A stretch of 64,000 nucleotides of DNA from Ahrensia sp. (GTDB lineage: Bacteria; Pseudomonadota; Alphaproteobacteria; Rhizobiales; Rhizobiaceae): the NCBI GenBank assembly GCA_028817895.1, contig JAPPOQ010000009.1, positions 124,001-188,000 of the forward strand, in the 5' to 3' direction. Of this stretch, positions 1-64,000 are shown one piece after another; position 1 is the stretch's first letter; the number at the start of each line of letters is the position of its first letter. Position numbers and translations under genes: made by a program. The notes under the pieces were generated by a model, which saw nothing but the letters and a program-made list of their open reading frames with translations, had not been told where the DNA came from and did not search any database.

Positions 1-690
1 GGCGTTGGCCGGGTTGTGCAGGCGACTTGTGAGGCCATGAACCGCGCAGGTATCACCGATCCTTTTGACGTCAACCGGGTGCGTGATCAAGGTGTCATTG
101 ATCTGCCGACAATCCAGAAAAAGCTCAATCTTCACTACTCACTGAGCCTTGACCTCTTCGGGCAGGAAGTATCCACCAATGCGGCCAATGCCTTCAACGC
201 GGGCATTAAGGGACGTTACATGGAGCAGCGGATCGACGATGATCACGAGTTGAGCAACGACACCTATGTTGTACGTAATGTGGTCGATGGCAAAATTGTT
301 GCCGAAGAAGTGCCTGCTCTGACTGCGATCAACATGCGTCTGCGCGATGACTACATTCGCGATGCATCCGGCGGCATTGGTCGTTGGAACAAGATCATTG
401 AGAAGGCTGGAGTCGACTTCAAACTGGTGCTGCCTCACGAAGCGTTCCACCGCCAGATTGGTGTATTTTCGGCGATCAAGGCCAATCCGGATGGTGACAT
501 CCTTTCGAATGCAGACTGGGAGGCTAACGCCGGCAAGTGGCTTCCCACTAAGGAAGATGGTGAGTACATCCAGTCGCTTATGGTGCCTTGTTACGAACCA
601 GGTAAATACGCCCGTTGGATCGCACCACCTAAAGTCGGAATCGACAACAAGCCGGGCGATTTCGAGTACGTCAAACTTCATATGGCATGA
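1..690 (+). CDS. boxB: Benzoyl-CoA 2,3-epoxidase subunit B, C-terminal part (partial)
   Basis: Cut by the left window edge; the frame is open from base 1 and gives 229 residues, about half of the usual length (about 475 aa). BoxB is the di-iron oxygenase that epoxidises benzoyl-CoA with O2 and electrons from BoxA in aerobic CoA-dependent benzoate degradation. The visible part matches the conserved C-terminal half, with segments such as NAFNAGIKGRYMEQ, LPHEAFHRQIGVF and an ending in FEYVKLHMA. boxA lies downstream on the same strand, which supports the call. The N-terminal iron-ligand region is outside the window. Family assignment is confident. Confidence 0.93.
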   Translation, partial: GVGRVVQATCEAMNRAGITDPFDVNRVRDQGVIDLPTIQKKLNLHYSLSLDLFGQEVSTNAANAFNAGIKGRYMEQRIDDDHELSNDTYVVRNVVDGKIVAEEVPALTAINMRLRDDYIRDASGGIGRWNKIIEKAGVDFKLVLPHEAFHRQIGVFSAIKANPDGDILSNADWEANAGKWLPTKEDGEYIQSLMVPCYEPGKYARWIAPPKVGIDNKPGDFEYVKLHMA

Positions 691-699
691 TCTGAAAAT

Positions 700-723
700 G
701 GGAAGGCCCCCAGCGGCCTTCCC
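700..723 (+). other. Hairpin between boxB and the next gene
   Basis: Perfect 9-bp arms GGGAAGGCC (700-708) and GGCCTTCCC (715-723) with a 6-base loop start 9 bases after the boxB stop. No T-run follows, so it looks more like an mRNA-stabilising or attenuating hairpin inside the box operon than a full terminator. Confidence 0.5.
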
Positions 724-747
724 GCGCTAATGTTTGGGAGGCAAACG

Positions 748-912
748 ATGATTATTGAGCGCACAGTCATAGTGCCAAATTCACCAATCCCGGTCGCGAA
801 ACTCCGTAAACGCTGCATGGATTGCGAAAACTGCACAGGGATTTGCTCAGACGTGATCCAGATGGGGCTTTTGCCGGAGATCCTCGACGGCCAAAAGGAG
901 GTACGGTTGTGA
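748..912 (+). CDS. Small Cys-rich protein between boxB and boxA
   Basis: A 54-aa frame with ATG at 748, 7 bases after GGGAGG; an upstream ATG at 730 has no such site. Its TGA overlaps the boxA GTG start (GTGA), suggesting translational coupling. Four cysteines are packed as C-x2-C-x2-C-x3-C in RCMDCENCTGICSDV, followed by a short hydrophobic segment and a charged end. The spacing could hold a metal or Fe-S centre, but I recognise no family. Its place between the oxygenase and reductase genes suggests a role linked to BoxA/BoxB. That is inference; it could also be a leader-type ORF that couples translation. Confidence 0.6.
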   Translation: MIIERTVIVPNSPIPVAKLRKRCMDCENCTGICSDVIQMGLLPEILDGQKEVRL

Positions 913-2102
913 GCGAACCCCTCAAGCAACATCTGATCGATCCCGAAATCTGCATACGCTGCTACACTTGCGAAATGACCTGTCCGGTTGGCGCAATTGA
1001 GCATGATGACAACAACGTCGTCGTCAAAGCTGAATCTTGCAACTTCTGCATGGATTGTATCCCGGTCTGCCCGACCGGCTCCATTGATGAATGGCGCGTT
1101 GTTGAAGCGCCCTATTCGCTCGAAGAACAATACAGTTGGATGGAGCTGCCGGAGCAAGGCGAGATCGGTCAGGCTGAGGTTGCGGAAGCCGGCGAGAAAG
1201 ACGGAGAAGATCCGATTGCAGCCTTGCTGGCAGAGGCACATGCAGGGGCGGGCGGCAAGGCCACGGCCCCGGCGACAGCCTCCAAGCCGTCGGTGAACCT
1301 CTACAATCTCGGAAACCCGGTAGAGGCCGTCGTGCAAGGAAACTATCGGCTGACTTCGAAGGGTTCGGACGCAGATGTGCGCCACATCATCCTGGACTTT
1401 CAAGGAAAACCATTTCCTTTCCTCGAAGGGCAGTCGTTAGGCATCATTGCGCCCGGCACCGATGCCGACGGCAAGGCACATCTGCCACGTCTCTACTCGG
1501 TATCCAGCCCACGCGACGGGGAACGCCCCGGATATCACAATGTTTCTTTGACCGTGAAGCGTGAAGAAGGAGGGGTTTGCTCCAACTACGTTTGTGATTT
1601 GGAAAAGGGTGACAAGGTCAATGTGACGGGACCTTTCGGGGCGACCTTCCTGTTGCCATCTGACCCCGATGCACGCCTGTTGATGATCTGCACTGGGACC
1701 GGTTCGGCGCCGATGCGTTCGTTTACAATGGCTCGTCAGCGCACTGTCGGAAAGAAGAACGGCGGCATGGTCATGTTCTTTGGCGCGAGAACACCAGACA
1801 GTCTGCCTTTCTTTGGTCCCCTCAACAAGATCCCTTCTTCGCTTCTGCAGAAACATCTCGTATTCAGCCGGATGCCCGGCCAAGACAAGGAATATGTACA
1901 GGACCGCATGCGTGTCGAAGAAGACATTGTCGCGGAAATGCTAGGGAACCCTAAAACGCATATCTACATTTGCGGCCTGAAAGAGATGGAGGAAGGCGTC
2001 GAAAAGGCCTTCACCAATATCTCTGAATCAATCGGTCAGCAGTGGCGCAATCTTCGTGATGTGATGCGCGAAGAGGGTCGCTACCACGTCGAGACCTACT
2101 GA
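909..2102 (+). CDS. boxA: Benzoyl-CoA 2,3-epoxidase reductase subunit BoxA
   Basis: 397 aa from GTG 909, placed by AAGGAGG 5-10 bases upstream and by the N-terminus MSEPLKQHLIDPEIC. Two ferredoxin-type [4Fe-4S] motifs follow: C15/C18/C21/C25 (CIRCYTCEMTC) and C44/C47/C50/C54 (CNFCMDCIPVC). After a variable linker comes a ferredoxin-NADP reductase-like FAD/NADPH part with RLYSVSSP, GGVCSNYVCD, CTGTGSAPMRS and a C-terminal YHVETY. BoxA passes electrons from NADPH to BoxB. It sits between the small Cys-rich ORF, which it overlaps, and a thioesterase 1 base downstream, so it is mid-operon. Confidence 0.95.
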   Translation: MSEPLKQHLIDPEICIRCYTCEMTCPVGAIEHDDNNVVVKAESCNFCMDCIPVCPTGSIDEWRVVEAPYSLEEQYSWMELPEQGEIGQAEVAEAGEKDGEDPIAALLAEAHAGAGGKATAPATASKPSVNLYNLGNPVEAVVQGNYRLTSKGSDADVRHIILDFQGKPFPFLEGQSLGIIAPGTDADGKAHLPRLYSVSSPRDGERPGYHNVSLTVKREEGGVCSNYVCDLEKGDKVNVTGPFGATFLLPSDPDARLLMICTGTGSAPMRSFTMARQRTVGKKNGGMVMFFGARTPDSLPFFGPLNKIPSSLLQKHLVFSRMPGQDKEYVQDRMRVEEDIVAEMLGNPKTHIYICGLKEMEEGVEKAFTNISESIGQQWRNLRDVMREEGRYHVETY

Positions 2103-2103
2103 T

Positions 2104-2559
2104 ATGGAGGACCGGCCAGACTCGGCCCATGAGCACAAAATCAATGTGACATGGGGCGACTGCGATCCGGCCAAGATCGTCTACACCGCGCGTTTGCCCT
2201 GGTTTGCATTGGATGCGATCAATGGGTGGTGGGAAGCGCATCTGGATGGCGATGGCTGGTTCCAAATGGAACTGGACCGCAACTTGGGAACGCCATTTGT
2301 GAGACTGGAGATGGATTTTCGCCAGCCGGTCACACCCCGCCATATTTTGCACTGCCATGTTTGGCCGGAAAAGCTTGGCGAAACATCCATCATCTTCCGC
2401 GTGGACGCCGAGCAGGATGGTAAATTGTGCTTTTCCACCCGCACGGTCAGCGTGTTCACGATTGCCGATCAGCTTGCGAAACGGAAACCTCCTCAGGAAT
2501 TCCGAGAAATCGTCGAACGGGCGCTGCCAAAACGCTTGGCAGCAACTCCGATGGCATAG
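2104..2559 (+). CDS. Hot-dog acyl-CoA thioesterase (4-hydroxybenzoyl-CoA thioesterase-like)
   Basis: 151 aa, starting one base after the boxA stop. The N-terminal WGDCDPAKIVY segment is the signature of the 4-hydroxybenzoyl-CoA thioesterase/YbgC hot-dog family, where the Asp of this motif is catalytic. Length is normal for the fold. In box operons such enzymes probably release CoA from benzoyl-CoA or other aromatic CoA esters that accumulate, a safety valve for the CoA pool. The substrate is inferred from context only. Confidence 0.85.
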   Translation: MEDRPDSAHEHKINVTWGDCDPAKIVYTARLPWFALDAINGWWEAHLDGDGWFQMELDRNLGTPFVRLEMDFRQPVTPRHILHCHVWPEKLGETSIIFRVDAEQDGKLCFSTRTVSVFTIADQLAKRKPPQEFREIVERALPKRLAATPMA

Positions 2560-2590
2560 CGTAGCTGCGCCCGACGCGAAGGAGAAGTTC

Positions 2591-3514
2591 ATGCTGGAGA
2601 TTGCGGGAAAGACCGACCAGGCCGCAATTGACGACACCGATGCTGGAGTGTCGATTGCCTTGTTAATCCAACATGTTGGAAATCGCGTGCGCAAGACCCG
2701 AAAATCGTTGGGAATGTCTCGCCGTGAATTATCTGAACGATCGGGCGTATCGCCGCGCTACCTCGCAAAACTGGAAGGTGGTGACGGCAATATCTCCATT
2801 GGCTTACTCAAGAAAGTTGCACTTGCGCTTAAAACACCAATCGAATTTTTCTTGATTGATGAAGATCCGCAAGGAAATGAACTTCGGCAAATTGCCCAAT
2901 TGTATCGGCAAGCCGATGCAGTGACACGTGCGAGAGTTTTGAACGTGCTCGATCCGGAACAGTTGCGTGTGCAAAAGGCTGAACGGATTTGTCTTGTGGG
3001 ACTCCGGGGTGCCGGAAAATCCACGTTGGGAGCACTGATGAGCGAACAGTTCGATGCACCTTTTATTGAACTGAACCGCGAGATTGAGGCAAACGCCGGA
3101 ATGCCTGTCGGCGAGATTATGGCGCTGTATGGTCAGGAAGGTTATCGCCAGCTCGAAGCAGACAGTCTGAACAACATCGTTGAAAAATGGGACCGGGCAA
3201 TTGTGGCAGCCGCCGGTGGAGTCGTGGCAGATCAAGACACGTTTTATCATTTGCTATCACGTTTTCACACAGTATGGCTGAAAGCTTCCGATGGCGAACA
3301 CATGGATCGAGTCCGCGCCCAAGGAGATGTTCGCCCCATGAAGGGCAATCCAATGGCTTTGGTTCAGCTTCGCGAAATTCTGAAAGCGCGCGAAGCTTAC
3401 TACGCCCAGTCGGACTACGTCCTGGACACAAGCGGCAAGTCGCTCGACGCCAGTCAGTCGGAATTATCCGGTCTGATCCGCTCCAATGAAATTATCAGAC
3501 CTGTTTCGAAGTAA
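2591..3514 (+). CDS. boxR: BoxR/BzdR-type regulator: XRE HTH plus shikimate-kinase-like domain
   Basis: 307 aa from ATG 2591, with GAAGGAG upstream; the frame stays open further 5' but overlaps the thioesterase. Residues about 25-85 form an XRE helix-turn-helix (MSRRELSERSGVSPRYLAKLE). From about 130 to the end it resembles shikimate kinase, with P-loop GLRGAGKST (137-145). In BzdR and BoxR of Azoarcus this architecture senses benzoyl-CoA through the kinase-like domain and relieves repression of the benzoate genes. It is probably the local repressor of boxB/boxA and neighbours. I did not identify its operator. Confidence 0.92.
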   Translation: MLEIAGKTDQAAIDDTDAGVSIALLIQHVGNRVRKTRKSLGMSRRELSERSGVSPRYLAKLEGGDGNISIGLLKKVALALKTPIEFFLIDEDPQGNELRQIAQLYRQADAVTRARVLNVLDPEQLRVQKAERICLVGLRGAGKSTLGALMSEQFDAPFIELNREIEANAGMPVGEIMALYGQEGYRQLEADSLNNIVEKWDRAIVAAAGGVVADQDTFYHLLSRFHTVWLKASDGEHMDRVRAQGDVRPMKGNPMALVQLREILKAREAYYAQSDYVLDTSGKSLDASQSELSGLIRSNEIIRPVSK

Positions 3515-3548
3515 CACGGAACTGCCCATTTTGCTTAGGAGAGTAACT

Positions 3549-5615
3549 ATGAGCGTGACGACACGCCGTGAAGACAACGTAGGTTATGTTGAAATCAACA
3601 ATCCGCCGGTCAATGCCATAGGTTTGTCCGTACGCCAGGGTCTTCTGGATGCTGTCACATGGGCCGAAAAAGAGATGCTGGATCGTGTCATTGTGTCAGG
3701 AGCTGGCCGGATCTTCGCAGCGGGAGCCGATGCAAAGGAATTCGATCAGGCACCGATGAAACCGCACTTGTCCGATGTTCTCAATGCTATCGACGAGAGT
3801 TTCGTGCCATGGATAGCGGCAATAAACGGCGTGGCACTTGGCGGGGGTGCTGAAATTGCCATAGCGTGCCGGATGAGGATTATGGCACCGGGCGCTCAAA
3901 TTGGTCTACCCGAGGTTACGCTCGGGGTGATCCCCGGCGCCGGAGGCACGCAGCGCCTGCCGCGCCAGGTCGGTCTGAGAAAAGCGCTCGATATGATCAC
4001 TGGTGGCAAACCCCTTGCAGCGCTGGCCGCATTTGAAGCCGGGCTTGTTCACGACGTTGATGAGAACCCCGTCGAAGCTGCGTTCATGGTCAATACCGAA
4101 GAGCTTGGATGCATTGTCCCAACGTGGGAATTGCCGGCGCCAGAGGCAGACGCAGCCGCCTTTGCGGCCGCCCGCGAGCGGGCCGAAACCAAAATGGCTG
4201 GGCAGATCGCACCGTTACGCGCGATCGACGTTATTGAAGAGGGGCTTGCGCGGCCATTTCATGAAGCTTTGCCCATCGAACGCGCGGCCTTCCTAGAGTT
4301 GAGAGAGGGAGAACAGGCGAAAGCTCTGCGCCACATATTCTTTGCGGAACGCGCTGCAAAAGCTCCCGATAGTTTAACCGAGCTACCGCGCGAATTGGAG
4401 CAGATTGCGGTCGTAGGCGGCGGAACGATGGGTGCTGGGATTGCTTACGCCTTGCTCAACGCCGGGTTGTCCGTAACGTTGCTCGAGACCGATGCTGACG
4501 GCGTGGCCCGTGCCGAGAGCAACATCGACAAGATCATCAACGCCAGCACGGAGCGTGGTCTAATCGATGCCAATAGAGCACAGGATCACCGCAAACGCCT
4601 CATCTTGACCGATGACTATTCAATGGCGAGCCAGGCCACTTTGGCTGTCGAGGCCGCGTTTGAATCCATGGAGGTCAAGCGGGAGGTTTTTACCAAATTG
4701 GCTGCGGCTCTACCCGACGACGCCATTCTTGCTACCAACACATCCTATCTCGACGTGAACGAGATTGCCGCGTCAGTGACCAATCCATCCCGTGTTGTGG
4801 GCCTGCACTTTTTTGCCCCGGCCCATATCATGAAACTCTTGGAGATCGTCAACGCCGACGCGACAGGAGACGCGGCGCTGGCAACCGGGTTTGCCCTGGC
4901 AAAGCGCCTGCGGAAAATCCCGGTTCTCGCGGGTGTGTGCGATGGCTTCATCGGCAATCGCATACTGGCACGGTATCGCGAGGCTGCCGACACGGTCTTT
5001 ATGGATGGCTCGACACCCTGGGAGGTCGATGAAGCAATGGTCGAATTCGGCTATGCTATGGGCCCCTACGAGGCGCAGGATCTGTCGGGACTGGATATTG
5101 CCCACGCAAACCGCCGACGCCAAGATGCCACCCGCGATCCCAACCGGCGCTATGTACGGATTGCAGACCGTCTCGTCGAACTCGGTAAGCTGGGCAAGAA
5201 AACCGGGGCAGGGTGGTATCGGTACCCCGGTGGTGGCGGCAAGGTCGAAGATCCAATCGTTGCCGATCTCGCAATCGAAGAGTCCCACTTTGAAGGCCGC
5301 ACGCGGACGGACTATTCATCAGATGAGATCCGGCAGAGACTCCTTCTGGCCATGATCAACGAAGCGGCTGACATTCTTGACGAGGGCATCGCCGCATCTG
5401 CGCATGATATCGACCTGGTATCGGTGTTCGGATACGGGTTTCCGCGTTGGCGCGGGGGATTGATGCACCATGCGGACACCATCGGAGCCGAGGCGATCGT
5501 AGCCCAGCTGAATGAGTTGGCAAAGGAGGATCCGATAGCCTGGAAGATCTCGCCCTTGTTGCAGCGGTGTGCCGAATTGGGAACCCCAATCGCGGAAGCA
5601 AGGCCGTCCTCATGA
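3549..5615 (+). CDS. Fused enoyl-CoA hydratase / 3-hydroxyacyl-CoA dehydrogenase
   Basis: 688 aa from ATG 3549, chosen for TAGGAG 8 bases upstream; an earlier start at 3486 would run into boxR. The N-terminal third is a crotonase domain ([33 protein letters not shown] oxyanion-hole region, [14 protein letters not shown]). It is followed by a Rossmann 3-hydroxyacyl-CoA dehydrogenase domain ([47 protein letters not shown]) and the C-terminal dehydrogenase dimer domains. The layout is FadB/FadJ-like. Here it would carry out beta-oxidation steps on the dehydroadipyl-CoA formed after BoxC and semialdehyde oxidation. Confidence 0.93.
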
Positions 5616-6625
5616 AATACAGGTTGTTGGGCTATTCCGGCCTTCGGGTTTCGGACATTGCATTTGGAACGCTGAACTTCGGTGAGACAAAGGATTGGGG
5701 CGTAGATCGCAATGAAGCCCACGAAATCCTTGTGACTTACGCGGATCATGGTGGCACGCTGATTGACACTGCTCCAAACTATGCCGGGGGTGCGGCCGAG
5801 ACGATTGTAGGGGAATTCATCGCCGATCAGCGCGAGCGTTTTGTCATTTCGACCAAGTACACCGCATCACCTGATCCGCACGTTCTGGCCGGGGGAAACA
5901 GCGCTCGTACAATGGTGAATTCGGTCGACGCCTCTCTAACGCGGCTGGGAACCGACTACATCGATCTTCTCTGGCTTCATTTTTGGGACGGAACAACGCC
6001 ACTGGACGAGATACTGAAGGCGTTCGAACACCTCATTTCTGCTGGCAAGGTCCGTTATTTCGGGTTTTCTGATGTGCCTGCGTGGCTGGTAAGCCGAGCA
6101 GTCACACTTTCCGAGCTTCGCGGCTGGGCGAGACCGATCGCGGTACAAGTCGAGTACTCGCTTGTCGCGAGAGACGCCGAACGAGAGATCCTGCCAATGG
6201 CAGCCGCCCTTGACCTGGGGGTTGTGGGGTGGGGTGCCATGGCTGCGGGTGCCCTCAGTGGCGGAAGCTCTCCCAAAAGAAGGCCGTCTGAAAAGATCCC
6301 GGATCAGATTCAAAAAGCAGTGGAGAGCCTGTCACTCATCGCTCAGGATGTCGGACATTCTCTGCCCGAGCTTGCCTTGCGTTGGCTGATGGGCAGAGGG
6401 CTGGACAGCGGTGTAATTCCTTTGATTGGCGCCCGGACTGCGAGCCAGTTGCGCGAAACGCTTGCAGCAGGAGCGGGTGAATTGGACCGGGACGTCTTGG
6501 AAAGAATTGCACGCGAAACTGCGCCAATACTCGGATTTCCCCATGACCTGATTGCATCGCCGTATCTGCGACGGTTTGCATTTGGGAATGACAACGAAAT
6601 CAGGCCCTTTAGAGCCCGTTCATAG
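5612..6625 (+). CDS. Aldo/keto reductase
   Basis: 337 aa; ATG 5612 overlaps the upstream stop (ATGA), so the two are coupled. It has the standard (beta/alpha)8 aldo/keto reductase motifs: IDTAPNYAGG (catalytic Asp and Tyr), STKYTAS (Lys), LLWLHFWD (His), and a C-terminal NADPH-binding stretch with GARTASQLRE. It is the last gene of the box run. An NADPH-dependent reduction of an aldehyde or ketone is certain only at family level; action on a semialdehyde of the benzoate route is a guess from context. Confidence 0.88.
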   Translation: MKYRLLGYSGLRVSDIAFGTLNFGETKDWGVDRNEAHEILVTYADHGGTLIDTAPNYAGGAAETIVGEFIADQRERFVISTKYTASPDPHVLAGGNSARTMVNSVDASLTRLGTDYIDLLWLHFWDGTTPLDEILKAFEHLISAGKVRYFGFSDVPAWLVSRAVTLSELRGWARPIAVQVEYSLVARDAEREILPMAAALDLGVVGWGAMAAGALSGGSSPKRRPSEKIPDQIQKAVESLSLIAQDVGHSLPELALRWLMGRGLDSGVIPLIGARTASQLRETLAAGAGELDRDVLERIARETAPILGFPHDLIASPYLRRFAFGNDNEIRPFRARS

Positions 6626-6634
6626 ATTCCAATC

Positions 6635-6871
6635 TCAATCGGCTACCAGTTGCGGCAGTAGTCGGGGGGCCGCGTCCAGTTTGACGCTTTCAGCTTGTAG
6701 CTTCTTGCACGCTTTGTGCTCCTTGCACGCAGCACATTGCAGAACGGCGGTCCTGTAAATGGCGGCTTCTGTTACAGGGTCTAGCGAAACGGTGCCGGGC
6801 ACGTCGGCACCAAGACGCTCTGCCATTCCTTGTGTGAGCGCACAACTTTCGTCAATTTTCCGGAAAAACAT
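6635..6871 (-). CDS. DUF6455-family small protein
   Basis: 78 aa from ATG at 6871 (RBS-like TTGGAGA upstream); a longer version from 6910 is possible. The pattern LGADVPGTVSLDP followed by LQCAACKEHKACKKLQAE matches DUF6455, small alphaproteobacterial proteins with C-x2-C-x5-C near the C-terminus that may bind a metal. No function is known to me. It is convergent with the aldo/keto reductase gene (9-bp gap) and codirectional with the AEC transporter gene. Confidence 0.7.
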   Translation of the reverse strand: MFFRKIDESCALTQGMAERLGADVPGTVSLDPVTEAAIYRTAVLQCAACKEHKACKKLQAESVKLDAAPRLLPQLVAD

Positions 6872-6958
6872 AGGCTTTCTCCAATCCATCCATGGAACCA
6901 ACCTAGGCACAATTTAGTAAGTGCGCTTTGATTCAGGTCAACAAATCGGCGGTCTTCA

Positions 6959-7879
6959 TCAGAAGAGAAGCCCGAGCAGAACCGTAAAGCTCACCGCCCC
7001 GAGGACTGTCGAAAGAACAATGGCCGAAGCCGCCACCTCGTCCACGTCATGCCGTGCCGCGAATACCACATAGCTCAAGAACAAAGGCATGGATGCAAAA
7101 AGTAAGGCTTCGCGAACCACGGCATCATCCCATCCAAAGACCACAATGAATCCTGCGCCAACACAGAGCGGGTGAATAATGAGTTTGGCGAAGGTAATGG
7201 CAGCCACTCGCGGTCCTGTTCTAGAAATCCGAAACTGAAGCAGCGTGCCGCCAATGACAAACAAGGCGATAAACGGAGCTGCGACGACGATGGAACCGAC
7301 AACTTGCTGAAGCCAAGTCGGCAAGCTGAGCCCCGATCCAAGGAACAAGAAGCCAAAAATCAGTCCCAGAGAGACTGGGTTCAACACCAATGCACGCAGG
7401 ATCAGATAGAGACCCTTTTCCTCTTCATTTGAGAAACCTTGAGCCAGGCAGGTGATCACTGGAAAGACGATCGCGATCTCACCGAACACGACCCAAGAGA
7501 AGATTTCGGCGGCGCGTTCAGGCAGGATCATACTGGCGACCGGAAACCCGAGGAACACGCTGTTCGCGGCACCTGCACCCATGGCGAGGATGATACTTTG
7601 CGATTGCAGGCCACCTAGCCCGACGCGCAGCACCGCCCATAACAAGAATGAAGCAAGAAGCGACGATACTCCGTACACCATTGCGTTTGTCCAGGAAAAC
7701 GTCGCGAGGGAACCCCCGTTGATGACGGCAGAGAAGAGCAGGACCGGTATGCAGACATTCATCACAAATCGGTTGAGAACAGGCAAACCGTCGGGCGGGA
7801 ACCAAAGCTGACGAACAAATAGTGCGCCCATCCCGATCATCGTGAAGATCGGAAGCATTAGGGAAACGATTTCAATCAT
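6959..7879 (-). CDS. AEC-family (auxin efflux carrier/malonate-type) transporter
   Basis: 306 aa, very hydrophobic, with about ten predicted membrane segments in two halves as in the AEC family (N-terminal LMLPIFTMIGMGALFV, mid part LGFPVASMILPERAAEIFSWVVFGE). AEC proteins are secondary carriers of organic anions such as malonate, malate or auxin. Location beside aromatic-acid genes suggests transport of a carboxylate substrate or product, but the substrate cannot be read from the sequence. It is divergent from the monooxygenase gene across a 195-bp intergenic region. Confidence 0.85.
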   Translation of the reverse strand: MIEIVSLMLPIFTMIGMGALFVRQLWFPPDGLPVLNRFVMNVCIPVLLFSAVINGGSLATFSWTNAMVYGVSSLLASFLLWAVLRVGLGGLQSQSIILAMGAGAANSVFLGFPVASMILPERAAEIFSWVVFGEIAIVFPVITCLAQGFSNEEEKGLYLILRALVLNPVSLGLIFGFLFLGSGLSLPTWLQQVVGSIVVAAPFIALFVIGGTLLQFRISRTGPRVAAITFAKLIIHPLCVGAGFIVVFGWDDAVVREALLFASMPLFLSYVVFAARHDVDEVAASAIVLSTVLGAVSFTVLLGLLF

Positions 7880-8013
7880 CCGCTGCTGCCCGATCTAAAG
7901 CTCAGCGGCTCTGTGCACGTTCTGTTATCTTGTCCGGACTGCTTTTTTGCTCCCGTTGTAGTCCGTGGGCATTTGATAAAATCATAGACTAAAGAGAACA
8001 TTCCATAAGAGCG

Positions 8014-8044
8014 TTGACCGAGCATTTTAATAAGTATACATACT
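8014..8044 (+). promoter_or_regulatory. Probable promoter and small dyad upstream of the monooxygenase gene
   Basis: TTGACC (8014-8019) stands 17 bp before TACATA (8037-8042) or 15 bp before TATACA (8035-8040). The -10 area overlaps the symmetric AGTAT-AC-ATACT (8033-8044), a plausible operator for a local repressor. The monooxygenase ATG is 30 bases further on. Seen by eye only. Confidence 0.4.
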
Positions 8045-8074
8045 AACATCTGATTTCAAGGCCCGGAGCAAACG

Positions 8075-9991
8075 ATGCAGTACCATTTGAACGGATTCAC
8101 TCCCGGCGATCCGAGTATCTCGCATCCTGAGGAACGCCCTGAATTCTGTCGAGACAAGGTTGACGTAGCGATTGTTGGATGTGGTCCGGCCGGCCTGACA
8201 TTGGCAGCTCAGCTGGCGGCCATTGGTGATTTGAATATTAGGATATTCGATCGCAAGGCTGGCCCGTTGGAAGTAGGCCAAGCCGATGGCATTGCCTGCC
8301 GTTCAATGGAAATGTTTGAAGCGTTCGGTTTCGTCGAAAAGGTTCTCAAGGAATCCTATTGGGTCAATGAAACATCCTTCTGGCGACCGGGAGCAGAAAA
8401 CCGAACAATTCGCCGCGCTGATCGGATTCAAGATGTTGAGGATGACCTTTCACACCAGCCGCACGTTATTCTCAATCAGGCCCGGGTTCATGACTTCTAC
8501 CTGGAAATGATGAAGAACTCCCCGTCGCGGCTTGAGCCTGACTACGAACGCGAACTAATTTCGCTTGTTCGAACAGGTGATCCCGATTACCCATCAATAG
8601 CCGTTTTCGATTGCCTCGATAAACCCGGTCAACAGGAAACGGTTTATGCAAAATATGTAGTGGGATGTGATGGCGCGCGCAGTACTGTCAGAAAGTCGAT
8701 GGGATATGAACTGCGGGGCGAAGCAGCACGCCAACTTTGGGGGGTAATGGATGTTCTTGCCACTACTGACTTTCCCGACATCCGGTTGAAATCCGCCATC
8801 CAGTCCGCAGACGCGGGGAGTATTCTCATCATACCGCGGGAAGGCGGTTACCTGGTGCGTCTATATATCGAGCTGGATGAGCTGCACGGCAACGAGCGCG
8901 CCTCCGACCGGAAGGTTTCGCCGGAATTCCTCGAAGAGAAGGCACAGGCGATCCTTTCGCCATATAAATTCGAAGTGAAGCAAGTGGCTTGGTGGTCGGC
9001 TTACGAAATCGGACAGCGGGTTTGCGACGGGTTCGACGATGTTGCCGGATCGGAGCGGGCCAATAAGAGCCCGCATATTTTTATTGCTGGCGATGCATGC
9101 CACACCCACAGCCCAAAAGCGGGACAGGGCATGAACGTCTCAATGGCAGACACATTTAACCTCGGCTGGAAGCTGGCCTCAGTTCTCAAAGGACAGGCGA
9201 AACCGAACTTGCTGAACACGTATTCCGAAGAGCGTCAGGCCAAGGCTCGGGAATTGATCGAATTCGACCGTGACATGGCACGTTTGTTCATCAAGAAGCC
9301 GAGCACTGAGGAAGAAGAAGCAGAATTTCAACGTTACTTTCAAAAGCACGGGCGCTACACGGCTGGGGTAGAGACAACTTATGACAGCTCACTGATCGTT
9401 GGAAGCGATGTTCATCAGGCGCATGCTTGTGGGCTTAGGGTCGGTCAGAGATTTCACTCCGCACCAGTGATCCGACTGGCTGATGCAAAACCCATGCAAC
9501 TCGCAGAAACCCTACGGGCGGATGGGAGATGGCGCCTGATTGCATTTGCAGATGAACGCGATCACGGCCAGGAGAACGGGGCGATTTCAAACCTGTGTCG
9601 GTTTCTGGAGACTTCAACACAATCACCTCTCGCCAAATACACCCATGAAAGCGCAGAGTCCGATTCCATGATCGAAACACTTGCAGTTTTCCAACGATCT
9701 CATCGTGAACTCGATCTCTCTCAGATGCCCAAGTTGTTACTGCCCAGAAAAGGCGTTTTCCAGCTCACGGACTACGAGAAGATCTTCACGCCGGATTTCG
9801 AGGGAGGTGCCGACATTTTTCATATGCGCAACATCAATCGTTCGACAGGCGCTTTAGCGGTCATCCGGCCTGACCAATTCATCGCCCAAATCCTGCCACT
9901 GACTGAATTCGCAACCCTGGAAAAATTCTTCTCTGGTTTTATGAAGTCTAGTGACCCGACGACATGTGAGTTTGAAAAGCTTGCATGCTGA
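8075..9991 (+). CDS. FAD-dependent aromatic monooxygenase, 3-hydroxybenzoate 4-monooxygenase-like
   Basis: 638 aa, almost exactly the length of Comamonas 3-hydroxybenzoate 4-hydroxylase (639 aa). The N-terminal dinucleotide fold VAIVGCGPAGLTLAAQ (about 31-46), the DG motif VVGCDGARSTVRKSMG, and the GD motif FIAGDACHTHSPKAGQGMNVSMADTFNLGWKLA region are class A flavin monooxygenase features. The C-terminal thioredoxin-like domain is as in phenol 2-monooxygenases. The expected reaction is NADPH/O2-dependent hydroxylation of 3-hydroxybenzoate to protocatechuate. Phenol or another hydroxybenzoate remains possible. It stands alone behind its own promoter. Confidence 0.85.
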   Translation: MQYHLNGFTPGDPSISHPEERPEFCRDKVDVAIVGCGPAGLTLAAQLAAIGDLNIRIFDRKAGPLEVGQADGIACRSMEMFEAFGFVEKVLKESYWVNETSFWRPGAENRTIRRADRIQDVEDDLSHQPHVILNQARVHDFYLEMMKNSPSRLEPDYERELISLVRTGDPDYPSIAVFDCLDKPGQQETVYAKYVVGCDGARSTVRKSMGYELRGEAARQLWGVMDVLATTDFPDIRLKSAIQSADAGSILIIPREGGYLVRLYIELDELHGNERASDRKVSPEFLEEKAQAILSPYKFEVKQVAWWSAYEIGQRVCDGFDDVAGSERANKSPHIFIAGDACHTHSPKAGQGMNVSMADTFNLGWKLASVLKGQAKPNLLNTYSEERQAKARELIEFDRDMARLFIKKPSTEEEEAEFQRYFQKHGRYTAGVETTYDSSLIVGSDVHQAHACGLRVGQRFHSAPVIRLADAKPMQLAETLRADGRWRLIAFADERDHGQENGAISNLCRFLETSTQSPLAKYTHESAESDSMIETLAVFQRSHRELDLSQMPKLLLPRKGVFQLTDYEKIFTPDFEGGADIFHMRNINRSTGALAVIRPDQFIAQILPLTEFATLEKFFSGFMKSSDPTTCEFEKLAC

Positions 9992-10183
9992 CTCTTTTCA
10001 GTAGCGCTGAGATTAGAGTCAAATGTCCCCAAGTGAGACAAAATGACATCATAAATCTGATTCGTTCGATGCATATCATCGGCAATTTGGGTATTCTCGC
10101 TACGCGAACGTGCGCGCGATTGTTTCAAAGCCGGGTACGGTTTTGCCTTATCTCCAGGAGGTGGAACGAAACTAATCTAGAGT

Positions 10184-10398
10184 TGGAGTTCCCCCGGTTT
10201 CGCGGACGATTGCACGCTAGCAGATACTAGCCGTTCAGCCTGCCTTTTTTCGTAGGCTATGGGTGACGGGTATCCGAGCGCGGAATGGCGTCAGGTGGGA
10301 TTGTACCATCCCTCGATGAACTCGAAGATCGCCATAAGCGCTTCCGTCTTGGTCTGGACCTTGCGCCGGTCGAGCAACTCGAATTCCAGCGTGGCGAA
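10184..10398 (-). mobile_element. Remnant of an IS3-family element (right end and OrfB C-terminus)
   Basis: Read on the minus strand from 10398, the frame gives FATLEFELLDRRK, then EALMAIFEFIEGWYNP, an in-frame TGA (10291-10293), then RHSALGYPSPIAYEK. This is the characteristic C-terminal end of IS3-family OrfB transposases. The stop and the missing N-terminus make it inactive. The plus-strand TGGAGTTCCCCCGGTTT (10184-10200) resembles an IS3-family terminal inverted repeat and probably marks the element end. The other edge abuts coding sequence of a BKACE protein at about 10399. Confidence 0.8.
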
Positions 10399-10888
10399 GA
10401 TGCGTGCTGACGGGCGGATCAAGGACACGCCCAACGAGCAGTTCGTCATGGGCGTGGAAAAAGCCATGCCAGTCGACCGGGAGGTTTTCGAATTTTACAT
10501 TCAGACGATCAATCGGCTCTTCGGCGCAATTGCACCTTGGTGCGCGGCGGGCATTGGTGCCGAGCGACTGACGCTGAACAAATGGGCTGTATCATCAGGC
10601 GGACATGCGCGCACAGGTCTCGAAGACAATGTGCGCCTTGATCGCGATACGCTCTCACCGTCAAATGCCGTTCTAAACCGCCATTTGACAGAACTTTGCG
10701 AAAAGTACGAATGGCCCGTGGCCAGCTGGACCGAGGCGCGACGCATCTTAGGGCTAAAAGAAATTGGCAGCATGAAGAAAATCTATGCCAACGCGAGATT
10801 CGGTCGGTGTCCAACGGCCACTATTAAGGAAGCATTACTATGCGACCTCGGACCTGTCCGTTGCGCAGTGACTGAAGTGCCTCATTGA
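10399..10888 (+). pseudogene. 3-keto-5-aminohexanoate cleavage enzyme (BKACE, DUF849) C-terminal fragment
   Basis: The frame from about 10402 reads KMRADGRIKDTPNEQFVMGV, then APWCAAGIGAERL, SGGHARTGLEDNVRL, SNAVLNRHLTELCEKY and SWTEARRILGL. This is the C-terminal third to half of the BKACE/DUF849 family, which condenses or cleaves beta-keto acids with acyl-CoA. The N-terminal part, including the metal-binding residues, is gone and replaced by IS3 sequence. After RRILGL the frame runs past the usual family end and overlaps the convergent dehydrogenase gene, so the tail is probably altered too. Judged a dead gene. Confidence 0.8.
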
Positions 10889-11873
10889 CCTCAGTCATCG
10901 GCTTTGTCGACACTGGAAGATCTGGCAAGTTACCCGAACGGGCAATTTCCATGAGCTCACGCATCTCCTCCAAACTTCCGACATAGGAACCGCGAAGGTT
11001 TACAGCTTTCATCGAAATCATCGCAGGTGAAATCTTAGTAGCGCCGCCAAGCAGGCCAACTGAGACAAGCGTCCCTGCCTTGCCCAGCGTGTTGAACCCC
11101 AAGTCAAAACTTGAGCCCGAACCGACGAAATCCAGCGCCCCCTGAACACCTCCACGGGTTAACTTAATGACATCACGAATCACGCCGGCGGCAGTCGGAT
11201 CAATGACATCCGCTGCGCCTGCTTCTTTCGCCAGTTCCCACTTGGTCTGATCAATCTCGGCAACTAACGGTGCTGGCAGATCCAGCGATTTGGCTAGACG
11301 GATGGCGGAAAGTCCAACGCCGCCAGCACCAATGATCAAAAGCGACCCTTCTTTCGGAAATGGCATCACTTTCTTCAGCGCGCTATATGCAGTCAGTCCC
11401 GAACAGGCATAGGTACAGGCCTGCGCCTCCGGCAATGGTCCAAAATCGATGAGGTATTCCTCATCCGGTACGAGTACCTGTGTTGCAAACCCCCCATCGC
11501 GATGAAGTCCAAGCGCCGCTGGCCGGTTGCACAAATGCTGATCACCGCGTTCGCAAATTCCACACTGACCGCAACCGATCCACGGGAAAATCACCCTTTT
11601 GTCGCCAATTCTCGCGTTGTTCACATCTGGTCCAATTGCGCTGACTGTGCCGACAATCTCATGACCCAGGGTACGGGGAGGATCCACGATCCGCGTGGCG
11701 TCTACTTTCGCATCATCACCAAGGTCAAAAAAACCTTCATACAAATGAACGTCGCTATGACAGAGGCCACACGCGCTGACGTCGACAACGACCTCCTTCC
11801 CGCAAGGAACCGGCGTCGATGACTCGGTCGCAACAAACGGTTTGTTGAACTCTTCTAATCGGTAACTTTGCAT
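10824..11873 (-). CDS. Zinc-dependent alcohol dehydrogenase (MDR family)
   Basis: 349 aa from ATG at 11873, chosen because AGGAG lies just upstream; a start 15 codons earlier is possible. Catalytic zinc ligands appear in GLCHSDVH (Cys) and LGHEIVG (His). The structural zinc site has four cysteines in CGQCGICERGDQHLC. The NAD(P) fold has IGAGGVGLSAIRLAKSL. Length is normal for the MDR alcohol dehydrogenase family. It may oxidise an alcohol or aldehyde of aromatic breakdown, but the substrate is unknown. It is monocistronic, convergent with the broken BKACE gene. Confidence 0.9.
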   Translation of the reverse strand: MQSYRLEEFNKPFVATESSTPVPCGKEVVVDVSACGLCHSDVHLYEGFFDLGDDAKVDATRIVDPPRTLGHEIVGTVSAIGPDVNNARIGDKRVIFPWIGCGQCGICERGDQHLCNRPAALGLHRDGGFATQVLVPDEEYLIDFGPLPEAQACTYACSGLTAYSALKKVMPFPKEGSLLIIGAGGVGLSAIRLAKSLDLPAPLVAEIDQTKWELAKEAGAADVIDPTAAGVIRDVIKLTRGGVQGALDFVGSGSSFDLGFNTLGKAGTLVSVGLLGGATKISPAMISMKAVNLRGSYVGSLEEMRELMEIARSGNLPDLPVSTKPMTEVNEALQSLRNGQVRGRIVMLP

Positions 11874-12001
11874 GTCTGCTCCTGATTGACTGATCTGCGG
11901 CAGAATAATGGCCGTCACAGAAAGGGTTGTTCGGTTACGTTCGGCCAGGGCCAGCGCGGTGGGACTTAGGAGTTTTATTGGTGGCAGGGATAATTTTCTC
12001 G

Positions 12002-12240
12002 TGACTCACGTGCTATGACAGAACAAAACAAGAGCTATGCAGCCGAACTAGCACATAACCGATCGCCCTCGCGAGCGTGAGAGATACTATTGCCCCATGC
12101 CACCGCGGTGACCTTGAGGTAGCCGGGCCTGTCTGGCCGCGCAAGGGGCGTGTTCGCGAGATTCAGAGCGACAGTGCCGATATGTTCCAGCTATCGTTAA
12201 CGGCGAGTGATAGCGGCCTGGTACGAACACCTGCCGACCA
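12002..12240 (+). pseudogene. Decayed duplicate of the imuA promoter and 5' end
   Basis: This stretch repeats, at moderate identity, the region around 13102-13330 upstream of and within imuA. It has TGACT, GAACAAAACAA, CTCGCGAGCG and a frame reading DTIAPCHRGDLEVAGP..RKGRVREI..DSADMF, against ETIAPRHHGDLLIAGP..RKGRVHEV..DSADMF in the intact gene. The LexA box is damaged (GAAC-N7-GAGC, 12021-12035), a stop precedes the conserved part, and similarity fades near 12230. It is a relic of an older or related imuA copy, separated from the working one by the dioxygenase gene. Confidence 0.75.
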
Positions 12241-12392
12241 GCGCTCCAAGGGCAAACCAGCCGCAAGTCGATCGTCGAGATCGCCATCCACGCTGTTGAC
12301 AGATTAGCGCTGAGACCTACCGCGTTAAGTCCACAATTAACTGGCATGATCGGTGAAGTGACAGTCTCCACTATTGTTCAACGGATTTTACG

Positions 12393-13019
12393 ATGCCAGC
12401 ACACATGAATTCACGCCGGAGCCTGCTCGCCGGAATTGCAGGACTTATGGGTATCAGCACGTTGGGCGGCAAGGCCACAGCGGCTGTGATGACGCCCGGT
12501 GCCACCGAGGGTCCGTATTATCCAACCCCGGCGATGCGAAAGCCGGATGACGACAACGATCTCGTCAAGATCATGGGGCTTGTTGAAGAGGCCGGTGGCG
12601 AAGTCTTCACATTGCGCGGGACAATCACTGACAGTGACGGACAGCCTCTTGCAGGACATCGCATCGAGATCTGGCAATGCGATATGAATGGCAACTACAT
12701 GCATCCGCGTGATCGCGGCAGTGCCAATTTTGACGGAGCCTTCCAGGGTTTCGGCCACGACATAAGCGATGATGATGGGAGTTACGTGTTCCGCACGATC
12801 AAGCCGGCCCCATATTCCGGCCGCACGCCACATATCCATGTAAAGATATTTGACGGGAACCGCGAACTGCTGACCACTCAGATCTACGTCAAAGGCGAAC
12901 CAGACAATGCTCGCGACAGGCTTTTCAGACGAATGTCCGACGCCGAGGCTGATGCGGTTTCGATGACGTTCGAGGAGAGCAAAACCGGGACCGAGGCGAC
13001 GATCAACTTTGTCGTTTGA
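12393..13019 (+). CDS. Intradiol ring-cleavage dioxygenase with Tat-type signal
   Basis: 208 aa (start 12393; 12405 is also possible). N-terminal SRRSLLAGIAGLMG is a twin-arginine-type signal, suggesting export, as in several small intradiol-dioxygenase-like proteins of bacteria. The Fe(III) ligand set of protocatechuate/catechol 1,2-type enzymes is visible: Tyr102 (NGNYMHP), Tyr141 (PAPYSGR), His147 and His149 (TPHIHVK). TEGPYY near residue 40 is also family-typical. It could cleave an aromatic diol such as protocatechuate outside the cytoplasm. It is not adjacent to other pca genes, so the substrate is uncertain. Confidence 0.85.
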   Translation: MPAHMNSRRSLLAGIAGLMGISTLGGKATAAVMTPGATEGPYYPTPAMRKPDDDNDLVKIMGLVEEAGGEVFTLRGTITDSDGQPLAGHRIEIWQCDMNGNYMHPRDRGSANFDGAFQGFGHDISDDDGSYVFRTIKPAPYSGRTPHIHVKIFDGNRELLTTQIYVKGEPDNARDRLFRRMSDAEADAVSMTFEESKTGTEATINFVV

Positions 13020-13121
13020 ATCCGGGATCTGGATTGGGCGTTTCTGATTGGCAGTCTGGCCGGTCTCGTTTGGCATCTCCGCTCAGCCGAACGATTTTTC
13101 TTGACTCTTTGCCGTCAAAAA

Positions 13122-13136
13122 GAACAAAACAAGAAC
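13122..13136 (+). promoter_or_regulatory. LexA (SOS) box of the imuA-imuB-dnaE2 operon
   Basis: GAAC-AAAACAA-GAAC is an exact GAAC-N7-GAAC, the reverse complement of the alphaproteobacterial LexA site GTTC-N7-GTTC. It lies 2 bases before the imuA ATG, and a TTGACT (-35-like) is at 13101-13106. LexA bound here would cover the -10 region, so the operon should be DNA-damage inducible. Confidence 0.88.
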
Positions 13137-13138
13137 CT

Positions 13139-13777
13139 ATGACCGAAATCGGCCAACATCAGGGTGCTCTCGCGAGCGCCGGGGAGACTATTGCGCCCAG
13201 ACATCATGGCGATCTGCTGATCGCCGGTCCCCTTCGGCTGCGCAAGGGCAGGGTGCATGAGGTGTTGGGCGACAGCGCCGACATGTTCGCCATTATCGTC
13301 GCGTCGCGGCTGTCCGGTCATGTCGTCTGGATCGGGCCTGCGCATGACGTGGAGTCCCTGGCACCGACCGCTTTGCAGGCCTTTCTCGATCCTGCCCGCA
13401 TCATTTTGACAGTCGGCACAACCCGCAACGAAGTTCTATGGGCCGGGGAACAGGCGCTCAGGGCGCCCGGCAGCTGCTGCGTCGTGATGGAACTGCGCGA
13501 CGGCCCGGACCTGACGGCGAGCCGCCGCCTTCAGATCGCAGCGGAAGAGACGGGCGCTCTCGGTCTCACCCTGATTTCCGGGCGGGCGCATACCTCGGCG
13601 GCACAGACGAGATGGGTGTGCACAGCGGTCGAAACACCTGCCGGTGGCTGGCACTGGCGATGCATCAAGAGCAGGCAGGGTGACCTCGGGGCATGGCATG
13701 TGACCTGGTCGGGAGGCGAAGATGGCAAACCGTGGAAAACGGGTACTCTCCATCTGGCTGCCGCGCCTTCCCCTTGA
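13139..13777 (+). CDS. imuA: ImuA, SOS mutagenesis accessory protein
   Basis: 212 aa. ImuA is a RecA/SulA-like protein that works with ImuB and DnaE2 in damage-induced translesion synthesis. The N-terminal RKGRVHEVLGDSADMFAIIVA and the following beta-alpha pattern match the short alphaproteobacterial ImuA type, without a classic Walker A. ATG 13139 follows the LexA box by two bases, so the mRNA may be leaderless or nearly so. The 3' end overlaps imuB by 56 bases, typical of this cassette. A decayed duplicate of its 5' end lies about 1.1 kb upstream. Confidence 0.85.
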   Translation: MTEIGQHQGALASAGETIAPRHHGDLLIAGPLRLRKGRVHEVLGDSADMFAIIVASRLSGHVVWIGPAHDVESLAPTALQAFLDPARIILTVGTTRNEVLWAGEQALRAPGSCCVVMELRDGPDLTASRRLQIAAEETGALGLTLISGRAHTSAAQTRWVCTAVETPAGGWHWRCIKSRQGDLGAWHVTWSGGEDGKPWKTGTLHLAAAPSP

Positions 13778-15221
13778 CCGGCTCATGCGCTGCGGCGACG
13801 CGCGCATTCAGGGACCCTTCGCGGTCATCGCCGAGATCAAAAGCGCCTGGCGGCTGACCCATCTGAGCGATGCTGCCATCTCCGCCGGACTGACAGCGGG
13901 CCTGTCCGTACCCGATGCCCGGTCGATCTGCCCGGATCTCCTGACCGAACCTCACGATCCGGTGCGCGAAGCGGGAATGCTGCGCGGGCTGTGGCGATGG
14001 GCCGATCACCTGTCGCCATGGGTCTCACCCGATCCGCCCGATGGCTTGCTGCTCGATATCACAGGATGCGCGCATCTCTTCGGCGGCGAAGAGGGGATGG
14101 GCAAAAGCGCCCGCCAACGCCTACAGGACTTGCAGATCGAATCCCGGATTGGCATCGCCGATACGAAAGGCGCCGCCCGGGCCCTGGCACGGTTCGGTCA
14201 AAGCCGGGTCGAGATCGCACCGCCCGGCAGGACAATCGAATCCCTGCGTGACCTGCCGCTCGACGCACTCGCTCTGCCGGTGGATACCACTGCAGACCTG
14301 CGCCGTACCGGCATCAGGACGATCGGCCAGCTTTATTCGGTCAAGTCCTCTGAGCTGGCGCGGCGCTTCGGGCTCGATCTGACGGCAACACTGTCACGGG
14401 CCGTGGGTCAGACACCCGATCCGGTGACGCCCCGCAGCGCCGATCCGGTCTATGCGGCGAGAATGACACTGCCCGATCCGATCGGCCTGCTCGACGACCT
14501 GACAGGTGTTCTCGAAAGACTCGCCGCATCGGTCTGCTCCCGCCTTGCCCAAGCGCAAAAAGGCGCGCGCCGCTATCATCTGACCGTGCGCTGCGTCGAT
14601 ACGGGCGATCATGTAATCACCGTCGGCTTTGCAAAACCGACCCATGATCCGGCGGCCCTTCTGCAGCAATTCGCACGGCCCCTCGACGAGCTTAGAATAG
14701 AGTTCGGCGCGGACTGGTTCCGGCTGGCCGCCGATCACGTCGAACCGGTGCAGCCGCGGCAAACAGGTTTCGCGAGCAAGGGAGAGGATGAAGACGGCGC
14801 GGCACGGATCGTGGCGACGCTTGGCAACCGGCTTGGCTTCGATCGCGTGCGCCAATGGGCACCCTCGGAGAGCCATCTTCCGGAACTGGAGTTCACTTCC
14901 GTCGAAGCAATCAACCGGGACGCTCCGCCGGTCTGGCAGCCGGCCCCACGAAACCGCCCGATCAGGCTCTATCGCCGCCCCGAACCGCTGAGCGCCATAG
15001 AGCCTGGACGCCCACCGGGAAAGTTCGAGTGGCGGCACCAGATATTCACAACCGAAAAGGCCAGCGGGCCTGAGCGGCTGATGGGCGAATGGTGGCGCGA
15101 AGACAGTACTCCGCAGCGCGACTATTGGCGGGTGCAGACCACGTCCGGACTGAGATTGTGGCTGCTGACCTATCCGGGTCTTAAAACCTCAGACTGGTTT
15201 GTTGCGGGACGGTTCCCGTGA
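13722..15221 (+). CDS. imuB: ImuB, Y-family polymerase-like protein
   Basis: 499 aa, normal for ImuB. N-terminal KRVLSIWLPRLPLDRLMR corresponds to the Y-family palm start but lacks the catalytic acidic set. DITGCAHLFGGEEGM and RIGIADTKGAARALARFG are conserved ImuB palm/finger segments, followed by a helix-hairpin-helix-type TVDTTADLRRTGIRTIGQLY-like region and a little-finger domain. ImuB is thought to link DnaE2 and ImuA to the beta clamp rather than polymerise. It overlaps imuA at its start and dnaE2 at its end (GTGA). Confidence 0.93.
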   Translation: MANRGKRVLSIWLPRLPLDRLMRCGDARIQGPFAVIAEIKSAWRLTHLSDAAISAGLTAGLSVPDARSICPDLLTEPHDPVREAGMLRGLWRWADHLSPWVSPDPPDGLLLDITGCAHLFGGEEGMGKSARQRLQDLQIESRIGIADTKGAARALARFGQSRVEIAPPGRTIESLRDLPLDALALPVDTTADLRRTGIRTIGQLYSVKSSELARRFGLDLTATLSRAVGQTPDPVTPRSADPVYAARMTLPDPIGLLDDLTGVLERLAASVCSRLAQAQKGARRYHLTVRCVDTGDHVITVGFAKPTHDPAALLQQFARPLDELRIEFGADWFRLAADHVEPVQPRQTGFASKGEDEDGAARIVATLGNRLGFDRVRQWAPSESHLPELEFTSVEAINRDAPPVWQPAPRNRPIRLYRRPEPLSAIEPGRPPGKFEWRHQIFTTEKASGPERLMGEWWREDSTPQRDYWRVQTTSGLRLWLLTYPGLKTSDWFVAGRFP

Positions 15222-18200
15222 GCTATGCCGAGCTTTGCATCACGAGCAACTTCACCTTCCTGACGGGGGCCTCCCATCCGGAGGAATATGTCGCGCGTGC
15301 AAGCGAGCTGGGTCTCGCAGCGGTTGCCATAACCGACACCAACAGTTTTGCCGGAATCGTGCGCGCCCATGGTGCCGGTAAGGAGCTGGGTGTCCGCACG
15401 CTAGTCGGAGTCCGGCTGGTCCTGACCGATGGCGCAGACCTCCTCGCCTTTCCCAAGACTCGTGCAGGCTACGGGAATCTTTGCCGGCTGCTCACGATCG
15501 GCAAAAGGCGGACAGCTAAAGGACAATGCGAGATCGATATCGGTGATGTCGTCGAATGGGCCGAGGACTGTGTACTCATCGTCTCGGGCGACACCAATGC
15601 CTTCGCCATGGCCGAGCAGTTGAAGTCAGCTTTCAGTGACGATGTCTTTGTCGGCATCGCTCCCCGCTACGATGGCGATGACGAGACGCATTTCGAACGC
15701 CGGGCCGCTATGACGGAGCGGGCCGGTGTGCCACTCGTCGCCATCGGAGATGTTCTCATGCATCACGGGCGGCGCAAGCGGCTGGCCGATGTGCTTTCCT
15801 GCATTCGCGAGAAGATCAGTATCGACAGGCTCGGCCGTCTTGCCTTGCCGAACGCCGAACGGCGTCTCAAGTCGGAATTCGAGATGCGCCGGATATTCCG
15901 CAACTATCCGCAGGCCGTTTCGAACACACTCGTCATCGCAGAGCGCTGCACCTTCTCGCTGGATGAACTCAAATATGAATACCCGGATGAGATCACTGAC
16001 GGCCGCCATCCCAATGAGCGCCTGCGCGATCTGACGGAACAGGGCCTGCTGCGCCGCTATCCCGACGGCGTGCCGCTGCATGTGCGCGCACTCGTCGAGA
16101 AGGAACTGACGCTGATCGGCGAACTCGACTATGCGCGCTATTTCCTCACCGTCCATGACGTTGTCGACTTCGCCCGCTCCAAGAGCATCCTGTGTCAGGG
16201 GCGGGGCAGCGCCGCCAACTCCGCTGTCTGCTACGCGCTCGGCATTACCGAAGCCTCACCCGATGTGATCACCATGGTCTTCGAGCGCTTCATCTCGGCC
16301 GCGCGAAACGAACCGCCCGACATCGATGTCGATTTCGAGCATGAGCGGCGCGAGGAGGTCATCCAGCACATCTACGGGAAATATGGACGCCACCGCGCCG
16401 GGATCTGCTCGACGGTCATCCACTTCCGCTCACGTGCCGCGATCAGGGAGGTCGGCAAGGCGATGGGACTGTCCGTCGATGCCGTCTCCGCCCTGTCCAG
16501 CCAGGTCTGGGGCGTGTCGGGGTCGGACGTTGCGGAAGACCGCGTGAAGGCGGCCGGGCTCGACCCGCGCGATCCGCGTCTGCGGCAGACACTCGAGCTG
16601 ATCCAAGAGATCATCGGCTTTCCCCGGCATCTGTCGCAGCATGTCGGCGGCTTCGTCATCACCCGCGGCCGCCTCGACGAGCTCTGCCCGGTCGAGAATG
16701 CCGCCATGGACGACCGCACCATCATCGAATGGGACAAGGACGACATCGATGTCATCGGCATGCTGAAGGTCGATGTGCTCGCACTGGGTATGCTCACCTG
16801 TATCCGCAAGGCCTTCGATCTCCTGCGCAGCTGGAAGGGGCTCGACTACGCCCTCTCCACCATCCCGCAGGAGGATCCGGCCGTCTACGACATGCTGTGC
16901 ATCGCCGACACACTCGGGGTGTTTCAGGTGGAAAGCCGGGCGCAGATGAACTTTCTGCCCCGCATGCGCCCGCGCACCTTCTACGATCTGGTCATTGAGG
17001 TCGCAATCATTCGCCCCGGTCCCATTCAGGGCGATATGGTCCATCCCTTCATCAAGCGGCGCCGTGGCGAGGAGCCTGTGGTTTTTCCATCACAAGACCT
17101 CGAACCGGTTCTCGGCAAGACATTGGGCGTGCCGCTGTTTCAGGAACAGGCGATGCAGATCGCCATCGTTGCCGCGGGCTTCACGGCAACGGAAGCCGAT
17201 CAGCTGCGGCGGGCTCTCGGCAGCTTTCGCGGTCCCGGCACGGTCGAGGCCTTCAAGACCCGATTCATCACCGGCTGCATCGGTAACGGCTACGACCTCG
17301 ACTTTGCCGAGGCCTGTTTCCGCCAGCTCGAAGGTTTCTCCGGCTACGGCTTTCCCGAAAGCCATGCCGCAAGCTTCGCCCTGCTCGTCTATGCCTCGTC
17401 CTGGCTGAAACGCCATCACCCAGAGGTGTTCTGCTGCGCGCTGCTGAACGCGCAACCCATGGGCTTTTACGCCCCGGCGCAAATCGTCCGTGATGCCCGC
17501 GAGCACGATGTCGCTGTCCTGCCGGTCTGTGTCGAGCACAGCTATTGGGACAATGTGCTGGAACCGTCCGGCGACGGGTCGCTGGCGGTACGGCTCGGCT
17601 TCCGGCAGATCAAGGGACTGAGAGAGGAAGACGGGCATTGGCTCTCGGCCGCCCGCGGCAATGGCTATCGCTCGATCGACGCGATCTGGCGCCGCGCCGG
17701 ATTGAACCGGGCCGCGCTTTCTAAGCTGGCAGCCGCCGACGCCTTCGCCGAATACGGGCTGAGCCGGAGGGAGGCATTGTGGGAGGTCAAGGGGCTTGGG
17801 GGCGACAAGCCCTTGCCGCTCTTCGAGCAGGCCGGCGAGGACCTGCCCTCCATCGTGACGCCATTGCCGCTGATGTCGCGCGAAGAAGAAGTCTTTGAAG
17901 ATTATGTCGCGACGCGTCTCACACTGCGCGACCACCCGGTCAGGCTGCTGCGGGCCGACATCGGCCGGTTCGAACCATCATCGGGTCTGCGCGACACGCC
18001 GGACGGGAAGTGGATCACGGTTGCCGGTCTGGTCATCACCCGGCAGCGCCCCGGCACGGCAAGCGGCGTCATCTTTCTGACCCTGGAAGACGACACCGGT
18101 GTCTCCAACATCGTCGTCTGGCCCAAGACCTTCGAGAAGTTCCGCAAGCAGGTCATGGCCGGGCGGCTCTTGAAGATACGAGGCAAACTGCAGCGCGAGG

Positions 18201-18493
18201 GCATCGTTACCCATGTCATCTCGACCCATATCGAGGACCTGTCCTGGATGCTCGACGCGCTCGGCGATTCCGATGCGGCCGATGCCCGGATCGATCCGGC
18301 CCATGACAATGCCGACGAGGTCAGGCGTCCCGTCCCAGAGCGTGAGCCTCGGTCGAACGACAAAGGCCGCAAGCCGCTGACCGAAGAAGTCAGTCAGGCA
18401 GTCGTGAAGGCGCAACATGCCCGTTATGGCGCCGGTGCGCGACATCCGCGCGAGCAGGCGAAGAAGCTCTTCTACAGCAGGGATTTTCACTGA
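15218..18493 (+). CDS. dnaE2: Error-prone DNA polymerase DnaE2 (ImuC)
   Basis: 1091 aa from GTG 15218, which overlaps the imuB stop. An N-terminal PHP domain (LCITSNFTFLTGASHPEEY, AAVAITDTNSFAGIV) is followed by the C-family polymerase core (GRGSAANSAVCYALGIT, PPDIDVDFEHERREEV with catalytic Asp residues, EVAIIRPGPIQGDMVHP, GYGFPESHAASFALLVY). Near the C-terminus is an OB-fold nucleic-acid-binding domain (ITVAGLVITRQRPGTASG). DnaE2 extends past lesions during the SOS response together with ImuA/ImuB. The full cassette appears intact. Confidence 0.96.
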   Translation: MSYAELCITSNFTFLTGASHPEEYVARASELGLAAVAITDTNSFAGIVRAHGAGKELGVRTLVGVRLVLTDGADLLAFPKTRAGYGNLCRLLTIGKRRTAKGQCEIDIGDVVEWAEDCVLIVSGDTNAFAMAEQLKSAFSDDVFVGIAPRYDGDDETHFERRAAMTERAGVPLVAIGDVLMHHGRRKRLADVLSCIREKISIDRLGRLALPNAERRLKSEFEMRRIFRNYPQAVSNTLVIAERCTFSLDELKYEYPDEITDGRHPNERLRDLTEQGLLRRYPDGVPLHVRALVEKELTLIGELDYARYFLTVHDVVDFARSKSILCQGRGSAANSAVCYALGITEASPDVITMVFERFISAARNEPPDIDVDFEHERREEVIQHIYGKYGRHRAGICSTVIHFRSRAAIREVGKAMGLSVDAVSALSSQVWGVSGSDVAEDRVKAAGLDPRDPRLRQTLELIQEIIGFPRHLSQHVGGFVITRGRLDELCPVENAAMDDRTIIEWDKDDIDVIGMLKVDVLALGMLTCIRKAFDLLRSWKGLDYALSTIPQEDPAVYDMLCIADTLGVFQVESRAQMNFLPRMRPRTFYDLVIEVAIIRPGPIQGDMVHPFIKRRRGEEPVVFPSQDLEPVLGKTLGVPLFQEQAMQIAIVAAGFTATEADQLRRALGSFRGPGTVEAFKTRFITGCIGNGYDLDFAEACFRQLEGFSGYGFPESHAASFALLVYASSWLKRHHPEVFCCALLNAQPMGFYAPAQIVRDAREHDVAVLPVCVEHSYWDNVLEPSGDGSLAVRLGFRQIKGLREEDGHWLSAARGNGYRSIDAIWRRAGLNRAALSKLAAADAFAEYGLSRREALWEVKGLGGDKPLPLFEQAGEDLPSIVTPLPLMSREEEVFEDYVATRLTLRDHPVRLLRADIGRFEPSSGLRDTPDGKWITVAGLVITRQRPGTASGVIFLTLEDDTGVSNIVVWPKTFEKFRKQVMAGRLLKIRGKLQREGIVTHVISTHIEDLSWMLDALGDSDAADARIDPAHDNADEVRRPVPEREPRSNDKGRKPLTEEVSQAVVKAQHARYGAGARHPREQAKKLFYSRDFH

Positions 18494-18559
18494 CAAGGCT
18501 GATAGATTGAATGGATCGCAACATCACTGTCCCGGCTGCAATGTCAGCTTCGAGCCTTC

Positions 18560-18601
18560 TTTAGCGGACGCGATTCAAATCGAATCATCAAATCCGCTAA
18601 A
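18560..18601. repeat. Nested inverted repeat downstream of dnaE2
   Basis: Outer arms TTTAGCGGA (18560-18568) and TCCGCTAAA (18593-18601) are perfect 9-mers; an inner GATTC-AAATC-GAATC lies between them. No T-run follows, so it may be a bidirectional terminator between convergent dnaE2 and DUF1232 genes or a protein-binding palindrome. Confidence 0.5.
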
Positions 18602-18635
18602 CGCGTTTCGCAAAAGTGGCTGCCGACGGGATCGG

Positions 18636-19010
18636 TCAAATGCGATGAAATATCCACCAACCGGCCACGCCCGTCCCAGCCATCCAAATGAGTATGACGA
18701 CCATCGCACCCGCTTGGCTCTTCGGTAGCCTTTCATGATCGGAAGCGCGAGACCGGAATTCGCCCATCAGCGTTGGCGGGATCAGGCGGATGGCCAACAG
18801 AATTCCAAGAGGGACAATTAACAGGTCATCGACGTAGCCGAGGACCGGTATGAAGTCGGGTATCAGGTCGATTGGACTCAGAGCATAGGCAACGACCGCT
18901 ATTGAGATGAACTTTGCCAGCGATGGTGTGCGGGGATCTTTCGCGGCAATGTAGAGCGCGACAATGTCTGTCTTGACGGCTCGTGCCCAAGTTTTTGCTC
19001 GCTCAATCAT
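18636..19010 (-). CDS. YkvA family (DUF1232) membrane protein
   Basis: 124 aa with the DUF1232 signature ALSPIDLIPDFIPVLGYVDDLLIVPLG, typical of small YkvA-like proteins of unknown function. A second hydrophobic segment near the C-terminus (AMVVILIWMAGTGVAGWW) suggests two membrane passes. It is first downstream of the methyltransferase-like gene and transcribed in the same direction, 30 bases away. Confidence 0.85.
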   Translation of the reverse strand: MIERAKTWARAVKTDIVALYIAAKDPRTPSLAKFISIAVVAYALSPIDLIPDFIPVLGYVDDLLIVPLGILLAIRLIPPTLMGEFRSRASDHERLPKSQAGAMVVILIWMAGTGVAGWWIFHRI

Positions 19011-19040
19011 GCTTTTGAGTTTGGTTTGATGCGGTTCTTC

Positions 19041-19601
19041 TCAGAAATAGCGGCGCACGCGGGCCATGTAATTACGATAATTTTGCCCGTAGTTTTCTTC
19101 CAGCCACGGCTCTTCGGCAAACGGCGCAACCACAAGAACGGCAAGACCGATCGCGAGGATGGGCAACGTCCAGAGAGAGGCTGCGAGAATGCCCCACCCG
19201 ATCAGGATGACCATATCGGCAACGTATTGCGGATTGCGTGACCAGCAATAGAGGCCGTCCGCTTTCAATCCTGATGCCTCGCCGCTTGTGGCAGCCATGC
19301 CGATTATGTGGACGCCGCGCCAGACGACGATATTGCCGATGATGATGAGCGGCAGGCCGATGCCCCAACGCATTGATGCTGGCCAATCAAAGCGGTTCCA
19401 GTCCAGCAATCCAAGGAAGAATGCAGCAGCAAAGATCGACACGGTTATGAACCAGACCCGAAACTTGATAGCTGCCGTTGCATGATCGGGCGGCCATACT
19501 CGCCGCTCCGGCCGGGCAATCGACCAAAGCAACATGCCAAGCATGTAGACTCCAGCCAACATGCCGGTTGCCAGAATCAGAATGCGTGGCTCAATGGTCA
19601 T
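19041..19601 (-). CDS. Isoprenylcysteine carboxyl methyltransferase-like membrane protein
   Basis: 186 aa from ATG 19601, which lies inside the 3' end of the CDF gene (11-bp overlap), indicating coupling. There are about five membrane segments. The C-terminal part YCWSRNPQYVADMVILIGWG and EEPWLEENYGQNYRNYMARVRRYF matches bacterial phospholipid/isoprenylcysteine methyltransferase-like proteins (ICMT/PEMT type), whose RNPxY and EE motifs bind S-adenosylmethionine. The substrate in bacteria is mostly unknown. Similar genes often neighbour CDF metal exporters, as here. Confidence 0.82.
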   Translation of the reverse strand: MTIEPRILILATGMLAGVYMLGMLLWSIARPERRVWPPDHATAAIKFRVWFITVSIFAAAFFLGLLDWNRFDWPASMRWGIGLPLIIIGNIVVWRGVHIIGMAATSGEASGLKADGLYCWSRNPQYVADMVILIGWGILAASLWTLPILAIGLAVLVVAPFAEEPWLEENYGQNYRNYMARVRRYF

Positions 19602-20538
19602 GGTTCTGACCTGCCGGGTGTTCGGTACGGATATCGTGCCCAATGGTTTCGGGTTCCACGCAGGCGTGTTCGCTGCACTCCAGTTCCAGCGTCGTGTGGG
19701 AAATTCCAAACTTTCTTTTCAAAGCCTTTTTGATGGTCTCCTTGATCGCATCGGCATCGTTCCATCGTCCGGCATCGATGACGAGGTGAGCATCGAGCGC
19801 ACTCTCATGCTCCTGCATCTGCCACAGGTGCAGATGGTGGACGTCCGCCACGCCTGCAGCGCTCTTGATTTCGTGCAGCACGGATCGGGTATCCAGATTG
19901 GGAGGGCTTCCCAGCATCAGGATGCGGATAACGGCACCGATTTCCGCGAAGGATTGCCACAGGATGTATCCGGCGATCAGCAGCGTGACCAACGGGTCGA
20001 CCAGCCGCCAGTCATACAGGATGATGAGGGTTCCAGCCACAATGACGGCTATCGAGCCGAGCGCATCGGCGACGTTGTGCAGGAAGGCCGCGCGGATGTT
20101 CATGCTCTGCTTCGAGAGCGAATAAGTCAGCAGGGCCGTCAACGCATCGACCGCAAGGGCGATTCCAGCGATGATGACCACCAGCCAGCCATCGACACCT
20201 TGCGGCTCGAAAAACCGCAATATCGCTTCGTAGGTCAGATACAGGCCGATGACGATGAGCGTCGTATAGTTGATGAGCGCGGCGACGATCTCGGCCCGTC
20301 CGTAACCGAAGGTCATCGTTTCATTGGCGGGCCGCCGCGCGATCCTGCGGGCAAAGAATGCAATGATGAGCGAAAGCGCATCCGACAGATTGTGAATGGC
20401 GTCGGCGATCAGCGCGAGGCTTCCCGACAGCACTCCGCCAATGATTTGGGCAACAGTCAGCCCCAGATTGACGATAACCGCCCAGAAGACACGGGCGTCG
20501 CCCGCATCGGGATCAACATGGTTGTGGGAGCCTGCCAT
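19591..20538 (-). CDS. CDF-family divalent cation exporter (CzcD/DmeF-like)
   Basis: 315 aa. Six membrane segments carry the CDF metal-site motifs IADAIHNLSDALSL (TM2, H-x3-D) and FLHNVADALGS (TM5, H-x3-D), which together favour Zn(II) or a similar ion. The cytoplasmic C-terminal domain has VHHLHLWQMQEHESALDAHLVI. Short His-rich ends (SHNH, NHDH) are common in the family. It would export Zn, Co, Cd or Ni by proton antiport. It is divergent from a MerR regulator, with a MerR-type promoter pointing at this gene. Confidence 0.93.
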   Translation of the reverse strand: MAGSHNHVDPDAGDARVFWAVIVNLGLTVAQIIGGVLSGSLALIADAIHNLSDALSLIIAFFARRIARRPANETMTFGYGRAEIVAALINYTTLIVIGLYLTYEAILRFFEPQGVDGWLVVIIAGIALAVDALTALLTYSLSKQSMNIRAAFLHNVADALGSIAVIVAGTLIILYDWRLVDPLVTLLIAGYILWQSFAEIGAVIRILMLGSPPNLDTRSVLHEIKSAAGVADVHHLHLWQMQEHESALDAHLVIDAGRWNDADAIKETIKKALKRKFGISHTTLELECSEHACVEPETIGHDIRTEHPAGQNHDH

Positions 20539-20576
20539 TATCGTTTCTGAACCACTTTGAGATCGTGTTGATTACC

Positions 20577-20607
20577 GATATAATGTCTCTAGTAACTATA
20601 GCTTCAA
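20577..20607 (-). promoter_or_regulatory. MerR-type promoter of the CDF exporter
   Basis: On the minus strand: -35 TTGAAG (20602-20607), a 19-bp spacer, and -10 TATATC (20577-20582). The overlong 19-bp spacer carrying a dyad (CTATAGT-T-ACTAGAG) is the hallmark of promoters distorted and activated by MerR-family metal sensors. The adjacent divergent merR-type gene is the likely regulator. Confidence 0.75.
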
Positions 20608-20620
20608 GAGGTCTTTTTTC

Positions 20621-21031
20621 ATGCTTTCAATCGGGGAGCTTTCCAGGCGCACGGGCGTGAAGATTCCGACCATTCGCTATTATGAGCAGATGGGCTTGAT
20701 CGATGCGCCAGAGCGCTCGCAGGGCAATCAACGCCGATACACCAGCGAGGGTGTAAATCGCCTGTCGTTTATCCGCCATTCCCGTGATCTCGGTTTCTCG
20801 ATTGAGAATATCAAAGGGCTTCTGGAATTGAGCCAGCACCCTGAAAAACCTTGCCATGATGCACACAGCATTGCGGTTCAGCACCTTGAGGACGTTCAAG
20901 GCAGGATTGCTAAACTTCGGCGTTTGGAGCGTGAATTAAAGCGCATCTCAAAATGTGATGCTGGCAACATCGCAGATTGCGCCGTAATCGAGACACTTGC
21001 CGACCACGGGCTTTGTGAGACTGAGCATTAG
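20621..21031 (+). CDS. MerR-family metal-responsive regulator
   Basis: 136 aa. N-terminal winged HTH SIGELSRRTGVKIPTIRYYEQMGLI is classic MerR, followed by a long dimerisation helix. Cysteines in the C-terminal part (PCHDAHS, KCDAGNIADC, GLCETEH) could form the metal site; the pattern resembles ZntR/CadR-type sensors rather than CueR, whose C-x7-C loop is absent. It is divergent from the CDF exporter and probably controls it through the shared 80-bp intergenic region. Confidence 0.9.
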   Translation: MLSIGELSRRTGVKIPTIRYYEQMGLIDAPERSQGNQRRYTSEGVNRLSFIRHSRDLGFSIENIKGLLELSQHPEKPCHDAHSIAVQHLEDVQGRIAKLRRLERELKRISKCDAGNIADCAVIETLADHGLCETEH

Positions 21032-21124
21032 AGCTAGTCCCATCAGAGGTTTTCTCGAACCGCCGCAAGGTCCGCATAGCGGGTACCAAACTTCCCGAGT
21101 AACACCTGAAGGTGACGCATTGGG

Positions 21125-21149
21125 GCATTTTGTGCGCGAGGCAAAATGC
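21125..21149. repeat. Inverted repeat just upstream of the SRAP gene
   Basis: Perfect arms GCATTTTG (21125-21132) and CAAAATGC (21142-21149) separated by 9 bases, ending 13 bases before the SRAP start codon. It may be an operator or an mRNA hairpin near the ribosome site. No consensus for a known regulator is recognised. Confidence 0.4.
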
Positions 21150-21162
21150 TTATTGTGAAGTG

Positions 21163-21843
21163 ATGTGCGGACGTGGTGACCAGAGCCTCACCTGGGGCGA
21201 CATATGCGAATTGTCGGGGATCATTGGTGCCAAACCCGGCACCAATCTCGAACCCCGATACAATGTTGCGCCGACCACAACCGTCCATATCGTGCGGGAA
21301 GTTGACGGCAAGCGCCGCATCGAAAAGGCGCGGTGGGATCTGGTCCCGTCCTGGTGGAAACAGCCGCTTTCCGAAAAGAAATTCTCCACTCACAACGCCA
21401 AGGCGGAAACGATCACCGAAAAGGCGACGTTTCGTACTCCTTGGAAAAGGAGTCAGCGCTGCATCATTCCGATGAACTTCTTCGAATGGAGACGGCCACG
21501 AAAGAAAGGCGATCCGCCCTATCACATCTTTCCAACCAAGGAGCCTGCCTTCCGGATTGCCGGCCTGTGGGACGAATGGAAGGATCGCGAAACCGGCGAG
21601 GTCATCCTGTCCTGCACGGCGATCACCTGCGAACCCAACGACTTCATGAGCAGCCTGCATGACCGGATGCCCGTTATACTCGGGGCAGACCAGCTCGATG
21701 ACTGGTTCCAGGCCCCGCCCGAAATCGCCCATGACATGCTGAAACCCTGTCCCTCCGACTGGATGACAGCCAATCGTGTCAGCGCCTATGTGAACAATTC
21801 GCGCAATCAGGGACCGGAGTGCGTCGAACCGGACGAGGATTGA
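21163..21843 (+). CDS. SRAP/YedK-type (HMCES) abasic-site DNA-protein crosslink protein
   Basis: 226 aa from ATG 21163, fixed by the need for Met-Cys at the N-terminus (MCGRG): Cys2 becomes the nucleophile that crosslinks to abasic sites in single-stranded DNA. The other SRAP motifs are present: PRYNVAPT, STHNAKAETI (Asn), RCIIPMNFFEW (Glu), LHDRMPVIL (His). The protein shields abasic sites in ssDNA. It lies 3 kb from the predicted oriT, with WGR and SSB genes between, in the part of the element expected to enter a recipient early. Confidence 0.93.
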   Translation: MCGRGDQSLTWGDICELSGIIGAKPGTNLEPRYNVAPTTTVHIVREVDGKRRIEKARWDLVPSWWKQPLSEKKFSTHNAKAETITEKATFRTPWKRSQRCIIPMNFFEWRRPRKKGDPPYHIFPTKEPAFRIAGLWDEWKDRETGEVILSCTAITCEPNDFMSSLHDRMPVILGADQLDDWFQAPPEIAHDMLKPCPSDWMTANRVSAYVNNSRNQGPECVEPDED

Positions 21844-22004
21844 TCGCGGTGTACAGGATCGACGAAAGTCCGCCGGTCCTTCGATGGGCATTGCTTCGAC
21901 GCAATCTGTGCGGGTCAAAGACCGGCGGCGCGCATCCCTGACTGCCGAAGAGACCCGTTACGCTTTGGTGTGAACACCACAGTCCTTAGCGTCCAGGACC
22001 ACTA

Positions 22005-22310
22005 TTACCTATCGGCGTAACCGCGTTTTGTCTTTGCTGTGACAAGCCGATCACGGGCAAGGCCTGCGGCTGTCTCGTCATTGTAGAAGTCGATGCGCAG
22101 CCTGCCGCCCGATCCGGTCCGTCCCCAACTCCGCAAGACCGAGTGCCCTCCAAACAGGTTGGGCTGGACGGAGAGCGTGTAGAACCGGCTCATATTCCGG
22201 GCGGGATCGATCCGGTAGAGCGTGGTGTTGAATGCTGTGATGCCCATGCCGATCCATCGCATGCGCGGACTCACGCTTCCAACGAATTCGGTGAATCGCT
22301 CCGGTGCCAT
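22005..22310 (-). CDS. WGR-domain protein
   Basis: 101 aa. The C-terminal about 75 residues form a WGR domain: LYRIDPARNMSRFYTLSVQPNLFGGHSVLRSWGRTGSGG is recognisable by the central SWGRTG. WGR domains occur in PARPs and MolR and in stand-alone proteins of conjugative elements, where a nucleic-acid-binding role is suspected. The start is uncertain; internal ATGs about 16-21 codons downstream are also possible. It is convergent with the SRAP gene and divergent from ssb. Confidence 0.8.
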   Translation of the reverse strand: MAPERFTEFVGSVSPRMRWIGMGITAFNTTLYRIDPARNMSRFYTLSVQPNLFGGHSVLRSWGRTGSGGRLRIDFYNDETAAGLARDRLVTAKTKRGYADR

Positions 22311-22652
22311 CGATTCAGATCTCTGATGGGTTTGCCGTCTTCTTCGACCCGAAGGAAGGAGGCTTCTGTTTGCGTGTGATGGCTTTCCAGGCGGTGTGAG
22401 TGCCGGCGGACAAAGCTCTTGTCATGCAACGTCAGATCAGGGCCGGTCTCCAGTGGCCTTGTGTTTCTTGTGAGATGGGACGTGGCAGAGAACCCTGGCC
22501 GCAAAAATCACTAAACAGCTTCGCTGCTCCAGACGAACCGTGTCCTCGGCTATCGCCTGCGGGCCGCACCACTTCGTCTTCCGGTGATTGTTCCGTCCAG
22601 GAACCGTCTGCCCTGGCACGACCCATCGAAACACCAACCACTGGAGACAGAC
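22311..22652. other. Intergenic region between WGR and ssb genes
   Basis: 342 bases without a convincing gene on either strand. The only structure noted is a 15-bp dyad GTTCC-GTCCA-GGAAC (22590-22604), 49 bases before the ssb start, which could be an operator. It does not match the direct-repeat LexA box. The region must hold divergent promoters, but no clear -35/-10 pair is seen. Confidence 0.4.
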
Positions 22653-22985
22653 ATGATCAACAACGCAACATTCCAGATCATCGGCCGCATCGGCAGCATC
22701 AACGCACAGGAGAAAGTCACCCACATCTCGGTCGCATCCGACCGTCAGGTCAAAGGCGACGACGGCAAATGGACCTCAACGACCGACTGGAACACCGTCA
22801 CGGTCTTCTCCGAACCCCTTCGCAAGCGCCTCGCCAATGCCAAGGTCGGCAAGAAGGGCAACCAGCTCATCTTCCAGGGCTCGATCCAGTCGAACGCCTA
22901 CGAGAAGAATGGCGAGAAGGTCTACACGACGAACCTCGTCGCCCAGGACTTCGACGTCCTCTCCTTCGCAAAAGACGCGAAGTGA
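22653..22985 (+). CDS. ssb: Single-stranded DNA-binding protein (element-encoded)
   Basis: 110 aa from ATG 22653 (GGAGA 7-11 bases upstream). It is a single OB fold, with NNATFQIIGRIGSINAQEKVTHISVASD, WTSTTDWNTVTVFSE and GNQLIFQGSIQ typical of SSB. It lacks the long acidic tail ending in DDIPF of chromosomal SSBs, as is common for plasmid or ICE copies. It probably coats incoming single-stranded transfer DNA. A 58-aa gene follows in the same direction. Confidence 0.92.
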   Translation: MINNATFQIIGRIGSINAQEKVTHISVASDRQVKGDDGKWTSTTDWNTVTVFSEPLRKRLANAKVGKKGNQLIFQGSIQSNAYEKNGEKVYTTNLVAQDFDVLSFAKDAK

Positions 22986-23053
22986 CCGGAACCGGCGGCG
23001 GCCAACCGGCCGCCGCCACTCCCTCACAGACAATCCGACGAAGGACAAGACCC

Positions 23054-23230
23054 ATGACCTATCAGCAATCCCTCGAACTCGCCGAACTTCAGGCCGACCT
23101 TGCATTCGAACGGTATCTGGAAGCCTTCGAGGCCGACGAACACCCTGCATTCCTCGACGGCCTGACGACCGAAGCCCAGTTGGCACATGACCGCGTCGAT
23201 GAACTGCAAAACCACACATTCGCGATCTGA
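23054..23230 (+). CDS. Small acidic hypothetical protein downstream of ssb
   Basis: 58 aa from ATG 23054, 68 bases after ssb and before a terminator, so probably co-transcribed. The sequence is acidic and helical (SLELAELQADLAFERYLEAFEADE), with no recognised domain. Position in the predicted leading region next to ssb makes a role in early establishment possible, but nothing in the sequence proves it. Confidence 0.65.
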   Translation: MTYQQSLELAELQADLAFERYLEAFEADEHPAFLDGLTTEAQLAHDRVDELQNHTFAI

Positions 23231-23242
23231 ACCGGAGTCCAG

Positions 23243-23275
23243 CCCCTGGCGTCTTCAAGGCGTCAGGGGTTCTTC
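23243..23275 (+). terminator. Rho-independent terminator of the ssb unit
   Basis: CCCCTGGCG and CGTCAGGGG form a hairpin (one mismatch) around CTTCAAG-type loop bases, followed by TTCTTCTTC. It lies 12 bases after the 58-aa gene. Confidence 0.75.
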
Positions 23276-23292
23276 TTCAACCCATCAGACAG

Positions 23293-23460
23293 CTATCGGG
23301 GCCGGACCAGATCGACGGTAGCGATGATGACTGTGAGGGTTCCAAGCGCCCCGACCCACAGGTTCCCGTTCCAATAGCCGGCGATGCCGGCCACGATCCC
23401 GAGAATGCCGAGCGGCAGCAACCGAAACTCACCGGACTTCATATATGGCCGCCATGTCAT
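23293..23460 (-). CDS. Small membrane protein next to virC2
   Basis: 55 aa from ATG 23460. Two hydrophobic segments (LLPLGILGIVAGIAGYW and LWVGALGTLTVIIATVDLV) suggest a hairpin membrane protein. It starts 8 bases after the virC2 stop on the same strand, so it is likely the last gene of a virC1-virC2 operon. No family is recognised; a surface-exclusion or establishment role is conceivable but unproven. Confidence 0.6.
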   Translation of the reverse strand: MTWRPYMKSGEFRLLPLGILGIVAGIAGYWNGNLWVGALGTLTVIIATVDLVRPR

Positions 23461-23468
23461 CCCGATCT

Positions 23469-23996
23469 TCAGTCGCGTCGAACGTCCCCATCCGCTGCGG
23501 CAATGATTGTCTCGCCCATTGTCCTGCCCAGGGCACGATCGGACAAGATGCCGAACGGATCGAAGATGCACTTTGCTGTTGTGATGAACTCCGGACTAAC
23601 CCGGCGCGTCGTTTCTATCGGGGCCTCGTCCGAGAGAATATCGAACTGGAGAGGCTTGATGCTGCGCTTCAACACCGCAGCGTGGAAGTCGCCAAAGCCG
23701 CGTTTCAGCAGCCCAAGAATGGCGGTCCGCGGCGCGATCCCGGCTTCGATCATCTCGTCATAGACGGCGACCTGCCCCTTTGCAGGTGGATAGACCAACA
23801 GTCTCACAACAACACACTTACGGGTCTCGGCTCCTGACGTAACTGCCGGGGGTTTGACGTGCCACTTCCCCACTCCTTTCTTCTTTTCGGGAATCCGCTG
23901 TGCCTCAACATGGGCGGGACCTTCGGTTTCTTCTTCCGATATGCGCCGCTTGCGCTTGTTCGGATGCTCATAGCCACGCGGTTTGGTGATCCCCAT
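23469..23996 (-). CDS. virC2: VirC2-like conjugal transfer protein
   Basis: 175 aa; starts in the last base of the virC1 stop (TGATG), so translation is coupled. The first 60 residues are basic and low-complexity (KRKRRISEEETEG, PEKKKGVGKWHV). The rest resembles the ribbon-helix-helix domain of Agrobacterium VirC2 (VVVRLLVYPPAKGQVAVYDEMIEAGIAPRTAILGLLKRG region). VirC2 binds overdrive and border DNA together with VirC1 and raises T-strand production. The border-like site is 190 bases beyond virC1, consistent with this. Confidence 0.8.
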   Translation of the reverse strand: MGITKPRGYEHPNKRKRRISEEETEGPAHVEAQRIPEKKKGVGKWHVKPPAVTSGAETRKCVVVRLLVYPPAKGQVAVYDEMIEAGIAPRTAILGLLKRGFGDFHAAVLKRSIKPLQFDILSDEAPIETTRRVSPEFITTAKCIFDPFGILSDRALGRTMGETIIAAADGDVRRD

Positions 23997-24706
23997 CAGT
24001 TTTTCTCCACGCTCTCATCGAGTGCTTCCAGCAGATCGTTCGTCAGCGCCCGGGCTTCATCCATGGCGGCTGCAATGTGACCGGCGCTGATCCGTTTCAC
24101 GGGATCGTTCTTCAACTGCGCATGGATACGGTGCAGCAGTCCGCGCTTGCCAAGCGCGGCGAACGCGTCGCGATTGTGCAGTCGCGTTTCGCAGCACGGT
24201 AGTTCAGACAAGGCGTTCAGATCGTGCCTTTGGGAGACGGTCAGTTTTCTAACCGGAACCCGCTGGATGAGCAGGGCGGTCGTGATATCCATCGCCATCG
24301 ATTGATGCAGTTCGATCACATGTTCGAAGGTCGTCAGCGCCTGGGTCATGTCGAGCGTGGTCAGGGCCGAGGGGATGATGACCAGATCGGTGTTGATCAG
24401 ACAGGCATTGTTCAATTCCGATCCGCCGCCGCGTGTGTCGATGAGGGCATAACTGATACCCGCTTGCGAGGCCTCCTCGAAGGCTTTTTCGAATGATCGC
24501 AGATCATCGGCTTCATGGACCGTGATGCCGTCAGACCACGTGTCTGCCTTCATTGCGTTCTCGCGCCATTCGAGCAGCGGGAAGTTTTCATCGGCGTCGA
24601 TCAGGGCCACGCGTTTGCCCATCTGCGACAAGACCGATGCCACCGCCATGACCGCCGTGGTCTTGCCTGCACCGCCCTTGAAGGACGCGAATGTGATTGA
24701 CTTCAT
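23996..24706 (-). CDS. virC1: VirC1-like ParA ATPase
   Basis: 236 aa from ATG 24706, which aligns with the start of Agrobacterium VirC1; a GTG 4 codons upstream (24718) is possible. Deviant Walker A FKGGAGKTTAVMA, ALIDADENFPLLEWRENA and YALIDTRGGGSELNN are VirC1/ParA motifs. RQRVPVRKLTVSQR and RDAFAALGKRGLLH track VirC1 specifically rather than plasmid-partition ParA. VirC1 recruits the relaxosome to the membrane channel and stimulates relaxase cleavage. It is divergent from virD1 with the border-like repeat in between. Confidence 0.9.
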   Translation of the reverse strand: MKSITFASFKGGAGKTTAVMAVASVLSQMGKRVALIDADENFPLLEWRENAMKADTWSDGITVHEADDLRSFEKAFEEASQAGISYALIDTRGGGSELNNACLINTDLVIIPSALTTLDMTQALTTFEHVIELHQSMAMDITTALLIQRVPVRKLTVSQRHDLNALSELPCCETRLHNRDAFAALGKRGLLHRIHAQLKNDPVKRISAGHIAAAMDEARALTNDLLEALDESVEKN

Positions 24707-24892
24707 CGGCGCTGTCACGTCTCAGATTCACTGCAATCCGAAAATCCACCCAACCGGTAATCCACTTATCGGCCAATCTATCCAACCGATTGTCTACCGA
24801 TCCATGTTCCTTCCTGGCAGCATGAAATGCTCAACGCAGTGAAGGAGAAGCCAGTAGCACCGCTCCCGATTGGAACGCTAAGGGGAGAGGGA

Positions 24893-24940
24893 GGGTACGT
24901 GGCAGGATATATGCAAAGGTAGCACCTTTGCCACGTACCC
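24893..24940. other. Predicted oriT with T-DNA-border-like nick site
   Basis: Perfect 12-bp arms GGGTACGTGGCA (24893-24904) and TGCCACGTACCC (24929-24940) flank an inner hairpin CAAAGGT-AGC-ACCTTTG. At 24900-24912 the plus strand reads TGGCAGGATATAT, identical over 13 bases to the core of Agrobacterium T-DNA borders and related to RP4-type nic sites. By analogy the VirD2-type relaxase would cut the minus strand between G and C of TATCCTG/CCA (between complements of 24903 and 24902), so the virC/ssb side would lead. It lies between divergent virC1 and virD1. Confidence 0.88.
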
Positions 24941-25039
24941 CCACCAACGCCAGCCCCCAAAACAAAAGGGGGGCAGGGTTGGTCGCCCGAGGGCTGCCCT
25001 TGGACGAAAACGGCGCTCTTAGAGGAAGGATCGGGGGAT

Positions 25040-25546
25040 TTGGCCGGAACCGTCACGAGAAAGACACTGCGCTCACAGCGAAAACAAGAGGCCTGGAAGG
25101 GCAGCGCGCCGCATCGCGGGAAGTGGAAAGCAACCGGGAACAAAGGCGACAGCGACGCGACCGGCTTCGTTACCGTCAGCGTGAAGATGCGTCCAGCCGA
25201 AAGGGAAGAGTTCAAACGCGTTTGCAAAGCGCTCGGCGTGACGCCGAACAGGGCGATGCGGACAATGGTCAGACGGTCAGCCGGGTTTCTCGAGACCGGC
25301 AATCCCGTGATGGCCGATCTTGCCACCATCACCCGGCAGATCAGCGGTGTCTCGACCAATATCAACCAGATCGCCAAGGCCGCGAACCGGACCCGCGAGC
25401 CGGACTACCAGGCTTTCCTGGAAGATCGTCTGGAGCTGGGTGCGCATCTGTCCCGTCTCGAGGACATCATCCGCGAGATCGTCAACGTCGGACGCCGCCG
25501 TTCGGACGGATTGCGCCGCCTCGAAGAGCTGATGGAATCCGCATGA
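25040..25546 (+). CDS. virD1: VirD1-like relaxosome accessory protein
   Basis: 168 aa from a TTG start at 25040 (GGGGGA just upstream); no ATG suits the conserved part. Basic N-terminus, then FVTVSVKMRPAEREEFKRVCKALGVTPNRAMRTMVRR, a ribbon-helix-helix-like region, and ITRQISGVSTNINQIAKAAN, as in VirD1/MobC. VirD1 is needed with VirD2 for nicking double-stranded border DNA. Its end overlaps virD2 (ATGA). The exact start is unsure because the upstream frame is open. Confidence 0.85.
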   Translation: MAGTVTRKTLRSQRKQEAWKGSAPHRGKWKATGNKGDSDATGFVTVSVKMRPAEREEFKRVCKALGVTPNRAMRTMVRRSAGFLETGNPVMADLATITRQISGVSTNINQIAKAANRTREPDYQAFLEDRLELGAHLSRLEDIIREIVNVGRRRSDGLRRLEELMESA

Positions 25547-27444
25547 GCATCCATGTGCCGGACCTTCTAATCAAAGCGTCCGCACACCCCGAGCGTGTGA
25601 CGCCCGTCGATATCGTCATGGGAGACCACTGGGCCGAGATCGATCTCGGCAATCCAATGCGGCTATCGCTGCTCAGGGCCGTGCTGAAAAAACAGGAGCA
25701 GGGACCGGCACCCAAAGGTGGAGGAGGGCGGTCGGCACGGTTGAGACTGCCGCTTTCCATCGTCAACCGGTCACCGCAGGCGATGGTCAAGGTCGTGAGA
25801 AAGGGCGGCACCATCAATGCGCGCGGCATGCGCGATCAGATGGCCTATCTGTCGAAGGATGGCGATGCGAGACTGGAGCGGTCGGAACGGTATTTCGGAA
25901 TCGAACTGGACGAAGGGGCGCAGGAGCGTCTCCGTCGGTCCTGGGGTCTTGCCGGCGAGACGAAGACACGCTCCGACAAGACAACACATTTTGTTGTCAG
26001 CTTTCCCCGTGGCACGGATCATCGCGCAGCCTATTGCGCCGGACGTTCCTGGGCCGAAGAGATGTTCGCCTCGGGCACCTATGGCGACGTGTTTGATTAT
26101 TACACGGCGTTTCACACCGACCGTGCACACCCGCATATGCATGTCGTGGTCAATCGCCGTGGCATGGAAAATGGCGACTGGCTAAAGGTCTCCAGGCGCA
26201 GTGCGTTCAACTATGACGAATTGCGTGCTATGCAGGTCGAGGTTGCCGCCCGCGAAGGCATCCATCTTGAGGCGACCCCGCGGCTGTCACGCGGTCTCAC
26301 GGACCGCCCGGCACCGGATGCGGAGATCCGCAGGGCCGAAAGGGAAAGGAGGGAACCGCAGGCTCCCTCCCATACGCAAGTGACGGCTCTCAGATCGGCA
26401 GCAACGGTCGTTCTTTACAGTCAGCAGATGACTGCGGATGCGACCCTTCTGCGGGAACACCATCCCGAACTTTCCGTGATGATTGGCAAGATGGCCGGGA
26501 TCATCCTGGCCGGACAAGCAGTCCCGGCCGCCTCTCCAAATGAAAGACCACACCTCACCCTGAATGAGGCCAGACGGCAAAGCGAGTTCATCATGTCCAG
26601 ACGACGCGAAATCCTTGCAGGCATCCGGGAAATCGATGCTGAAATCTCCACTATTCCCATCGGCAAGGAACGCTCGCAGCTGGAGCAGGATGCCTCCCGC
26701 ATCAAGGCCGAAGCGGCTGAGTTCATACCCGATGCCGTGGAATTGTCCGGTCACATGCGGACGAACACCAAAGGCTATTATCTGGGAATCGAGGCACGGG
26801 ACGGAATCGAACGGGAACTCAAGGAGCGCGCCGACAGGGAAGCGGGGCAGCTGGCGTTAGCGGCGGGCATCGACCCGGAGAAGTTCACCAGCCGCTTTGC
26901 AGGCTCCAGGCCCGCATCGCAGGAACTGGCCGATACCTGGCGCAAGGACGAGCTCGAAGACATCCAGAAGAACCTCACCTACCAGCCGGTGACACCACCG
27001 GACAAACAACGGCAGCTCGCACAGGCCGCCTATGATGATCTGCATCGCAATGCGCTTCAGACCTATCGCAAGGCGGAGCGTGAACTGGACGCGCATGCGG
27101 CCCGCAAGAAGGAACTGCACCGGATTGCGAGGCTGATTCGGGAAGGCAGGCGGCTGGGGATCGACACTGAGAACGTTTTTCAGAAGACGGTCAAGGAGAC
27201 TCTTCACACCGTAGAACTACGCGAGCTGGAAGCGGGAAAACCGCGTGCTTTCCGACATGTCACGCAAGACGCTGATCAACAGCGTGCCCTGAGCCGGCGC
27301 TATCTGGAGGCCGAGCAACGGGATGCGGAGGGTGCGCGCAAGCTTCAGCTGACGGCGGCCCTCGCAACGATCGAAAGGGATGCGGATCTCGCCGCGCAAC
27401 GATCAGGCGGGACAAGCCGGAAAGACCGGGGGCTCGATCGCTGA
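25543..27444 (+). CDS. virD2: VirD2-type relaxase
   Basis: 633 aa from ATG 25543. The relaxase domain lies at about 90-260: catalytic Tyr102 in MRDQMAYLSKDG, TTHFVVSFPRGT, and the metal-binding histidine motif HTDRAHPHMHVVVNRR (H191, H196, H198, H200). These align closely with Agrobacterium VirD2, but there is an about 70-residue N-terminal extension before motif I. After the conserved LTDRP the long C-terminal half is charged and helical, without an obvious plant-type nuclear signal. It should nick the border-like site and stay bound to the transferred strand. The stop overlaps virD4. Confidence 0.93.
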   Translation: MSIHVPDLLIKASAHPERVTPVDIVMGDHWAEIDLGNPMRLSLLRAVLKKQEQGPAPKGGGGRSARLRLPLSIVNRSPQAMVKVVRKGGTINARGMRDQMAYLSKDGDARLERSERYFGIELDEGAQERLRRSWGLAGETKTRSDKTTHFVVSFPRGTDHRAAYCAGRSWAEEMFASGTYGDVFDYYTAFHTDRAHPHMHVVVNRRGMENGDWLKVSRRSAFNYDELRAMQVEVAAREGIHLEATPRLSRGLTDRPAPDAEIRRAERERREPQAPSHTQVTALRSAATVVLYSQQMTADATLLREHHPELSVMIGKMAGIILAGQAVPAASPNERPHLTLNEARRQSEFIMSRRREILAGIREIDAEISTIPIGKERSQLEQDASRIKAEAAEFIPDAVELSGHMRTNTKGYYLGIEARDGIERELKERADREAGQLALAAGIDPEKFTSRFAGSRPASQELADTWRKDELEDIQKNLTYQPVTPPDKQRQLAQAAYDDLHRNALQTYRKAERELDAHAARKKELHRIARLIREGRRLGIDTENVFQKTVKETLHTVELRELEAGKPRAFRHVTQDADQQRALSRRYLEAEQRDAEGARKLQLTAALATIERDADLAAQRSGGTSRKDRGLDR

Positions 27445-29288
27445 TGAAACGCGCAACGAGCAAGGTCCTTCGGGACGCGCTAGTCTTCGGGTTCGTAGGC
27501 TTGACGGCCGGTGGGGTCGCCGGGATCGTGATCGCAAGCGCCTGGGCCGTCGTCACGCAGGGCGGCAAGTTCACCGATGTCGAGGGTTTTGAAATCCTCG
27601 ACCACGCTCCGTGGGTTGTCGGCAACATGCAGGAACCTTTCGAGACCGGCGTGCTGATCATCGGTGCCGCGGGGCTGATCGGCATGACCGGCTTCATCGC
27701 GATCTCCTACAGGCCGCAGCTCACGAGCCACGGATCGGCCAGATGGGCAACAAAGACCGAGTTGAAAAAAGCCGGACTGGCCGTGAAGCTCAATGACCTG
27801 TCCGGTCCGATCTACGCGAAACTGAGCGCACCGAAAAGGAGGGGTGAATTCGTCACTTCGAGTGACATCCCGCACAGCTTCATCTGCGCCCCGACCGGAT
27901 CGGGCAAGGGGGTGGGTATCGTCATCCCGACCCTTCTGACCTATGGCGGATCGGTTATTTGTCTCGACGTGAAGGGCGAGAATTTCGACAAAACCGCTCG
28001 TGCACGAGCGGCTATCGGTGACCGGATCTTCCGCTTCTCGCCCCTTGATGAAGACAACCGCTCGCACCGGTTCAATCCCCTCGACCGCATCGCGAACCTT
28101 TCCCCCGAGCGCCGTTTCACCGAAGCAAAGCGCATTGCGGAGAGCTTCATCGCCATGCCGGGCGACAATGTTCAGGGCTTCCTCGTCAGCGCCAAGGAGA
28201 TCCTTGCAGCGAGCGTCCTGGTCGTAATTGAGCGTGGAACTCCCACCATCGCGGCCATTTACGATCTCTTGAGCCAGGGTGGCGAATACAATGCGATGTT
28301 CGAAAAGCTCGCCTCTCAAACGGATGTTCCGGAATCAAAATCCATCTATTACCGAATGGCAGGAATCGCTGACAGAACCCTGTCGGCCTACATGTCGGTC
28401 CTTTTCGATGGCGGACTCGGCCTGTGGCGGGATGGTTTGGTCCGTGCCGCAACCGAAACGTCGGACTTCGATATCGCAAATCTCCGGAGAAAGCCCTCCA
28501 GCATCTATATCGTGGTCGCGCCGAACGATCTGGCTGTGCTGGCGCCTGTTGTCCGGCTGCTGTTTCAACAGACCGTTGCCATCCTTCAGACGACCGAACC
28601 AAAAAGGGACGAGCCCTATCCGGTTCTGTTCTTGCTGGATGAATTCCCGCAACTCGGCCGAATGACGGCACTCGGTCAGGCCATTTCGACGATCCGAAGT
28701 TATGGCGGCCGGATGATGATCGTCGCGCAGTCCCTGTCGAACCTGCGTGGGACATACGGTAATGATGGCGCGCAGAATTTCCTGGCCAATTGCCGGCTGC
28801 AGCTGTTCATGGCGCCGGCCGACAGTGAGACGCCGGACTATGTCTCAAAGGCCATCGGAAACTTCACCCGCAAGGCGCGCTCGAAATCCTGGATGATGGG
28901 ACAGATTGGAAAAAGCAATATTCAGGAAAGAGAGGAGGGGGCACGGCTTCTTCGGCCCGAAGAGCTTCGCAATCTCTCGGCAGATGAATGTGTGCTGCTG
29001 ATTCAGGATTCCAATCCGGTGAAGGCTCACAAGGTTCGCTATTTTGAGGATCGGTATCTGAAAACTGTATTCGTTGCCCAGGCTGGAGAAATGCCCCTTC
29101 CTCAAGCGTTGATGGCAAAACCATCAGTCACATCGACATTGAATTCGACCGGTCAGCCGATGGCGGCGTCCGATGAAGCAGTCGAAGAAAGCGACATCTC
29201 CCCGGAGGACTTCCGGATCATGAAATCGCATCAAACCGCCCTTCTCGACCGGGTCAGGCGCGTCAAGCAGAAGGTGTCATCCGCGTGA
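27444..29288 (+). CDS. virD4: VirD4 type IV coupling protein
   Basis: 614 aa; first base shared with the virD2 stop. Two N-terminal membrane segments (about 12-38 and 68-88), Walker A APTGSGKGVGIV (149-160), a DVKGENFDKTARARA segment, and Walker B YPVLFLLDEFPQLGRM. Length and motifs match VirD4/TraG. It delivers the VirD2-DNA complex to the VirB channel. It ends the virD1-virD2-virD4 run; the copper island begins about 125 bases later on the opposite strand. Confidence 0.95.
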   Translation: MKRATSKVLRDALVFGFVGLTAGGVAGIVIASAWAVVTQGGKFTDVEGFEILDHAPWVVGNMQEPFETGVLIIGAAGLIGMTGFIAISYRPQLTSHGSARWATKTELKKAGLAVKLNDLSGPIYAKLSAPKRRGEFVTSSDIPHSFICAPTGSGKGVGIVIPTLLTYGGSVICLDVKGENFDKTARARAAIGDRIFRFSPLDEDNRSHRFNPLDRIANLSPERRFTEAKRIAESFIAMPGDNVQGFLVSAKEILAASVLVVIERGTPTIAAIYDLLSQGGEYNAMFEKLASQTDVPESKSIYYRMAGIADRTLSAYMSVLFDGGLGLWRDGLVRAATETSDFDIANLRRKPSSIYIVVAPNDLAVLAPVVRLLFQQTVAILQTTEPKRDEPYPVLFLLDEFPQLGRMTALGQAISTIRSYGGRMMIVAQSLSNLRGTYGNDGAQNFLANCRLQLFMAPADSETPDYVSKAIGNFTRKARSKSWMMGQIGKSNIQEREEGARLLRPEELRNLSADECVLLIQDSNPVKAHKVRYFEDRYLKTVFVAQAGEMPLPQALMAKPSVTSTLNSTGQPMAASDEAVEESDISPEDFRIMKSHQTALLDRVRRVKQKVSSA

Positions 29289-29413
29289 CTGTTGGTTTGC
29301 ACTTTTGTTGCCGCAACGAGAGGTTTCCGAAATCTCCGGATTTGCCAAAACTCGCACGGGTCTGGGCATGGCAAGTTTGAGAGAGGCGAAGCACGGAAGG
29401 CAAATCGCGCGCA

Positions 29414-30898
29414 TCAGCCAACCACAAACTGGCCCATCATACCGGCATCCTCATGCTCCAGGATGTGGCAGTGATACATGAATGGCGCGGTGTCGGGAGC
29501 TGGTCGATTAAACCGGACGAGCAACTCAAGTTCCTGATTGACGAGGACGGTGTCTTTCCAGCCACGATTTTCAGGCCGTGGAGGATTGCCGTTTTCTGAC
29601 AGGACCTCGAATGCCACTCCGTGAATATGGAACGGGTGCGCGAGCATCGAGGCTGATACAGTCCATTTTTCGACCGTCCCGAGATTTGCGCGAAGATTGA
29701 TCGTCCGTTCGGCGAAAGCTTTCCCATTGATGGCCATTTCACCGCCCATCATCCCGCCTCCCATCATTCCGCCACCCATGCCCATATCGAGCGAGAAATG
29801 GCGTTGTTTGGCGACCTGCAACTTGCGCAGATCGGGAATTGCTCCACCAAGCTGATCGGGTATGGCTGATATTTTCCCCTCCAACCTTTCATCCGTCGCA
29901 AATGCAACGACCTCAAAGTCCGATCCCAGTCGCGAGATCAGGTTTTGCATACGGCCCATCATGCCGCCCATCCCGGCATTGGGATCCGGCTTGCTGACAA
30001 GCATTGCGGTTTCAGCCGTCGAGAAATCCACCAGAACTTCCGCACGCTCTCCTGGCGAGAGCCGCAATTCCTCAATTGCAGCGGGTGCAGGAAGATAGCC
30101 GCCATCCGTTGCGATCAAATGCATGGGCCTGCCGTCATGGAGAGCCAAGCGGAATATCCGGGCGTTGGATGCGTTGAGGAGACGCAATCTGACGATGGAT
30201 TTCGGAACAGCCGTGACAGAACCGACCTGTCCGTTGACCAGCATCGTATCGCCGGTAAAGCCATGCATGCGGCTCATCATGTCGCCGGAATAGACCATGC
30301 GGCCATCGGCCGAAAACCGCTTGTCCTGGAGAATGAGGAAAAGGTCATCGACACCATAGGTGGAAGGCAAACCGCGGGCCTGATCCCGCCCGTCCGAAAC
30401 CACAATGCCTCCGGCCAAACCGGCATAAACGCCCGTGGCCGTCGCTCCATGGATGTGTGTATGATACCAGGCTGTGCAGGGTGGTTGATCAATGGGCAAC
30501 TCTGGCTGCCATTGGCCACCAGGTTCAATTGCCTGATGCGGACCTCCATCGACCTCACCGGGAACCAGGATCCCGTGCCAATGGGAGGATACCGGCATTT
30601 TGAGCCGGTTCTCGACGGAAGCCTGAACTGATCCCGATCGCAGCTTTAGAACCGGCCCGAGATAGGACTGATTGTATCCCGCCGTCGTGCCAGTTCGACC
30701 GCCGCCAAAATCCGTTTGCCCGGTATTAGTGCTCAATCCGAAGCGCCCACTTTTCGTGGTGTCCAGCAAAGCCGGCATTTTTAGTCTCGGGCGCCCGGAC
30801 AACGCCGCGGCGTCAACGCTGCTTTGCCTAAACCAAACGTAACCACCACCCGCGACAAGGGCGGCTGATCCAAGAAGAAATACCCTGCGTTTCATCAC
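29414..30898 (-). CDS. CueO-like multicopper oxidase with Met-rich insert
   Basis: 494 aa. N-terminal KRRVFLLGSAALVAGGGYVWF is a Tat-type signal. Copper-ligand motifs are HWHG, WYHTHIHG, HPFHIHG and the T1/T2/T3 motif HCHILEHEDAGMM. Two short methionine-rich stretches (MGGMMGRM and MGGGMMGGGMM) resemble the Cu(I)-binding region of CueO. It probably oxidises Cu(I) in the periplasm. It is a single-gene unit behind its own CueR-type promoter at 30925-30955 and is convergent with virD4. Confidence 0.92.
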   Translation of the reverse strand: MMKRRVFLLGSAALVAGGGYVWFRQSSVDAAALSGRPRLKMPALLDTTKSGRFGLSTNTGQTDFGGGRTGTTAGYNQSYLGPVLKLRSGSVQASVENRLKMPVSSHWHGILVPGEVDGGPHQAIEPGGQWQPELPIDQPPCTAWYHTHIHGATATGVYAGLAGGIVVSDGRDQARGLPSTYGVDDLFLILQDKRFSADGRMVYSGDMMSRMHGFTGDTMLVNGQVGSVTAVPKSIVRLRLLNASNARIFRLALHDGRPMHLIATDGGYLPAPAAIEELRLSPGERAEVLVDFSTAETAMLVSKPDPNAGMGGMMGRMQNLISRLGSDFEVVAFATDERLEGKISAIPDQLGGAIPDLRKLQVAKQRHFSLDMGMGGGMMGGGMMGGEMAINGKAFAERTINLRANLGTVEKWTVSASMLAHPFHIHGVAFEVLSENGNPPRPENRGWKDTVLVNQELELLVRFNRPAPDTAPFMYHCHILEHEDAGMMGQFVVG

Positions 30899-30924
30899 TC
30901 AAATCCTGCCAAGGTGTTCTCCTT

Positions 30925-30955
30925 GAGATAGGGATTCCAGTTGCTGGAAGGTCAA
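30925..30955 (-). promoter_or_regulatory. CueR-type promoter of the CueO-like oxidase
   Basis: Minus strand: TTGACC (30950-30955), a 19-bp spacer containing TTCCAGCAACTGGAA, and TATCTC (30925-30930). The dyad and long spacer match CueR-activated promoters. The start codon is 27 bases downstream. Confidence 0.82.
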
Positions 30956-31053
30956 GGGTTCCAATCTATGGAATTTTCGATCACCCGAAATTGGTTGAGA
31001 GCAACGAGGCTGGGAGCAAGTTGCATGCTGATCAGGACCGCTGCTTGTCTTTG

Positions 31054-31542
31054 TCATTTTTCCTCCTCCCTCGATTTGAGATTTAGTTCGTCATGACGCT
31101 GGCGAACCTCTTTCGGCCAGCTACTCTTTATGAACGAGAGCACGGCCACGATTTCCTTGTCGCTGAGCACACCGTCATAGATCGGCATATTGGTCTTGTA
31201 GTCGGGATTCTTGATCAGCTTGCCCAGCCCGTATTTTGTCAGGTCGAACAGAACCCTGTCGGTATGGTGCCAGGTGTGCCCCGATTCATCGTGAGGCGGG
31301 GCTGGCATGGTGAGATCTGGTTTTGGCTGCCGCCAGTTCGGTTCGCCTTCCAGATTGGCCCCGTGACAGGAAGCACAATTGGCAGCATAGATTGATTTTC
31401 CCTTGGCAATGACAGCTTCGTTCTCAGGTTCGAGAACAGTTCCCGGCATCCGATCGGATCCGGCCCAGACAAGGACAGCAGAGCCAAGTCCGACAAGAAC
31501 CACCACTGCGGACAATACCGAGAGACGGGAAGGCATTCTCAT
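31054..31542 (-). CDS. Periplasmic/membrane-anchored c-type cytochrome
   Basis: 162 aa. N-terminal hydrophobic segment (LSVLSAVVVLVGLGSAVLVWA) is a signal or anchor. One haem site, CASCHG, near residue 56, and a distal Met in the region TNMPIYDG. It starts within the last bases of the L,D-transpeptidase gene (ATGA overlap), so the two are coupled. Possible electron acceptor for a multicopper oxidase or other redox step of copper handling; inference. Confidence 0.88.
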   Translation of the reverse strand: MRMPSRLSVLSAVVVLVGLGSAVLVWAGSDRMPGTVLEPENEAVIAKGKSIYAANCASCHGANLEGEPNWRQPKPDLTMPAPPHDESGHTWHHTDRVLFDLTKYGLGKLIKNPDYKTNMPIYDGVLSDKEIVAVLSFIKSSWPKEVRQRHDELNLKSREEEK

Positions 31543-32240
31543 ATTACCACGATGCGCGAACCGTCTGGAACGCGGTTGTAGAGATCGATGATGTCTTGGT
31601 TGAGCAGGCGGACGCAGCCGCTAGAAACGGCGCGCCCAATGCTGGAGGCCTCCGGCGACCCATGCACCCGGTAGAGTGTGTCGCGGCCATCCTGAAAAAT
31701 GTAGAGAGCCCGCGCGCCGAGCGGATTGTCGAGACCGGGCTGCTGTCCGCCATTCTCCGCACTGTATTTCGCCAGCTCAGGCTCCCGTTCGATCATTTCG
31801 TCAGGCGGTGTCCAGGTCGGCCATTGGCGCTTGTACTGAATGACACCTTGGCCCGACCAGGAAAACCCCGCCCGGCCAAGCCCCACACCATACCGCATGG
31901 CGGTTCCGTCCGGCTGCGTCCAATAAAGGTAGAAGGTCTTCGTGTTCACCACGAGAGTTCCGGGCGGATAACCCGTGTCATTGCGCACCGGGCGACGAAA
32001 GTACTTCGGTTCGACGCTGCGCAGATTGACGGCCGGAATTTGAAAGGGTTCGTCGGTGACCAAGCCATAGGCGTCACGGTAGTGCGCCCAGGATTGTTCT
32101 TGCGCCTTACGATTGGCTATCCGCGCTAGTGAATCGGGATCGCGAGGAATGCAGCCTGCCAGAACCAGCACGGATGCACTGGCCCCGGCAGCAAGAAAAG
32201 CGCGCCGACCGGTCGACCGGACTGAGTCACCAGATCTCAC
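31539..32240 (-). CDS. L,D-transpeptidase (YkuD domain), lipoprotein/Tat-type signal
   Basis: 233 aa. N-terminus GRRAFLAAGASASVLVLAGC combines a twin-arginine pattern with a lipobox. The YkuD catalytic motif HGSPEASSIGRAVSSGCVRL supplies the Cys nucleophile and His. Such enzymes make 3-3 peptidoglycan crosslinks or attach proteins to the wall. It is embedded in the copper operon: start overlaps the DUF411 gene, end overlaps cytochrome c. A second copy lies at 33033-33611. Confidence 0.92.
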   Translation of the reverse strand: MRSGDSVRSTGRRAFLAAGASASVLVLAGCIPRDPDSLARIANRKAQEQSWAHYRDAYGLVTDEPFQIPAVNLRSVEPKYFRRPVRNDTGYPPGTLVVNTKTFYLYWTQPDGTAMRYGVGLGRAGFSWSGQGVIQYKRQWPTWTPPDEMIEREPELAKYSAENGGQQPGLDNPLGARALYIFQDGRDTLYRVHGSPEASSIGRAVSSGCVRLLNQDIIDLYNRVPDGSRIVVI

Positions 32241-32695
32241 TTTCCGGCCTCGTAGAAGATCTGAGGCCTTTCGGACTTTGAGTATGTGAATGACATCACG
32301 TCGTATCGGGCACCGGGATCGTAGCCCATGCCGAGCGAGCCTTGCGGCATGCCTGCGACACCAATGCCTCGAATATCAGGCTTTTCCTTATGCAGCTTCT
32401 CGACCGCTTCTAACGGGACGTGTCCTTCGATCACGTATTTTCCAAGCACGGCCGTGTGGCAGGCGGTCAGGCTGGTTGGAACGCCCGCCTGCCGTTTTGT
32501 CATGTCGAGATTTTCAAGATCATGTGTTTCGACGGTGTAACCGGCTTTTTCCATCGCCTCGGCCCAGACCTTGCAGCATCCGCACCAGGGCGTCTTGTAG
32601 ACGGTCATTTTCCTGGTGTCGTCGGCGTGGGCGGAACCAAGCGTCGACGCGTACAGAACCGTCGCGAAGACAGCGGAGTTGAATATCGGTTTCAT
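32237..32695 (-). CDS. DUF411 copper/metal-binding periplasmic protein
   Basis: 152 aa with a signal peptide ending at SAHA. KTPWCGCCKVWAEAMEKAG and VPTSLTACHTAVLGKYVIEGHVP are the defining DUF411 motifs; the C-x-C-C cluster and His could bind copper. DUF411 genes recur in metal-resistance islands of proteobacteria. Its start overlaps the DUF2933 gene and its stop overlaps the L,D-transpeptidase gene, indicating tight co-translation. Confidence 0.88.
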   Translation of the reverse strand: MKPIFNSAVFATVLYASTLGSAHADDTRKMTVYKTPWCGCCKVWAEAMEKAGYTVETHDLENLDMTKRQAGVPTSLTACHTAVLGKYVIEGHVPLEAVEKLHKEKPDIRGIGVAGMPQGSLGMGYDPGARYDVMSFTYSKSERPQIFYEAGK

Positions 32696-33015
32696 TTGAT
32701 GATTTCCTTTGCGTTATCGTTGGCGGTTTCATGGCTGTCAGCGCTGCCGCCGTGGCACGACTTTCCCATGAGGCGGTGCATGAGAAGGTGGGCGCCGACA
32801 CATCCCAGCAAGGGCAGTGCTGCAAAAGCCGAAGCACCCCAGCTCTGACCGGCTGGCGCGGTAAGGATCACGAAGCCGAAGGCTGCAATCATCGCGGCGC
32901 AACAGACCATCATGAGCAGGCCATGCCCCGATTTTTCAGGAGTGGCGTCGACCGCAGGGGCCTTTTCTACCTTCGGTACGCTTGAACGGGCAGTTAGTGA
33001 ATTATTCGTCGTCAT
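32692..33015 (-). CDS. DUF2933-like small membrane protein
   Basis: 107 aa from ATG 33015 (GGAGA 7 bases upstream). Two membrane segments: GHGLLMMVCCAAMIAAFGFVIL and ASAFAALPLLGCVGAHLLMHRLM. HGLLMMVCC is the DUF2933 hallmark. The C-terminal tail has Cys and His (KSCHGGSADSHE). These small proteins accompany copper and heavy-metal operons; function unknown. Confidence 0.75.
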   Translation of the reverse strand: MTTNNSLTARSSVPKVEKAPAVDATPEKSGHGLLMMVCCAAMIAAFGFVILTAPAGQSWGASAFAALPLLGCVGAHLLMHRLMGKSCHGGSADSHETANDNAKEIIK

Positions 33016-33032
33016 AGTATTTCTCCAATCGG

Positions 33033-33611
33033 TCAAAGGACGACCACGCGCGCTCCAAGCGGCACGCGGTTGTAGAGGTCTTTGACATGAGCGTTGAGCA
33101 TGCGGATGCAGCCGTTGGATACGGAACGCCCGATGGACCAGGGCTGGGTCGTGCCGTGTATGCGGAACATCGTGTCTCGCTTGCCGCGATACAGATAGAG
33201 AGCCCGCGCGCCCAATGGATTTCCTGGGCCTCCCGGCACACCGTCTGCAAACCTGGCGTATTTTCCGGGATCACGCCGGATCATGTTTTTGGTCGGTTGC
33301 CAACGCGGCCATTTCAACTTACGGCGGATGGTAGCGGTCCCGCGAAAGGCAAGACCGGCTTTACCAACGCCGACCCCATAACGGATCGCGCTGTTTCGCC
33401 CGTCCACCAGGTAAAGAAAATGATTGCGCGGATCGACAACGATTGTGCCCGCAGCATATCCCGAAAAGCGCACACGCTGCGGTTGGTATTTGGCCGCGAG
33501 CTTGAATTTCTTGCGTTTGCGCTTGTGTGCAAGTGCGGCTTCGGGAATGGCAATTGTTGTGGAGACTGCAAGAGCGGCAACGCCTCGCATCAAGGAACGT
33601 CTGGATATCAT
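33033..33611 (-). CDS. L,D-transpeptidase (YkuD domain), second copy
   Basis: 192 aa with a Tat-like leader (ISRRSLMRGVAALAVSTTIA). Catalytic motif HGTTQPWSIGRSVSNGCIRM near the C-terminus. It aligns over its length with the copy at 31539-32240 (shared GYxxGTxVV, GNPLGARALYxx, DLYNRVPxGxRxVV), so the pair looks like an old duplication. 17 bases separate it from the DUF2933 gene downstream. Confidence 0.91.
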   Translation of the reverse strand: MISRRSLMRGVAALAVSTTIAIPEAALAHKRKRKKFKLAAKYQPQRVRFSGYAAGTIVVDPRNHFLYLVDGRNSAIRYGVGVGKAGLAFRGTATIRRKLKWPRWQPTKNMIRRDPGKYARFADGVPGGPGNPLGARALYLYRGKRDTMFRIHGTTQPWSIGRSVSNGCIRMLNAHVKDLYNRVPLGARVVVL

Positions 33612-33667
33612 GAAGGTTACTCCTCTGCACTGAACTGATTCCGCCCATGCGGGCGGCTAATTTCAAG

Positions 33668-34009
33668 TCAGAAGAGTGGACGCGGAGGCTTTTCCGGCAG
33701 GGTTTGGTGTGAGGCCAGAAGTCCGGCAGATTCGTTTGACCTGTGGAGTAGAATCGGCAACGGAGTTATCGCGGAAAAAGCATCCGCCATGATCGCGCAG
33801 GACATCCCACAATGGCCGTGCAGATCGGACATCAAATGGCCAGGCTGCTCACAGCAGTCGGATTGGGAGTGATCTGCACCCGACCCATCGCCACCCATTT
33901 CCATCGCCATTTGGCTTGCCGGAGCCCGCTCCATGGCCATGCTTACCTGTGGTCCGAAGGACGCCAAGGCAACAAGACAAGCAATCATGATGGCAAATAG
34001 TCTGTTCAT
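33668..34009 (-). CDS. Secreted Cys/His/Met-rich hypothetical protein of the copper island
   Basis: 113 aa from ATG 34009 (a longer form from 34072 would overlap upstream promoter space). Signal peptide MNRLFAIMIACLVALASFG. The mature part has many Met, Cys and His residues (QSDCCEQPGHL, DLHGHCGMSCAIM). It resembles in layout the protein at 42789-43190. Probably a periplasmic metal-binding protein; no family named with confidence. Confidence 0.65.
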   Translation of the reverse strand: MNRLFAIMIACLVALASFGPQVSMAMERAPASQMAMEMGGDGSGADHSQSDCCEQPGHLMSDLHGHCGMSCAIMADAFSAITPLPILLHRSNESAGLLASHQTLPEKPPRPLF

Positions 34010-34090
34010 CCGAACACGATACCACAAGAGGCATTTCAAGTCGTTAAATGGGTACGCAAATTTGTGTGACAAGTTATCGCGCTACGCGGG

Positions 34091-35494
34091 TTACACGATC
34101 TCAAACCAGGTGCGCATTCCGCCCGCTGCATGTTCAAGCATGTGGCAGTGGAACAACCATTTTCCAGGATTGTCTGCACAAAATGCAATCGACTGACTCG
34201 ATTGTGCTGGCATATATGTCGTATCGCGCCAGGGACCACGAGTTCCGTCGGAACTCACAACCTTGAAGTGATGTCCGTGCACATGCATGGCATGTTCGAA
34301 ACCGGTGCGGTTGTGCATGTCTATCACAACGCTGCTACCCCGTTCAGTGCGGAAGAGGGGTTCCGTTGGAAGATTGGCGATCCCGTTGAATTTCCAGACC
34401 TGCCGCGCGGCGGCCAGTTCCATTGTGTCGAGGAGACTGCCGTTGTACATGGCTAATCCGATACCGGAGAGCGAGCCGCCTTCCATGACGAGAGGAATGT
34501 GCTGAGCGCCCTGCAAGGCCGGCTCGGCAATCGGGTTGGCCTGCAGTCGTGGACGCCCGCTAATCCCGGGGACATTTCGATCTTCTCCGAAAAACCCAAT
34601 GAGCGTTGCGCGGTTTTCGTTCCTGGAATCGGTGGTGAAGGCTCCATCCGCGTCTTCGATCAAACCCGCCTCTCCCGAACGGAGGCGAACCATCAGGTCG
34701 ACCCGCTGTGCCGGCGCGAGAACAAGGATTTCGGAAATCTGCGGACGATCGAGATTTTGACCATCCAGAGCAACAATCCGGGCATCGATGTTGCGGAGGC
34801 GCAATCTGAATATTCGCGCGTTCGCAGCATTGATCAACCTGATGCGATGAAATCGACCTGCCGGAAGTCTGGCTGTCGATCCGATCGGCAAACTGTTGAC
34901 GGTGACGGTATCACCGATGCGTCCAAACTGTTTTTCGCGCATGTAGCCATCGAAGTCGGTCAGCAGACTTCCGGCGCTGTCAAGCCGCCAATCGTCCAGC
35001 ACCAATGTAAGTTCCCCGATGCCGGATAGATAGTCGCTTTCCTCCACGATCAGAGGTCCATACAATCCGCGCCCCACTTGAGCCCATGAGTGGTTGTGCG
35101 CGTGATACCAATATGTGCCCGCGTCCGGGGCGACGAAATCGTAGTCGAAATGCTCGCCCGGCTGCACAGGTTCCTGCGTGAGTCCCGGGACGCCATCCAT
35201 GGCGTTGGCGATGCGAATACCATGCCAGTGGATGGAGGACGGTTCATCAAGGTCGTTGACGAAACGCACCCGCACACGCTGACCCTTTTTGACGCGGATT
35301 TCGGGACCGGGCGACTGTGCGTTGTAAAGCCACAGGCGCGACGGTGCGTTCGAGGGATCACCAACTCTGTGACCTGTCTGCGATGCTCGCAGTTCGAACA
35401 TCCCACTGGGAGGCTCAGCCCGAACCTGCCGTATCGAGGCTGGCGTCATCAATAAGGTAGTGGCGCCTCTCAACAGGTCGCGGCGAGACAACAC
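34091..35494 (-). CDS. Multicopper oxidase (laccase-like, two-domain-signal type)
   Basis: 467 aa. Tat-type leader LSRRDLLRGATTLLM. Copper motifs: SIHWHGIRI, YWYHAHNHSW, HAMHVHGHHF and FHCHMLEHAAGGM. Nearly the same domain layout as the next gene upstream (35498-36934), with shared NAMDGVPGLTQ, GRGLYGPLIVEE and NPGKWLxHCHMLEHAxGGM-type ends, so the two are tandem paralogues 3 bases apart. Likely periplasmic Cu(I) or phenol oxidase. Confidence 0.92.
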   Translation of the reverse strand: MLSRRDLLRGATTLLMTPASIRQVRAEPPSGMFELRASQTGHRVGDPSNAPSRLWLYNAQSPGPEIRVKKGQRVRVRFVNDLDEPSSIHWHGIRIANAMDGVPGLTQEPVQPGEHFDYDFVAPDAGTYWYHAHNHSWAQVGRGLYGPLIVEESDYLSGIGELTLVLDDWRLDSAGSLLTDFDGYMREKQFGRIGDTVTVNSLPIGSTARLPAGRFHRIRLINAANARIFRLRLRNIDARIVALDGQNLDRPQISEILVLAPAQRVDLMVRLRSGEAGLIEDADGAFTTDSRNENRATLIGFFGEDRNVPGISGRPRLQANPIAEPALQGAQHIPLVMEGGSLSGIGLAMYNGSLLDTMELAAARQVWKFNGIANLPTEPLFRTERGSSVVIDMHNRTGFEHAMHVHGHHFKVVSSDGTRGPWRDTTYMPAQSSQSIAFCADNPGKWLFHCHMLEHAAGGMRTWFEIV

Positions 35495-35497
35495 GGT

Positions 35498-36934
35498 TTA
35501 GACCACCTCGAACCAGGTCCGCATTCCAGCCACCGCATGCTCAAGCATGTGACAATGGAGAAGCCATTTCCCGGGATTGTCCGCAACGAAAGCTATCTGG
35601 GTAGTCTGATCCGGGCCAATCGCGAATGTGTCCCGCCAAGGCTGTCCTTCGTCGATGTTGGAGCCGCTCCGTTCCAAGACGCGGAAATGGTGTCCGTGAA
35701 CATGCATCGCATGGAGCCAGCCGGTCTTGTTGTCGAAGGAGATTTCAACCGTTTCGCCGCGCTTTGCCTGAAAGAGCGGTTTCTTTGAAAGATTTGCGAT
35801 CGAATTGAAGGTCCAAACCTGCTTGGATTCGTAGATCTCTTGGCCTTTGATTTCCTTGCCGTTGTAGATGATTTTTCCGATCTGGCCCATCGCGCCGCCT
35901 TCCATGAGTATAGGCACCTTTTTTGCGGATAAGAGATCAGGCTCAGGCAATTCATTTGGCTTTGGCAAGGACACGGAAACAACGTCTCCTTCGCCTTCTG
36001 CGACGAACTCGGCAAAATACATCTCCTGTTCTCCGGATGCCGCGACCATCGCGAGATCGCCTTTGGCGCTCAGTTTTAGCCGGTCGCCGGCCTTCGGAGT
36101 AATCAACAAATCGACTCGTTGAGCCGGTGCGAGCAGCAGCGGTTCGTAAGGCAATGTGACGGCCTCCGGCAACGCCTGTCCATCATAGGCGATGACTTTT
36201 GCCCCAAGTGCCGTCGGATCAAGACCGAAAACCCGGGCGTTGGCGGCGTTGACCAAACGAATACGGTAAGCTTCTCCGGCTTTGACTGGTATCGTTTGCC
36301 GTGCGGGCAGACCGTTGACGGTGACCCAGTTTCCAAAGCGGCCGCCGTGACTCCACTCGCCGAAGGAACCGAGGCCCGCCACGTTGAACGACCCGTCCTT
36401 ATTCAATTGCCAGTCGTCGATCACCAGCGTGATATCGTGCTCGGAATCGAAAACGGGTTCTGTTTCCTCGACGATCAGCGGACCATAAAGGCCGCGGGCG
36501 ACCTGTTCCCAGCTTTTGTTGTGTGCATGATACCAAAACGTTCCGGCATCCGGCACGGTAAACTCGTAGTTGAACGTTCCTCCGGGAGGCACCGCATCCT
36601 GTGTCAGTCCCGCCACCCCATCCATCGCGTTATCGATACGAATCCCGTGCCAGTGGATAGACGTTGGTTCGGGCAGATTGTTGGTGAACTTTACGCGAAT
36701 TGTTTCGCCCTGCTTGACCCGAATCTCAGGACCAGGCGTTTCTCCGTTGTAGAGCCAGAGATCGGATGAGGCAGCAACGCCCGGCACAAGTTTTCTGCCG
36801 ACCGGCTCAGCTCGCAATTGGAAGGATTTGTCGGCGGCTTTTGCCAAAACGAGAGTTGGCATGACCGACACCGCCGCACCAAGTCCTGATGCTGCAAGGA
36901 AAGTCCGGCGCGAGATGTTTTTTTCAGTTTCCAT
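35498..36934 (-). CDS. Multicopper oxidase, tandem paralogue
   Basis: 478 aa from ATG 36934, lying inside the end of copD (11-bp overlap). Tat signal ISRRTFLAASGLGAAVSV. Copper motifs SIHWHGIRIDNAMDGV, FWYHAHNKSW, HAMHVHGHHF and LHCHMLEHAVAGM. No Met-rich insert, unlike the CueO-like protein at 29414. It belongs to the copC-copD-oxidase-oxidase run and is probably a periplasmic oxidase detoxifying Cu(I) delivered by CopC. Confidence 0.92.
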   Translation of the reverse strand: METEKNISRRTFLAASGLGAAVSVMPTLVLAKAADKSFQLRAEPVGRKLVPGVAASSDLWLYNGETPGPEIRVKQGETIRVKFTNNLPEPTSIHWHGIRIDNAMDGVAGLTQDAVPPGGTFNYEFTVPDAGTFWYHAHNKSWEQVARGLYGPLIVEETEPVFDSEHDITLVIDDWQLNKDGSFNVAGLGSFGEWSHGGRFGNWVTVNGLPARQTIPVKAGEAYRIRLVNAANARVFGLDPTALGAKVIAYDGQALPEAVTLPYEPLLLAPAQRVDLLITPKAGDRLKLSAKGDLAMVAASGEQEMYFAEFVAEGEGDVVSVSLPKPNELPEPDLLSAKKVPILMEGGAMGQIGKIIYNGKEIKGQEIYESKQVWTFNSIANLSKKPLFQAKRGETVEISFDNKTGWLHAMHVHGHHFRVLERSGSNIDEGQPWRDTFAIGPDQTTQIAFVADNPGKWLLHCHMLEHAVAGMRTWFEVV

Positions 36935-37859
36935 GATCCATATTCTCCATACTGGTGCCTTCAGCTTCGGCTCCATTTGTTGGCGGCAGAGAGGTTACGG
37001 TCGTCAACACTGCGGTGACCAACAATATGGAGGCGATGGCCAGGGCCTCCCAACGGATAGAGTGACGCAGATTATCGGCGCCCCGTTGATCACCCGCCAT
37101 CATGGCCGGAACAAATTTCAGCTTGTTGGCTGCCGCCAGACCCAACAGCCCCACAACGACGGCCAATTTCACGATAAGCGTCAGTCCGTATTCGGATCCG
37201 AACAGGGCCTCTGGAGAACCGATCAGCCACCACGCTAGCACCCCTCCGACGAGGGCCAGCAAACCGACGACGTAGGCTGCCTGCTGGCCAAAGCGGTGCG
37301 CCAACCGTCCTGCAGCTTCCAAGTTTCGAGTGTGATGAGCCAAACCGTAGAGTGGCATCAGAGCGCCGATCCAAAAGGATACGGCCAGGACATGGACAGT
37401 CACGAGCGACGCAAGAAACCAGCGGGGGTCGCCGGTCCCGTGGCCAACGAAAGAGAACGACCCTGCTACCAGAACCGACCCAAGTATACCGCAGACGACA
37501 CCCGGAAGGCCCCGCAAAAACAAAAGAACAAGTATCAAGGCAAACCCAAAAAGTCGCAGAAAAACGGCATTTCCAAGCGGCCCACTGGATACGAGTTCAA
37601 TCATGTCCGGATCGATTATACCTGCCAAGCCTTCATCCATCAGCCGCCCTGTCTGAACGGCGAACTGGGCTACGGAAGATACAGCGCCGACGAACACGGC
37701 GATGCCAATTGCCATAGCCAGAAACTTGCGAATGTCTGCTGCACCAGAGCCGTTGATCAACAGGAACAACACTGATCCAACGGCAACGAAGCTTCCGCCG
37801 TAGGCGAAACACTTCGTGGCAATCGCCGCGAAGTCCCATGCCGTTAGGTCGCCAAGCAC
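36924..37859 (-). CDS. copD: CopD-family copper membrane protein
   Basis: 311 aa, about eight membrane segments, with the CopD features FVGHGTGDPRWFLASLVTVHVLAVSFWIGALMPL (conserved His and Trp positions). C-terminal tail ends MENMDHGN, with Met and His residues. CopD works with CopC in copper transfer across the inner membrane. It starts 6 bases after copC and overlaps the following oxidase. Confidence 0.92.
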   Translation of the reverse strand: MLGDLTAWDFAAIATKCFAYGGSFVAVGSVLFLLINGSGAADIRKFLAMAIGIAVFVGAVSSVAQFAVQTGRLMDEGLAGIIDPDMIELVSSGPLGNAVFLRLFGFALILVLLFLRGLPGVVCGILGSVLVAGSFSFVGHGTGDPRWFLASLVTVHVLAVSFWIGALMPLYGLAHHTRNLEAAGRLAHRFGQQAAYVVGLLALVGGVLAWWLIGSPEALFGSEYGLTLIVKLAVVVGLLGLAAANKLKFVPAMMAGDQRGADNLRHSIRWEALAIASILLVTAVLTTVTSLPPTNGAEAEGTSMENMDHGN

Positions 37860-37865
37860 TGGTGT

Positions 37866-38222
37866 TTACTCAGCCACGACTCTGAATTTGAAACTGCCTT
37901 TGAGCGCGTGTCCGTCCTTACCCAAGGCGCGCCAATCGACTGTGTAATCTCCCGGCCCTTTGAACTCGGGTTGGAGCATCAATTCGGTTTCAAATTTCTT
38001 TGACGGAAGCGCCAGTTTGTCTTCGTGGGTTTTGGCGCCCGCTGTATGCTTCAGCATGATTTTTGTCACCCGCGCCGGTTTGGCGAAAACCAAATGCAGC
38101 ATGTCAGGTGTGCCAGAGACGGTTTCGCCGTCCGCTGGCATCGTTGCCTTCAGAGGCGAATGGGCAAAGGCGGTCACAGTCATGGCCGCACCGGCAAGGG
38201 CACTCAAAATCAGTTTTTTCAT
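37866..38222 (-). CDS. copC: CopC periplasmic copper-binding protein
   Basis: 118 aa from ATG 38222 (TTGGAGAA upstream). Signal peptide ends at AFA, leaving His at or next to the mature N-terminus (AHSPLKATMPADGE), which is the Cu(II) ligand in CopC proteins. The rest is the immunoglobulin-like CopC fold ending in GHALKGSFKFRV. It is separated from the upstream CusF-like gene by a strong hairpin. Confidence 0.93.
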   Translation of the reverse strand: MKKLILSALAGAAMTVTAFAHSPLKATMPADGETVSGTPDMLHLVFAKPARVTKIMLKHTAGAKTHEDKLALPSKKFETELMLQPEFKGPGDYTVDWRALGKDGHALKGSFKFRVVAE

Positions 38223-38253
38223 TTTCAGTTTCTCCAATTTTTCTCTTACGAAA

Positions 38254-38283
38254 TCTCGGATGGCAAGTTGGTGCCATCCGAGA
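38254..38283. terminator. Strong hairpin between the CusF-like gene and copC
   Basis: Perfect 12-bp arms TCTCGGATGGCA (38254-38265) and TGCCATCCGAGA (38272-38283) with a 6-base loop. In the direction of transcription (minus) it is followed by TTTCGT, so it may be a partial terminator or a processing hairpin that sets different levels for the genes on either side. Confidence 0.6.
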
Positions 38284-38293
38284 CTATTTCAGA

Positions 38294-38572
38294 CTATTTC
38301 ACCTCAACTAGCGTCAGTTTGCCTTTGACGCGTTCAGCGACAAATTCGATGTTCCCGCCCTCTTTGAGTTTGGCAAGTACGGCATCATCTTTCGGGACGA
38401 AAACCATTGTCATGGCTGGCATGCCAAGGTTTTTCAGCTCCTCATGTTTCACTGTGACTTTACCGGACTTGGCATCAATTTTCTTGACTGTTCCCTTGGT
38501 ATAATCAGTCGCGAATGCCGCTGTAGCGGCGAACGTAATTGCAACTGCGGCTACTAGTGTTTTAATTTTCAT
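38294..38572 (-). CDS. CusF-like copper-binding protein (possible independent product)
   Basis: 92 aa from an internal ATG at 38572 in the frame of the DUF2652 gene. Alone it would be a typical periplasmic CusF-like protein: signal peptide ending AFA, then a small OB fold with the family Met-x-Met motif (MPAMTM). No good ribosome site precedes the ATG (only GGATC), so whether it is made alone, only as the fusion, or both, is open. Confidence 0.6.
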   Translation of the reverse strand: MKIKTLVAAVAITFAATAAFATDYTKGTVKKIDAKSGKVTVKHEELKNLGMPAMTMVFVPKDDAVLAKLKEGGNIEFVAERVKGKLTLVEVK

Positions 38573-39484
38573 TGTTGTGATCCATTTCATGTTTGTGAGT
38601 TTCAAGGAATTTCGAAAGCTCGGGGGAAATTTAGCCTTTGGAGTTTTTGCGCCTTCGGTTTTCAGGCTGGAAACTTTTTCTGCTTGCACGGATTTGGAGG
38701 CGTTCATCGGTCGAAACACACACCCTTGAACCTGTCCGATGTGTTCAATGGTTTCGCTGAGAGGCTCACAGTCATATTGGTCGTGAAGGTCAATCAGCCG
38801 ACGCGCAGCTTCCGTGACCAACACATATCGATCGCCGTTGACGTGATTTTTCATCAACTTGTGCAGAAGTGTTACTTCAGACCCAAAATGATCCACCATG
38901 CCTCGATAGGTGAACCGCTGCGCAACACCTCGATGAGCAAAAATCTTCAGATCCAAATTTTGGATCATTTCTTTCGTCACCGGATCATGCGTCAACTCGG
39001 CGGCTAACTTGGTCTTCCGCGCATCGAAGGCGGCAAAAATCGAAAGCAAAGTGCGGCCAATCTGTTCCGGCGACGCGGCATCAGCGTTGGTAAAGAACAA
39101 GGCAGAATCGCCTTCCAGCTTGGAGAAGCGCAGCTCCTCCCCAACGGTGTTGATGATGGCGCTCATCAACGAGAAGATAATGTTCTGCGCATCATCTGCC
39201 TCCAGATGCTTGCTGGAGACGAAGCGCGTGTAGTTGCTGATATCCGGCATAATAAAAAGTGTATCAGCAGCCCTTCCCGCGTGTTGACCTTCATGTTTGG
39301 TGTCGAGCGAATTTGAAAGGTCGGAAACACCAAGCATCTCCCTAACGCTGCTCTCTTGTTGTTTTTTGCGCCGCTTCGCCCAAACCGCATATCCAACTGA
39401 GATCACAACGGCGGAGGCCAAAAGGCCTCCGGTCCACCCCATGAACTGCCAGTGCTGATAATCGTACGGAATGTTATCGATCAT
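38294..39484 (-). CDS. DUF2652 cyclase-like protein fused in frame to a CusF-like copper-binding domain
   Basis: 396 aa in one uninterrupted frame. Residues about 15-36 form a membrane anchor (GGLLASAVVISVGYAVWAKRRKK). About 75-260 is DUF2652, related to class III nucleotide cyclases (FIMPDISNYTRFV, RFSKLEGDSALFF). About 305-396 begins MKIKTLVAAVAITFAATAAFA, a signal-peptide-like hydrophobic stretch, then a CusF-like domain (GTVKKIDAKSGKVTVKH, NLGMPAMTMVFVP with the copper-ligand Met and His). Either a real fusion with a cytoplasmic sensor and a periplasmic copper domain, or two genes whose separating stop was lost. The start overlaps the stop of the upstream oxidase (ATGA). Confidence 0.75.
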   Translation of the reverse strand: MIDNIPYDYQHWQFMGWTGGLLASAVVISVGYAVWAKRRKKQQESSVREMLGVSDLSNSLDTKHEGQHAGRAADTLFIMPDISNYTRFVSSKHLEADDAQNIIFSLMSAIINTVGEELRFSKLEGDSALFFTNADAASPEQIGRTLLSIFAAFDARKTKLAAELTHDPVTKEMIQNLDLKIFAHRGVAQRFTYRGMVDHFGSEVTLLHKLMKNHVNGDRYVLVTEAARRLIDLHDQYDCEPLSETIEHIGQVQGCVFRPMNASKSVQAEKVSSLKTEGAKTPKAKFPPSFRNSLKLTNMKWITTMKIKTLVAAVAITFAATAAFATDYTKGTVKKIDAKSGKVTVKHEELKNLGMPAMTMVFVPKDDAVLAKLKEGGNIEFVAERVKGKLTLVEVK

Positions 39485-40899
39485 TTCTTCTTCCCATGAT
39501 CCATCTTCATGGAGCCGTGCCCCATCTTGCTATGGTCCATTTTCATCTTTGCAGGTTCGGGTGTGATTTTGGTTTTGGCATTGGTCATTTTGGTGAAATC
39601 CGGAATCTCACCGGTCCACTCATAGGCCTGTGTCCCGGGCGGATTGGAGTACCAACCCGGATCGCTATAGTCCCCGGCATTGATGCCTTCGCGCACTTTC
39701 ACGACCGAGAACATGCCACCCATTTCCAAAGGTCCGTGTGGTCCCCAACCCGCCATCATTGGTACGGTGTTGTCGGGAAGCGGCATCGACATTTCGGCCA
39801 TATCCGCCATGCCTTCTGTTCCCATCGGCATGTATTCGGGCTGAACCTTGCGAATAGTCTTTGTCAGCTTTGATTTGTCCGCGCCTATGAAAGTCGGGAT
39901 GTTGTGACCCATAGCGTTCATTGTATGGTGGGATTTGTGGCAGTGGATTGCCCAGTCACCCAGATGATCCGCCTTGAAATCAAATGCGCGCATCTGCCCA
40001 ACGGCCACGTCGATTGAAACCTCTGGCATAGCAACAGCAGGATCGACCCAGCCCCCGTCCGTGCAGGAAACTTTGAAGTCATAGCCATGCATATGGATTG
40101 GATGGTTCGTCATGGTCAGATTGCCAACTCTAACCCGAACATTGTCGCCCTTGGAGACAACCAAAGGATCGATGTCGGGGAAGATACGACTATTCCAGCA
40201 CCACATGTTGAAGTTCACCATCTCCATGATCCGGGGCATATAGCTGCCTGGATCAATGTCATAGGCATTCAGCATTATGAGGAAGTCGCGGTCGACGCGA
40301 CGGAAGTTCGGATCCTTGGGATGGACGACAAACATGCCCATCATCCCCATGGCCATCTGCACCATTTCATCACCATGCGGATGATACATGAAAGTCCCGC
40401 TTTTGATGAGATCGTACTCGTAGACATAGGTCTTGCCAGATGGAATGCCCGGATGGCTCAACCCACCAACACCATCCATGCCTGACGGCAGAATCATACC
40501 ATGCCAGTGGACCGTCGTATGTTCCTTGAGGCGGTTGGTGACGAATATACGCACCCTGTCGCCCTCCACCGCCTCAATGGTAGGTCCTGTCGACTGGCCG
40601 TTGTAACCCCACAGATAGGCCGTCATGCCGTCCGCCATCTCGCGCTCGACATATTCGGCCACAAGGTGGAACTCCTTCACCCCGTTGTTCATGCGATAAG
40701 GCAGAGTCCAGCCATTCAGCGTGACGACCGGATTGTAGTCAGGCCCCGTTGTGGGGTTGGGTGTGACGATCATCTTGGCGCTGTCGTGAAGCGGGGCTTC
40801 TGGCAGCCCCATATTGGAAGTTTTGCTCCATGCAGCCGATGAAACGAGAGCTGCACCAGCACCGGCACCAACGCCGAGAAGTTGCCTTCTATTGAACAT
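39481..40899 (-). CDS. CopA-type multicopper oxidase with His/Met-rich C-terminus
   Basis: 472 aa from ATG 40899 (AAGGAGA 7 bases upstream). Tat signal NRRQLLGVGAGAGAALVSS. Copper motifs TVHWHGMIL, FMYHPHGDEM, HPIHMHGYDF and IHCHKSHHTMNAM. The C-terminus is a Met/His/Lys tail (KMKMDHSKMGHGSMKMDH), typical of copper-storing oxidases of resistance islands. It lies between the TolC-like gene and the DUF2652 gene and overlaps the latter. Confidence 0.93.
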   Translation of the reverse strand: MFNRRQLLGVGAGAGAALVSSAAWSKTSNMGLPEAPLHDSAKMIVTPNPTTGPDYNPVVTLNGWTLPYRMNNGVKEFHLVAEYVEREMADGMTAYLWGYNGQSTGPTIEAVEGDRVRIFVTNRLKEHTTVHWHGMILPSGMDGVGGLSHPGIPSGKTYVYEYDLIKSGTFMYHPHGDEMVQMAMGMMGMFVVHPKDPNFRRVDRDFLIMLNAYDIDPGSYMPRIMEMVNFNMWCWNSRIFPDIDPLVVSKGDNVRVRVGNLTMTNHPIHMHGYDFKVSCTDGGWVDPAVAMPEVSIDVAVGQMRAFDFKADHLGDWAIHCHKSHHTMNAMGHNIPTFIGADKSKLTKTIRKVQPEYMPMGTEGMADMAEMSMPLPDNTVPMMAGWGPHGPLEMGGMFSVVKVREGINAGDYSDPGWYSNPPGTQAYEWTGEIPDFTKMTNAKTKITPEPAKMKMDHSKMGHGSMKMDHGKKK

Positions 40900-40927
40900 G
40901 GTATTCTCCTTGTATGGTTGATGGAAT

Positions 40928-42433
40928 TTAGTGACCTGGTCCGCCGCCTTCGGCGACGTTCGCCGCTGGCGCGCTGCCACCAGCGGCTGCTCCACCGCCA
41001 TAGATTGCTGCCGACAAATTGGCGTCGGCCAGCCAGAATTCACGTTTCGCATCGACTGAAAGAAGCAGGCTGTTGATCTTTGCGCGCGTGTCGGCAAGCA
41101 GTTCGAATGTCGATGTGATCATGCCGTTGTAAGTCAGCAGGGCTTCTTCATCGATCGTCGTTCGAAGCGGCAGCACATTGCGGCGGTAGTGAAGAGCAAT
41201 TTCTCGAGTCGACCGGTAGTTTGTGTAGGCTGAGCGTGCCTCCGACCGGATATTGACCGCTTTTTCAGCGAACTGGTTGGCAGCTCGCATGTAAGCGGTC
41301 TCAGCCTTTCGCAATCTCGCCTTGCCGCTGTCGAAAATTGGGATCGCGAAATCCACTTCGATCTGCGGGGTGACAACCGTCTTTCTCTTTTTGATTTCCC
41401 GTAATTCGCCGTTCTCCAGTTCGATTTCGGTATCTATCTCGCGTTCAAACTCCAGACCGGCCACAATATCGAGGTCGGTCAAAATCCGGGTTGCATCGGT
41501 CAAGCCGTGGGACCGGGCCAGAGCCTCAAGTTCAAGTTTAGCAATCTGTAGATCGACGCGTCGATGCAGCGCCTCACGCTCGATATTGCTTTTGTTCTTG
41601 GCGCGACCCCGGATCGTTGGAAGACGGTTTGGAACGAAATATGTGACCTCGCTTCCCCAAAGTCCCATCAATCTGGTGAGCTCTTCCTTCGCCAGCTTGG
41701 CGGCCAGCTTGGCCTGCGCCGCCTGCCCTGTTAGCTCGGCGAAGAAGACGTGCTGACGTGCCTGTCCCGATTTACCGAACGCTCCAGTCTTTCCCAATTG
41801 TTGTGCGAGTTCCGATGCCGCATCGGCTGCGACAAGTGCCCGGTTGAGATAGGTCACACGCTCGAATGCAGACACAGCTCTGATCCAGGCGGTTCTGGTC
41901 TGCGCTGCTAAAGTCAAAGTGGCCTCGATCGCTTGAAGCTGTGCCTGTTCGAAGCGTGTGTCTGCAATTGCCACACGGCGCTCGCGCGTCAGCATGGCCA
42001 GAATATTGTTGGCGATCAGGCCTTCGATGGCGCGGTAGGCTCCAAGCTCTGGCGAGCCGATACCTAAAACACCGATCGACAGTTTCGGATTTACCAGCAA
42101 CGTTTGCTGCCAAGCCTCGGCGGATGCCATGCCGATACTGGCGTAGGACGCCTGCAGGCCTTTGTTGTTTAGCAATGCAATCTGAACGGCCTGATCGGCC
42201 GTTAGCGTTTTCTTGTGGGCCATCGCATGCACACGCTTGTTGATGGCTTGCGCTTCCGCCTGGCTTTGAATCCAGACGGTGCGCTTGTTGATGGATTTTG
42301 AAGCACCAGCCTGCACGGATGCAAAACCGGCATCCAAGGCGGAATATTGCTCGCTCCCGACAGCGGTCATGCAGCCGGTGAGAAGCGTTGTTGCCAGTAG
42401 TGGAGTCAAACGAAGTGTCGTGGAGCGGTTCAT
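40928..42433 (-). CDS. TolC/CusC-family outer-membrane efflux lipoprotein
   Basis: 501 aa from ATG 42433, which overlaps the stop of the small lipoprotein gene. Lipobox LLTGC at about residue 20. Two long coiled-coil repeats typical of outer-membrane factors (QIALLNNKGLQASYASIGMASAEAWQQ and ADTRAKINSLLLSVDAKREFWLAD). Unusually no RND pump (CusA) or membrane-fusion protein (CusB) gene is beside it in this window, so it may serve a host pump or work with the local copper oxidases. Confidence 0.88.
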   Translation of the reverse strand: MNRSTTLRLTPLLATTLLTGCMTAVGSEQYSALDAGFASVQAGASKSINKRTVWIQSQAEAQAINKRVHAMAHKKTLTADQAVQIALLNNKGLQASYASIGMASAEAWQQTLLVNPKLSIGVLGIGSPELGAYRAIEGLIANNILAMLTRERRVAIADTRFEQAQLQAIEATLTLAAQTRTAWIRAVSAFERVTYLNRALVAADAASELAQQLGKTGAFGKSGQARQHVFFAELTGQAAQAKLAAKLAKEELTRLMGLWGSEVTYFVPNRLPTIRGRAKNKSNIEREALHRRVDLQIAKLELEALARSHGLTDATRILTDLDIVAGLEFEREIDTEIELENGELREIKKRKTVVTPQIEVDFAIPIFDSGKARLRKAETAYMRAANQFAEKAVNIRSEARSAYTNYRSTREIALHYRRNVLPLRTTIDEEALLTYNGMITSTFELLADTRAKINSLLLSVDAKREFWLADANLSAAIYGGGAAAGGSAPAANVAEGGGPGH

Positions 42434-42699
42434 GACTGAGGCTCCGTTGATGCTTCTGGTTGCACACTTTGATTGCGCCAACCCGTCGGCGGCGCATTCC
42501 GGCCCCTCCAGTTTTCTGGCTCGATGACGGCTCGCCGGTTATAGCCGCTGGTTACCGAACGCGGATATTGAGGACGTATGCCCGTGTGGGCATCCACGGG
42601 ACTGCGATAGGCGACAACTTCGGGGAGCAGTGCCGGGTTTGATGACGTGCAGCCGCTCACCACAATTAGTGGGAGCACCACAAGGGCAAAAGTTTTCAT
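42430..42699 (-). CDS. Small lipoprotein upstream of the TolC-like gene
   Basis: 89 aa. Signal with lipobox VVSGC (Cys17). The mature part is Pro/Arg/Asn-rich with no recognised domain. Overlaps the TolC-like gene start (ATGA), so coupled. Likely an accessory of the outer-membrane protein; function unknown. Confidence 0.75.
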   Translation of the reverse strand: MKTFALVVLPLIVVSGCTSSNPALLPEVVAYRSPVDAHTGIRPQYPRSVTSGYNRRAVIEPENWRGRNAPPTGWRNQSVQPEASTEPQS

Positions 42700-42760
42700 G
42701 ATAGTTACCTGAGAAAATGATAGTCAGTACCGCTTTCGCTATCAGCAAAAGCAGTTGGCA

Positions 42761-42783
42761 AAACCTCTCACTCAGAGAGGTTT
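42761..42783 (-). terminator. Terminator after the cueR/cytochrome/Cys-rich unit
   Basis: AAACCTCTC and GAGAGGTTT form a 9-bp stem with a 5-base loop; read on the minus strand it is followed by a run of four T. It lies 5 bases beyond the end of the Cys-rich protein gene and separates it from the lipoprotein-TolC operon. Confidence 0.7.
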
Positions 42784-42788
42784 ATATC

Positions 42789-43190
42789 TCAGGCGTTGGG
42801 TGGGCGGTGTAGAGCGGTCAGTTCACCGGCGATCAGTGGTTCAGTCCGCCAATCGAAAATACCATTGGAGAAAACCGGCTTGTCGCTGATGAAATCGGTG
42901 ACAATCATGGCGCTGGCGCAAACGGCCGAGCAGCATGTTTCAGCGCCATTGTGGGAGGAGTCCGCTGCGAGCGTCCCTTCCGATTCAGCTTGATCGGATT
43001 GGTTTTTGTGATGGCTGTGAGAACCACCAACATGATCCATCGTGCTGTTGCTTTCGACAGCTGCAATCGAGCCGCCTTGGTTATGCATGCCAGCGTGAGA
43101 CGCTGAAACGGGTGACAGAACCAGAGCCAGCAACATCAAAATACTGATTGCCAACCGTCTCGAAACTGCATGTAACACAATCCGTCTCAT
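42789..43190 (-). CDS. Secreted His/Cys-rich hypothetical protein
   Basis: 133 aa. Signal segment RLAISILMLLALVLSPVSASHA. The mature part has a His-rich stretch (GGSHSHHKNQ) and a CCSAVCASAM cluster, suggesting metal binding. Same layout as the protein at 33668-34009 (Cys cluster then a hydrophobic patch and Pro-rich end), though identity is low. Placed between a cytochrome c gene and a terminator in the copper island. Confidence 0.65.
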   Translation of the reverse strand: MRRIVLHAVSRRLAISILMLLALVLSPVSASHAGMHNQGGSIAAVESNSTMDHVGGSHSHHKNQSDQAESEGTLAADSSHNGAETCCSAVCASAMIVTDFISDKPVFSNGIFDWRTEPLIAGELTALHRPPNA

Positions 43191-43269
43191 TGCGCGTAGA
43201 TCATCTGGAACTCTCTCAATGTCAAGTCAAAACCCTGCAAGGTTTATCACGGTTGGGGGATAAAGCTCA

Positions 43270-43680
43270 TCATTCAATCCCTCGCGCACGCTGAAGAGCT
43301 CGGACATAGGCAATAATGGACCGAACTTGCTCGTCGGTAACACCCGGTTGAGGTGGCATGTTGCCAAATTGCCAATGGTGCTGGCGGACACCTTGCTTCA
43401 CCGCGAGAACAAATGCCATGTCGCTGTGATGAGACGGCTTATAGACATTGTGCACCAGAGGCGGGGCCAAATCGTTTTTTCCGGCTGCATTAACGCCATG
43501 GCATGACGCACAGTTTGTTTCAAAAGCACGCTCCCCCTGTTTTAGGTCCGTCGTGAGTGGTGGCGTTGCGACGTCTGCGAGTGGTTCGACTGTGGGTTGA
43601 GTGTCGCCAACGCGGAAATAATAGACAGTCGCGATGGCACCAATCGCAACAACAGCGAGACGCACATACACACCGATCAT
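43270..43680 (-). CDS. Membrane-anchored cytochrome c
   Basis: 136 aa. N-terminal anchor (VRLAVVAIGAIATVYYF), haem motif CASCHG at about residue 57, distal Met probably in FGNMPPQPG. Start overlaps the cueR stop (ATGA). The co-translation with cueR ties this cytochrome to copper stress; similar cytochromes sit beside multicopper oxidases in other islands. Confidence 0.9.
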   Translation of the reverse strand: MIGVYVRLAVVAIGAIATVYYFRVGDTQPTVEPLADVATPPLTTDLKQGERAFETNCASCHGVNAAGKNDLAPPLVHNVYKPSHHSDMAFVLAVKQGVRQHHWQFGNMPPQPGVTDEQVRSIIAYVRALQRARGIE

Positions 43681-44072
43681 TGATCACGCACACCCGCCAG
43701 ATCATCAATGATCGGACATTCCGGCTTATCGTCGCCTTCACAATTTTGCGCCAGTGCGACCAACGTCAGCCGAAGTGACTGGAGATGGTCTATCTTGCGA
43801 TCGATTTCTGTTATCTTGTCTTCGGCAATCGCCTTTACGTCGGCACTCGCCCTATGGTCGTCTTCGTAGAGGGATAACAGCAACCGGCACTCGACGATGG
43901 TGAAACCGAGGCTGCGTGCGCGCTGCAGAAACCGCAACCGGTGAACGTCCTCGGTTGAATAGTCACGATAGCCGTTCTCCGCCCGTGCAGGTTTTACGAG
44001 TGCGATGTCCTCGTAATAACGGATGGTTTTTGGTGGCAGGCTGGACTGCTGTGACGCTTCACCGATGTTCAT
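43677..44072 (-). CDS. cueR: CueR, Cu(I)-responsive MerR-family activator
   Basis: 131 aa. MerR winged HTH (MNIGEASQQSSLPPKTIRYYEDIALV) and a C-terminal metal loop C111-EGDDKPE-C119, the C-x7-C spacing that in CueR binds Cu(I), Ag(I) or Au(I). It should activate the four CueR-type promoters found at 30925, 44373, 49587 and 49645. It is the third gene of a unit that starts with two tiny genes, so it is probably autoregulated. Confidence 0.93.
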   Translation of the reverse strand: MNIGEASQQSSLPPKTIRYYEDIALVKPARAENGYRDYSTEDVHRLRFLQRARSLGFTIVECRLLLSLYEDDHRASADVKAIAEDKITEIDRKIDHLQSLRLTLVALAQNCEGDDKPECPIIDDLAGVRDQ

Positions 44073-44206
44073 TTTCGTCTTGCCACCAGATACCCGATCA
44101 CAAAACCAAGTCCCAGTATGATCAAGATGGCAATGAGCATGCCAGTGCCCATCCCGAACATCATTCCGCCACCCATCATTCCTCCGTCACCCATCTCATT
44201 CATCAT
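44069..44206 (-). CDS. 45-aa Met/Gly-rich membrane peptide upstream of cueR
   Basis: Starts at ATG 44206 inside the end of the 56-aa gene and stops at TGA overlapping the cueR ATG. Begins MMNEMGDGGMMGGGMMFGMG, with nine methionines in twenty residues, followed by one membrane segment (MLIAILIILGLGFVIGYLV) and ARRK. Met-rich periplasmic ends usually bind Cu(I). Coupled to both neighbours by overlaps, which supports it as a real gene despite its length. Confidence 0.72.
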   Translation of the reverse strand: MMNEMGDGGMMGGGMMFGMGTGMLIAILIILGLGFVIGYLVARRK

Positions 44207-44366
44207 CGCTATTTCGCTCCGTTCTTGGATACAAACGCCTCAATCTATCGATCTCACTCCGGTCGAAACCAATCGACTTTGCAAGTTTTGCCAAATCCCG
44301 ATGTTCCCGATCCAGATTCGGTTCAGCCTCACCCATCGATGTTGGTAGTTCAGGCTCTTTGTTCAT
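44196..44366 (-). CDS. 56-aa charged protein, first gene of the cueR unit
   Basis: ATG 44366 to TGA 44196-44198, overlapping the next small gene. Highly charged, with a helix-like middle (DREHRDLAKLAKSIGFDRSEIDRLRRLY) and no Cys. The ATG is only 6 bases after the -10 of the CueR-type promoter, so the message would be almost leaderless; the second Met (codon 11) is an alternative start. Function unknown; the helical region could be a small protein-binding element. Confidence 0.6.
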   Translation of the reverse strand: MNKEPELPTSMGEAEPNLDREHRDLAKLAKSIGFDRSEIDRLRRLYPRTERNSDDE

Positions 44367-44372
44367 ACCGAC

Positions 44373-44403
44373 TATTTAGAGGTTCCCCCTGCTGGAAGGT
44401 CAA
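44373..44403 (-). promoter_or_regulatory. CueR-type promoter of the cueR unit
   Basis: Minus strand: TTGACC (44398-44403), 19-bp spacer with TTCCAGCAGGGGGAA, -10 TAAATA (44373-44378). Closely matches the other three boxes of the island and the enterobacterial CueR consensus. Confidence 0.85.
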
Positions 44404-44409
44404 GAGAGG

Positions 44410-45072
44410 CTATTGCGCCCAATTTTCCGGCTCGACAGCGAAGGCAAACCAGATGGCCCAAATGCCGACCGCTACAAAAAGCAGCCCAACGATTTTTCGA
44501 GAGCTTCCAAATTTTTGCACCAGATTGGCAAGGCGCTCACTCCGCTCAGGAATGAGTATGAAGAGCAAGAGAGGTGCTGACAGGAACAGTCCAAACGTCG
44601 CCATTGTGATGAAACCGGTGGACATGGCCTGGCCTGTTGCGGCGGCACCAAGAAGGCCAAACAGTATCGGTGCAGCACAAGCAGGAATGTTCAATCCGAA
44701 AGCCAATCCAAGGGTGAATGGATTATTTGCGCGTTTCCAGCCCTGCGGCGCGATATCGATGGAACGCTGTAACCTGGATGCGATGTCCATCAGGATGCCC
44801 ATGCCGATCAGAACGTAGATTGCACCGAACACGACCCAAAGCGAGGTTTGGACATCGGTCATGCCTTTTCCCAGCATCGCGAACAGCAGGCCAAAGATTC
44901 CCGCAGCCATCGATCGAGTGACAGCAAAGACCGCCATCGCTGCGAGTTTGCGCGATGCCGGTTGGCCTTCCTGTGCGCGCAGAAAGATCATGTGAGCGCC
45001 GAGAGTACATGGTTCGACAAAACCCAGCAGCCCTAAGCCTGCCGCCAGTATGAGAAGCCCGGGTTCGGGCAT
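44410..45072 (-). CDS. CcdA/DsbD-like membrane protein
   Basis: 220 aa, six membrane segments. GFVEPCTLGAHMIFL near the N-terminus and GLNIPACAAPILFGLLG in the middle give the paired Pro-Cys motifs of CcdA/DsbD-type transmembrane thiol carriers, which move electrons from cytoplasmic thioredoxin to the periplasm. In the copper island it could keep periplasmic thiols or apocytochromes reduced. It ends 7 bases before the CueR box of the cueR unit. Confidence 0.88.
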   Translation of the reverse strand: MPEPGLLILAAGLGLLGFVEPCTLGAHMIFLRAQEGQPASRKLAAMAVFAVTRSMAAGIFGLLFAMLGKGMTDVQTSLWVVFGAIYVLIGMGILMDIASRLQRSIDIAPQGWKRANNPFTLGLAFGLNIPACAAPILFGLLGAAATGQAMSTGFITMATFGLFLSAPLLLFILIPERSERLANLVQKFGSSRKIVGLLFVAVGIWAIWFAFAVEPENWAQ

Positions 45073-45277
45073 GGCTACGACGACAGTCCAGCGGCGCGAT
45101 GATCAAACTGTCTCATCCAAAACCTCCGCAATTGATTGACTATCCCAAGCGGTCGGCGGCTTGCCGACCGTATTCGGATAGCAGGATCCGGGCATCTAGC
45201 GGTTACGCTGGCCGGCAATTACGGATTACGAGAAGCACCGGTCGAGGCCATCACGGAATGAGACCCTGGCTAGCTTT

Positions 45278-45655
45278 TCACTCATTCTCGATTTTCACTT
45301 CACCGCTGGGCAGATCGACCGTGCGGTATGGCTTTTCGGCTTTCTTCCATGCGGCAAATCCGCCGGTCATGTGCCTTGCTGTTTGGCGGCCTTTTTCTAG
45401 CAGGTGGCGGGCAATTCTTTCGGACCGTTTTGAGGAGCCGCAAAAGAGAACTACGGGACGCTCTCCGTCTTCGGGCAGTTTTTCAGCCTCAAAGACGGCC
45501 ATGGGCATCAGAAATGCGCCATCGATGCTTTCAAGCAAATACTCTTGAGGAGTTCTGATGTCGACGAGCACGATCCGGTTTGCGTGCAGGGCATCGGCAA
45601 CTTCTTCGACGCTCCAGTTTTCCAGAATTCCATCGCCGGTTTGTTCCTTGTCCAT
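45278..45655 (-). CDS. Rhodanese-like sulfurtransferase
   Basis: 125 aa, single rhodanese domain. VLVDIRTPQEY and the active-site loop LFCGSSKRSE (Cys nucleophile), then HMTGGFAAWKKA. No signal peptide, so cytoplasmic. It lies 14 bases after the MBL gene, the classic pairing of persulfide dioxygenase with rhodanese in sulfane-sulfur metabolism. Confidence 0.92.
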   Translation of the reverse strand: MDKEQTGDGILENWSVEEVADALHANRIVLVDIRTPQEYLLESIDGAFLMPMAVFEAEKLPEDGERPVVLFCGSSKRSERIARHLLEKGRQTARHMTGGFAAWKKAEKPYRTVDLPSGEVKIENE

Positions 45656-45669
45656 GAGTCAATCCTTTC

Positions 45670-46599
45670 TCAGGCAAATCGATTTGCCGGTATCTTGAAA
45701 TAGCTGTGACCGTTGTCTTCCGCCTCCGGCAGGCGGCCTCCCCGCAGGTTGACTTGCAGGGCAAACAGCATCCTCTCGGGAAGCGCCAGCGTGGCATCGC
45801 GCTCATCGCGCAGTTCGACGTACTCGTCCAAACCGACACCACCGCCGATATGGATATTGTCCGCTTTCTGTTGGGCTACGGTCGATTCCCAAGCCGGTTC
45901 GTGCCGGTCGTCGGTGCCGTAATCATGCCCGACGAACAATCTGGTTTCGTCAGGCAAAGCCAGGATGGATTGCAGCGAATTGTACAGCGTAGCCGACGAG
46001 CCGCCGGGAAAATCCGCGCGTGCGGTACCGGCATCGACATGCATGAACGTGTCGTGGACGAAGGCGCAGTCTTCACCGACGACATAAGTTACCGAGCCCA
46101 GCGTGTGGCCGGGTGACAGCATGACCTGGCAATCCAGATTTCCGATCTTGAAACTATCTCCATCCGAGAACAGCTTGTCGTAACAGGCGCTGGGGTCGAG
46201 CTCTTTTGGCAGGTTGTATAGTTTTTCCCAGATTTCGGAAATATCCTCGACCTTCTCGCCGATTGCGGTTTGACCTCCCAATCGATTTTTCAGCCAGGAA
46301 CTGGCGGTGAAATGATCCGCATGGGGATGGGTGTCCAGAATCCATTCAATCTTGAGCCCTTCCCGCTCGACATACGCGGCAATTTTTTCAGCGGATTCAA
46401 AACTGGTGGCCGCCGCTTCGGGATCGAAATTCTGGACGATATCGATCAGGGCTGCAGAGCCAGTGCCGGGATCGGAACAGACATATTGGCAGCTTCCGCT
46501 ATCCGGTTCGTAGAACCCTGTGACGATTGCCGAGCGCGGTCCCTTGCTCTTGCTGGTAAGCGAAAAAGGGTGTTCGATTTTTTCCGTGTTGATACTCAT
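45670..46599 (-). CDS. MBL-fold hydrolase, persulfide dioxygenase/Blh-like
   Basis: 309 aa. Metal motifs THPHADHF, SPGHTLGS, HDTFMHVDAGTARADFPGG and GHDYGTDDR place it in the ETHE1/Blh branch, mononuclear-iron persulfide dioxygenases or beta-lactamase-like hydrolases linked to hydrogen sulfide handling. Its start overlaps the copA stop by one base. Combined with rhodanese it would remove glutathione persulfide, a strong copper ligand; that link is inference. Confidence 0.88.
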   Translation of the reverse strand: MSINTEKIEHPFSLTSKSKGPRSAIVTGFYEPDSGSCQYVCSDPGTGSAALIDIVQNFDPEAAATSFESAEKIAAYVEREGLKIEWILDTHPHADHFTASSWLKNRLGGQTAIGEKVEDISEIWEKLYNLPKELDPSACYDKLFSDGDSFKIGNLDCQVMLSPGHTLGSVTYVVGEDCAFVHDTFMHVDAGTARADFPGGSSATLYNSLQSILALPDETRLFVGHDYGTDDRHEPAWESTVAQQKADNIHIGGGVGLDEYVELRDERDATLALPERMLFALQVNLRGGRLPEAEDNGHSYFKIPANRFA

Positions 46600-48965
46600 C
46601 AGGACTCCGTCGTTTTCAACGAAACGCTGCGCAGTCGCAACGCGTTCCCGATCACGGAAACGGATGACAGGCTCATGGCGGCAGCCGCGATCATCGGCGA
46701 CAGCAGCCAGCCTGTCAGCGGGTAGAGAACACCGGCTGCCAGAGGCACACCCAGCGTGTTGTAGACGAAGGCGAAAAACAGGTTCTGCTTGATGTTGCGG
46801 ATCGTTGCTTGCGCAAGCGTGCGAGCCCGCACGATGCCATTGAGATCGCCTTTTACAAGGGTAAAGCCCGCGCTTTCGACCGCGACATCCGCACCCGTTC
46901 CCATCGCAATGCCGACATCGGCGGCAGCTAGCGCGGGTGCGTCGTTCACCCCATCTCCCGCCATGGCGACCGATTTTCCGCTGCTCCGCAGCTGGTCGAT
47001 AAGCGCTTTCTTGTCCTCCGGCAGAAGTCCCGCATGAACCGCATCGATGCCGAGCTGCGCTGCAACGGCTTTGGCGGTGCGTTCGTTGTCGCCGGTTGCC
47101 ATGACGATGGACAATCCTGCACGATGAAGCGCGTCGATGGCCTGCTGTGTCGTTTCCTTGACAGGATCGGCAACCGCGACGAGGCCGGCCAGTTGATTGT
47201 CAATCGCCACGAACATGGCGGTGTTGCCGCCGTCTCGCAGCGCATCGGCTTGTGATACGAAAGACGCAGTATCGACACCAAGGGAGTCCATCATGGCCTG
47301 ATTGCCGAGTGCGACAGACCTGCCGTCCACCATGCCTGACACGCCCTTGCCGGTGACCGCCTCGAAATCACGCGTCTCGCGCAGCGTGAGTCCCTGATTT
47401 TCAGCACCGGCGACAATCGCCTCCGCCAACGGATGTTCCGAACCGCGCTCCAGTGAAGCCACCATCGATAGCAATTCATCGTCATCCATGCCTTCGACGG
47501 TGACAATTTCCGAAAGCACGGGCCTGCCTTCTGTGAGCGTGCCCGTCTTGTCGACGATGAGTGTGTCCACTCCAGCGAACCGCTCCAGTGCTTCGGCATC
47601 TCGGATGAGAACGCCTGCCTGCGCCCCGCGTCCGGTGGCGGTCATGATCGACATCGGGGTGGCGAGGCCGAGTGCACAGGGACATGCGATGATCAACACC
47701 GATACTGCGGCAACCAGCGCATAGGCCATGGCGGGTGATGGTCCCCAGATGGACCAGGCGACAAAAGACACGATTGCAACCAGAACAACCGCCGGCACGA
47801 AGTAACTTGCCACCCTGTCGGCCATGCCTTGGATAGGCGCGCGTGAACGTTGCGCGGAAGCGACCATATCGACGATTTTGGCGAGCATCGTGTCGCTGCC
47901 GACACGCTGCGCTTCCATGACAAGCGAGCCCGTGCCGTTCAACGTACCGCCTGTAACCTGATCACCCTCGACCTTCTCGACGGCAATCGGTTCGCCTGTG
48001 ATCATGCTCTCATCGATTGACGACCGGCCTTCGACGACGACACCGTCCACCGGAACGCTTTCACCGGGGCGGACACGCAGCCGGTCGCCTTCGAGAATGT
48101 TTTCGATAGGAACGTCCCGCTCGCTGCCATCTTCATTGATGCGTCTCGCGGTTTTCGGGGCGAGATCTAGCAGTGCCCGGATTGCCGACCCCGTTCGCTC
48201 CCGCGCGCGCAGTTCCAGAACCTGACCGAGAAATACCAGCGTTACGATCACCGCGGCAGCTTCGAAGTAAACGGGAACCGTCCCGTCTTCCTGCCGGAAG
48301 GCCGCGGGAAATACTTGCGGAAGCAGCGCCGCTACGACGGAATAGGCGTATGCCGCACCCACACCCAAAGCGATCAGGGTCCACATATTGGGGCTGCGGT
48401 TGAGGATCGAATTCCAGCCACGTTTAAAAAAGGGGATCGCCGCCCACAGGACGACTGGTGTGGCGAGCGCAAGCTCGATCAGGATCGTTGTCCGTTCGCC
48501 GATCCATTCGCGGATGTTCAGACCAATCATCGGGCCCATCGTGAAAATGAGCAGTGGAACCGATAGCGCGGCACAGATCCAGAACCGGCGTGTGAAATCG
48601 ATGAGCTCCGGGTTCGGCTCATCCGTGGGCACACCCATAGGCTCCAGAGCCATTCCGCAAATCGGGCAATCTCCGGGATGATCCTCGACGATCTCCGGAT
48701 GCATCGGGCAGGTGTAGAGTGTGCCTTCTGTTGCTGCCTGCGCCTTTTTTTTGTGTCGACCGGTCGTGTAGAATTCCGGGTCGGCTACGAACTTGTCGTG
48801 GCATCCCTGTGAACAGAAATGATATGTTGCGCCGTCATGCAGATGATTAGGTTTGCCCGCCGCCGGATCGACTGACATGCCACAGACCGGATCGGTGGCC
48901 GCCTCGCTTCCGGTCTGAGGAGAGCGGTCGAGGGATTGATGTGGTTTTTCGAGTGTGTCGGTCAT
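46599..48965 (-). CDS. copA: Cu(I)-exporting P1B-type ATPase with N-terminal YHS and heavy-metal-binding domains
   Basis: 788 aa. N-terminal YHS domain ([26 protein letters not shown]) and a His/Cys motif YTCPMHPEI and [10 protein letters not shown] replace the usual CxxC domains. Eight membrane segments with CPCALG in TM6, then DKTGTLTEG (phosphorylated Asp), SEHPLAEA, and [10 protein letters not shown]. All catalytic motifs are intact. It exports Cu(I) from the cytoplasm. Second gene behind the CueR box at 49587-49617, after a Rieske protein gene. Confidence 0.95.
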
Positions 48966-49011
48966 GGCGTGTTACCTGGGAAAGAAGGCTTCGCATTTTG
49001 TGAGAGACTGC

Positions 49012-49554
49012 TCATGCTTTCCCGATCCTGATCATCTTGTCGCCGAAAAATTCGTAAGGCGGAACGACAAGATTCGTTGGTGCCGGACCCTTTCGCACCC
49101 GCCCCGAAGTGTCGAACTGGGATCCATGACAGGGACAGTACCAACCGCCCCAATTTCCGAGGGGATCGCCGCTCTTTTGTCCCAGCGGTATGCATCCCAG
49201 ATGGGTGCATAGACCGACCACTACCAGCCATTCGGGCCGTTGAACCCGCTCGGCATCTGTTGCCGGGTCCTTCAGCCTGGCGATTTCGATCTCCCGCGCT
49301 TCGGCAATCTGCTTTTCGGTTCGATAGTCGATAAATACCGGCTTTTTCTGCCAGGTGACCGTGATGCGCTGTCCCGGTTCCATGCTCGATAGATCGACTT
49401 CGACATTGGCTTCGCTCAGCGCCGCCTTGGATGGTCCGAGGCTTTGAAGGATGGGCCAGGCGGCTCCACCCGCCGCTACCGCAGCAGTGGCCCCAGTCGC
49501 GAGATACAAAAAATCCCTGCGGGGAAGTTCATCGGCTGTGGCGGAGACGGACAT
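49012..49554 (-). CDS. Stand-alone Rieske iron-sulfur protein (PetA-like)
   Basis: 180 aa. Tat-type N-terminus RRDFLYLATGATAAVAAGGAAWP, then the bc1-type Rieske domain with CTHLGC and CPCHGS clusters holding [2Fe-2S]. Usually petA precedes petB and petC; neither is here, and copA follows 46 bases downstream. Directly behind a CueR-type promoter, so it may be a copper-induced replacement for a chromosomal Rieske subunit whose cluster is damaged by copper. This is inference. Confidence 0.92.
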   Translation of the reverse strand: MSVSATADELPRRDFLYLATGATAAVAAGGAAWPILQSLGPSKAALSEANVEVDLSSMEPGQRITVTWQKKPVFIDYRTEKQIAEAREIEIARLKDPATDAERVQRPEWLVVVGLCTHLGCIPLGQKSGDPLGNWGGWYCPCHGSQFDTSGRVRKGPAPTNLVVPPYEFFGDKMIRIGKA

Positions 49555-49586
49555 CGGAAGACCTCATGATCGAGTTCACTTCCGCA

Positions 49587-49617
49587 AGTGTGGGGCTTCC
49601 AGCAACCGGAAGGTCAA
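49587..49617 (-). promoter_or_regulatory. CueR-type promoter of the Rieske-copA unit
   Basis: Minus strand: TTGACC (49612-49617), 19-bp spacer with TTCCGGTTGCTGGAA, and a poor -10 CACACT (49587-49592). The first gene starts 33 bases downstream. Forms a divergent pair with the box at 49645. Confidence 0.75.
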
Positions 49618-49644
49618 GCCGTTTCTTTAAGAACTTTTCGGGCC

Positions 49645-49675
49645 TTGACCTTCCAGCGGGTGGAACCATTAGATC
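49645..49675 (+). promoter_or_regulatory. CueR-type promoter of the DUF305 unit
   Basis: TTGACC (49645-49650), 19-bp spacer with TTCCAGCGGGTGGAA, -10 TAGATC (49670-49675). The next ATG (49683) is only 7 bases further, so the message may be leaderless. Confidence 0.82.
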
Positions 49676-49682
49676 CACACCC

Positions 49683-50162
49683 ATGAGCGACATAAATATT
49701 TCAAAAACAGGAATTTCGTCGATCGCTGCCATGCCGGAGTTCGGTGTGGCAGTGTTTTCGTTTCTCTTGCACTTCGTCTGGGAGTTTATCCAGGTGCCAA
49801 CCTATGAAGGGATGGCGGAGATGGCGCATTGGAACGCCATCAAGATTTGCACCTGGGCGACATTCGGCGATGTGGGATTTGCCTTGACCGCCTTTTGGAC
49901 AACGGCGTTGATGGCCCGGTCAAGAAGCTGGATATATTCTCCTCAGGCTTGGCAAATGCTGATTTATCTTGGGGTCGGAATCGGCCTCACTATCGGATTT
50001 GAATACTACTACACGGAAATAGCCCAACGGTTTTCCTATTCGGATCTGATGCCGCTTGTACCGCCATTGGGCACGGGACTCAGCCCCCTGCTTCAGTGGA
50101 TCGTCATCCCTCTGCTTGTCATCTGGTTCACGCGGCGTTTCGTCCAAGGCAGCAAGGTTTGA
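49683..50162 (+). CDS. Multi-pass membrane protein of the copper island
   Basis: 159 aa from ATG 49683; the open frame extends upstream through the CueR box but an earlier start is unlikely. About four membrane segments (FGVAVFSFLLHFVWEFIQVP, FGDVGFALTAFWTTALMA, AWQMLIYLGVGIGLTIGFEYY, LLQWIVIPLLVIWFTRRFV). Acidic and aromatic residues lie inside the helices (HFVWEF, FEYYYTE). I recognise no characterised family. First gene of a CueR-type unit with DUF305 and glutaredoxin-MauE. Confidence 0.75.
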   Translation: MSDINISKTGISSIAAMPEFGVAVFSFLLHFVWEFIQVPTYEGMAEMAHWNAIKICTWATFGDVGFALTAFWTTALMARSRSWIYSPQAWQMLIYLGVGIGLTIGFEYYYTEIAQRFSYSDLMPLVPPLGTGLSPLLQWIVIPLLVIWFTRRFVQGSKV

Positions 50163-50233
50163 ATTGTCCTGGCCGGAACCAGGAAACCGGATTGCCCGTT
50201 AATGCCAACAACCAATCACCAGGGAATGATCCA

Positions 50234-50716
50234 ATGAAAAACAGCTACGGTATTTTTCTCGCCATGATTGCGACGTCGGTCGTCGCGATGTTCATCATGA
50301 CCTATCTGAACTCCTGGGAGTTCGAGCATATCTTCTGGAGCGAGACACGCGCTTACATGGTGCTCTATATGGGCGCGGTCATGGCGGTCATCATGCTCGC
50401 CTACATGCTCGGCATGTACACCAACAACACGGCCAACATCGCAATCATCGCGGGCGCAGCGATCGTGTTTGCCAGCTCACTCTATCTGGTCCGCAGTCAG
50501 GATACCGTTGAGGATATTTCCTGGATGAAGGCGATGATTCCGCATCATTCGATTGCGATTCTGACCAGCTCGAGGGCAAACATATCCGACCCGCGTGTAC
50601 GCAAACTCGCCGACGACATCATCAAGGCGCAGAAGCTTGAAATCGATGAGATGAAAGCGCTGATCGCTGATTTGAACGGCGGTCCGAAAGCAACATCGGA
50701 AATCGACGGAAAATAA
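50234..50716 (+). CDS. DUF305 membrane-anchored protein
   Basis: 160 aa from ATG 50234 (GGGAA upstream). Three membrane segments, then DUF305 with the signature WMKAMIPHHSIAILTSSRANISDPRVRKLADDIIKAQKLEIDEMKALI; the Met and paired His are probable copper ligands. DUF305 proteins are frequent partners of copper operons. It lies 11 bases before the glutaredoxin-MauE gene. Confidence 0.9.
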   Translation: MKNSYGIFLAMIATSVVAMFIMTYLNSWEFEHIFWSETRAYMVLYMGAVMAVIMLAYMLGMYTNNTANIAIIAGAAIVFASSLYLVRSQDTVEDISWMKAMIPHHSIAILTSSRANISDPRVRKLADDIIKAQKLEIDEMKALIADLNGGPKATSEIDGK

Positions 50717-50727
50717 GGAAAGTCGTC

Positions 50728-51477
50728 ATGGCCAAGACCGCGGAATTGTATCGCATGGTGATGGAGGACCATCTTTGCCCTTACGGACTGAAGTCGAAGG
50801 ATCTGCTCGAGCGGAAGGGATATGAGGTCGAAGACCATCAATTGAAAACGCGCGACGAGACGGACGAATTCAAGAAAAAGCACAGCGTCGAGACGACACC
50901 GCAGACCTGGATCGCTGGCAAGCGCATCGGAGGCTACGATGCGTTGCGCGAATATTTCGGCGAGGATGTGAAAGACGAAGACGGCACTTCCTATCAGCCG
51001 GTTATCGCGATCTTCGCAGTCGCGGCGCTGATGGCGCTCAGCCTGTCCTGGTACGTCTTCGGCGATCTGCTGACGTTGCGGGCCTTCGAATGGTTTATTG
51101 CAATCTCGATGACCGTTCTGGCGATCCAGAAGCTGCAGGACATCGAGAGCTTCTCGACGATGTTCCTGAACTACGATCTGCTCGCACGCCGCTGGGTGCG
51201 CTATGGCTACCTCTATCCATTCGGGGAGGCAGTGGCCGGTGTCTTGATGATCGGCGGAGCGTTGACCTGGCTATCCGCGCCGGTGGCCCTGTTTATCGGC
51301 ACGATCGGTGCGGTATCTGTCTTCAAGGCGGTCTATGTCGACAAACGGGAGTTGAAATGCGCCTGTGTCGGTGGAAATTCCAATGTGCCGCTGGGCTTCA
51401 TCTCGCTAACGGAAAATCTGATGATGATCGCAATGGGGCTTTGGATGTCGTTCAAGGTTTATACGCTTGGTTGGTAG
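50728..51477 (+). CDS. Glutaredoxin-MauE/DoxX-like fusion membrane protein
   Basis: 249 aa. N-terminal about 80 residues are glutaredoxin-like (YRMVMEDHLCPYGLKSKDLLERKGYEV, SVETTPQTWIAGKRIGGYDALREYF), but the CPYG site has one Cys where most have CPYC. Then a four-helix MauE-type membrane domain with a C-terminal CAC pair (LKCACVGG). MauE is involved in thiol-disulfide handling during methylamine dehydrogenase maturation. Here it may repair periplasmic thiols under copper stress. Last gene of the plus-strand CueR-type unit. Confidence 0.88.
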   Translation: MAKTAELYRMVMEDHLCPYGLKSKDLLERKGYEVEDHQLKTRDETDEFKKKHSVETTPQTWIAGKRIGGYDALREYFGEDVKDEDGTSYQPVIAIFAVAALMALSLSWYVFGDLLTLRAFEWFIAISMTVLAIQKLQDIESFSTMFLNYDLLARRWVRYGYLYPFGEAVAGVLMIGGALTWLSAPVALFIGTIGAVSVFKAVYVDKRELKCACVGGNSNVPLGFISLTENLMMIAMGLWMSFKVYTLGW

Positions 51478-51719
51478 TTGATTGCGATATCGGCTCAACA
51501 GCACATCTTGGCACGCCTTATCTCTGGGTAGCAGATATTCTTGCGCAGGCGTGGACTGGAGTGTCACACCCGCCATGATTATCAATTCGTGATGGTTCCC
51601 GATTGGATAATCCGCGCCAATTGTTGAATGTCGAATCCTGGTGCGCCGTCCAACCAATTTGAATCGCAGTCTTGACCGCAAAATGCGTGAGCTAATCGGC
51701 TGTGAATGCCGAGAAAAGC

Positions 51720-52724
51720 TTAAATCGGCTGGCCGATATTTCGCTGCCTTTCCAAGCTAAACTCCAGCACGCCGCGTTTTCCATCTTTCCGCCCGACCTG
51801 AACGATCAGATCGATCGTGGACCGGGCGTATTCGACCACATCCTGTTTTGTCAGCCTGACCCCTGTCTGGAGTACCATAAGTGCCAACCGCTCCAATGCC
51901 AGATTTGGGCTGTCGGCATGGATGGTGGAGATCGAGCCGGGATGTCCGGTGTTGATGGCCTCCAGAAAATTATACGCCTCCGGTCCTCGAAGTTCACCGA
52001 CGATCAGACGGTCGGGCCGCATCCGCAGAGAACTCTCCAGGAGCTTGGCAGTGGAACGGTCTGAACCTTCGCGCCGGCTGGCGACCAGTGCTACCGAGTT
52101 CTTATGGGTTGGTCTGAGTTCGATGGCGTCTTCGATTGTTACGAGCCGCTCATCCTTGTGACACATGCCGAGCAGGGCGCGAGCGATCGTGGTCTTTCCC
52201 GAAGATGTACCGCCCGAGATCAGGATGTTCAGCCGGTTCCCGATTGCCGACTTTAGAACAGCCGGCAGATCCCCTTTTTTGAGATGGTCTTGAAGCACCT
52301 CATGGGACTTGGCTTTTTCGGCATCGACATCGATCGACTTGCCCTGGATGAATTCTATGTCCTCGGGCTTCAGAACCCGCGACACATATTTCCTGATTGA
52401 GAGGGATACGCCTCTCTCGATTGCCGGTGGAACCACGACCTGAACGCGCACATCGCTGCCGAAAACGAAGACACGGCCCGAGACGATCGGATGATCCTCT
52501 CCTAGTGCATTGCCGGTCTCTCCGGCCAGATTATTGCCCAGGGAATGGATGTCATGTTCGGCGATCCCGACATCAACCACTTCCTGCATGTGTGGCTTGT
52601 TCGCGTGCTCGACGAAAATCCGGCTGTCGGGATTGATGACCACCTCATTTAGATCGTCGGATGTGAGCAGCGTTTGCAGCGGTTTGAGACCCTGTTCGGC
52701 ATAGGAGTTGACGGTCTCGTTCAC
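51720..52724 (-). CDS. virB11: VirB11 secretion ATPase
   Basis: 334 aa. Walker A GGTSSGKTTI (171-180), the His and Asp boxes (GELRGPEAYNFLEAINTGHPGSISTIHADS), and the N-terminal domain typical of hexameric VirB11. It powers pilus assembly and DNA transfer with VirB4 and VirD4. Start overlaps the virB10 stop. It is the last gene of the virB operon and faces the copper island. Confidence 0.95.
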   Translation of the reverse strand: MNETVNSYAEQGLKPLQTLLTSDDLNEVVINPDSRIFVEHANKPHMQEVVDVGIAEHDIHSLGNNLAGETGNALGEDHPIVSGRVFVFGSDVRVQVVVPPAIERGVSLSIRKYVSRVLKPEDIEFIQGKSIDVDAEKAKSHEVLQDHLKKGDLPAVLKSAIGNRLNILISGGTSSGKTTIARALLGMCHKDERLVTIEDAIELRPTHKNSVALVASRREGSDRSTAKLLESSLRMRPDRLIVGELRGPEAYNFLEAINTGHPGSISTIHADSPNLALERLALMVLQTGVRLTKQDVVEYARSTIDLIVQVGRKDGKRGVLEFSLERQRNIGQPI

Positions 52725-54115
52725 GAAAACACCAGGTCCTGATTGACGAGAACATTCATCAGCGTGCCCTGCGGGATGCGGATGATCGGCGGAAGTTTCA
52801 GATACTCCTCCAGCACGTCTTCGGTCGTGTCTTTCAAGTCGTCTGACGCATCCTGCGCGACACCGGTCGCAGCACTCGTCGTCGTGTTCCCGTTTGCGTC
52901 ATCACTGGCCAGGAAGGAGGGAATGGCTGCGATGCTGGTGATCAGCACCGCCGTTCCGAAGCGCTGGAAAAACCGCGTGTCCACATTGCCCGCCTGTCCA
53001 CCGCGGCCGAGGCGGTCGATCCCGGTGGCCGCCAGCTTTACCGATTTCCCTTCCGGAGTGATGGCCCGGTTCCAGGCAATCAATACCCGTTTCTGGGCAA
53101 TCGAGATCTTTGGATTATAGGCCCCGATCAATCTCGTGCCCGCCGGCATCAGGATTGTCTGCCCGTCGAAGGAATAGACGGGCCTGGTCACCTGCGCGCG
53201 GATATTGCCCGGCAGTTGCGTATCGATGGCGGTTTCCAGCACGGCCGAGATGATCGTGCCCTGAACGATTGTCTTTGAAACATCCCCGAGATCACCGGCC
53301 CGCACCGTTTCCCATCCTTGAGAGGCGTTGGCCTTCAGGAACTGTTGGTTGTCGGAGAGCTCACGAATACCGGTTTCATCCTCCTTGGTGCCCGAAGTCG
53401 ACCTTCCTTCCTCAGATTCATCGTAGACATTGCCGTCCGAGGTCATGCGTTTCAGAAGTTCGGCATCCCGCGCGGCGCGGCGTTCTTCCAGCAGCTTGCG
53501 CAATCTTTCGCGTTCTTCCGCCTCGCGCCGCAACCGTTCTTGCTCGGCAAGTTGATCTGCGCTTGGGCCAGTTGGAACCTGAGTCTGGACGCGCAATGCA
53601 TCGAGTTGTGCCTTCAGCAATTGTTCGCGTGTTTCAGCTTCCGCCCGCAACGCCGCCGCCTGCTGATCGAGCAGTCTCGCGATATCATCGGCCGTCGGGC
53701 CGCCTTGCGGTGCCGGCCTGTTGGCGATCTCTCGCAGTGCTTTCTCAAGCGCCTCGATGCGGGCTTTCGCTTCGGGATCCAGATCCGTGGTGGTGACGGG
53801 TGCTGCGCGAGCCGGAATGACCGGTTCGGAAATTGATGGTTCGACGGCGATCTCGGGCTCGCGTTGAATCTGTGTGGAGATTCCGGAATTGTCGACTTTC
53901 GAGGTTTGCTGAATGTCCTCGGACGTGGACGTGTTCAGCCCCAGAAGCTTTCGTGTCTGTTCCGGAAAGACGACGAATGTCGCTGCGAGGGCCAACAGAA
54001 CCAGGAAGAAGAAGATGGCCCAGACGGGAGAGCCATGGCGGCTTTTACCCGACATGCGCTCCCGTCTTGCGCGAAGCCGATCATCTTCTTCAATGTTGGA
54101 TGTCCCATCGGCCAT
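52721..54115 (-). CDS. virB10: VirB10 inner-to-outer membrane channel scaffold
   Basis: 464 aa. Cytoplasmic N-terminus, single membrane segment (SPVWAIFFFLVLLALAATFVVF), then a long Glu/Arg-rich coiled coil (RLRREAEERERLRKLLEE) and the C-terminal beta barrel domain with SVDGQTILMPAGTRLIGAYN-like sequence and RIPQGTLMNVLVNQDLVF end. It spans both membranes and relays energy to the outer channel. Three bases after virB9. Confidence 0.95.
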   Translation of the reverse strand: MADGTSNIEEDDRLRARRERMSGKSRHGSPVWAIFFFLVLLALAATFVVFPEQTRKLLGLNTSTSEDIQQTSKVDNSGISTQIQREPEIAVEPSISEPVIPARAAPVTTTDLDPEAKARIEALEKALREIANRPAPQGGPTADDIARLLDQQAAALRAEAETREQLLKAQLDALRVQTQVPTGPSADQLAEQERLRREAEERERLRKLLEERRAARDAELLKRMTSDGNVYDESEEGRSTSGTKEDETGIRELSDNQQFLKANASQGWETVRAGDLGDVSKTIVQGTIISAVLETAIDTQLPGNIRAQVTRPVYSFDGQTILMPAGTRLIGAYNPKISIAQKRVLIAWNRAITPEGKSVKLAATGIDRLGRGGQAGNVDTRFFQRFGTAVLITSIAAIPSFLASDDANGNTTTSAATGVAQDASDDLKDTTEDVLEEYLKLPPIIRIPQGTLMNVLVNQDLVFS

Positions 54116-54118
54116 ACA

Positions 54119-54871
54119 TCACCCCAGGATGTTCGAGAGCGGATCGGTGGGTGAGGGGCCGTTCGACACGCAGATCGCATCTGACCCAATTCGCACCGTC
54201 CAGTTCTTGTGGACGCCATCGGCGATGATAGTCCGGCCGGCCGTTCGCGAATTGACGATGTATTCGCGGCCCGCCTTGCCGACCCGGAATATGCCGGGCA
54301 GGGGTGCGTCATTCGGGAAGCGGAAGAAGGTCTGCTTGCCGTTGTCGTAGACTTCGATCGGAGAGAATGCCGCTTCACCGGCAACCCAGTAGTCGAAGTT
54401 CTTGCCGCCGTTGGATGTCGAGGCGCTGTGATACTCTGAAACCACGCCGGTCGGATAGCGGAACGTCGTCCGGAAGTTGTGGTTCTGGCGGTGGCCCGCC
54501 CTTCCGCGATGGGCGCGCAGCTCGAAGGAGTAGACGCGCCTGTCCGTATAGACCGTCATGTTGGTGACCGCGTCCTGATTGAGCGGCTTGATGGAAATCA
54601 CGTCACCGCGTTTCAGGCGGATGATCTGCCACGATGCGCTGTCGCCGACCTGGATGGATTCGACGACCTCACCTTTGCCGAACTGCACCGTCGAGATGAA
54701 GTTGGTGTGCATGTCCAGCCGGTAGACGGTGTTTTCGTTGTAGACGAACTGCTTGATGCGGCCGTCTGCGGGGAGCGGAACCGGCCGCTGCTCTGCAATC
54801 GCCGGTATGGTTGTTGCGACCAGAAGCGTGGCCGCAAGTGCAATCCCGAGTGTGTTGGGTTCCTTGCTCAT
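54119..54871 (-). CDS. virB9: VirB9 outer-membrane channel protein
   Basis: 250 aa with signal peptide (LGIALAATLLVATTIPAIA). Conserved VYRLDMHTNFISTVQFGKGEVVESIQVGDS region and C-terminal ADGVHKNWTVRIGSDAICV match VirB9. It forms the core complex with VirB7-like lipoprotein and VirB10. Start overlaps virB8. Confidence 0.94.
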   Translation of the reverse strand: MSKEPNTLGIALAATLLVATTIPAIAEQRPVPLPADGRIKQFVYNENTVYRLDMHTNFISTVQFGKGEVVESIQVGDSASWQIIRLKRGDVISIKPLNQDAVTNMTVYTDRRVYSFELRAHRGRAGHRQNHNFRTTFRYPTGVVSEYHSASTSNGGKNFDYWVAGEAAFSPIEVYDNGKQTFFRFPNDAPLPGIFRVGKAGREYIVNSRTAGRTIIADGVHKNWTVRIGSDAICVSNGPSPTDPLSNILG

Positions 54872-55551
54872 TGAGTTGCTCCCCTGTTCGATAGAGTCTC
54901 CGCGTCGACGCGGTAATTGCTGACCATGAAGCCGAGCGGGTTTTTCCAGACGTCTTCGAGATTGCGTTCCACCCGTGGCTGAAATTCGAAACCGACGGTC
55001 GCCACGAAATCCCGCTCAACCGGTCGTTCTCCCTCGGTTTCAAGTGTCTTGCGAAACCGCAGCTGAGCGGTTCCCTCGCTTAGCTGAGCGATCGAGATTA
55101 CCCTGACGAGCAACCGGGAGCGTGCGGTGTAGACGTCCGGCGGATAATTCTCCGCCCCCTTGGCCCAGAGCGCCACCAGGGACGAACGCGCCTGGCCTTG
55201 CGACCGGCTCAGGACGTCTGGAATGCGGGTCTGGTTGTCGGCAATGTCGTAGGTCTCGCGGTCGGTCACATAGGAGACCAGTTCAGCCTGCCGGACCGCT
55301 TCCTGTTCGGCCAGGCTTGCCGGACGGACCTGAACGATCCTCTCGGCTTCGCCTGTCGTGCGGTCGACCATCACCACAAAGGGTTTGGTTTCCTTCAACG
55401 GAAGGAGCGCGATCACAGCGGCAATCGCAATGATGGCCATGGACAGCGCCAGGATGGCCACGACCATCCAGCGATTGCGCTGAAATTGAAGCTGGAAGAA
55501 AACCTCGTCTTCGAATGTGTAGGCGATTTGGTCAGTGGTTCGCTCTGCCAT
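54868..55551 (-). CDS. virB8: VirB8 inner-membrane assembly protein
   Basis: 227 aa from ATG 55551 (GGAAGGGG upstream; an ATG six codons earlier is possible). Short cytoplasmic N-terminus, one membrane segment (VVAILALSMAIIAIAAVIALLPL), NTF2-like periplasmic domain with DRETYDIADNQTRIPDVLSRS and VNYR-type C-terminus (MVSNYRVD). No virB7 gene stands before it, unlike the Agrobacterium order. Confidence 0.94.
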   Translation of the reverse strand: MAERTTDQIAYTFEDEVFFQLQFQRNRWMVVAILALSMAIIAIAAVIALLPLKETKPFVVMVDRTTGEAERIVQVRPASLAEQEAVRQAELVSYVTDRETYDIADNQTRIPDVLSRSQGQARSSLVALWAKGAENYPPDVYTARSRLLVRVISIAQLSEGTAQLRFRKTLETEGERPVERDFVATVGFEFQPRVERNLEDVWKNPLGFMVSNYRVDAETLSNRGATQ

Positions 55552-55610
55552 GCCCGCCCCTTCCGCCATCGCTGTTTGAGCTCAATCCCCGCCTGCCTGT
55601 CGATCCCGGC

Positions 55611-56765
55611 CTATCCATTGCGGCCTCCATCGAGTGCGGTGGTGGTTGCGGCATCGACCTTTGACACCCTTTCGGTTGCACCACTTTTCATCGCCTCGAA
55701 CTGGATGGCTCTCCTGTCTCCTGACGACTTTGCCCGGCCACCCGGCTGAAAGAAGGAGGGGTCGGAAAAGCGTTGCCGGTCGCGGCTCATGCGCGCGGCC
55801 TGGGTGACGAAGGCGGCGGTCTGCGCGACCCGTCCGCCACCGTTTTCGCGAACGGTCTCGGCCGCCTGTCGTCCCGCATCGTAGCGGGCGACCCCGCTAT
55901 AGGCGGTGCGCACCGGTGCGCTGACGGTGTCCTTCGCGTTGCGGCTCGCAGCCCGGGCTTCGGCAATGCCGGTTCCGGTCGTGACGATGGTTCCTGCAAG
56001 CCCCGTGACCAGGCTTGGAATGTTGAACATCATGAAGATCGCCGCGAAGATCACGATGATGAAACCGGCCGCCTGGGACATTTCCGAGGCGCCCTGGACC
56101 GTGCCGATCATCGTCTGACCGACACCGACCACCGCGCCCATCACCCCGGCCAGGACCAGCGGTATGAGGGCGAAGCCGATGGTGAATCGCGTCCACGACT
56201 CGAAGAGACTTCGCGTCGCGGAAAACAGCAGACAGGCGATGAAGACCGGGGCGAAGGAGACCGACATCGCCAGTCCCACCTTGGCGAGTGCCGAGACCAG
56301 AATGGCAACGCAGGCCATGAGCGCTCCAAGAACGATGAGAACGACGGCGGTGAGGCTGATGCCCAGCCACCCGCTTTCCTCGTTGGCACGATCCGAGAAA
56401 TCGAAGATCTCGGTCACCATCTGGTCGAGGGCGGAGTTCAGGTTGGGAGATCCCGTCGCGCCGATGAGAGCGGCACCGATCGATCCGGGCGTGTTGGTCA
56501 ATATGTCGTAGATGGGCTGAAACTGAGACCAGGTCGTCGCCACCGAAAGCACCATGACGTAGCGGACGCCCCATGTGAGGTAGCTCGACATCCGGATCGG
56601 CACGAACTGGAACAGCGCATTGGCGGCAATGAGGGCAAGACCAACCAGACCGCCGGCCTGGATCATCGTGGTCACAGGGCCGGCAAAGCCCGTGAACACG
56701 GTCTGCGCATAATTGCCGATGGCAGCGTCGATCAGATCGAGGGTCTCTGTGATGTAGCTCGCCAC
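55611..56765 (-). CDS. virB6: VirB6 polytopic channel protein
   Basis: 384 aa with about six membrane segments (FAGPVTTMIQAGGLVGLALIAANALF, WLGISLTAVVLIVLGALMACVAIL, LAMSVSFAPVFIACLLF). C-terminal third is polar and Arg/Gly-rich. It matches VirB6/TrbL in topology and in the SFAPVFI region. The inner-membrane part of the DNA channel. It lies 3 bases after the unknown periplasmic gene. Confidence 0.92.
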   Translation of the reverse strand: MASYITETLDLIDAAIGNYAQTVFTGFAGPVTTMIQAGGLVGLALIAANALFQFVPIRMSSYLTWGVRYVMVLSVATTWSQFQPIYDILTNTPGSIGAALIGATGSPNLNSALDQMVTEIFDFSDRANEESGWLGISLTAVVLIVLGALMACVAILVSALAKVGLAMSVSFAPVFIACLLFSATRSLFESWTRFTIGFALIPLVLAGVMGAVVGVGQTMIGTVQGASEMSQAAGFIIVIFAAIFMMFNIPSLVTGLAGTIVTTGTGIAEARAASRNAKDTVSAPVRTAYSGVARYDAGRQAAETVRENGGGRVAQTAAFVTQAARMSRDRQRFSDPSFFQPGGRAKSSGDRRAIQFEAMKSGATERVSKVDAATTTALDGGRNG

Positions 56766-56768
56766 GCC

Positions 56769-57218
56769 CTATCCCTTTACTTTGAGATCGATGACGCCCA
56801 GCCCTTCGCAATAGTCGAGGACTTCCCGCCTTTTGACCGCGTTGAAACCCTGCGCCTGAAGATCGAGCATGTGCGGGCGCAGTTGCCGGTTGCTCTTGTC
56901 CGCCAGATCGGCGGGAATTTTCGAGCCGATGGCCTCCCAGTCACGTCGCCCGTCAAGGCAGGACAGATCGGCGGTCTCGCCGGCCGCCGCGGCATCGCAG
57001 ATCCGTCTGATTTCCTCGTTTTCCCACTGATAGACATAGGCCAGCACGATGTTGCGCATGGTCGCGTTATGCGTGAGGCGCTTCATGGCTTGCTTTGCCC
57101 TGTCGCTCTTTACGGGGAAGCCGCTGCAATGAAAGTTCGTGCTGTGGTCGGATGCAGCCGGTGCCGCAATCGAAAGCAGGATCGCTGCTGCAACGGGAAT
57201 CGCGAATGCCCTGATCAT
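56769..57218 (-). CDS. Periplasmic hypothetical protein between virB5 and virB6
   Basis: 149 aa with signal peptide (AFAIPVAAAILLSIAAPAASDH). Four cysteines in the mature part (FHCSG, RRICDA, LSCLDG, DYCEG) could form two disulfides. Overlaps the virB5 stop. No homology recognised with confidence. Position in the operon where other systems encode exclusion (Eex) or VirB7-type proteins suggests an entry-exclusion or pilus accessory role; inference only. Confidence 0.75.
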   Translation of the reverse strand: MIRAFAIPVAAAILLSIAAPAASDHSTNFHCSGFPVKSDRAKQAMKRLTHNATMRNIVLAYVYQWENEEIRRICDAAAAGETADLSCLDGRRDWEAIGSKIPADLADKSNRQLRPHMLDLQAQGFNAVKRREVLDYCEGLGVIDLKVKG

Positions 57219-57952
57219 TTCCTGTCACCGGTTTTCATGAAGTTGCGGGAGGCCTGGCCATCTCGCGCGATCTGCAGCGCCTGCATGCCGGTCGCATTGG
57301 TCTGTGCGGATTGCACGCGCAGGAGTTCCAGCAGCAGCACAGCGACTTCAGCATTGACCCGCGTGTTGAAGTCGACGCTGGCCTTCAGATCGGCGGTGGA
57401 ATCGATTCCGTCGACTAGCGTATTGATCCTCTGCACTGCCGCGCTGGCCCGCCGGTAACTGTCTTCGGCAGTTGCAACTGCCGCCAGACCCGATCCGGCA
57501 AGCGACGCGATGGCTTTGTCCGCCGGCACGTCGGAGGAATCGAAACTGGCCAGATCGCCGAGATTGAAGCGCGACTTCAATTCGGAAATCACTGTGTTCA
57601 TATTGCCGATGTTTCCGGCAATGTCGCCACCTCGAACCGCAGCCGACACGATCGACTGGAGATCGGAGGCCGCCTGACGCGCACTCTTTTCCGCGTTACC
57701 GTTCAAGATCGAGGATATTCCCTTGGCGCCTGTGATCGCCTGCAGGCGGTGCTGCATGTTTGTGAGCTGCTCCTGCATCGTGGTCAGCTGCTTGATCTGC
57801 TCCTCATAGTCCTTCAGCTGCTGCTGAAGCTGCGCGATGACCTGGGCAATCTGCGACGTATCGATAACCGGAATGCCCTGGGCGCTTGTGGGATGAACCG
57901 GCAGGACCAGAAGCACGAGGCCCAGCGCCATGGATCTTGCATATGTCTTCAT
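57215..57952 (-). CDS. virB5: VirB5 minor pilin
   Basis: 245 aa with signal peptide (SMALGLVLLVLPVHPTSAQG). A long coiled coil (QVIAQLQQQLKDYEEQIKQLTTMQEQLTNMQHRL) and C-terminal helices are typical of VirB5/TraC pilus tip proteins. Overlaps the lipoprotein gene upstream (ATGA) and the unknown gene downstream. Confidence 0.92.
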   Translation of the reverse strand: MKTYARSMALGLVLLVLPVHPTSAQGIPVIDTSQIAQVIAQLQQQLKDYEEQIKQLTTMQEQLTNMQHRLQAITGAKGISSILNGNAEKSARQAASDLQSIVSAAVRGGDIAGNIGNMNTVISELKSRFNLGDLASFDSSDVPADKAIASLAGSGLAAVATAEDSYRRASAAVQRINTLVDGIDSTADLKASVDFNTRVNAEVAVLLLELLRVQSAQTNATGMQALQIARDGQASRNFMKTGDRK

Positions 57953-58092
57953 GTCACGGCCTTTCCATCGTCTTTGAATGTCTCGTTGAGAGGCTTGAAA
58001 TCGCAGGCGCAGGGCGATGTGTATTCGGTGGGAATACCGGCGCAGCCGGCCAGGATGGCGAGGGTGAGCATCAGCAGCGAGATTGTCTTCAA
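57949..58092 (-). CDS. 47-aa VirB7-like lipoprotein (TTG start)
   Basis: TTG at 58090-58092 overlaps the virB4 stop (TTGA), and the TGA overlaps the virB5 ATG. Begins with a short hydrophobic stretch and lipobox LAGC (Cys17), then CACDF and a polar tail. Size and lipobox fit VirB7/TrwH, which anchors VirB9 at the outer membrane. Its position after virB4 differs from the Agrobacterium order, but no other virB7 candidate exists in the operon. An Eex-type lipoprotein is the alternative. Confidence 0.7.
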   Translation of the reverse strand: MKTISLLMLTLAILAGCAGIPTEYTSPCACDFKPLNETFKDDGKAVT

Positions 58093-60452
58093 CGGTTCAG
58101 ATCCTTCCAGAAATCGGGATTGTCTCTCCAGTCCGCGGGCGCGTTTTCGCCCTTGCCGCCGCCAAGGACGGAAAGCAGAGGACCCATGGCGGAAAGATCC
58201 ATGTCGATGATGGTGCTGTCGTCACCGGATTGCATCAGAGCCAGCCGGTGTCCGACATTCGATTGCATCAAGAAATCGCGTTCGCGATCCGTCAGATTGA
58301 GAGGGGCCAGCTCTTCGGCGGTGTTCCGGTTCGACGGATAGATGAGACGCGTCACCACGCTCTCGAGAATGGCGCCGCCGGCCGCGCTTTCGGCAATATG
58401 CGACACACGCTGTGTGAGAAGAATGACGGCGACATTCTTCTTGCGCATCGTCAGCATCCAGTCTTTCAGTCGCGACTGGAAGTAGGGATCGTCGAGAAGT
58501 TTCCAGGCCTCGTCCATGACGAGCAGGGTAGGGCGCTCATCCTCGACGATCCGCTCGATGCGGCGGAAGACATAGGAGAGCCATGCGGTTCTCACATCGT
58601 CATTGTCGAAGATCTCCGACAGATCGAAAGCGGTGATGTCGCTGTCGAAACTCAAACCGTCCCGTCCCTTGCCGTTGAAAAGCCATTCGAACTGTCCGCC
58701 GCTGTCCCACCGGCCGAGCCTCGTGTGCAGATCCTTGCCATCGTCGACCGCGCGCAGTTGCGACCGGAAATGGGAAATCGTCTGGAGGTTTCTGGCGGCC
58801 TTCGCATTGTCGCGGCAGGCCTTGGCCAGAGCTTCGATCTGCACCGGTGAGAGGTCACCCTCTTTCGGCTTCAGCATGGCTTCGAGCCAGTCCGTCAGCC
58901 ATGCGGCACCGCGCTCATCGGATTCCGCCTCGAAGGGATTGAAACCGGTATTCTCTCCCATCTTTACCGGCGTGTAGTGGCCACCAAGCGCCCGGACCGG
59001 CATCTCGAAGCCCTGATCCTTGTCGAAGACGATGATGCGCGGATTGAGCCGTGTGGCCTGGGCCAGAAGGAAAGCCGTTCCAAGGGTTTTGCCCGATCCG
59101 GTCTGGCCAAGAACAAGCGAATGGCCGACCGCGCGCTCGTCTCTCTGACCGGGAAGATGGAAATTGAACCGATAGGGTTCGCCGTTCCCGATCGGCAGAA
59201 TCGTGATTGCCTCGCCCCATGGCGAGAGGGCTTTGTCGCGCCCTCTCGCCGCTCCGTGCAACGCACCGAGCTCGGCAAAGTTTCGCGACGAGATCATGCC
59301 GGCCCGGGTGCGATAGGAATAGTTGCCCGGCTGCTGGGCGAAGAAGGCGGCACGGGCAGCGAAGTTCTCGCGGATCATCGATCCGCCGATCCCGGTGACG
59401 GCTCTCGTGATGTTGCCAAGCGTGCCGTCGAGTTCCGCTTCGCTGTCAGCAAACACGCAGATCGTGCAATGGTGATTGCCGAAAGCCACGCGGCCCGACG
59501 CCTGATCGTCTGCCGCCTCTTCAAGCTGGAATTGAAGAGATCGTGCGGCGTCTTCGGCCGCCGCCATTTGCCGGGCGACCCGCTGGATTTTCTGGAGCGC
59601 CTCGATCCGCTCGCCCGGGGTGAAGGAGTTCGTCACCACCATGTCGGTGGCCAGATCGAGACCGTCGAGGATGCCGGCGAAGGTTTCGCCGGGATAATCC
59701 TTCAAAGTGACGATGGCACCATATCTGGTGTTTCCCGAATGGGATCCGAACACCGTGAAGGCATCCCCGTGAAACAGCACCGGCGCGTTGGCAATAAGAT
59801 CGTTGAGAGGGGTAAACCGGCGGCCTGGTGTCATCGGATAATAGTCGCCGCATATGGTTGCGCGCAGCAGACCCAGCCATTCGCCGCCAGAAATGGTCAT
59901 TCTGCGCGGATTGGTCTTCGCCAGCGTCTCCATGAAGGCGGTAACGATCTGGTTCAGCCGGATTGCGCGTTTCTGGAGATTCTCTTCGGTCCGGGACCTG
60001 CCCCCTGACAGCCTGGTCCAAAGGCCGACGGCTTTCGATGGCCTGATCGTGACCGTGACCAGCGTGGTGCGATGGCGAAGACCGGCAACGCCGAGAAACC
60101 CTTGCCATCTGCGGTCGATCGCTGCGGCAAAGGTCTTGTCTTCCACCACGGGATCGAGGGCAGGGGCTGTCCCGGTGGATATGCGATGCACGTAGAATCC
60201 GACATCCGGTCTTTGCTGTGCAACGAGGGAAGAAAAGGCAGCGGCTATCCCAGTGATCTCAGCTTCGTCGGCGGTGCTGGCGGAGATCCCGTCAACGGCG
60301 AAGGATGCCATCACATCTCCGTCCCGTAACAGGATGGTCTGATCGTCGACGGCCGTGATGTATGGAAGTCCGCGAGCAAGCAACTCCTCACTCTCGCGGC
60401 CACTCTCTCTCACAGAGTGCTCGGCAAGAGACGTCTTGCTATCAAGCACCAT
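58089..60452 (-). CDS. virB4: VirB4 ATPase
   Basis: 787 aa. Walker A VLGQTGSGKTLGTAF, Walker B PTLLVMDEAWKLL, DVRTAWLSYVFRRIERIV and LLTQRVSHIAESAAGG are standard VirB4 motifs. N-terminal domain has MTISGGEWLGLLRATICGDYYP. It energises pilus assembly. Overlaps virB3 at its start by 11 bases and the small lipoprotein at its end. Confidence 0.95.
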   Translation of the reverse strand: MVLDSKTSLAEHSVRESGRESEELLARGLPYITAVDDQTILLRDGDVMASFAVDGISASTADEAEITGIAAAFSSLVAQQRPDVGFYVHRISTGTAPALDPVVEDKTFAAAIDRRWQGFLGVAGLRHRTTLVTVTIRPSKAVGLWTRLSGGRSRTEENLQKRAIRLNQIVTAFMETLAKTNPRRMTISGGEWLGLLRATICGDYYPMTPGRRFTPLNDLIANAPVLFHGDAFTVFGSHSGNTRYGAIVTLKDYPGETFAGILDGLDLATDMVVTNSFTPGERIEALQKIQRVARQMAAAEDAARSLQFQLEEAADDQASGRVAFGNHHCTICVFADSEAELDGTLGNITRAVTGIGGSMIRENFAARAAFFAQQPGNYSYRTRAGMISSRNFAELGALHGAARGRDKALSPWGEAITILPIGNGEPYRFNFHLPGQRDERAVGHSLVLGQTGSGKTLGTAFLLAQATRLNPRIIVFDKDQGFEMPVRALGGHYTPVKMGENTGFNPFEAESDERGAAWLTDWLEAMLKPKEGDLSPVQIEALAKACRDNAKAARNLQTISHFRSQLRAVDDGKDLHTRLGRWDSGGQFEWLFNGKGRDGLSFDSDITAFDLSEIFDNDDVRTAWLSYVFRRIERIVEDERPTLLVMDEAWKLLDDPYFQSRLKDWMLTMRKKNVAVILLTQRVSHIAESAAGGAILESVVTRLIYPSNRNTAEELAPLNLTDRERDFLMQSNVGHRLALMQSGDDSTIIDMDLSAMGPLLSVLGGGKGENAPADWRDNPDFWKDLNR

Positions 60453-60717
60453 AGGTCACCCCCTTGCCTCTGACCCAGGAGGCGGTGAGTGGAGTGACGC
60501 GGATGACGGTGAAGATCACATCAAAGATGCGTGGATCGTAGGCGGCCAGCAGTCGCAGTGCGATGTATCCGGTAATCGCACTCACCCCGAAATAGATGAG
60601 CGACAGCGTCGCGATGAATCCTCCGACCACGACCAGCATCAGGACGATGACATAGGTCATGGGCAGTCCCATCAGCGACACCGGGCGGGTCAATCCTCTG
60701 AAGACGGGCGTGGCCAA
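60442..60717 (-). CDS. virB3: VirB3 inner-membrane protein
   Basis: 91 aa from TTG at 60717, chosen for TAGGAG 9 bases upstream and the conserved N-terminus ATPVFRGLTRPVSLMGLP. Two membrane segments (YVIVLMLVVVGGFIATLSLIYFG, TGYIALRLLAAYD) then a polar C-terminus. VirB3 is a pilus assembly partner of VirB4, which follows with an overlap. Confidence 0.9.
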   Translation of the reverse strand: MATPVFRGLTRPVSLMGLPMTYVIVLMLVVVGGFIATLSLIYFGVSAITGYIALRLLAAYDPRIFDVIFTVIRVTPLTASWVRGKGVTYGA

Positions 60718-60728
60718 GGGTCGAACTC

Positions 60729-61013
60729 CTAGAAACCAGCTAGAATGGTCGCCGCGCCAAACAGGATGACCAGGCCGATGACGACCGAGCCGGCATAGAG
60801 CCAGTTCATCCGGCCCGTCAGAAACAGGATGCCGACGGCCGCGAGAGCGACGAGACCGAGGGCGCGGCCCACGGGACCGGTAAGCGCCGTGCCAATCTGC
60901 TGCAGCATCGTGGTGATGGGCGACAGATCCTGGGCCGCTGCCGGTGAGGTGAAGAGGAGTGTTGCGATCAGGGTCAGACCGAGCGTCTTCGCCCACGAGT
61001 TCAAAATTCCCAT
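60729..61013 (-). CDS. virB2: VirB2 major pilin precursor
   Basis: 94 aa. Long signal (GLTLIATLLFTSPAAAQ), then LSPITTMLQQIGTALTGPVGRALGLVALAAVGILFLTG, two membrane helices and NWLYAGSVVIGLVILFG. Classic VirB2 layout. Overlaps virB1 by 13 bases. Confidence 0.93.
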   Translation of the reverse strand: MGILNSWAKTLGLTLIATLLFTSPAAAQDLSPITTMLQQIGTALTGPVGRALGLVALAAVGILFLTGRMNWLYAGSVVIGLVILFGAATILAGF

Positions 61014-61705
61014 ACGGATACGCTTCCTTTGACAGGTTGATCGCTTTTGACTTGAACCGAGGCCTGCCGGTCGGGATCGTGATCGTGTTTGCCGGGGAAA
61101 AGACCGGACGCATTCAGGATCCTGGCGACATAATTTTGCGTTTCGCGAAAGGGGGGCACACCCTTGTGCTGCCTGACGCGTTCGGGACCGGCATTATAGG
61201 CGGCAAGCGCGAGCTCCAATGAGCCGAACTCTTGGAGTAGCCGTGTGAAATATTTGGCTGATCCGACAAGGTTCTGAAGCGGATCGAAAGGGTCGGAGAC
61301 CTTCATGTCTTCGGCGGTGCCGGGCATCAACTGACCCAATCCCTGGGCGCCTTTTGGTGACACCGCCCGGGGATCGAAACCGCTCTCGGCCCCGATCAGC
61401 GCCTCGAAAATATCGACGAAACTCAGTGCATCGAGCCCCGCCTTTCGGACCCCGGTTTCTCCGGAAAACCGGATGGCCACCGTCCGGGCTAGTTCTGTGA
61501 TTGCGGTCTTGTCGTCGTTTGCAGAGTTTGGATTGGAAGGTTGGACTGCGGCGATTTCCAAACGTTTCTGCGAAATGACGGAATTGCCCTCGCTGTCATA
61601 TTCGATGACCGTGGCACCTGCCGGCATGGATGCGAGCATCCATGCGATGGCGCCTGAAACCGGTCGTGACAGTGATCGATGGAGTGCCGCAGGCGTTACT
61701 TTCAT
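61001..61705 (-). CDS. virB1: VirB1 lytic transglycosylase
   Basis: 234 aa. SLT domain: IGAESGFDPRAVSPKGAQGLGQLMPGTAEDM (catalytic Glu in ESGFDP), LALAAYNAGPERV. An N-terminal hydrophobic region (GAIAWMLASMPAGA) may be a weak signal; the start is not certain. It opens peptidoglycan for the channel. First gene of the virB operon, downstream of a symmetric operator. Confidence 0.92.
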   Translation of the reverse strand: MKVTPAALHRSLSRPVSGAIAWMLASMPAGATVIEYDSEGNSVISQKRLEIAAVQPSNPNSANDDKTAITELARTVAIRFSGETGVRKAGLDALSFVDIFEALIGAESGFDPRAVSPKGAQGLGQLMPGTAEDMKVSDPFDPLQNLVGSAKYFTRLLQEFGSLELALAAYNAGPERVRQHKGVPPFRETQNYVARILNASGLFPGKHDHDPDRQASVQVKSDQPVKGSVSVWEF

Positions 61706-62308
61706 TGCTCAAAACCCTGTCTCTTCGCGCGTCAAATGCGCCTTGGCCAGTGCGATGCCGGCAAATTCCCCTGCTCCGTTCAGGAGAGTTGAACTGCGCA
61801 CCAGGAGCGGAGCGCCGTATCCCGGTTGCGGGATATTGCGACGGTGAAAGAATGATAGGATAGATTAAGTCAATGATATCATTGTCTTAACGGGGTTCAG
61901 GAAATCATTGACTTTTAAAGCGGCCCGCTTCCTGTGGTGAGGGAAACGCTAAGATTCACAAAGGTTTAGCCAAGGGCATAAGTTGGGGTTCCGATATTCT
62001 AAGACTATACGGACACAAGATTTTCTTTGAAAATTGTGGGCGGTGGAACTACCGATTTGAGATCTGCATGCGGCTTGCAGGCATCGTTTTCGGCACAAAT
62101 GAAAAGGGGCGGCGGGTTCGCTGATTCGAGGAGGCAATGCCATTGGGATGGGGATCAGGGCTCGAATCTTGAAGATCAGTTTCGCGCCGCAATTGTGAGC
62201 CTGTTGATATGCGTTGAGACAATCGATTGGCGAGCGGCGAGAAAGGTATGACTTTCGTGGCGACCTTGCGCATATTTCTGATTATTACCAGCAACTCACG
62301 GGATCCCG
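61706..62308. other. Non-coding control region between virB1 and the DUF1003 gene
   Basis: 603 bases. Holds the virB promoter area with the 26-bp palindrome at 61865-61890 and a half-site ATCATTGACTTTTAA near 61912. A 30-codon frame ending just before virB1 (minus strand, GTG start, product ending LTREETGF) is not supported by a ribosome site. The rest, up to the DUF1003 gene, shows nothing clear. Confidence 0.45.
61865..61890. promoter_or_regulatory. 26-bp palindromic operator upstream of the virB operon
   Basis: Symmetric sequence TTAAG-T-CAATGAT followed by ATCATTG-T-CTTAA, perfect except for the two T positions. A third copy of the half (ATCATTGACTT) is at 61912-61922. On the minus strand it overlaps TTGACT that may be a -35 for virB1. 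Likely target of a transfer repressor or activator, not encoded in view. Confidence 0.6.
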
Positions 62309-62872
62309 ATGATGGAGCAACACGTCAAGGAATTAGCCGAACGGCTACTCAATGCGGGTTTTGACGATCTGCCGGAGCGAGAGAGGCGAGTCATTCACCG
62401 AATTGCCGACAGAATACATATCAGTAAGAACATCAACCGGGAATTTCACGACAATAGAACCTTTGGTCAGCGCTTGGCCGACCAGGTGGCAGAGTTTGGA
62501 GGATCGTGGAGCTTCATCAGTTTGTGCGGCACAGTGTTGGCTGTCTGGATAGGATTGAACACATGGTTGCTTGGTAGAGAAACATTCGACCCTTACCCAT
62601 TCGTCTTCCTGAATCTTATCCTGTCCATGTTAGCGGCCTTGCAAGCTCCAATCATCATGATGTCGCAGAACCGGCAATCCGCCAAAGACAGACTTGCCGC
62701 CGCAAACGACTATGAAATCAATCTCAAGGCGGAACTCGAAATTATCAGCCTGCATGAGAAGTTCGATCAGATGCGAAACGACCAATTGACCTCTCTCATT
62801 GAATCTCAGGAACGACAGATAGAAATTCTGACAACCTTGGTTGAGGGATTAGCATCTGAGAGAAGACCATGA
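62309..62872 (+). CDS. DUF1003 membrane protein
   Basis: 187 aa. Two membrane segments in the DUF1003 pattern (FGGSWSFISLCGTVLAVWIGLNTWLL and DPYPFVFLNLILSMLAALQAPIIMMSQNRQ), followed by a cytoplasmic helix. Family function unknown, often linked to ion or envelope stress. Its stop overlaps the next gene (ATGA). Confidence 0.88.
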   Translation: MMEQHVKELAERLLNAGFDDLPERERRVIHRIADRIHISKNINREFHDNRTFGQRLADQVAEFGGSWSFISLCGTVLAVWIGLNTWLLGRETFDPYPFVFLNLILSMLAALQAPIIMMSQNRQSAKDRLAAANDYEINLKAELEIISLHEKFDQMRNDQLTSLIESQERQIEILTTLVEGLASERRP

Positions 62873-63198
62873 TCAGAAACTATGCCGATCATTCGGCCAA
62901 TGAGCGAACATTCCTTGCATGGGTAAGAACAGTGATATCGATCGTGGGTTTCGGGCTTGCCGCCGCACGTTTAAGTGCAACCGACTCGCAACTATGGTCG
63001 GAAATCGCGTTGCTGGTGACCGGAGCAATTGTCGTTCTAATCGCGTATTCGAGAATGAGGCATCTCCACAAGCGGATTCGAAGCTCGGAAACGATTGATG
63101 ATGCCGAACTGGGGATCGATAGTTTTCTTGTGGCGCTTGTTGTCGCCCTATTCCTGATGCTTGGAATTTTTGCCGCTCACGTGGGGCGTGTATTTTGA
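62869..63198 (+). CDS. DUF202 (YidH-like) membrane protein
   Basis: 109 aa with three membrane segments. ADHSANERTFLAWVRTVISIVGFGLA is the DUF202 signature. Overlaps the DUF1003 gene by four bases, so the two form a unit. Unknown function, inner membrane. Confidence 0.9.
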   Translation: MIRNYADHSANERTFLAWVRTVISIVGFGLAAARLSATDSQLWSEIALLVTGAIVVLIAYSRMRHLHKRIRSSETIDDAELGIDSFLVALVVALFLMLGIFAAHVGRVF

Positions 63199-63285
63199 GG
63201 TGCTCAGCAACACAAGTAAGAAGAATACTATTAGCTTCTGATCAAACTACACAAAAACAACTTTGCCTTTGAGCGTTTCGAACCC

Positions 63286-63543
63286 TTATCCTCCATCCAC
63301 AAGAGGTTCGATATGCGCTGCTTGGTCCGGGACAAGAATCACTCGATATTTCGTTCCTGCGCAAGTCAGTGTCCAAACCACACCATTCGGTTTTGATCGA
63401 TTCTTGTCGCGAACTGCGCTGACCGGGCTCTCGCATTTGTGACCTTGCTTGCGAACCTGCGCTGCAACAATCTCCTGTGGGGTTTCTTCTGCTTTAGCCG
63501 GGGAAACGAGCGGCCCGATCTGAATTGCGAGCGCCACTGTCAT
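63286..63543 (-). CDS. Small secreted hypothetical protein
   Basis: 85 aa from ATG 63543 with signal peptide MTVALAIQIGPLVSPAKA. Mature part has two cysteines (GHKCESP, LTCAGTKY) and a conserved-looking C-terminal VVWTLTCAGTKYRVIL. A longer frame from ATG 63669 would run through the GGATT repeats and give an odd SNPIQ repeat, so I prefer the shorter start. I do not recognise the family. Confidence 0.6.
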   Translation of the reverse strand: MTVALAIQIGPLVSPAKAEETPQEIVAAQVRKQGHKCESPVSAVRDKNRSKPNGVVWTLTCAGTKYRVILVPDQAAHIEPLVDGG

Positions 63544-63604
63544 AAGTTTGGACAGACTTAAAAACCGCAATGCTGTTGACCTCACAAAGAACGGCCTTTT
63601 GATA

Positions 63605-63649
63605 GGATTGGATTGGATTGGATTGGATTGGATTGGATTGGATTGGATT
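63605..63649. repeat. Nine tandem copies of GGATT
   Basis: A perfect 45-bp pentanucleotide tract, 62 bases upstream of the preferred start of the small secreted protein gene. Repeat number changes by slippage could alter promoter spacing or, if the longer start is used, shift the reading frame. Confidence 0.85.
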
Positions 63650-63794
63650 GGACTTGGGTCATGGATCATGTCTCCGGTCGGTCATGGTGAAGAACCATCG
63701 CATTGAAGGCGTTTTTGTCACAGACCTGATGCGGTATCTCAATCCGTCGGTTTTACCTGCGAAGGAGGTTTTGACATCCTAATTGGCAGGGCTC

Positions 63795-64000
63795 TCATTC
63801 TTGTAAATGATCCTTGTGTTGCGTCATCCAGTAGATGACGGCAGCGATCGTAATCAGGAACACAGCGCTGGTGATGGTGGTGCCGAACCCCAGACCCCCA
63901 TTTGCTACCGGTTGTGACAACAGATCGCCGAAGGACGCACCGGCAGGCCGAGTGACGATATAAGCGAGCCAGAAGGCGAGGATGCCGTTCATGCCGAACC
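63795..64000 (-). CDS. COG4705-like membrane protein, C-terminal part (partial)
   Basis: Runs off the right edge; the visible part gives about 68 residues ending WMTQHKDHLQE. NGILAFWLAYIVTRPAGASFGDLLSQP and GGLGFGTTITSAVFLITI match the C-terminal repeat of a membrane-anchored protein family of about 250 aa (COG4705). Function unknown. Confidence 0.7.
   Translation of the reverse strand, partial: FGMNGILAFWLAYIVTRPAGASFGDLLSQPVANGGLGFGTTITSAVFLITIAAVIYWMTQHKDHLQE

What the first reader, a model, noticed from the sequence alone, without database searches (positions are those of the whole stretch)
24893..24940. A T-DNA border core inside a perfect inverted repeat, between virC1 and virD1
The plus strand at 24900-24912 is TGGCAGGATATAT, a 13/13 match to the conserved core of Agrobacterium T-DNA borders, and it sits in the left arm/loop of a perfect 12-bp inverted repeat with an inner 7-bp hairpin. 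It lies between divergent virC1/virC2 and virD1/virD2/virD4 genes, all with clear Agrobacterium vir homology, and a full virB operon is in the same window. The set looks like a conjugative element that uses a border-type site as its own oriT: a possible relative of the ancestor of T-DNA transfer, or a system derived from it.
Basis: partly seen in the sequence, partly recalled or inferred. Interest (0 to 1): 0.92.

Follow-up and report, generated by a model that had tools for sequence, protein, structure and literature searches.

The report
Border-type transfer origin between vir genes
A bacterial plasmid seems to start its own transfer to other bacteria at a DNA site whose core is the same as the edge of the DNA that Agrobacterium sends into plants, and its transfer genes are close cousins of the plant-transfer genes.

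Summary
In detail: TGGCAGGATATAT is at 24900-24912, in a perfect 12-bp inverted repeat around an 8-bp hairpin, between divergent virC2-virC1 and virD1-relaxase-virD4. Best explanation: the plasmid's own oriT for its VirD2-like MOBP relaxase. Of 45 genome hits to a relaxed core-plus-hairpin pattern, 32 have a virD1 match starting 111-256 bp downstream. The hairpin covaries. Nine more hits stand alone, without virD1/virD2 relatives; four of these lie near plasmid replication initiators. The contig carries repC. The outer repeat is an accessory: 17 of 43 sites at P<=0.05. In a VirC1+VirD1+VirD2 tree the window's clade is sister to the T-DNA lineage plus one more row, 99/94, but an AU test does not reject one hairpin clade (p 0.29). 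No second border was found in the genome, so whole-plasmid conjugation fits, not a T-DNA. The IncP-nick/border likeness is long known (recalled); I found no description of this oriT family in the open papers searched. No cleavage or transfer was shown here. In passing: RolB-bearing, border-flanked units on legume-symbiont plasmids.

The parts
24900..24912 (+). T-DNA-border-type core TGGCAGGATATAT; its minus strand carries the MOBP nick sequence TATCCTGC
   Evidence: nick consensus from passages of PMC3772185
24902..24903 (-). predicted nick (ATCCTG^CC on the minus strand); the transferred 5' end would lead towards virC1
   Evidence: inference from RP4/VirD2 and the sequence; exact bond recalled; not tested
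24913..24920 (.). left arm of the inner hairpin (GCAAAGGT)
24924..24931 (.). right arm of the inner hairpin (ACCTTTGC)
24893..24904 (.). left arm of the outer inverted repeat
24929..24940 (.). right arm of the outer inverted repeat
23996..24718 (-). virC1 (ParA-like ATPase)
   Evidence: Pfam VirC1 1.4e-78; NCBIfam VirC1 1.6e-79, below its cut-off
23469..23996 (-). virC2-like
   Evidence: Pfam VirC2 2.4e-4, under the curated cut-off; NCBIfam VirC2 8.7e-6, under its cut-off
25040..25546 (+). virD1/mobC accessory relaxosome gene (start codon uncertain)
   Evidence: Pfam VirD1 1.3e-17, MobC 1.4e-8
25543..27444 (+). VirD2-like MOBP relaxase, 633 aa (start inferred), HUH motif in HTDRAHPHMHVVV
   Evidence: Pfam Relaxase; NCBIfam VirD2 8.9e-53, below the equivalog cut-off; 40% to the pTB1 relaxase
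27444..29288 (+). virD4 coupling protein
   Evidence: NCBIfam VirD4 over its cut-off
51720..61705 (-). virB cluster: B11, B10, B9, B8, B6, B5, B4, B3, B2, B1
   Evidence: Pfam domains; virB7 not found

Best explanation
24893-24940 is the origin of transfer of a plasmid (repC on the same contig) with a VirB/VirD4 system. Shown by comparison: the core and the inner hairpin form a conserved unit in a fixed place upstream of virD1, and also occur alone on contigs without virD1/virD2 relatives, some with plasmid replication genes. Inferred: VirD1 and the VirD2-like relaxase bind the hairpin, nick the minus strand at ATCCTG^CC (between 24903 and 24902), stay on the 5' end, and VirD4/VirB send the strand out virC side first; VirC1/VirC2 help assemble the relaxosome. 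In the window's clade an outer repeat brackets the nick; its two arms would end up at opposite ends of the transferred strand, so it could hold the ends together for rejoining or serve a protein dimer (inference, weak).
For: Relaxase-first searches, blind to the motif: the site is present in 6 of 6 plasmids fetched out of the best 15 hits and in the six best of 14 genomes by E-value, own genome included, one (G122) with a changed last core base. Motif-first search: 32 of 45 genome hits have a virD1 match starting 111-256 bp downstream on the same strand, 27 of these 32 with virC1 divergent (some of the 45 are the same elements as the motif-blind ones). The hairpin pair nearest the loop that the pattern left free is paired in 42 of 42 unique sites through T-A, A-T, G-C and one G-T, expected 18.4; covariation 0.271 against 0.109 shuffled, 0 of 500. 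Four stand-alone sites near Rep3/RPA initiators. repC on the same contig; one PF03432 relaxase on it. A plasmid with shown conjugation, pDSHI01 (PMC4886583 abstract and a passage), has a GGCAGGAAAT variant just upstream of its relaxase operon.
Against: No cleavage, binding or mating data. 13 of 45 pattern hits have no virD1 relative in the fetched stretch; 4 of these are in unrelated genomes and look like chance. Eight of 14 genomes with a relaxase hit lack the site in the fetched stretch, among them G261 with 39% identity over 314 aa. The hairpin set was partly gathered with a pattern that fixes 8 of 16 stem bases, so only four pairs count, and two of the four differ little from expectation (35 against 32.9, 38 against 33.0). 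Two of the five measures do not exceed the shuffles (70 and 159 of 500). The outer repeat is not significant in 26 of 43. The pDSHI01 site differs in the core and I saw no matching hairpin by eye.
Confidence: 0.87

Rival explanations
1. The inverted repeats are an operator or terminator for the divergent virC and virD1 promoters, and the border likeness is incidental.
For: The site lies in the divergent intergenic stretch; relaxosome proteins often regulate their own operons (general knowledge). The outer repeat could be such an operator.
Against: Nine stand-alone copies on stretches without virD1/virD2 relatives, 4 of them near replication initiators. No T run after the hairpin. The core is the known nick sequence.
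Confidence: 0.07
2. It is a border of a T-DNA-like segment sent to a non-bacterial host.
For: 13 of 13 border core, vir genes close to the T-DNA lineage.
Against: No second border found in the held genome at 1 mismatch except one hit in a LysR-family gene; second border block TGTAAA absent; no overdrive-like core near it (core recalled). The VirE2 search was silent, but so was its control, so it says nothing.
Confidence: 0.03
3. The element is derived from a T-DNA system: a border was taken back as an oriT and gained hairpins.
For: The AU test does not reject all hairpin rows as one clade (p 0.289), which would allow the border to be as old or older. The outgroup branches are long.
Against: In the best tree the hairpin rows surround the T-DNA clade and none of 200 bootstrap trees joins them. 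More distant plasmids (L078, L122, L124, pDSHI01) have GGCAGGA sites just upstream of the gene before their relaxase.
Confidence: 0.15

Closest known systems
RP4 (IncP-alpha) oriT and other MOBP oriTs with ATCCTG
   Same: nick sequence TATCCTGC, inverted repeat just 5' of it, relaxase and accessory gene adjacent (passages of PMC3772185)
   Different: virC1/virC2 present, VirD1 in place of TraJ (recalled), repeat of other sequence, nested outer repeat; core identical to T-DNA borders over 13 bp
T-DNA borders of Ti/Ri plasmids
   Same: 13-bp core, and a GT at the same distance (+18) as in 19 of 20 unique border-like sites of rhizobial plasmids and G261; virC-virD gene order
   Different: has hairpins, lies between virC1 and virD1, single copy; the virC1-virD1 gap of the one Ti plasmid read has no such site, only an ATCCTG in the other orientation without the hairpin; no second conserved block
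H. pylori tfs4 VirD2-like relaxase and its oriT
   Same: VirD2-like relaxase, inverted repeat next to ATCCTG upstream of the relaxase gene (passages)
   Different: other host and, by the paper, a relaxase distinct from the MOBP family; not compared by sequence here
vir-type conjugative RepABC plasmids of roseobacters (pTB1, pDSHI01)
   Same: virB/virD4/relaxase layout; pTB1 has the same core and hairpin; pDSHI01 conjugates (abstract)
   Different: the window plasmid is from another order as far as a same-genus contig titled Rhizobiaceae group tells (L015/L063), and in the clade next to the T-DNA lineage; pDSHI01 has a variant core

Membership tests
MOBP (ATCCTG-type) oriT | nick sequence (C/T)ATCCTG(C/T) | tested here: met
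   TATCCTGC on the minus strand, 24909-24902 (consensus)
MOBP (ATCCTG-type) oriT | inverted repeat 5' of the nick | tested here: met
   8-bp hairpin, covarying in relatives
MOBP (ATCCTG-type) oriT | adjacent MOBP relaxase and accessory gene | tested here: met
   Pfam Relaxase and VirD1/MobC
MOBP (ATCCTG-type) oriT | cleavage and mobilisation through the site | not testable with these tools
   -
T-DNA border | 13-bp core TGGCAGGATATAT | tested here: met
   (core from the finding and recall; one search showed only titles of papers that hold its last 12 bases without the first T)
T-DNA border | second conserved block TGTAAA(C/T) (recalled) | tested here: not met
   GGTAGCAC at that place; tails of 12 border-like sites score weakly against the oriT profile, P 0.003-0.19 gapped, 0.02-0.24 ungapped
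T-DNA border | direct pair flanking a segment | tested here: not met
   one site in the held genome, besides a 1-mismatch hit in a LysR-family gene
T-DNA border | overdrive beside it | tested here: not met
   TGTTTGTTTG with 1 mismatch: 2 window hits, none near the site, 3.21 expected (motif recalled)
VirD2 of T-DNA systems (NCBIfam equivalog) | score over the curated cut-off | tested here: not met
   180 bits against 623
Conjugative plasmid with a repABC-type replicon and VirB/VirD4 system | repC, relaxase, VirD4 and VirB set on one contig | tested here: met
   repC on C38; repA and repB not searched, virB7 not found, circularity not shown

The most novel reading that the evidence does not exclude
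T-DNA borders descend from this kind of oriT: a hairpin transfer origin between virC1 and virD1 moved out, was copied and lost its hairpin in one lineage, and the window's clade is the nearest living conjugative sister that still has the old arrangement, with the border core unchanged.
Probability: 0.45. Interest if true: 0.8.

Novelty: new variant of a known kind. Interest (0 to 1): 0.62.

Why it matters
How a bacterial mating system became a machine that sends DNA into plants is an old open question. A conjugative sister clade with an identical nick core, the same virC-virD arrangement and a defined oriT gives something to test directly: whether its relaxase cuts T-DNA borders in vitro and what the hairpin adds. 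The oriT pattern also lets passenger plasmids without their own VirD1/VirD2 be recognised.

Tried and rejected
Rejected or left open: (1) the outer 12-bp repeat as a defining feature; 17 of 43 sites reach P<=0.05, about 2 expected by chance. (2) A claim that the second border block is a remnant of the hairpin; profile scores are weak and register -2 scores slightly better than register 0; what stands is only the shared GT at +18. (3) A firm statement that hairpin oriTs are ancestral; AU p 0.289. The first tree, on the relaxase alone, left the backbone unresolved. (4) PF06504 was the wrong RepC family; nothing rang, control included; PF03428 then gave repC. (5) VirE2 absence cannot be claimed. 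(6) My hairpin labels failed (regular expression) and were not used. (7) Viral contigs gave two hits without vir relatives, dropped as chance. (8) No fold prediction and no covariance model was made.

Rows dropped: L038, L042, L055, L068, L072, L073 left out of the counts as chance hits (53 of 59 rows kept, 42 unique; the 42 include the stand-alone sites); L014 added by hand (43). In one search four short rows (L045, L009, L036, L060) were left out. The loci for the tree were chosen by me (45 plus the window); L122 fell out by my length rule, which leaves 45 rows. A1 holds 20 chosen sites.

Full report
Site. The minus strand carries TATCCTGC, the nick sequence of RP4 as given in passages of PMC3772185. 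The hairpin is 8 bp with an AGC loop; the outer arms are 12 bp and overlap it by three bases on the right. DNA folding of the minus strand joins the outer stem and part of the inner one and leaves TGCATATATCC as a one-sided bulge, with the predicted nick two bases into the outer stem (prediction only).

Replicon. The window is 124001-188000 of contig C38, 209 kb, in a 3.54-Mb genome. C38 has a repC (7.7e-60), one PF03432 relaxase (two more lie on other contigs, and a MobA/MobL relaxase on C5), an integrase near repC and copper-resistance cargo between the virD and virB blocks. repA and repB were not searched. Contig ends do not overlap, so circularity is not shown.

Relatives found by relaxase, not by motif. 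tblastn gave 633 plasmid records. Of the best 15 I fetched 6, and all 6 have GCAGGATATAT plus a hairpin, with the virD1 match starting 172-186 bp downstream; the sixteenth, Haematobacter pOT1-9, has the site about 4.8 kb away behind insertion sequences. In genomes, 14 of 301 gave a relaxase, own included. The six best by E-value (G000, G274, G122, G011, G243, G278) have the site, G122 with ATATAG for ATATAT and a different outer repeat. The other eight do not have it in the fetched stretch, though G261 is 39% identical over 314 aa. Five of those eight belong with the T-DNA lineage in the tree (G133, G031, G061, G154, and G261 as its sister); G036, G137, G165 lie outside in the tree.

Relatives found by motif. 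CAGGATATATNNNAANGTNNNACNTT gave 45 stretches in genome contigs. 32 have a virD1 match starting 111-256 bp downstream on the same strand, 27 of them with virC1 divergent. The 45 are not all independent: several are the same element as a motif-blind relative (one search lists identical rows). 13 have no virD1 match: 4 in Aquificales (two), Opitutaceae and Halobacillus contigs look like chance; 9 are stand-alone. I scanned 8 open frames from 6 of those 9: 4 loci (L033, L047, L049, L065) carry Rep3 or RPA initiators. Three of the nine (L033, L044, L049) are in assemblies that also gave a vir-linked site (titles). Only VirC, VirD and VirB11 relatives were searched for there, not all relaxase families, and some of these stretches are cut by contig ends.

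Structure by comparison. Among 42 unique sites the free pair nearest the loop is kept in all 42 by three pair types and one G-T, against 18.4 expected; the pair at the stem base in 31 against 16.8; two others 35 against 32.9 and 38 against 33.0; the other four pairs are fixed by the pattern. On 20 chosen sites 92.5% of cells pair and slid controls give 34-53%; the covariation score, cells paired and cells changed on both sides beat all 500 shuffles, the number of pairs changed on both sides and of further pair types do not. The outer repeat reaches P<=0.05 in 17 of 43, with nine arm sequences by my count; it is not significant in any of the nine vir-linked rows of the Jannaschia/Rhodobacteraceae clade (L029, L031, L034, L037, L040, L043, L056, L069, L071), while one stand-alone Jannaschia site (L044) has P 0.03. 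In the window's clade and in L067 it ends within 2 bases of the core; in the others with P<=0.05 it lies 5-13 bases off.

Tree. Hairpin rows are not one group in any of 200 bootstrap trees, yet the AU test does not reject one group (p 0.289). Outgroup branches are long and one outgroup row has only 36% of the columns.

Borders. The five rhizobial plasmids of that lineage have no hairpin site between virC1 and virD1 but several border-like sites elsewhere. The one Ti plasmid read has an ATCCTG in its virC1-virD1 gap in the other orientation, without the hairpin. 19 of 20 unique border-like sites, 8 of G261 among the 20, have GT at +18 from the first G of GGCAGG, where the oriT stem reads GT; the seven motif-blind relatives L003-L008 and L014 read so too (my count). 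Wider likeness is weak.

Literature. Passages of four roseobacter/Martelella papers name relaxase, VirD2 or conjugation; the word oriT occurs in none of three of them and once, as a general mention, in PMC4148953. PMC13386836 had none of the terms asked. PMC3832669 gives oriTs of other plasmid families (passages). Three further genome papers with one oriT mention each were seen as listing only. Searches (12 of 54 papers listed) showed no paper that describes this oriT; the library holds open papers only. The 1991 report of the likeness between IncP nick regions and T-DNA borders (Waters and colleagues) is recalled, not seen. So the core likeness is known; the hairpin oriT family, its likely passenger plasmids and its place beside the T-DNA lineage look new to me.

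Verdict.

Noticed in passing
R. johnstonii pRL7 (L109, record 43000-57000), S. meliloti pRRI128_4 (L110), R. leguminosarum pRLa12, M. mediterraneum R31 plasmid, B. quebecense pBq66S1MBb (L080-L108): Five plasmids of legume symbionts with a Ti-like virC-virD module carry 4 to 10 GGCAGGATATAT sites each at up to 1 mismatch, most on one strand and clustered; the backward control gave 0. Most fall in two classes, one followed by an overdrive-like tail (overdrive recalled). In pRL7 three pairs are 1.2-1.6 kb apart, and one pair in pRL7 and one in pRRI128_4 enclose a RolB/RolC-family gene (1.6e-18, 6.1e-17); the other four frames scanned gave no Pfam family over its cut-off. Passages of PMC4788154 call the pRL7 vir region scrambled, report no border homology in R. 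etli p42a and no transfer by strain 3841. Searches listed no report of these units; passages of PMC5606197 and PMC10410297 had none.
   Followed up: partly
   Followed up: partly
L033, L041, L044, L047, L049, L050, L051, L057, L065: Stand-alone copies of the oriT without virD1/virD2 relatives in the fetched stretch, four of them with replication initiators: likely passenger plasmids mobilised in trans.
   Followed up: partly
pDSHI01 60295-60301; L025, L026, L122: A variant core GGCAGGAAAT lies just upstream of the gene before the relaxase (L122, pDSHI01) or near the relaxase (L025, L026) of more distant systems, among them a plasmid with shown conjugation; no matching hairpin seen by eye.
   Followed up: no
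window 29414-49554: Copper-resistance cargo (multicopper oxidases, CopD, P-type ATPase) sits between the virD and virB blocks; pDSHI01 also has a metal-resistance block on one side of its virB genes, 8-28402 against 39177 onward.
   Followed up: no
window, 19 sites: TGGCAGGATATAT at up to 3 mismatches occurs 19 times against 8.2 expected, more than any of 100 shuffles; not explained.
   Followed up: no
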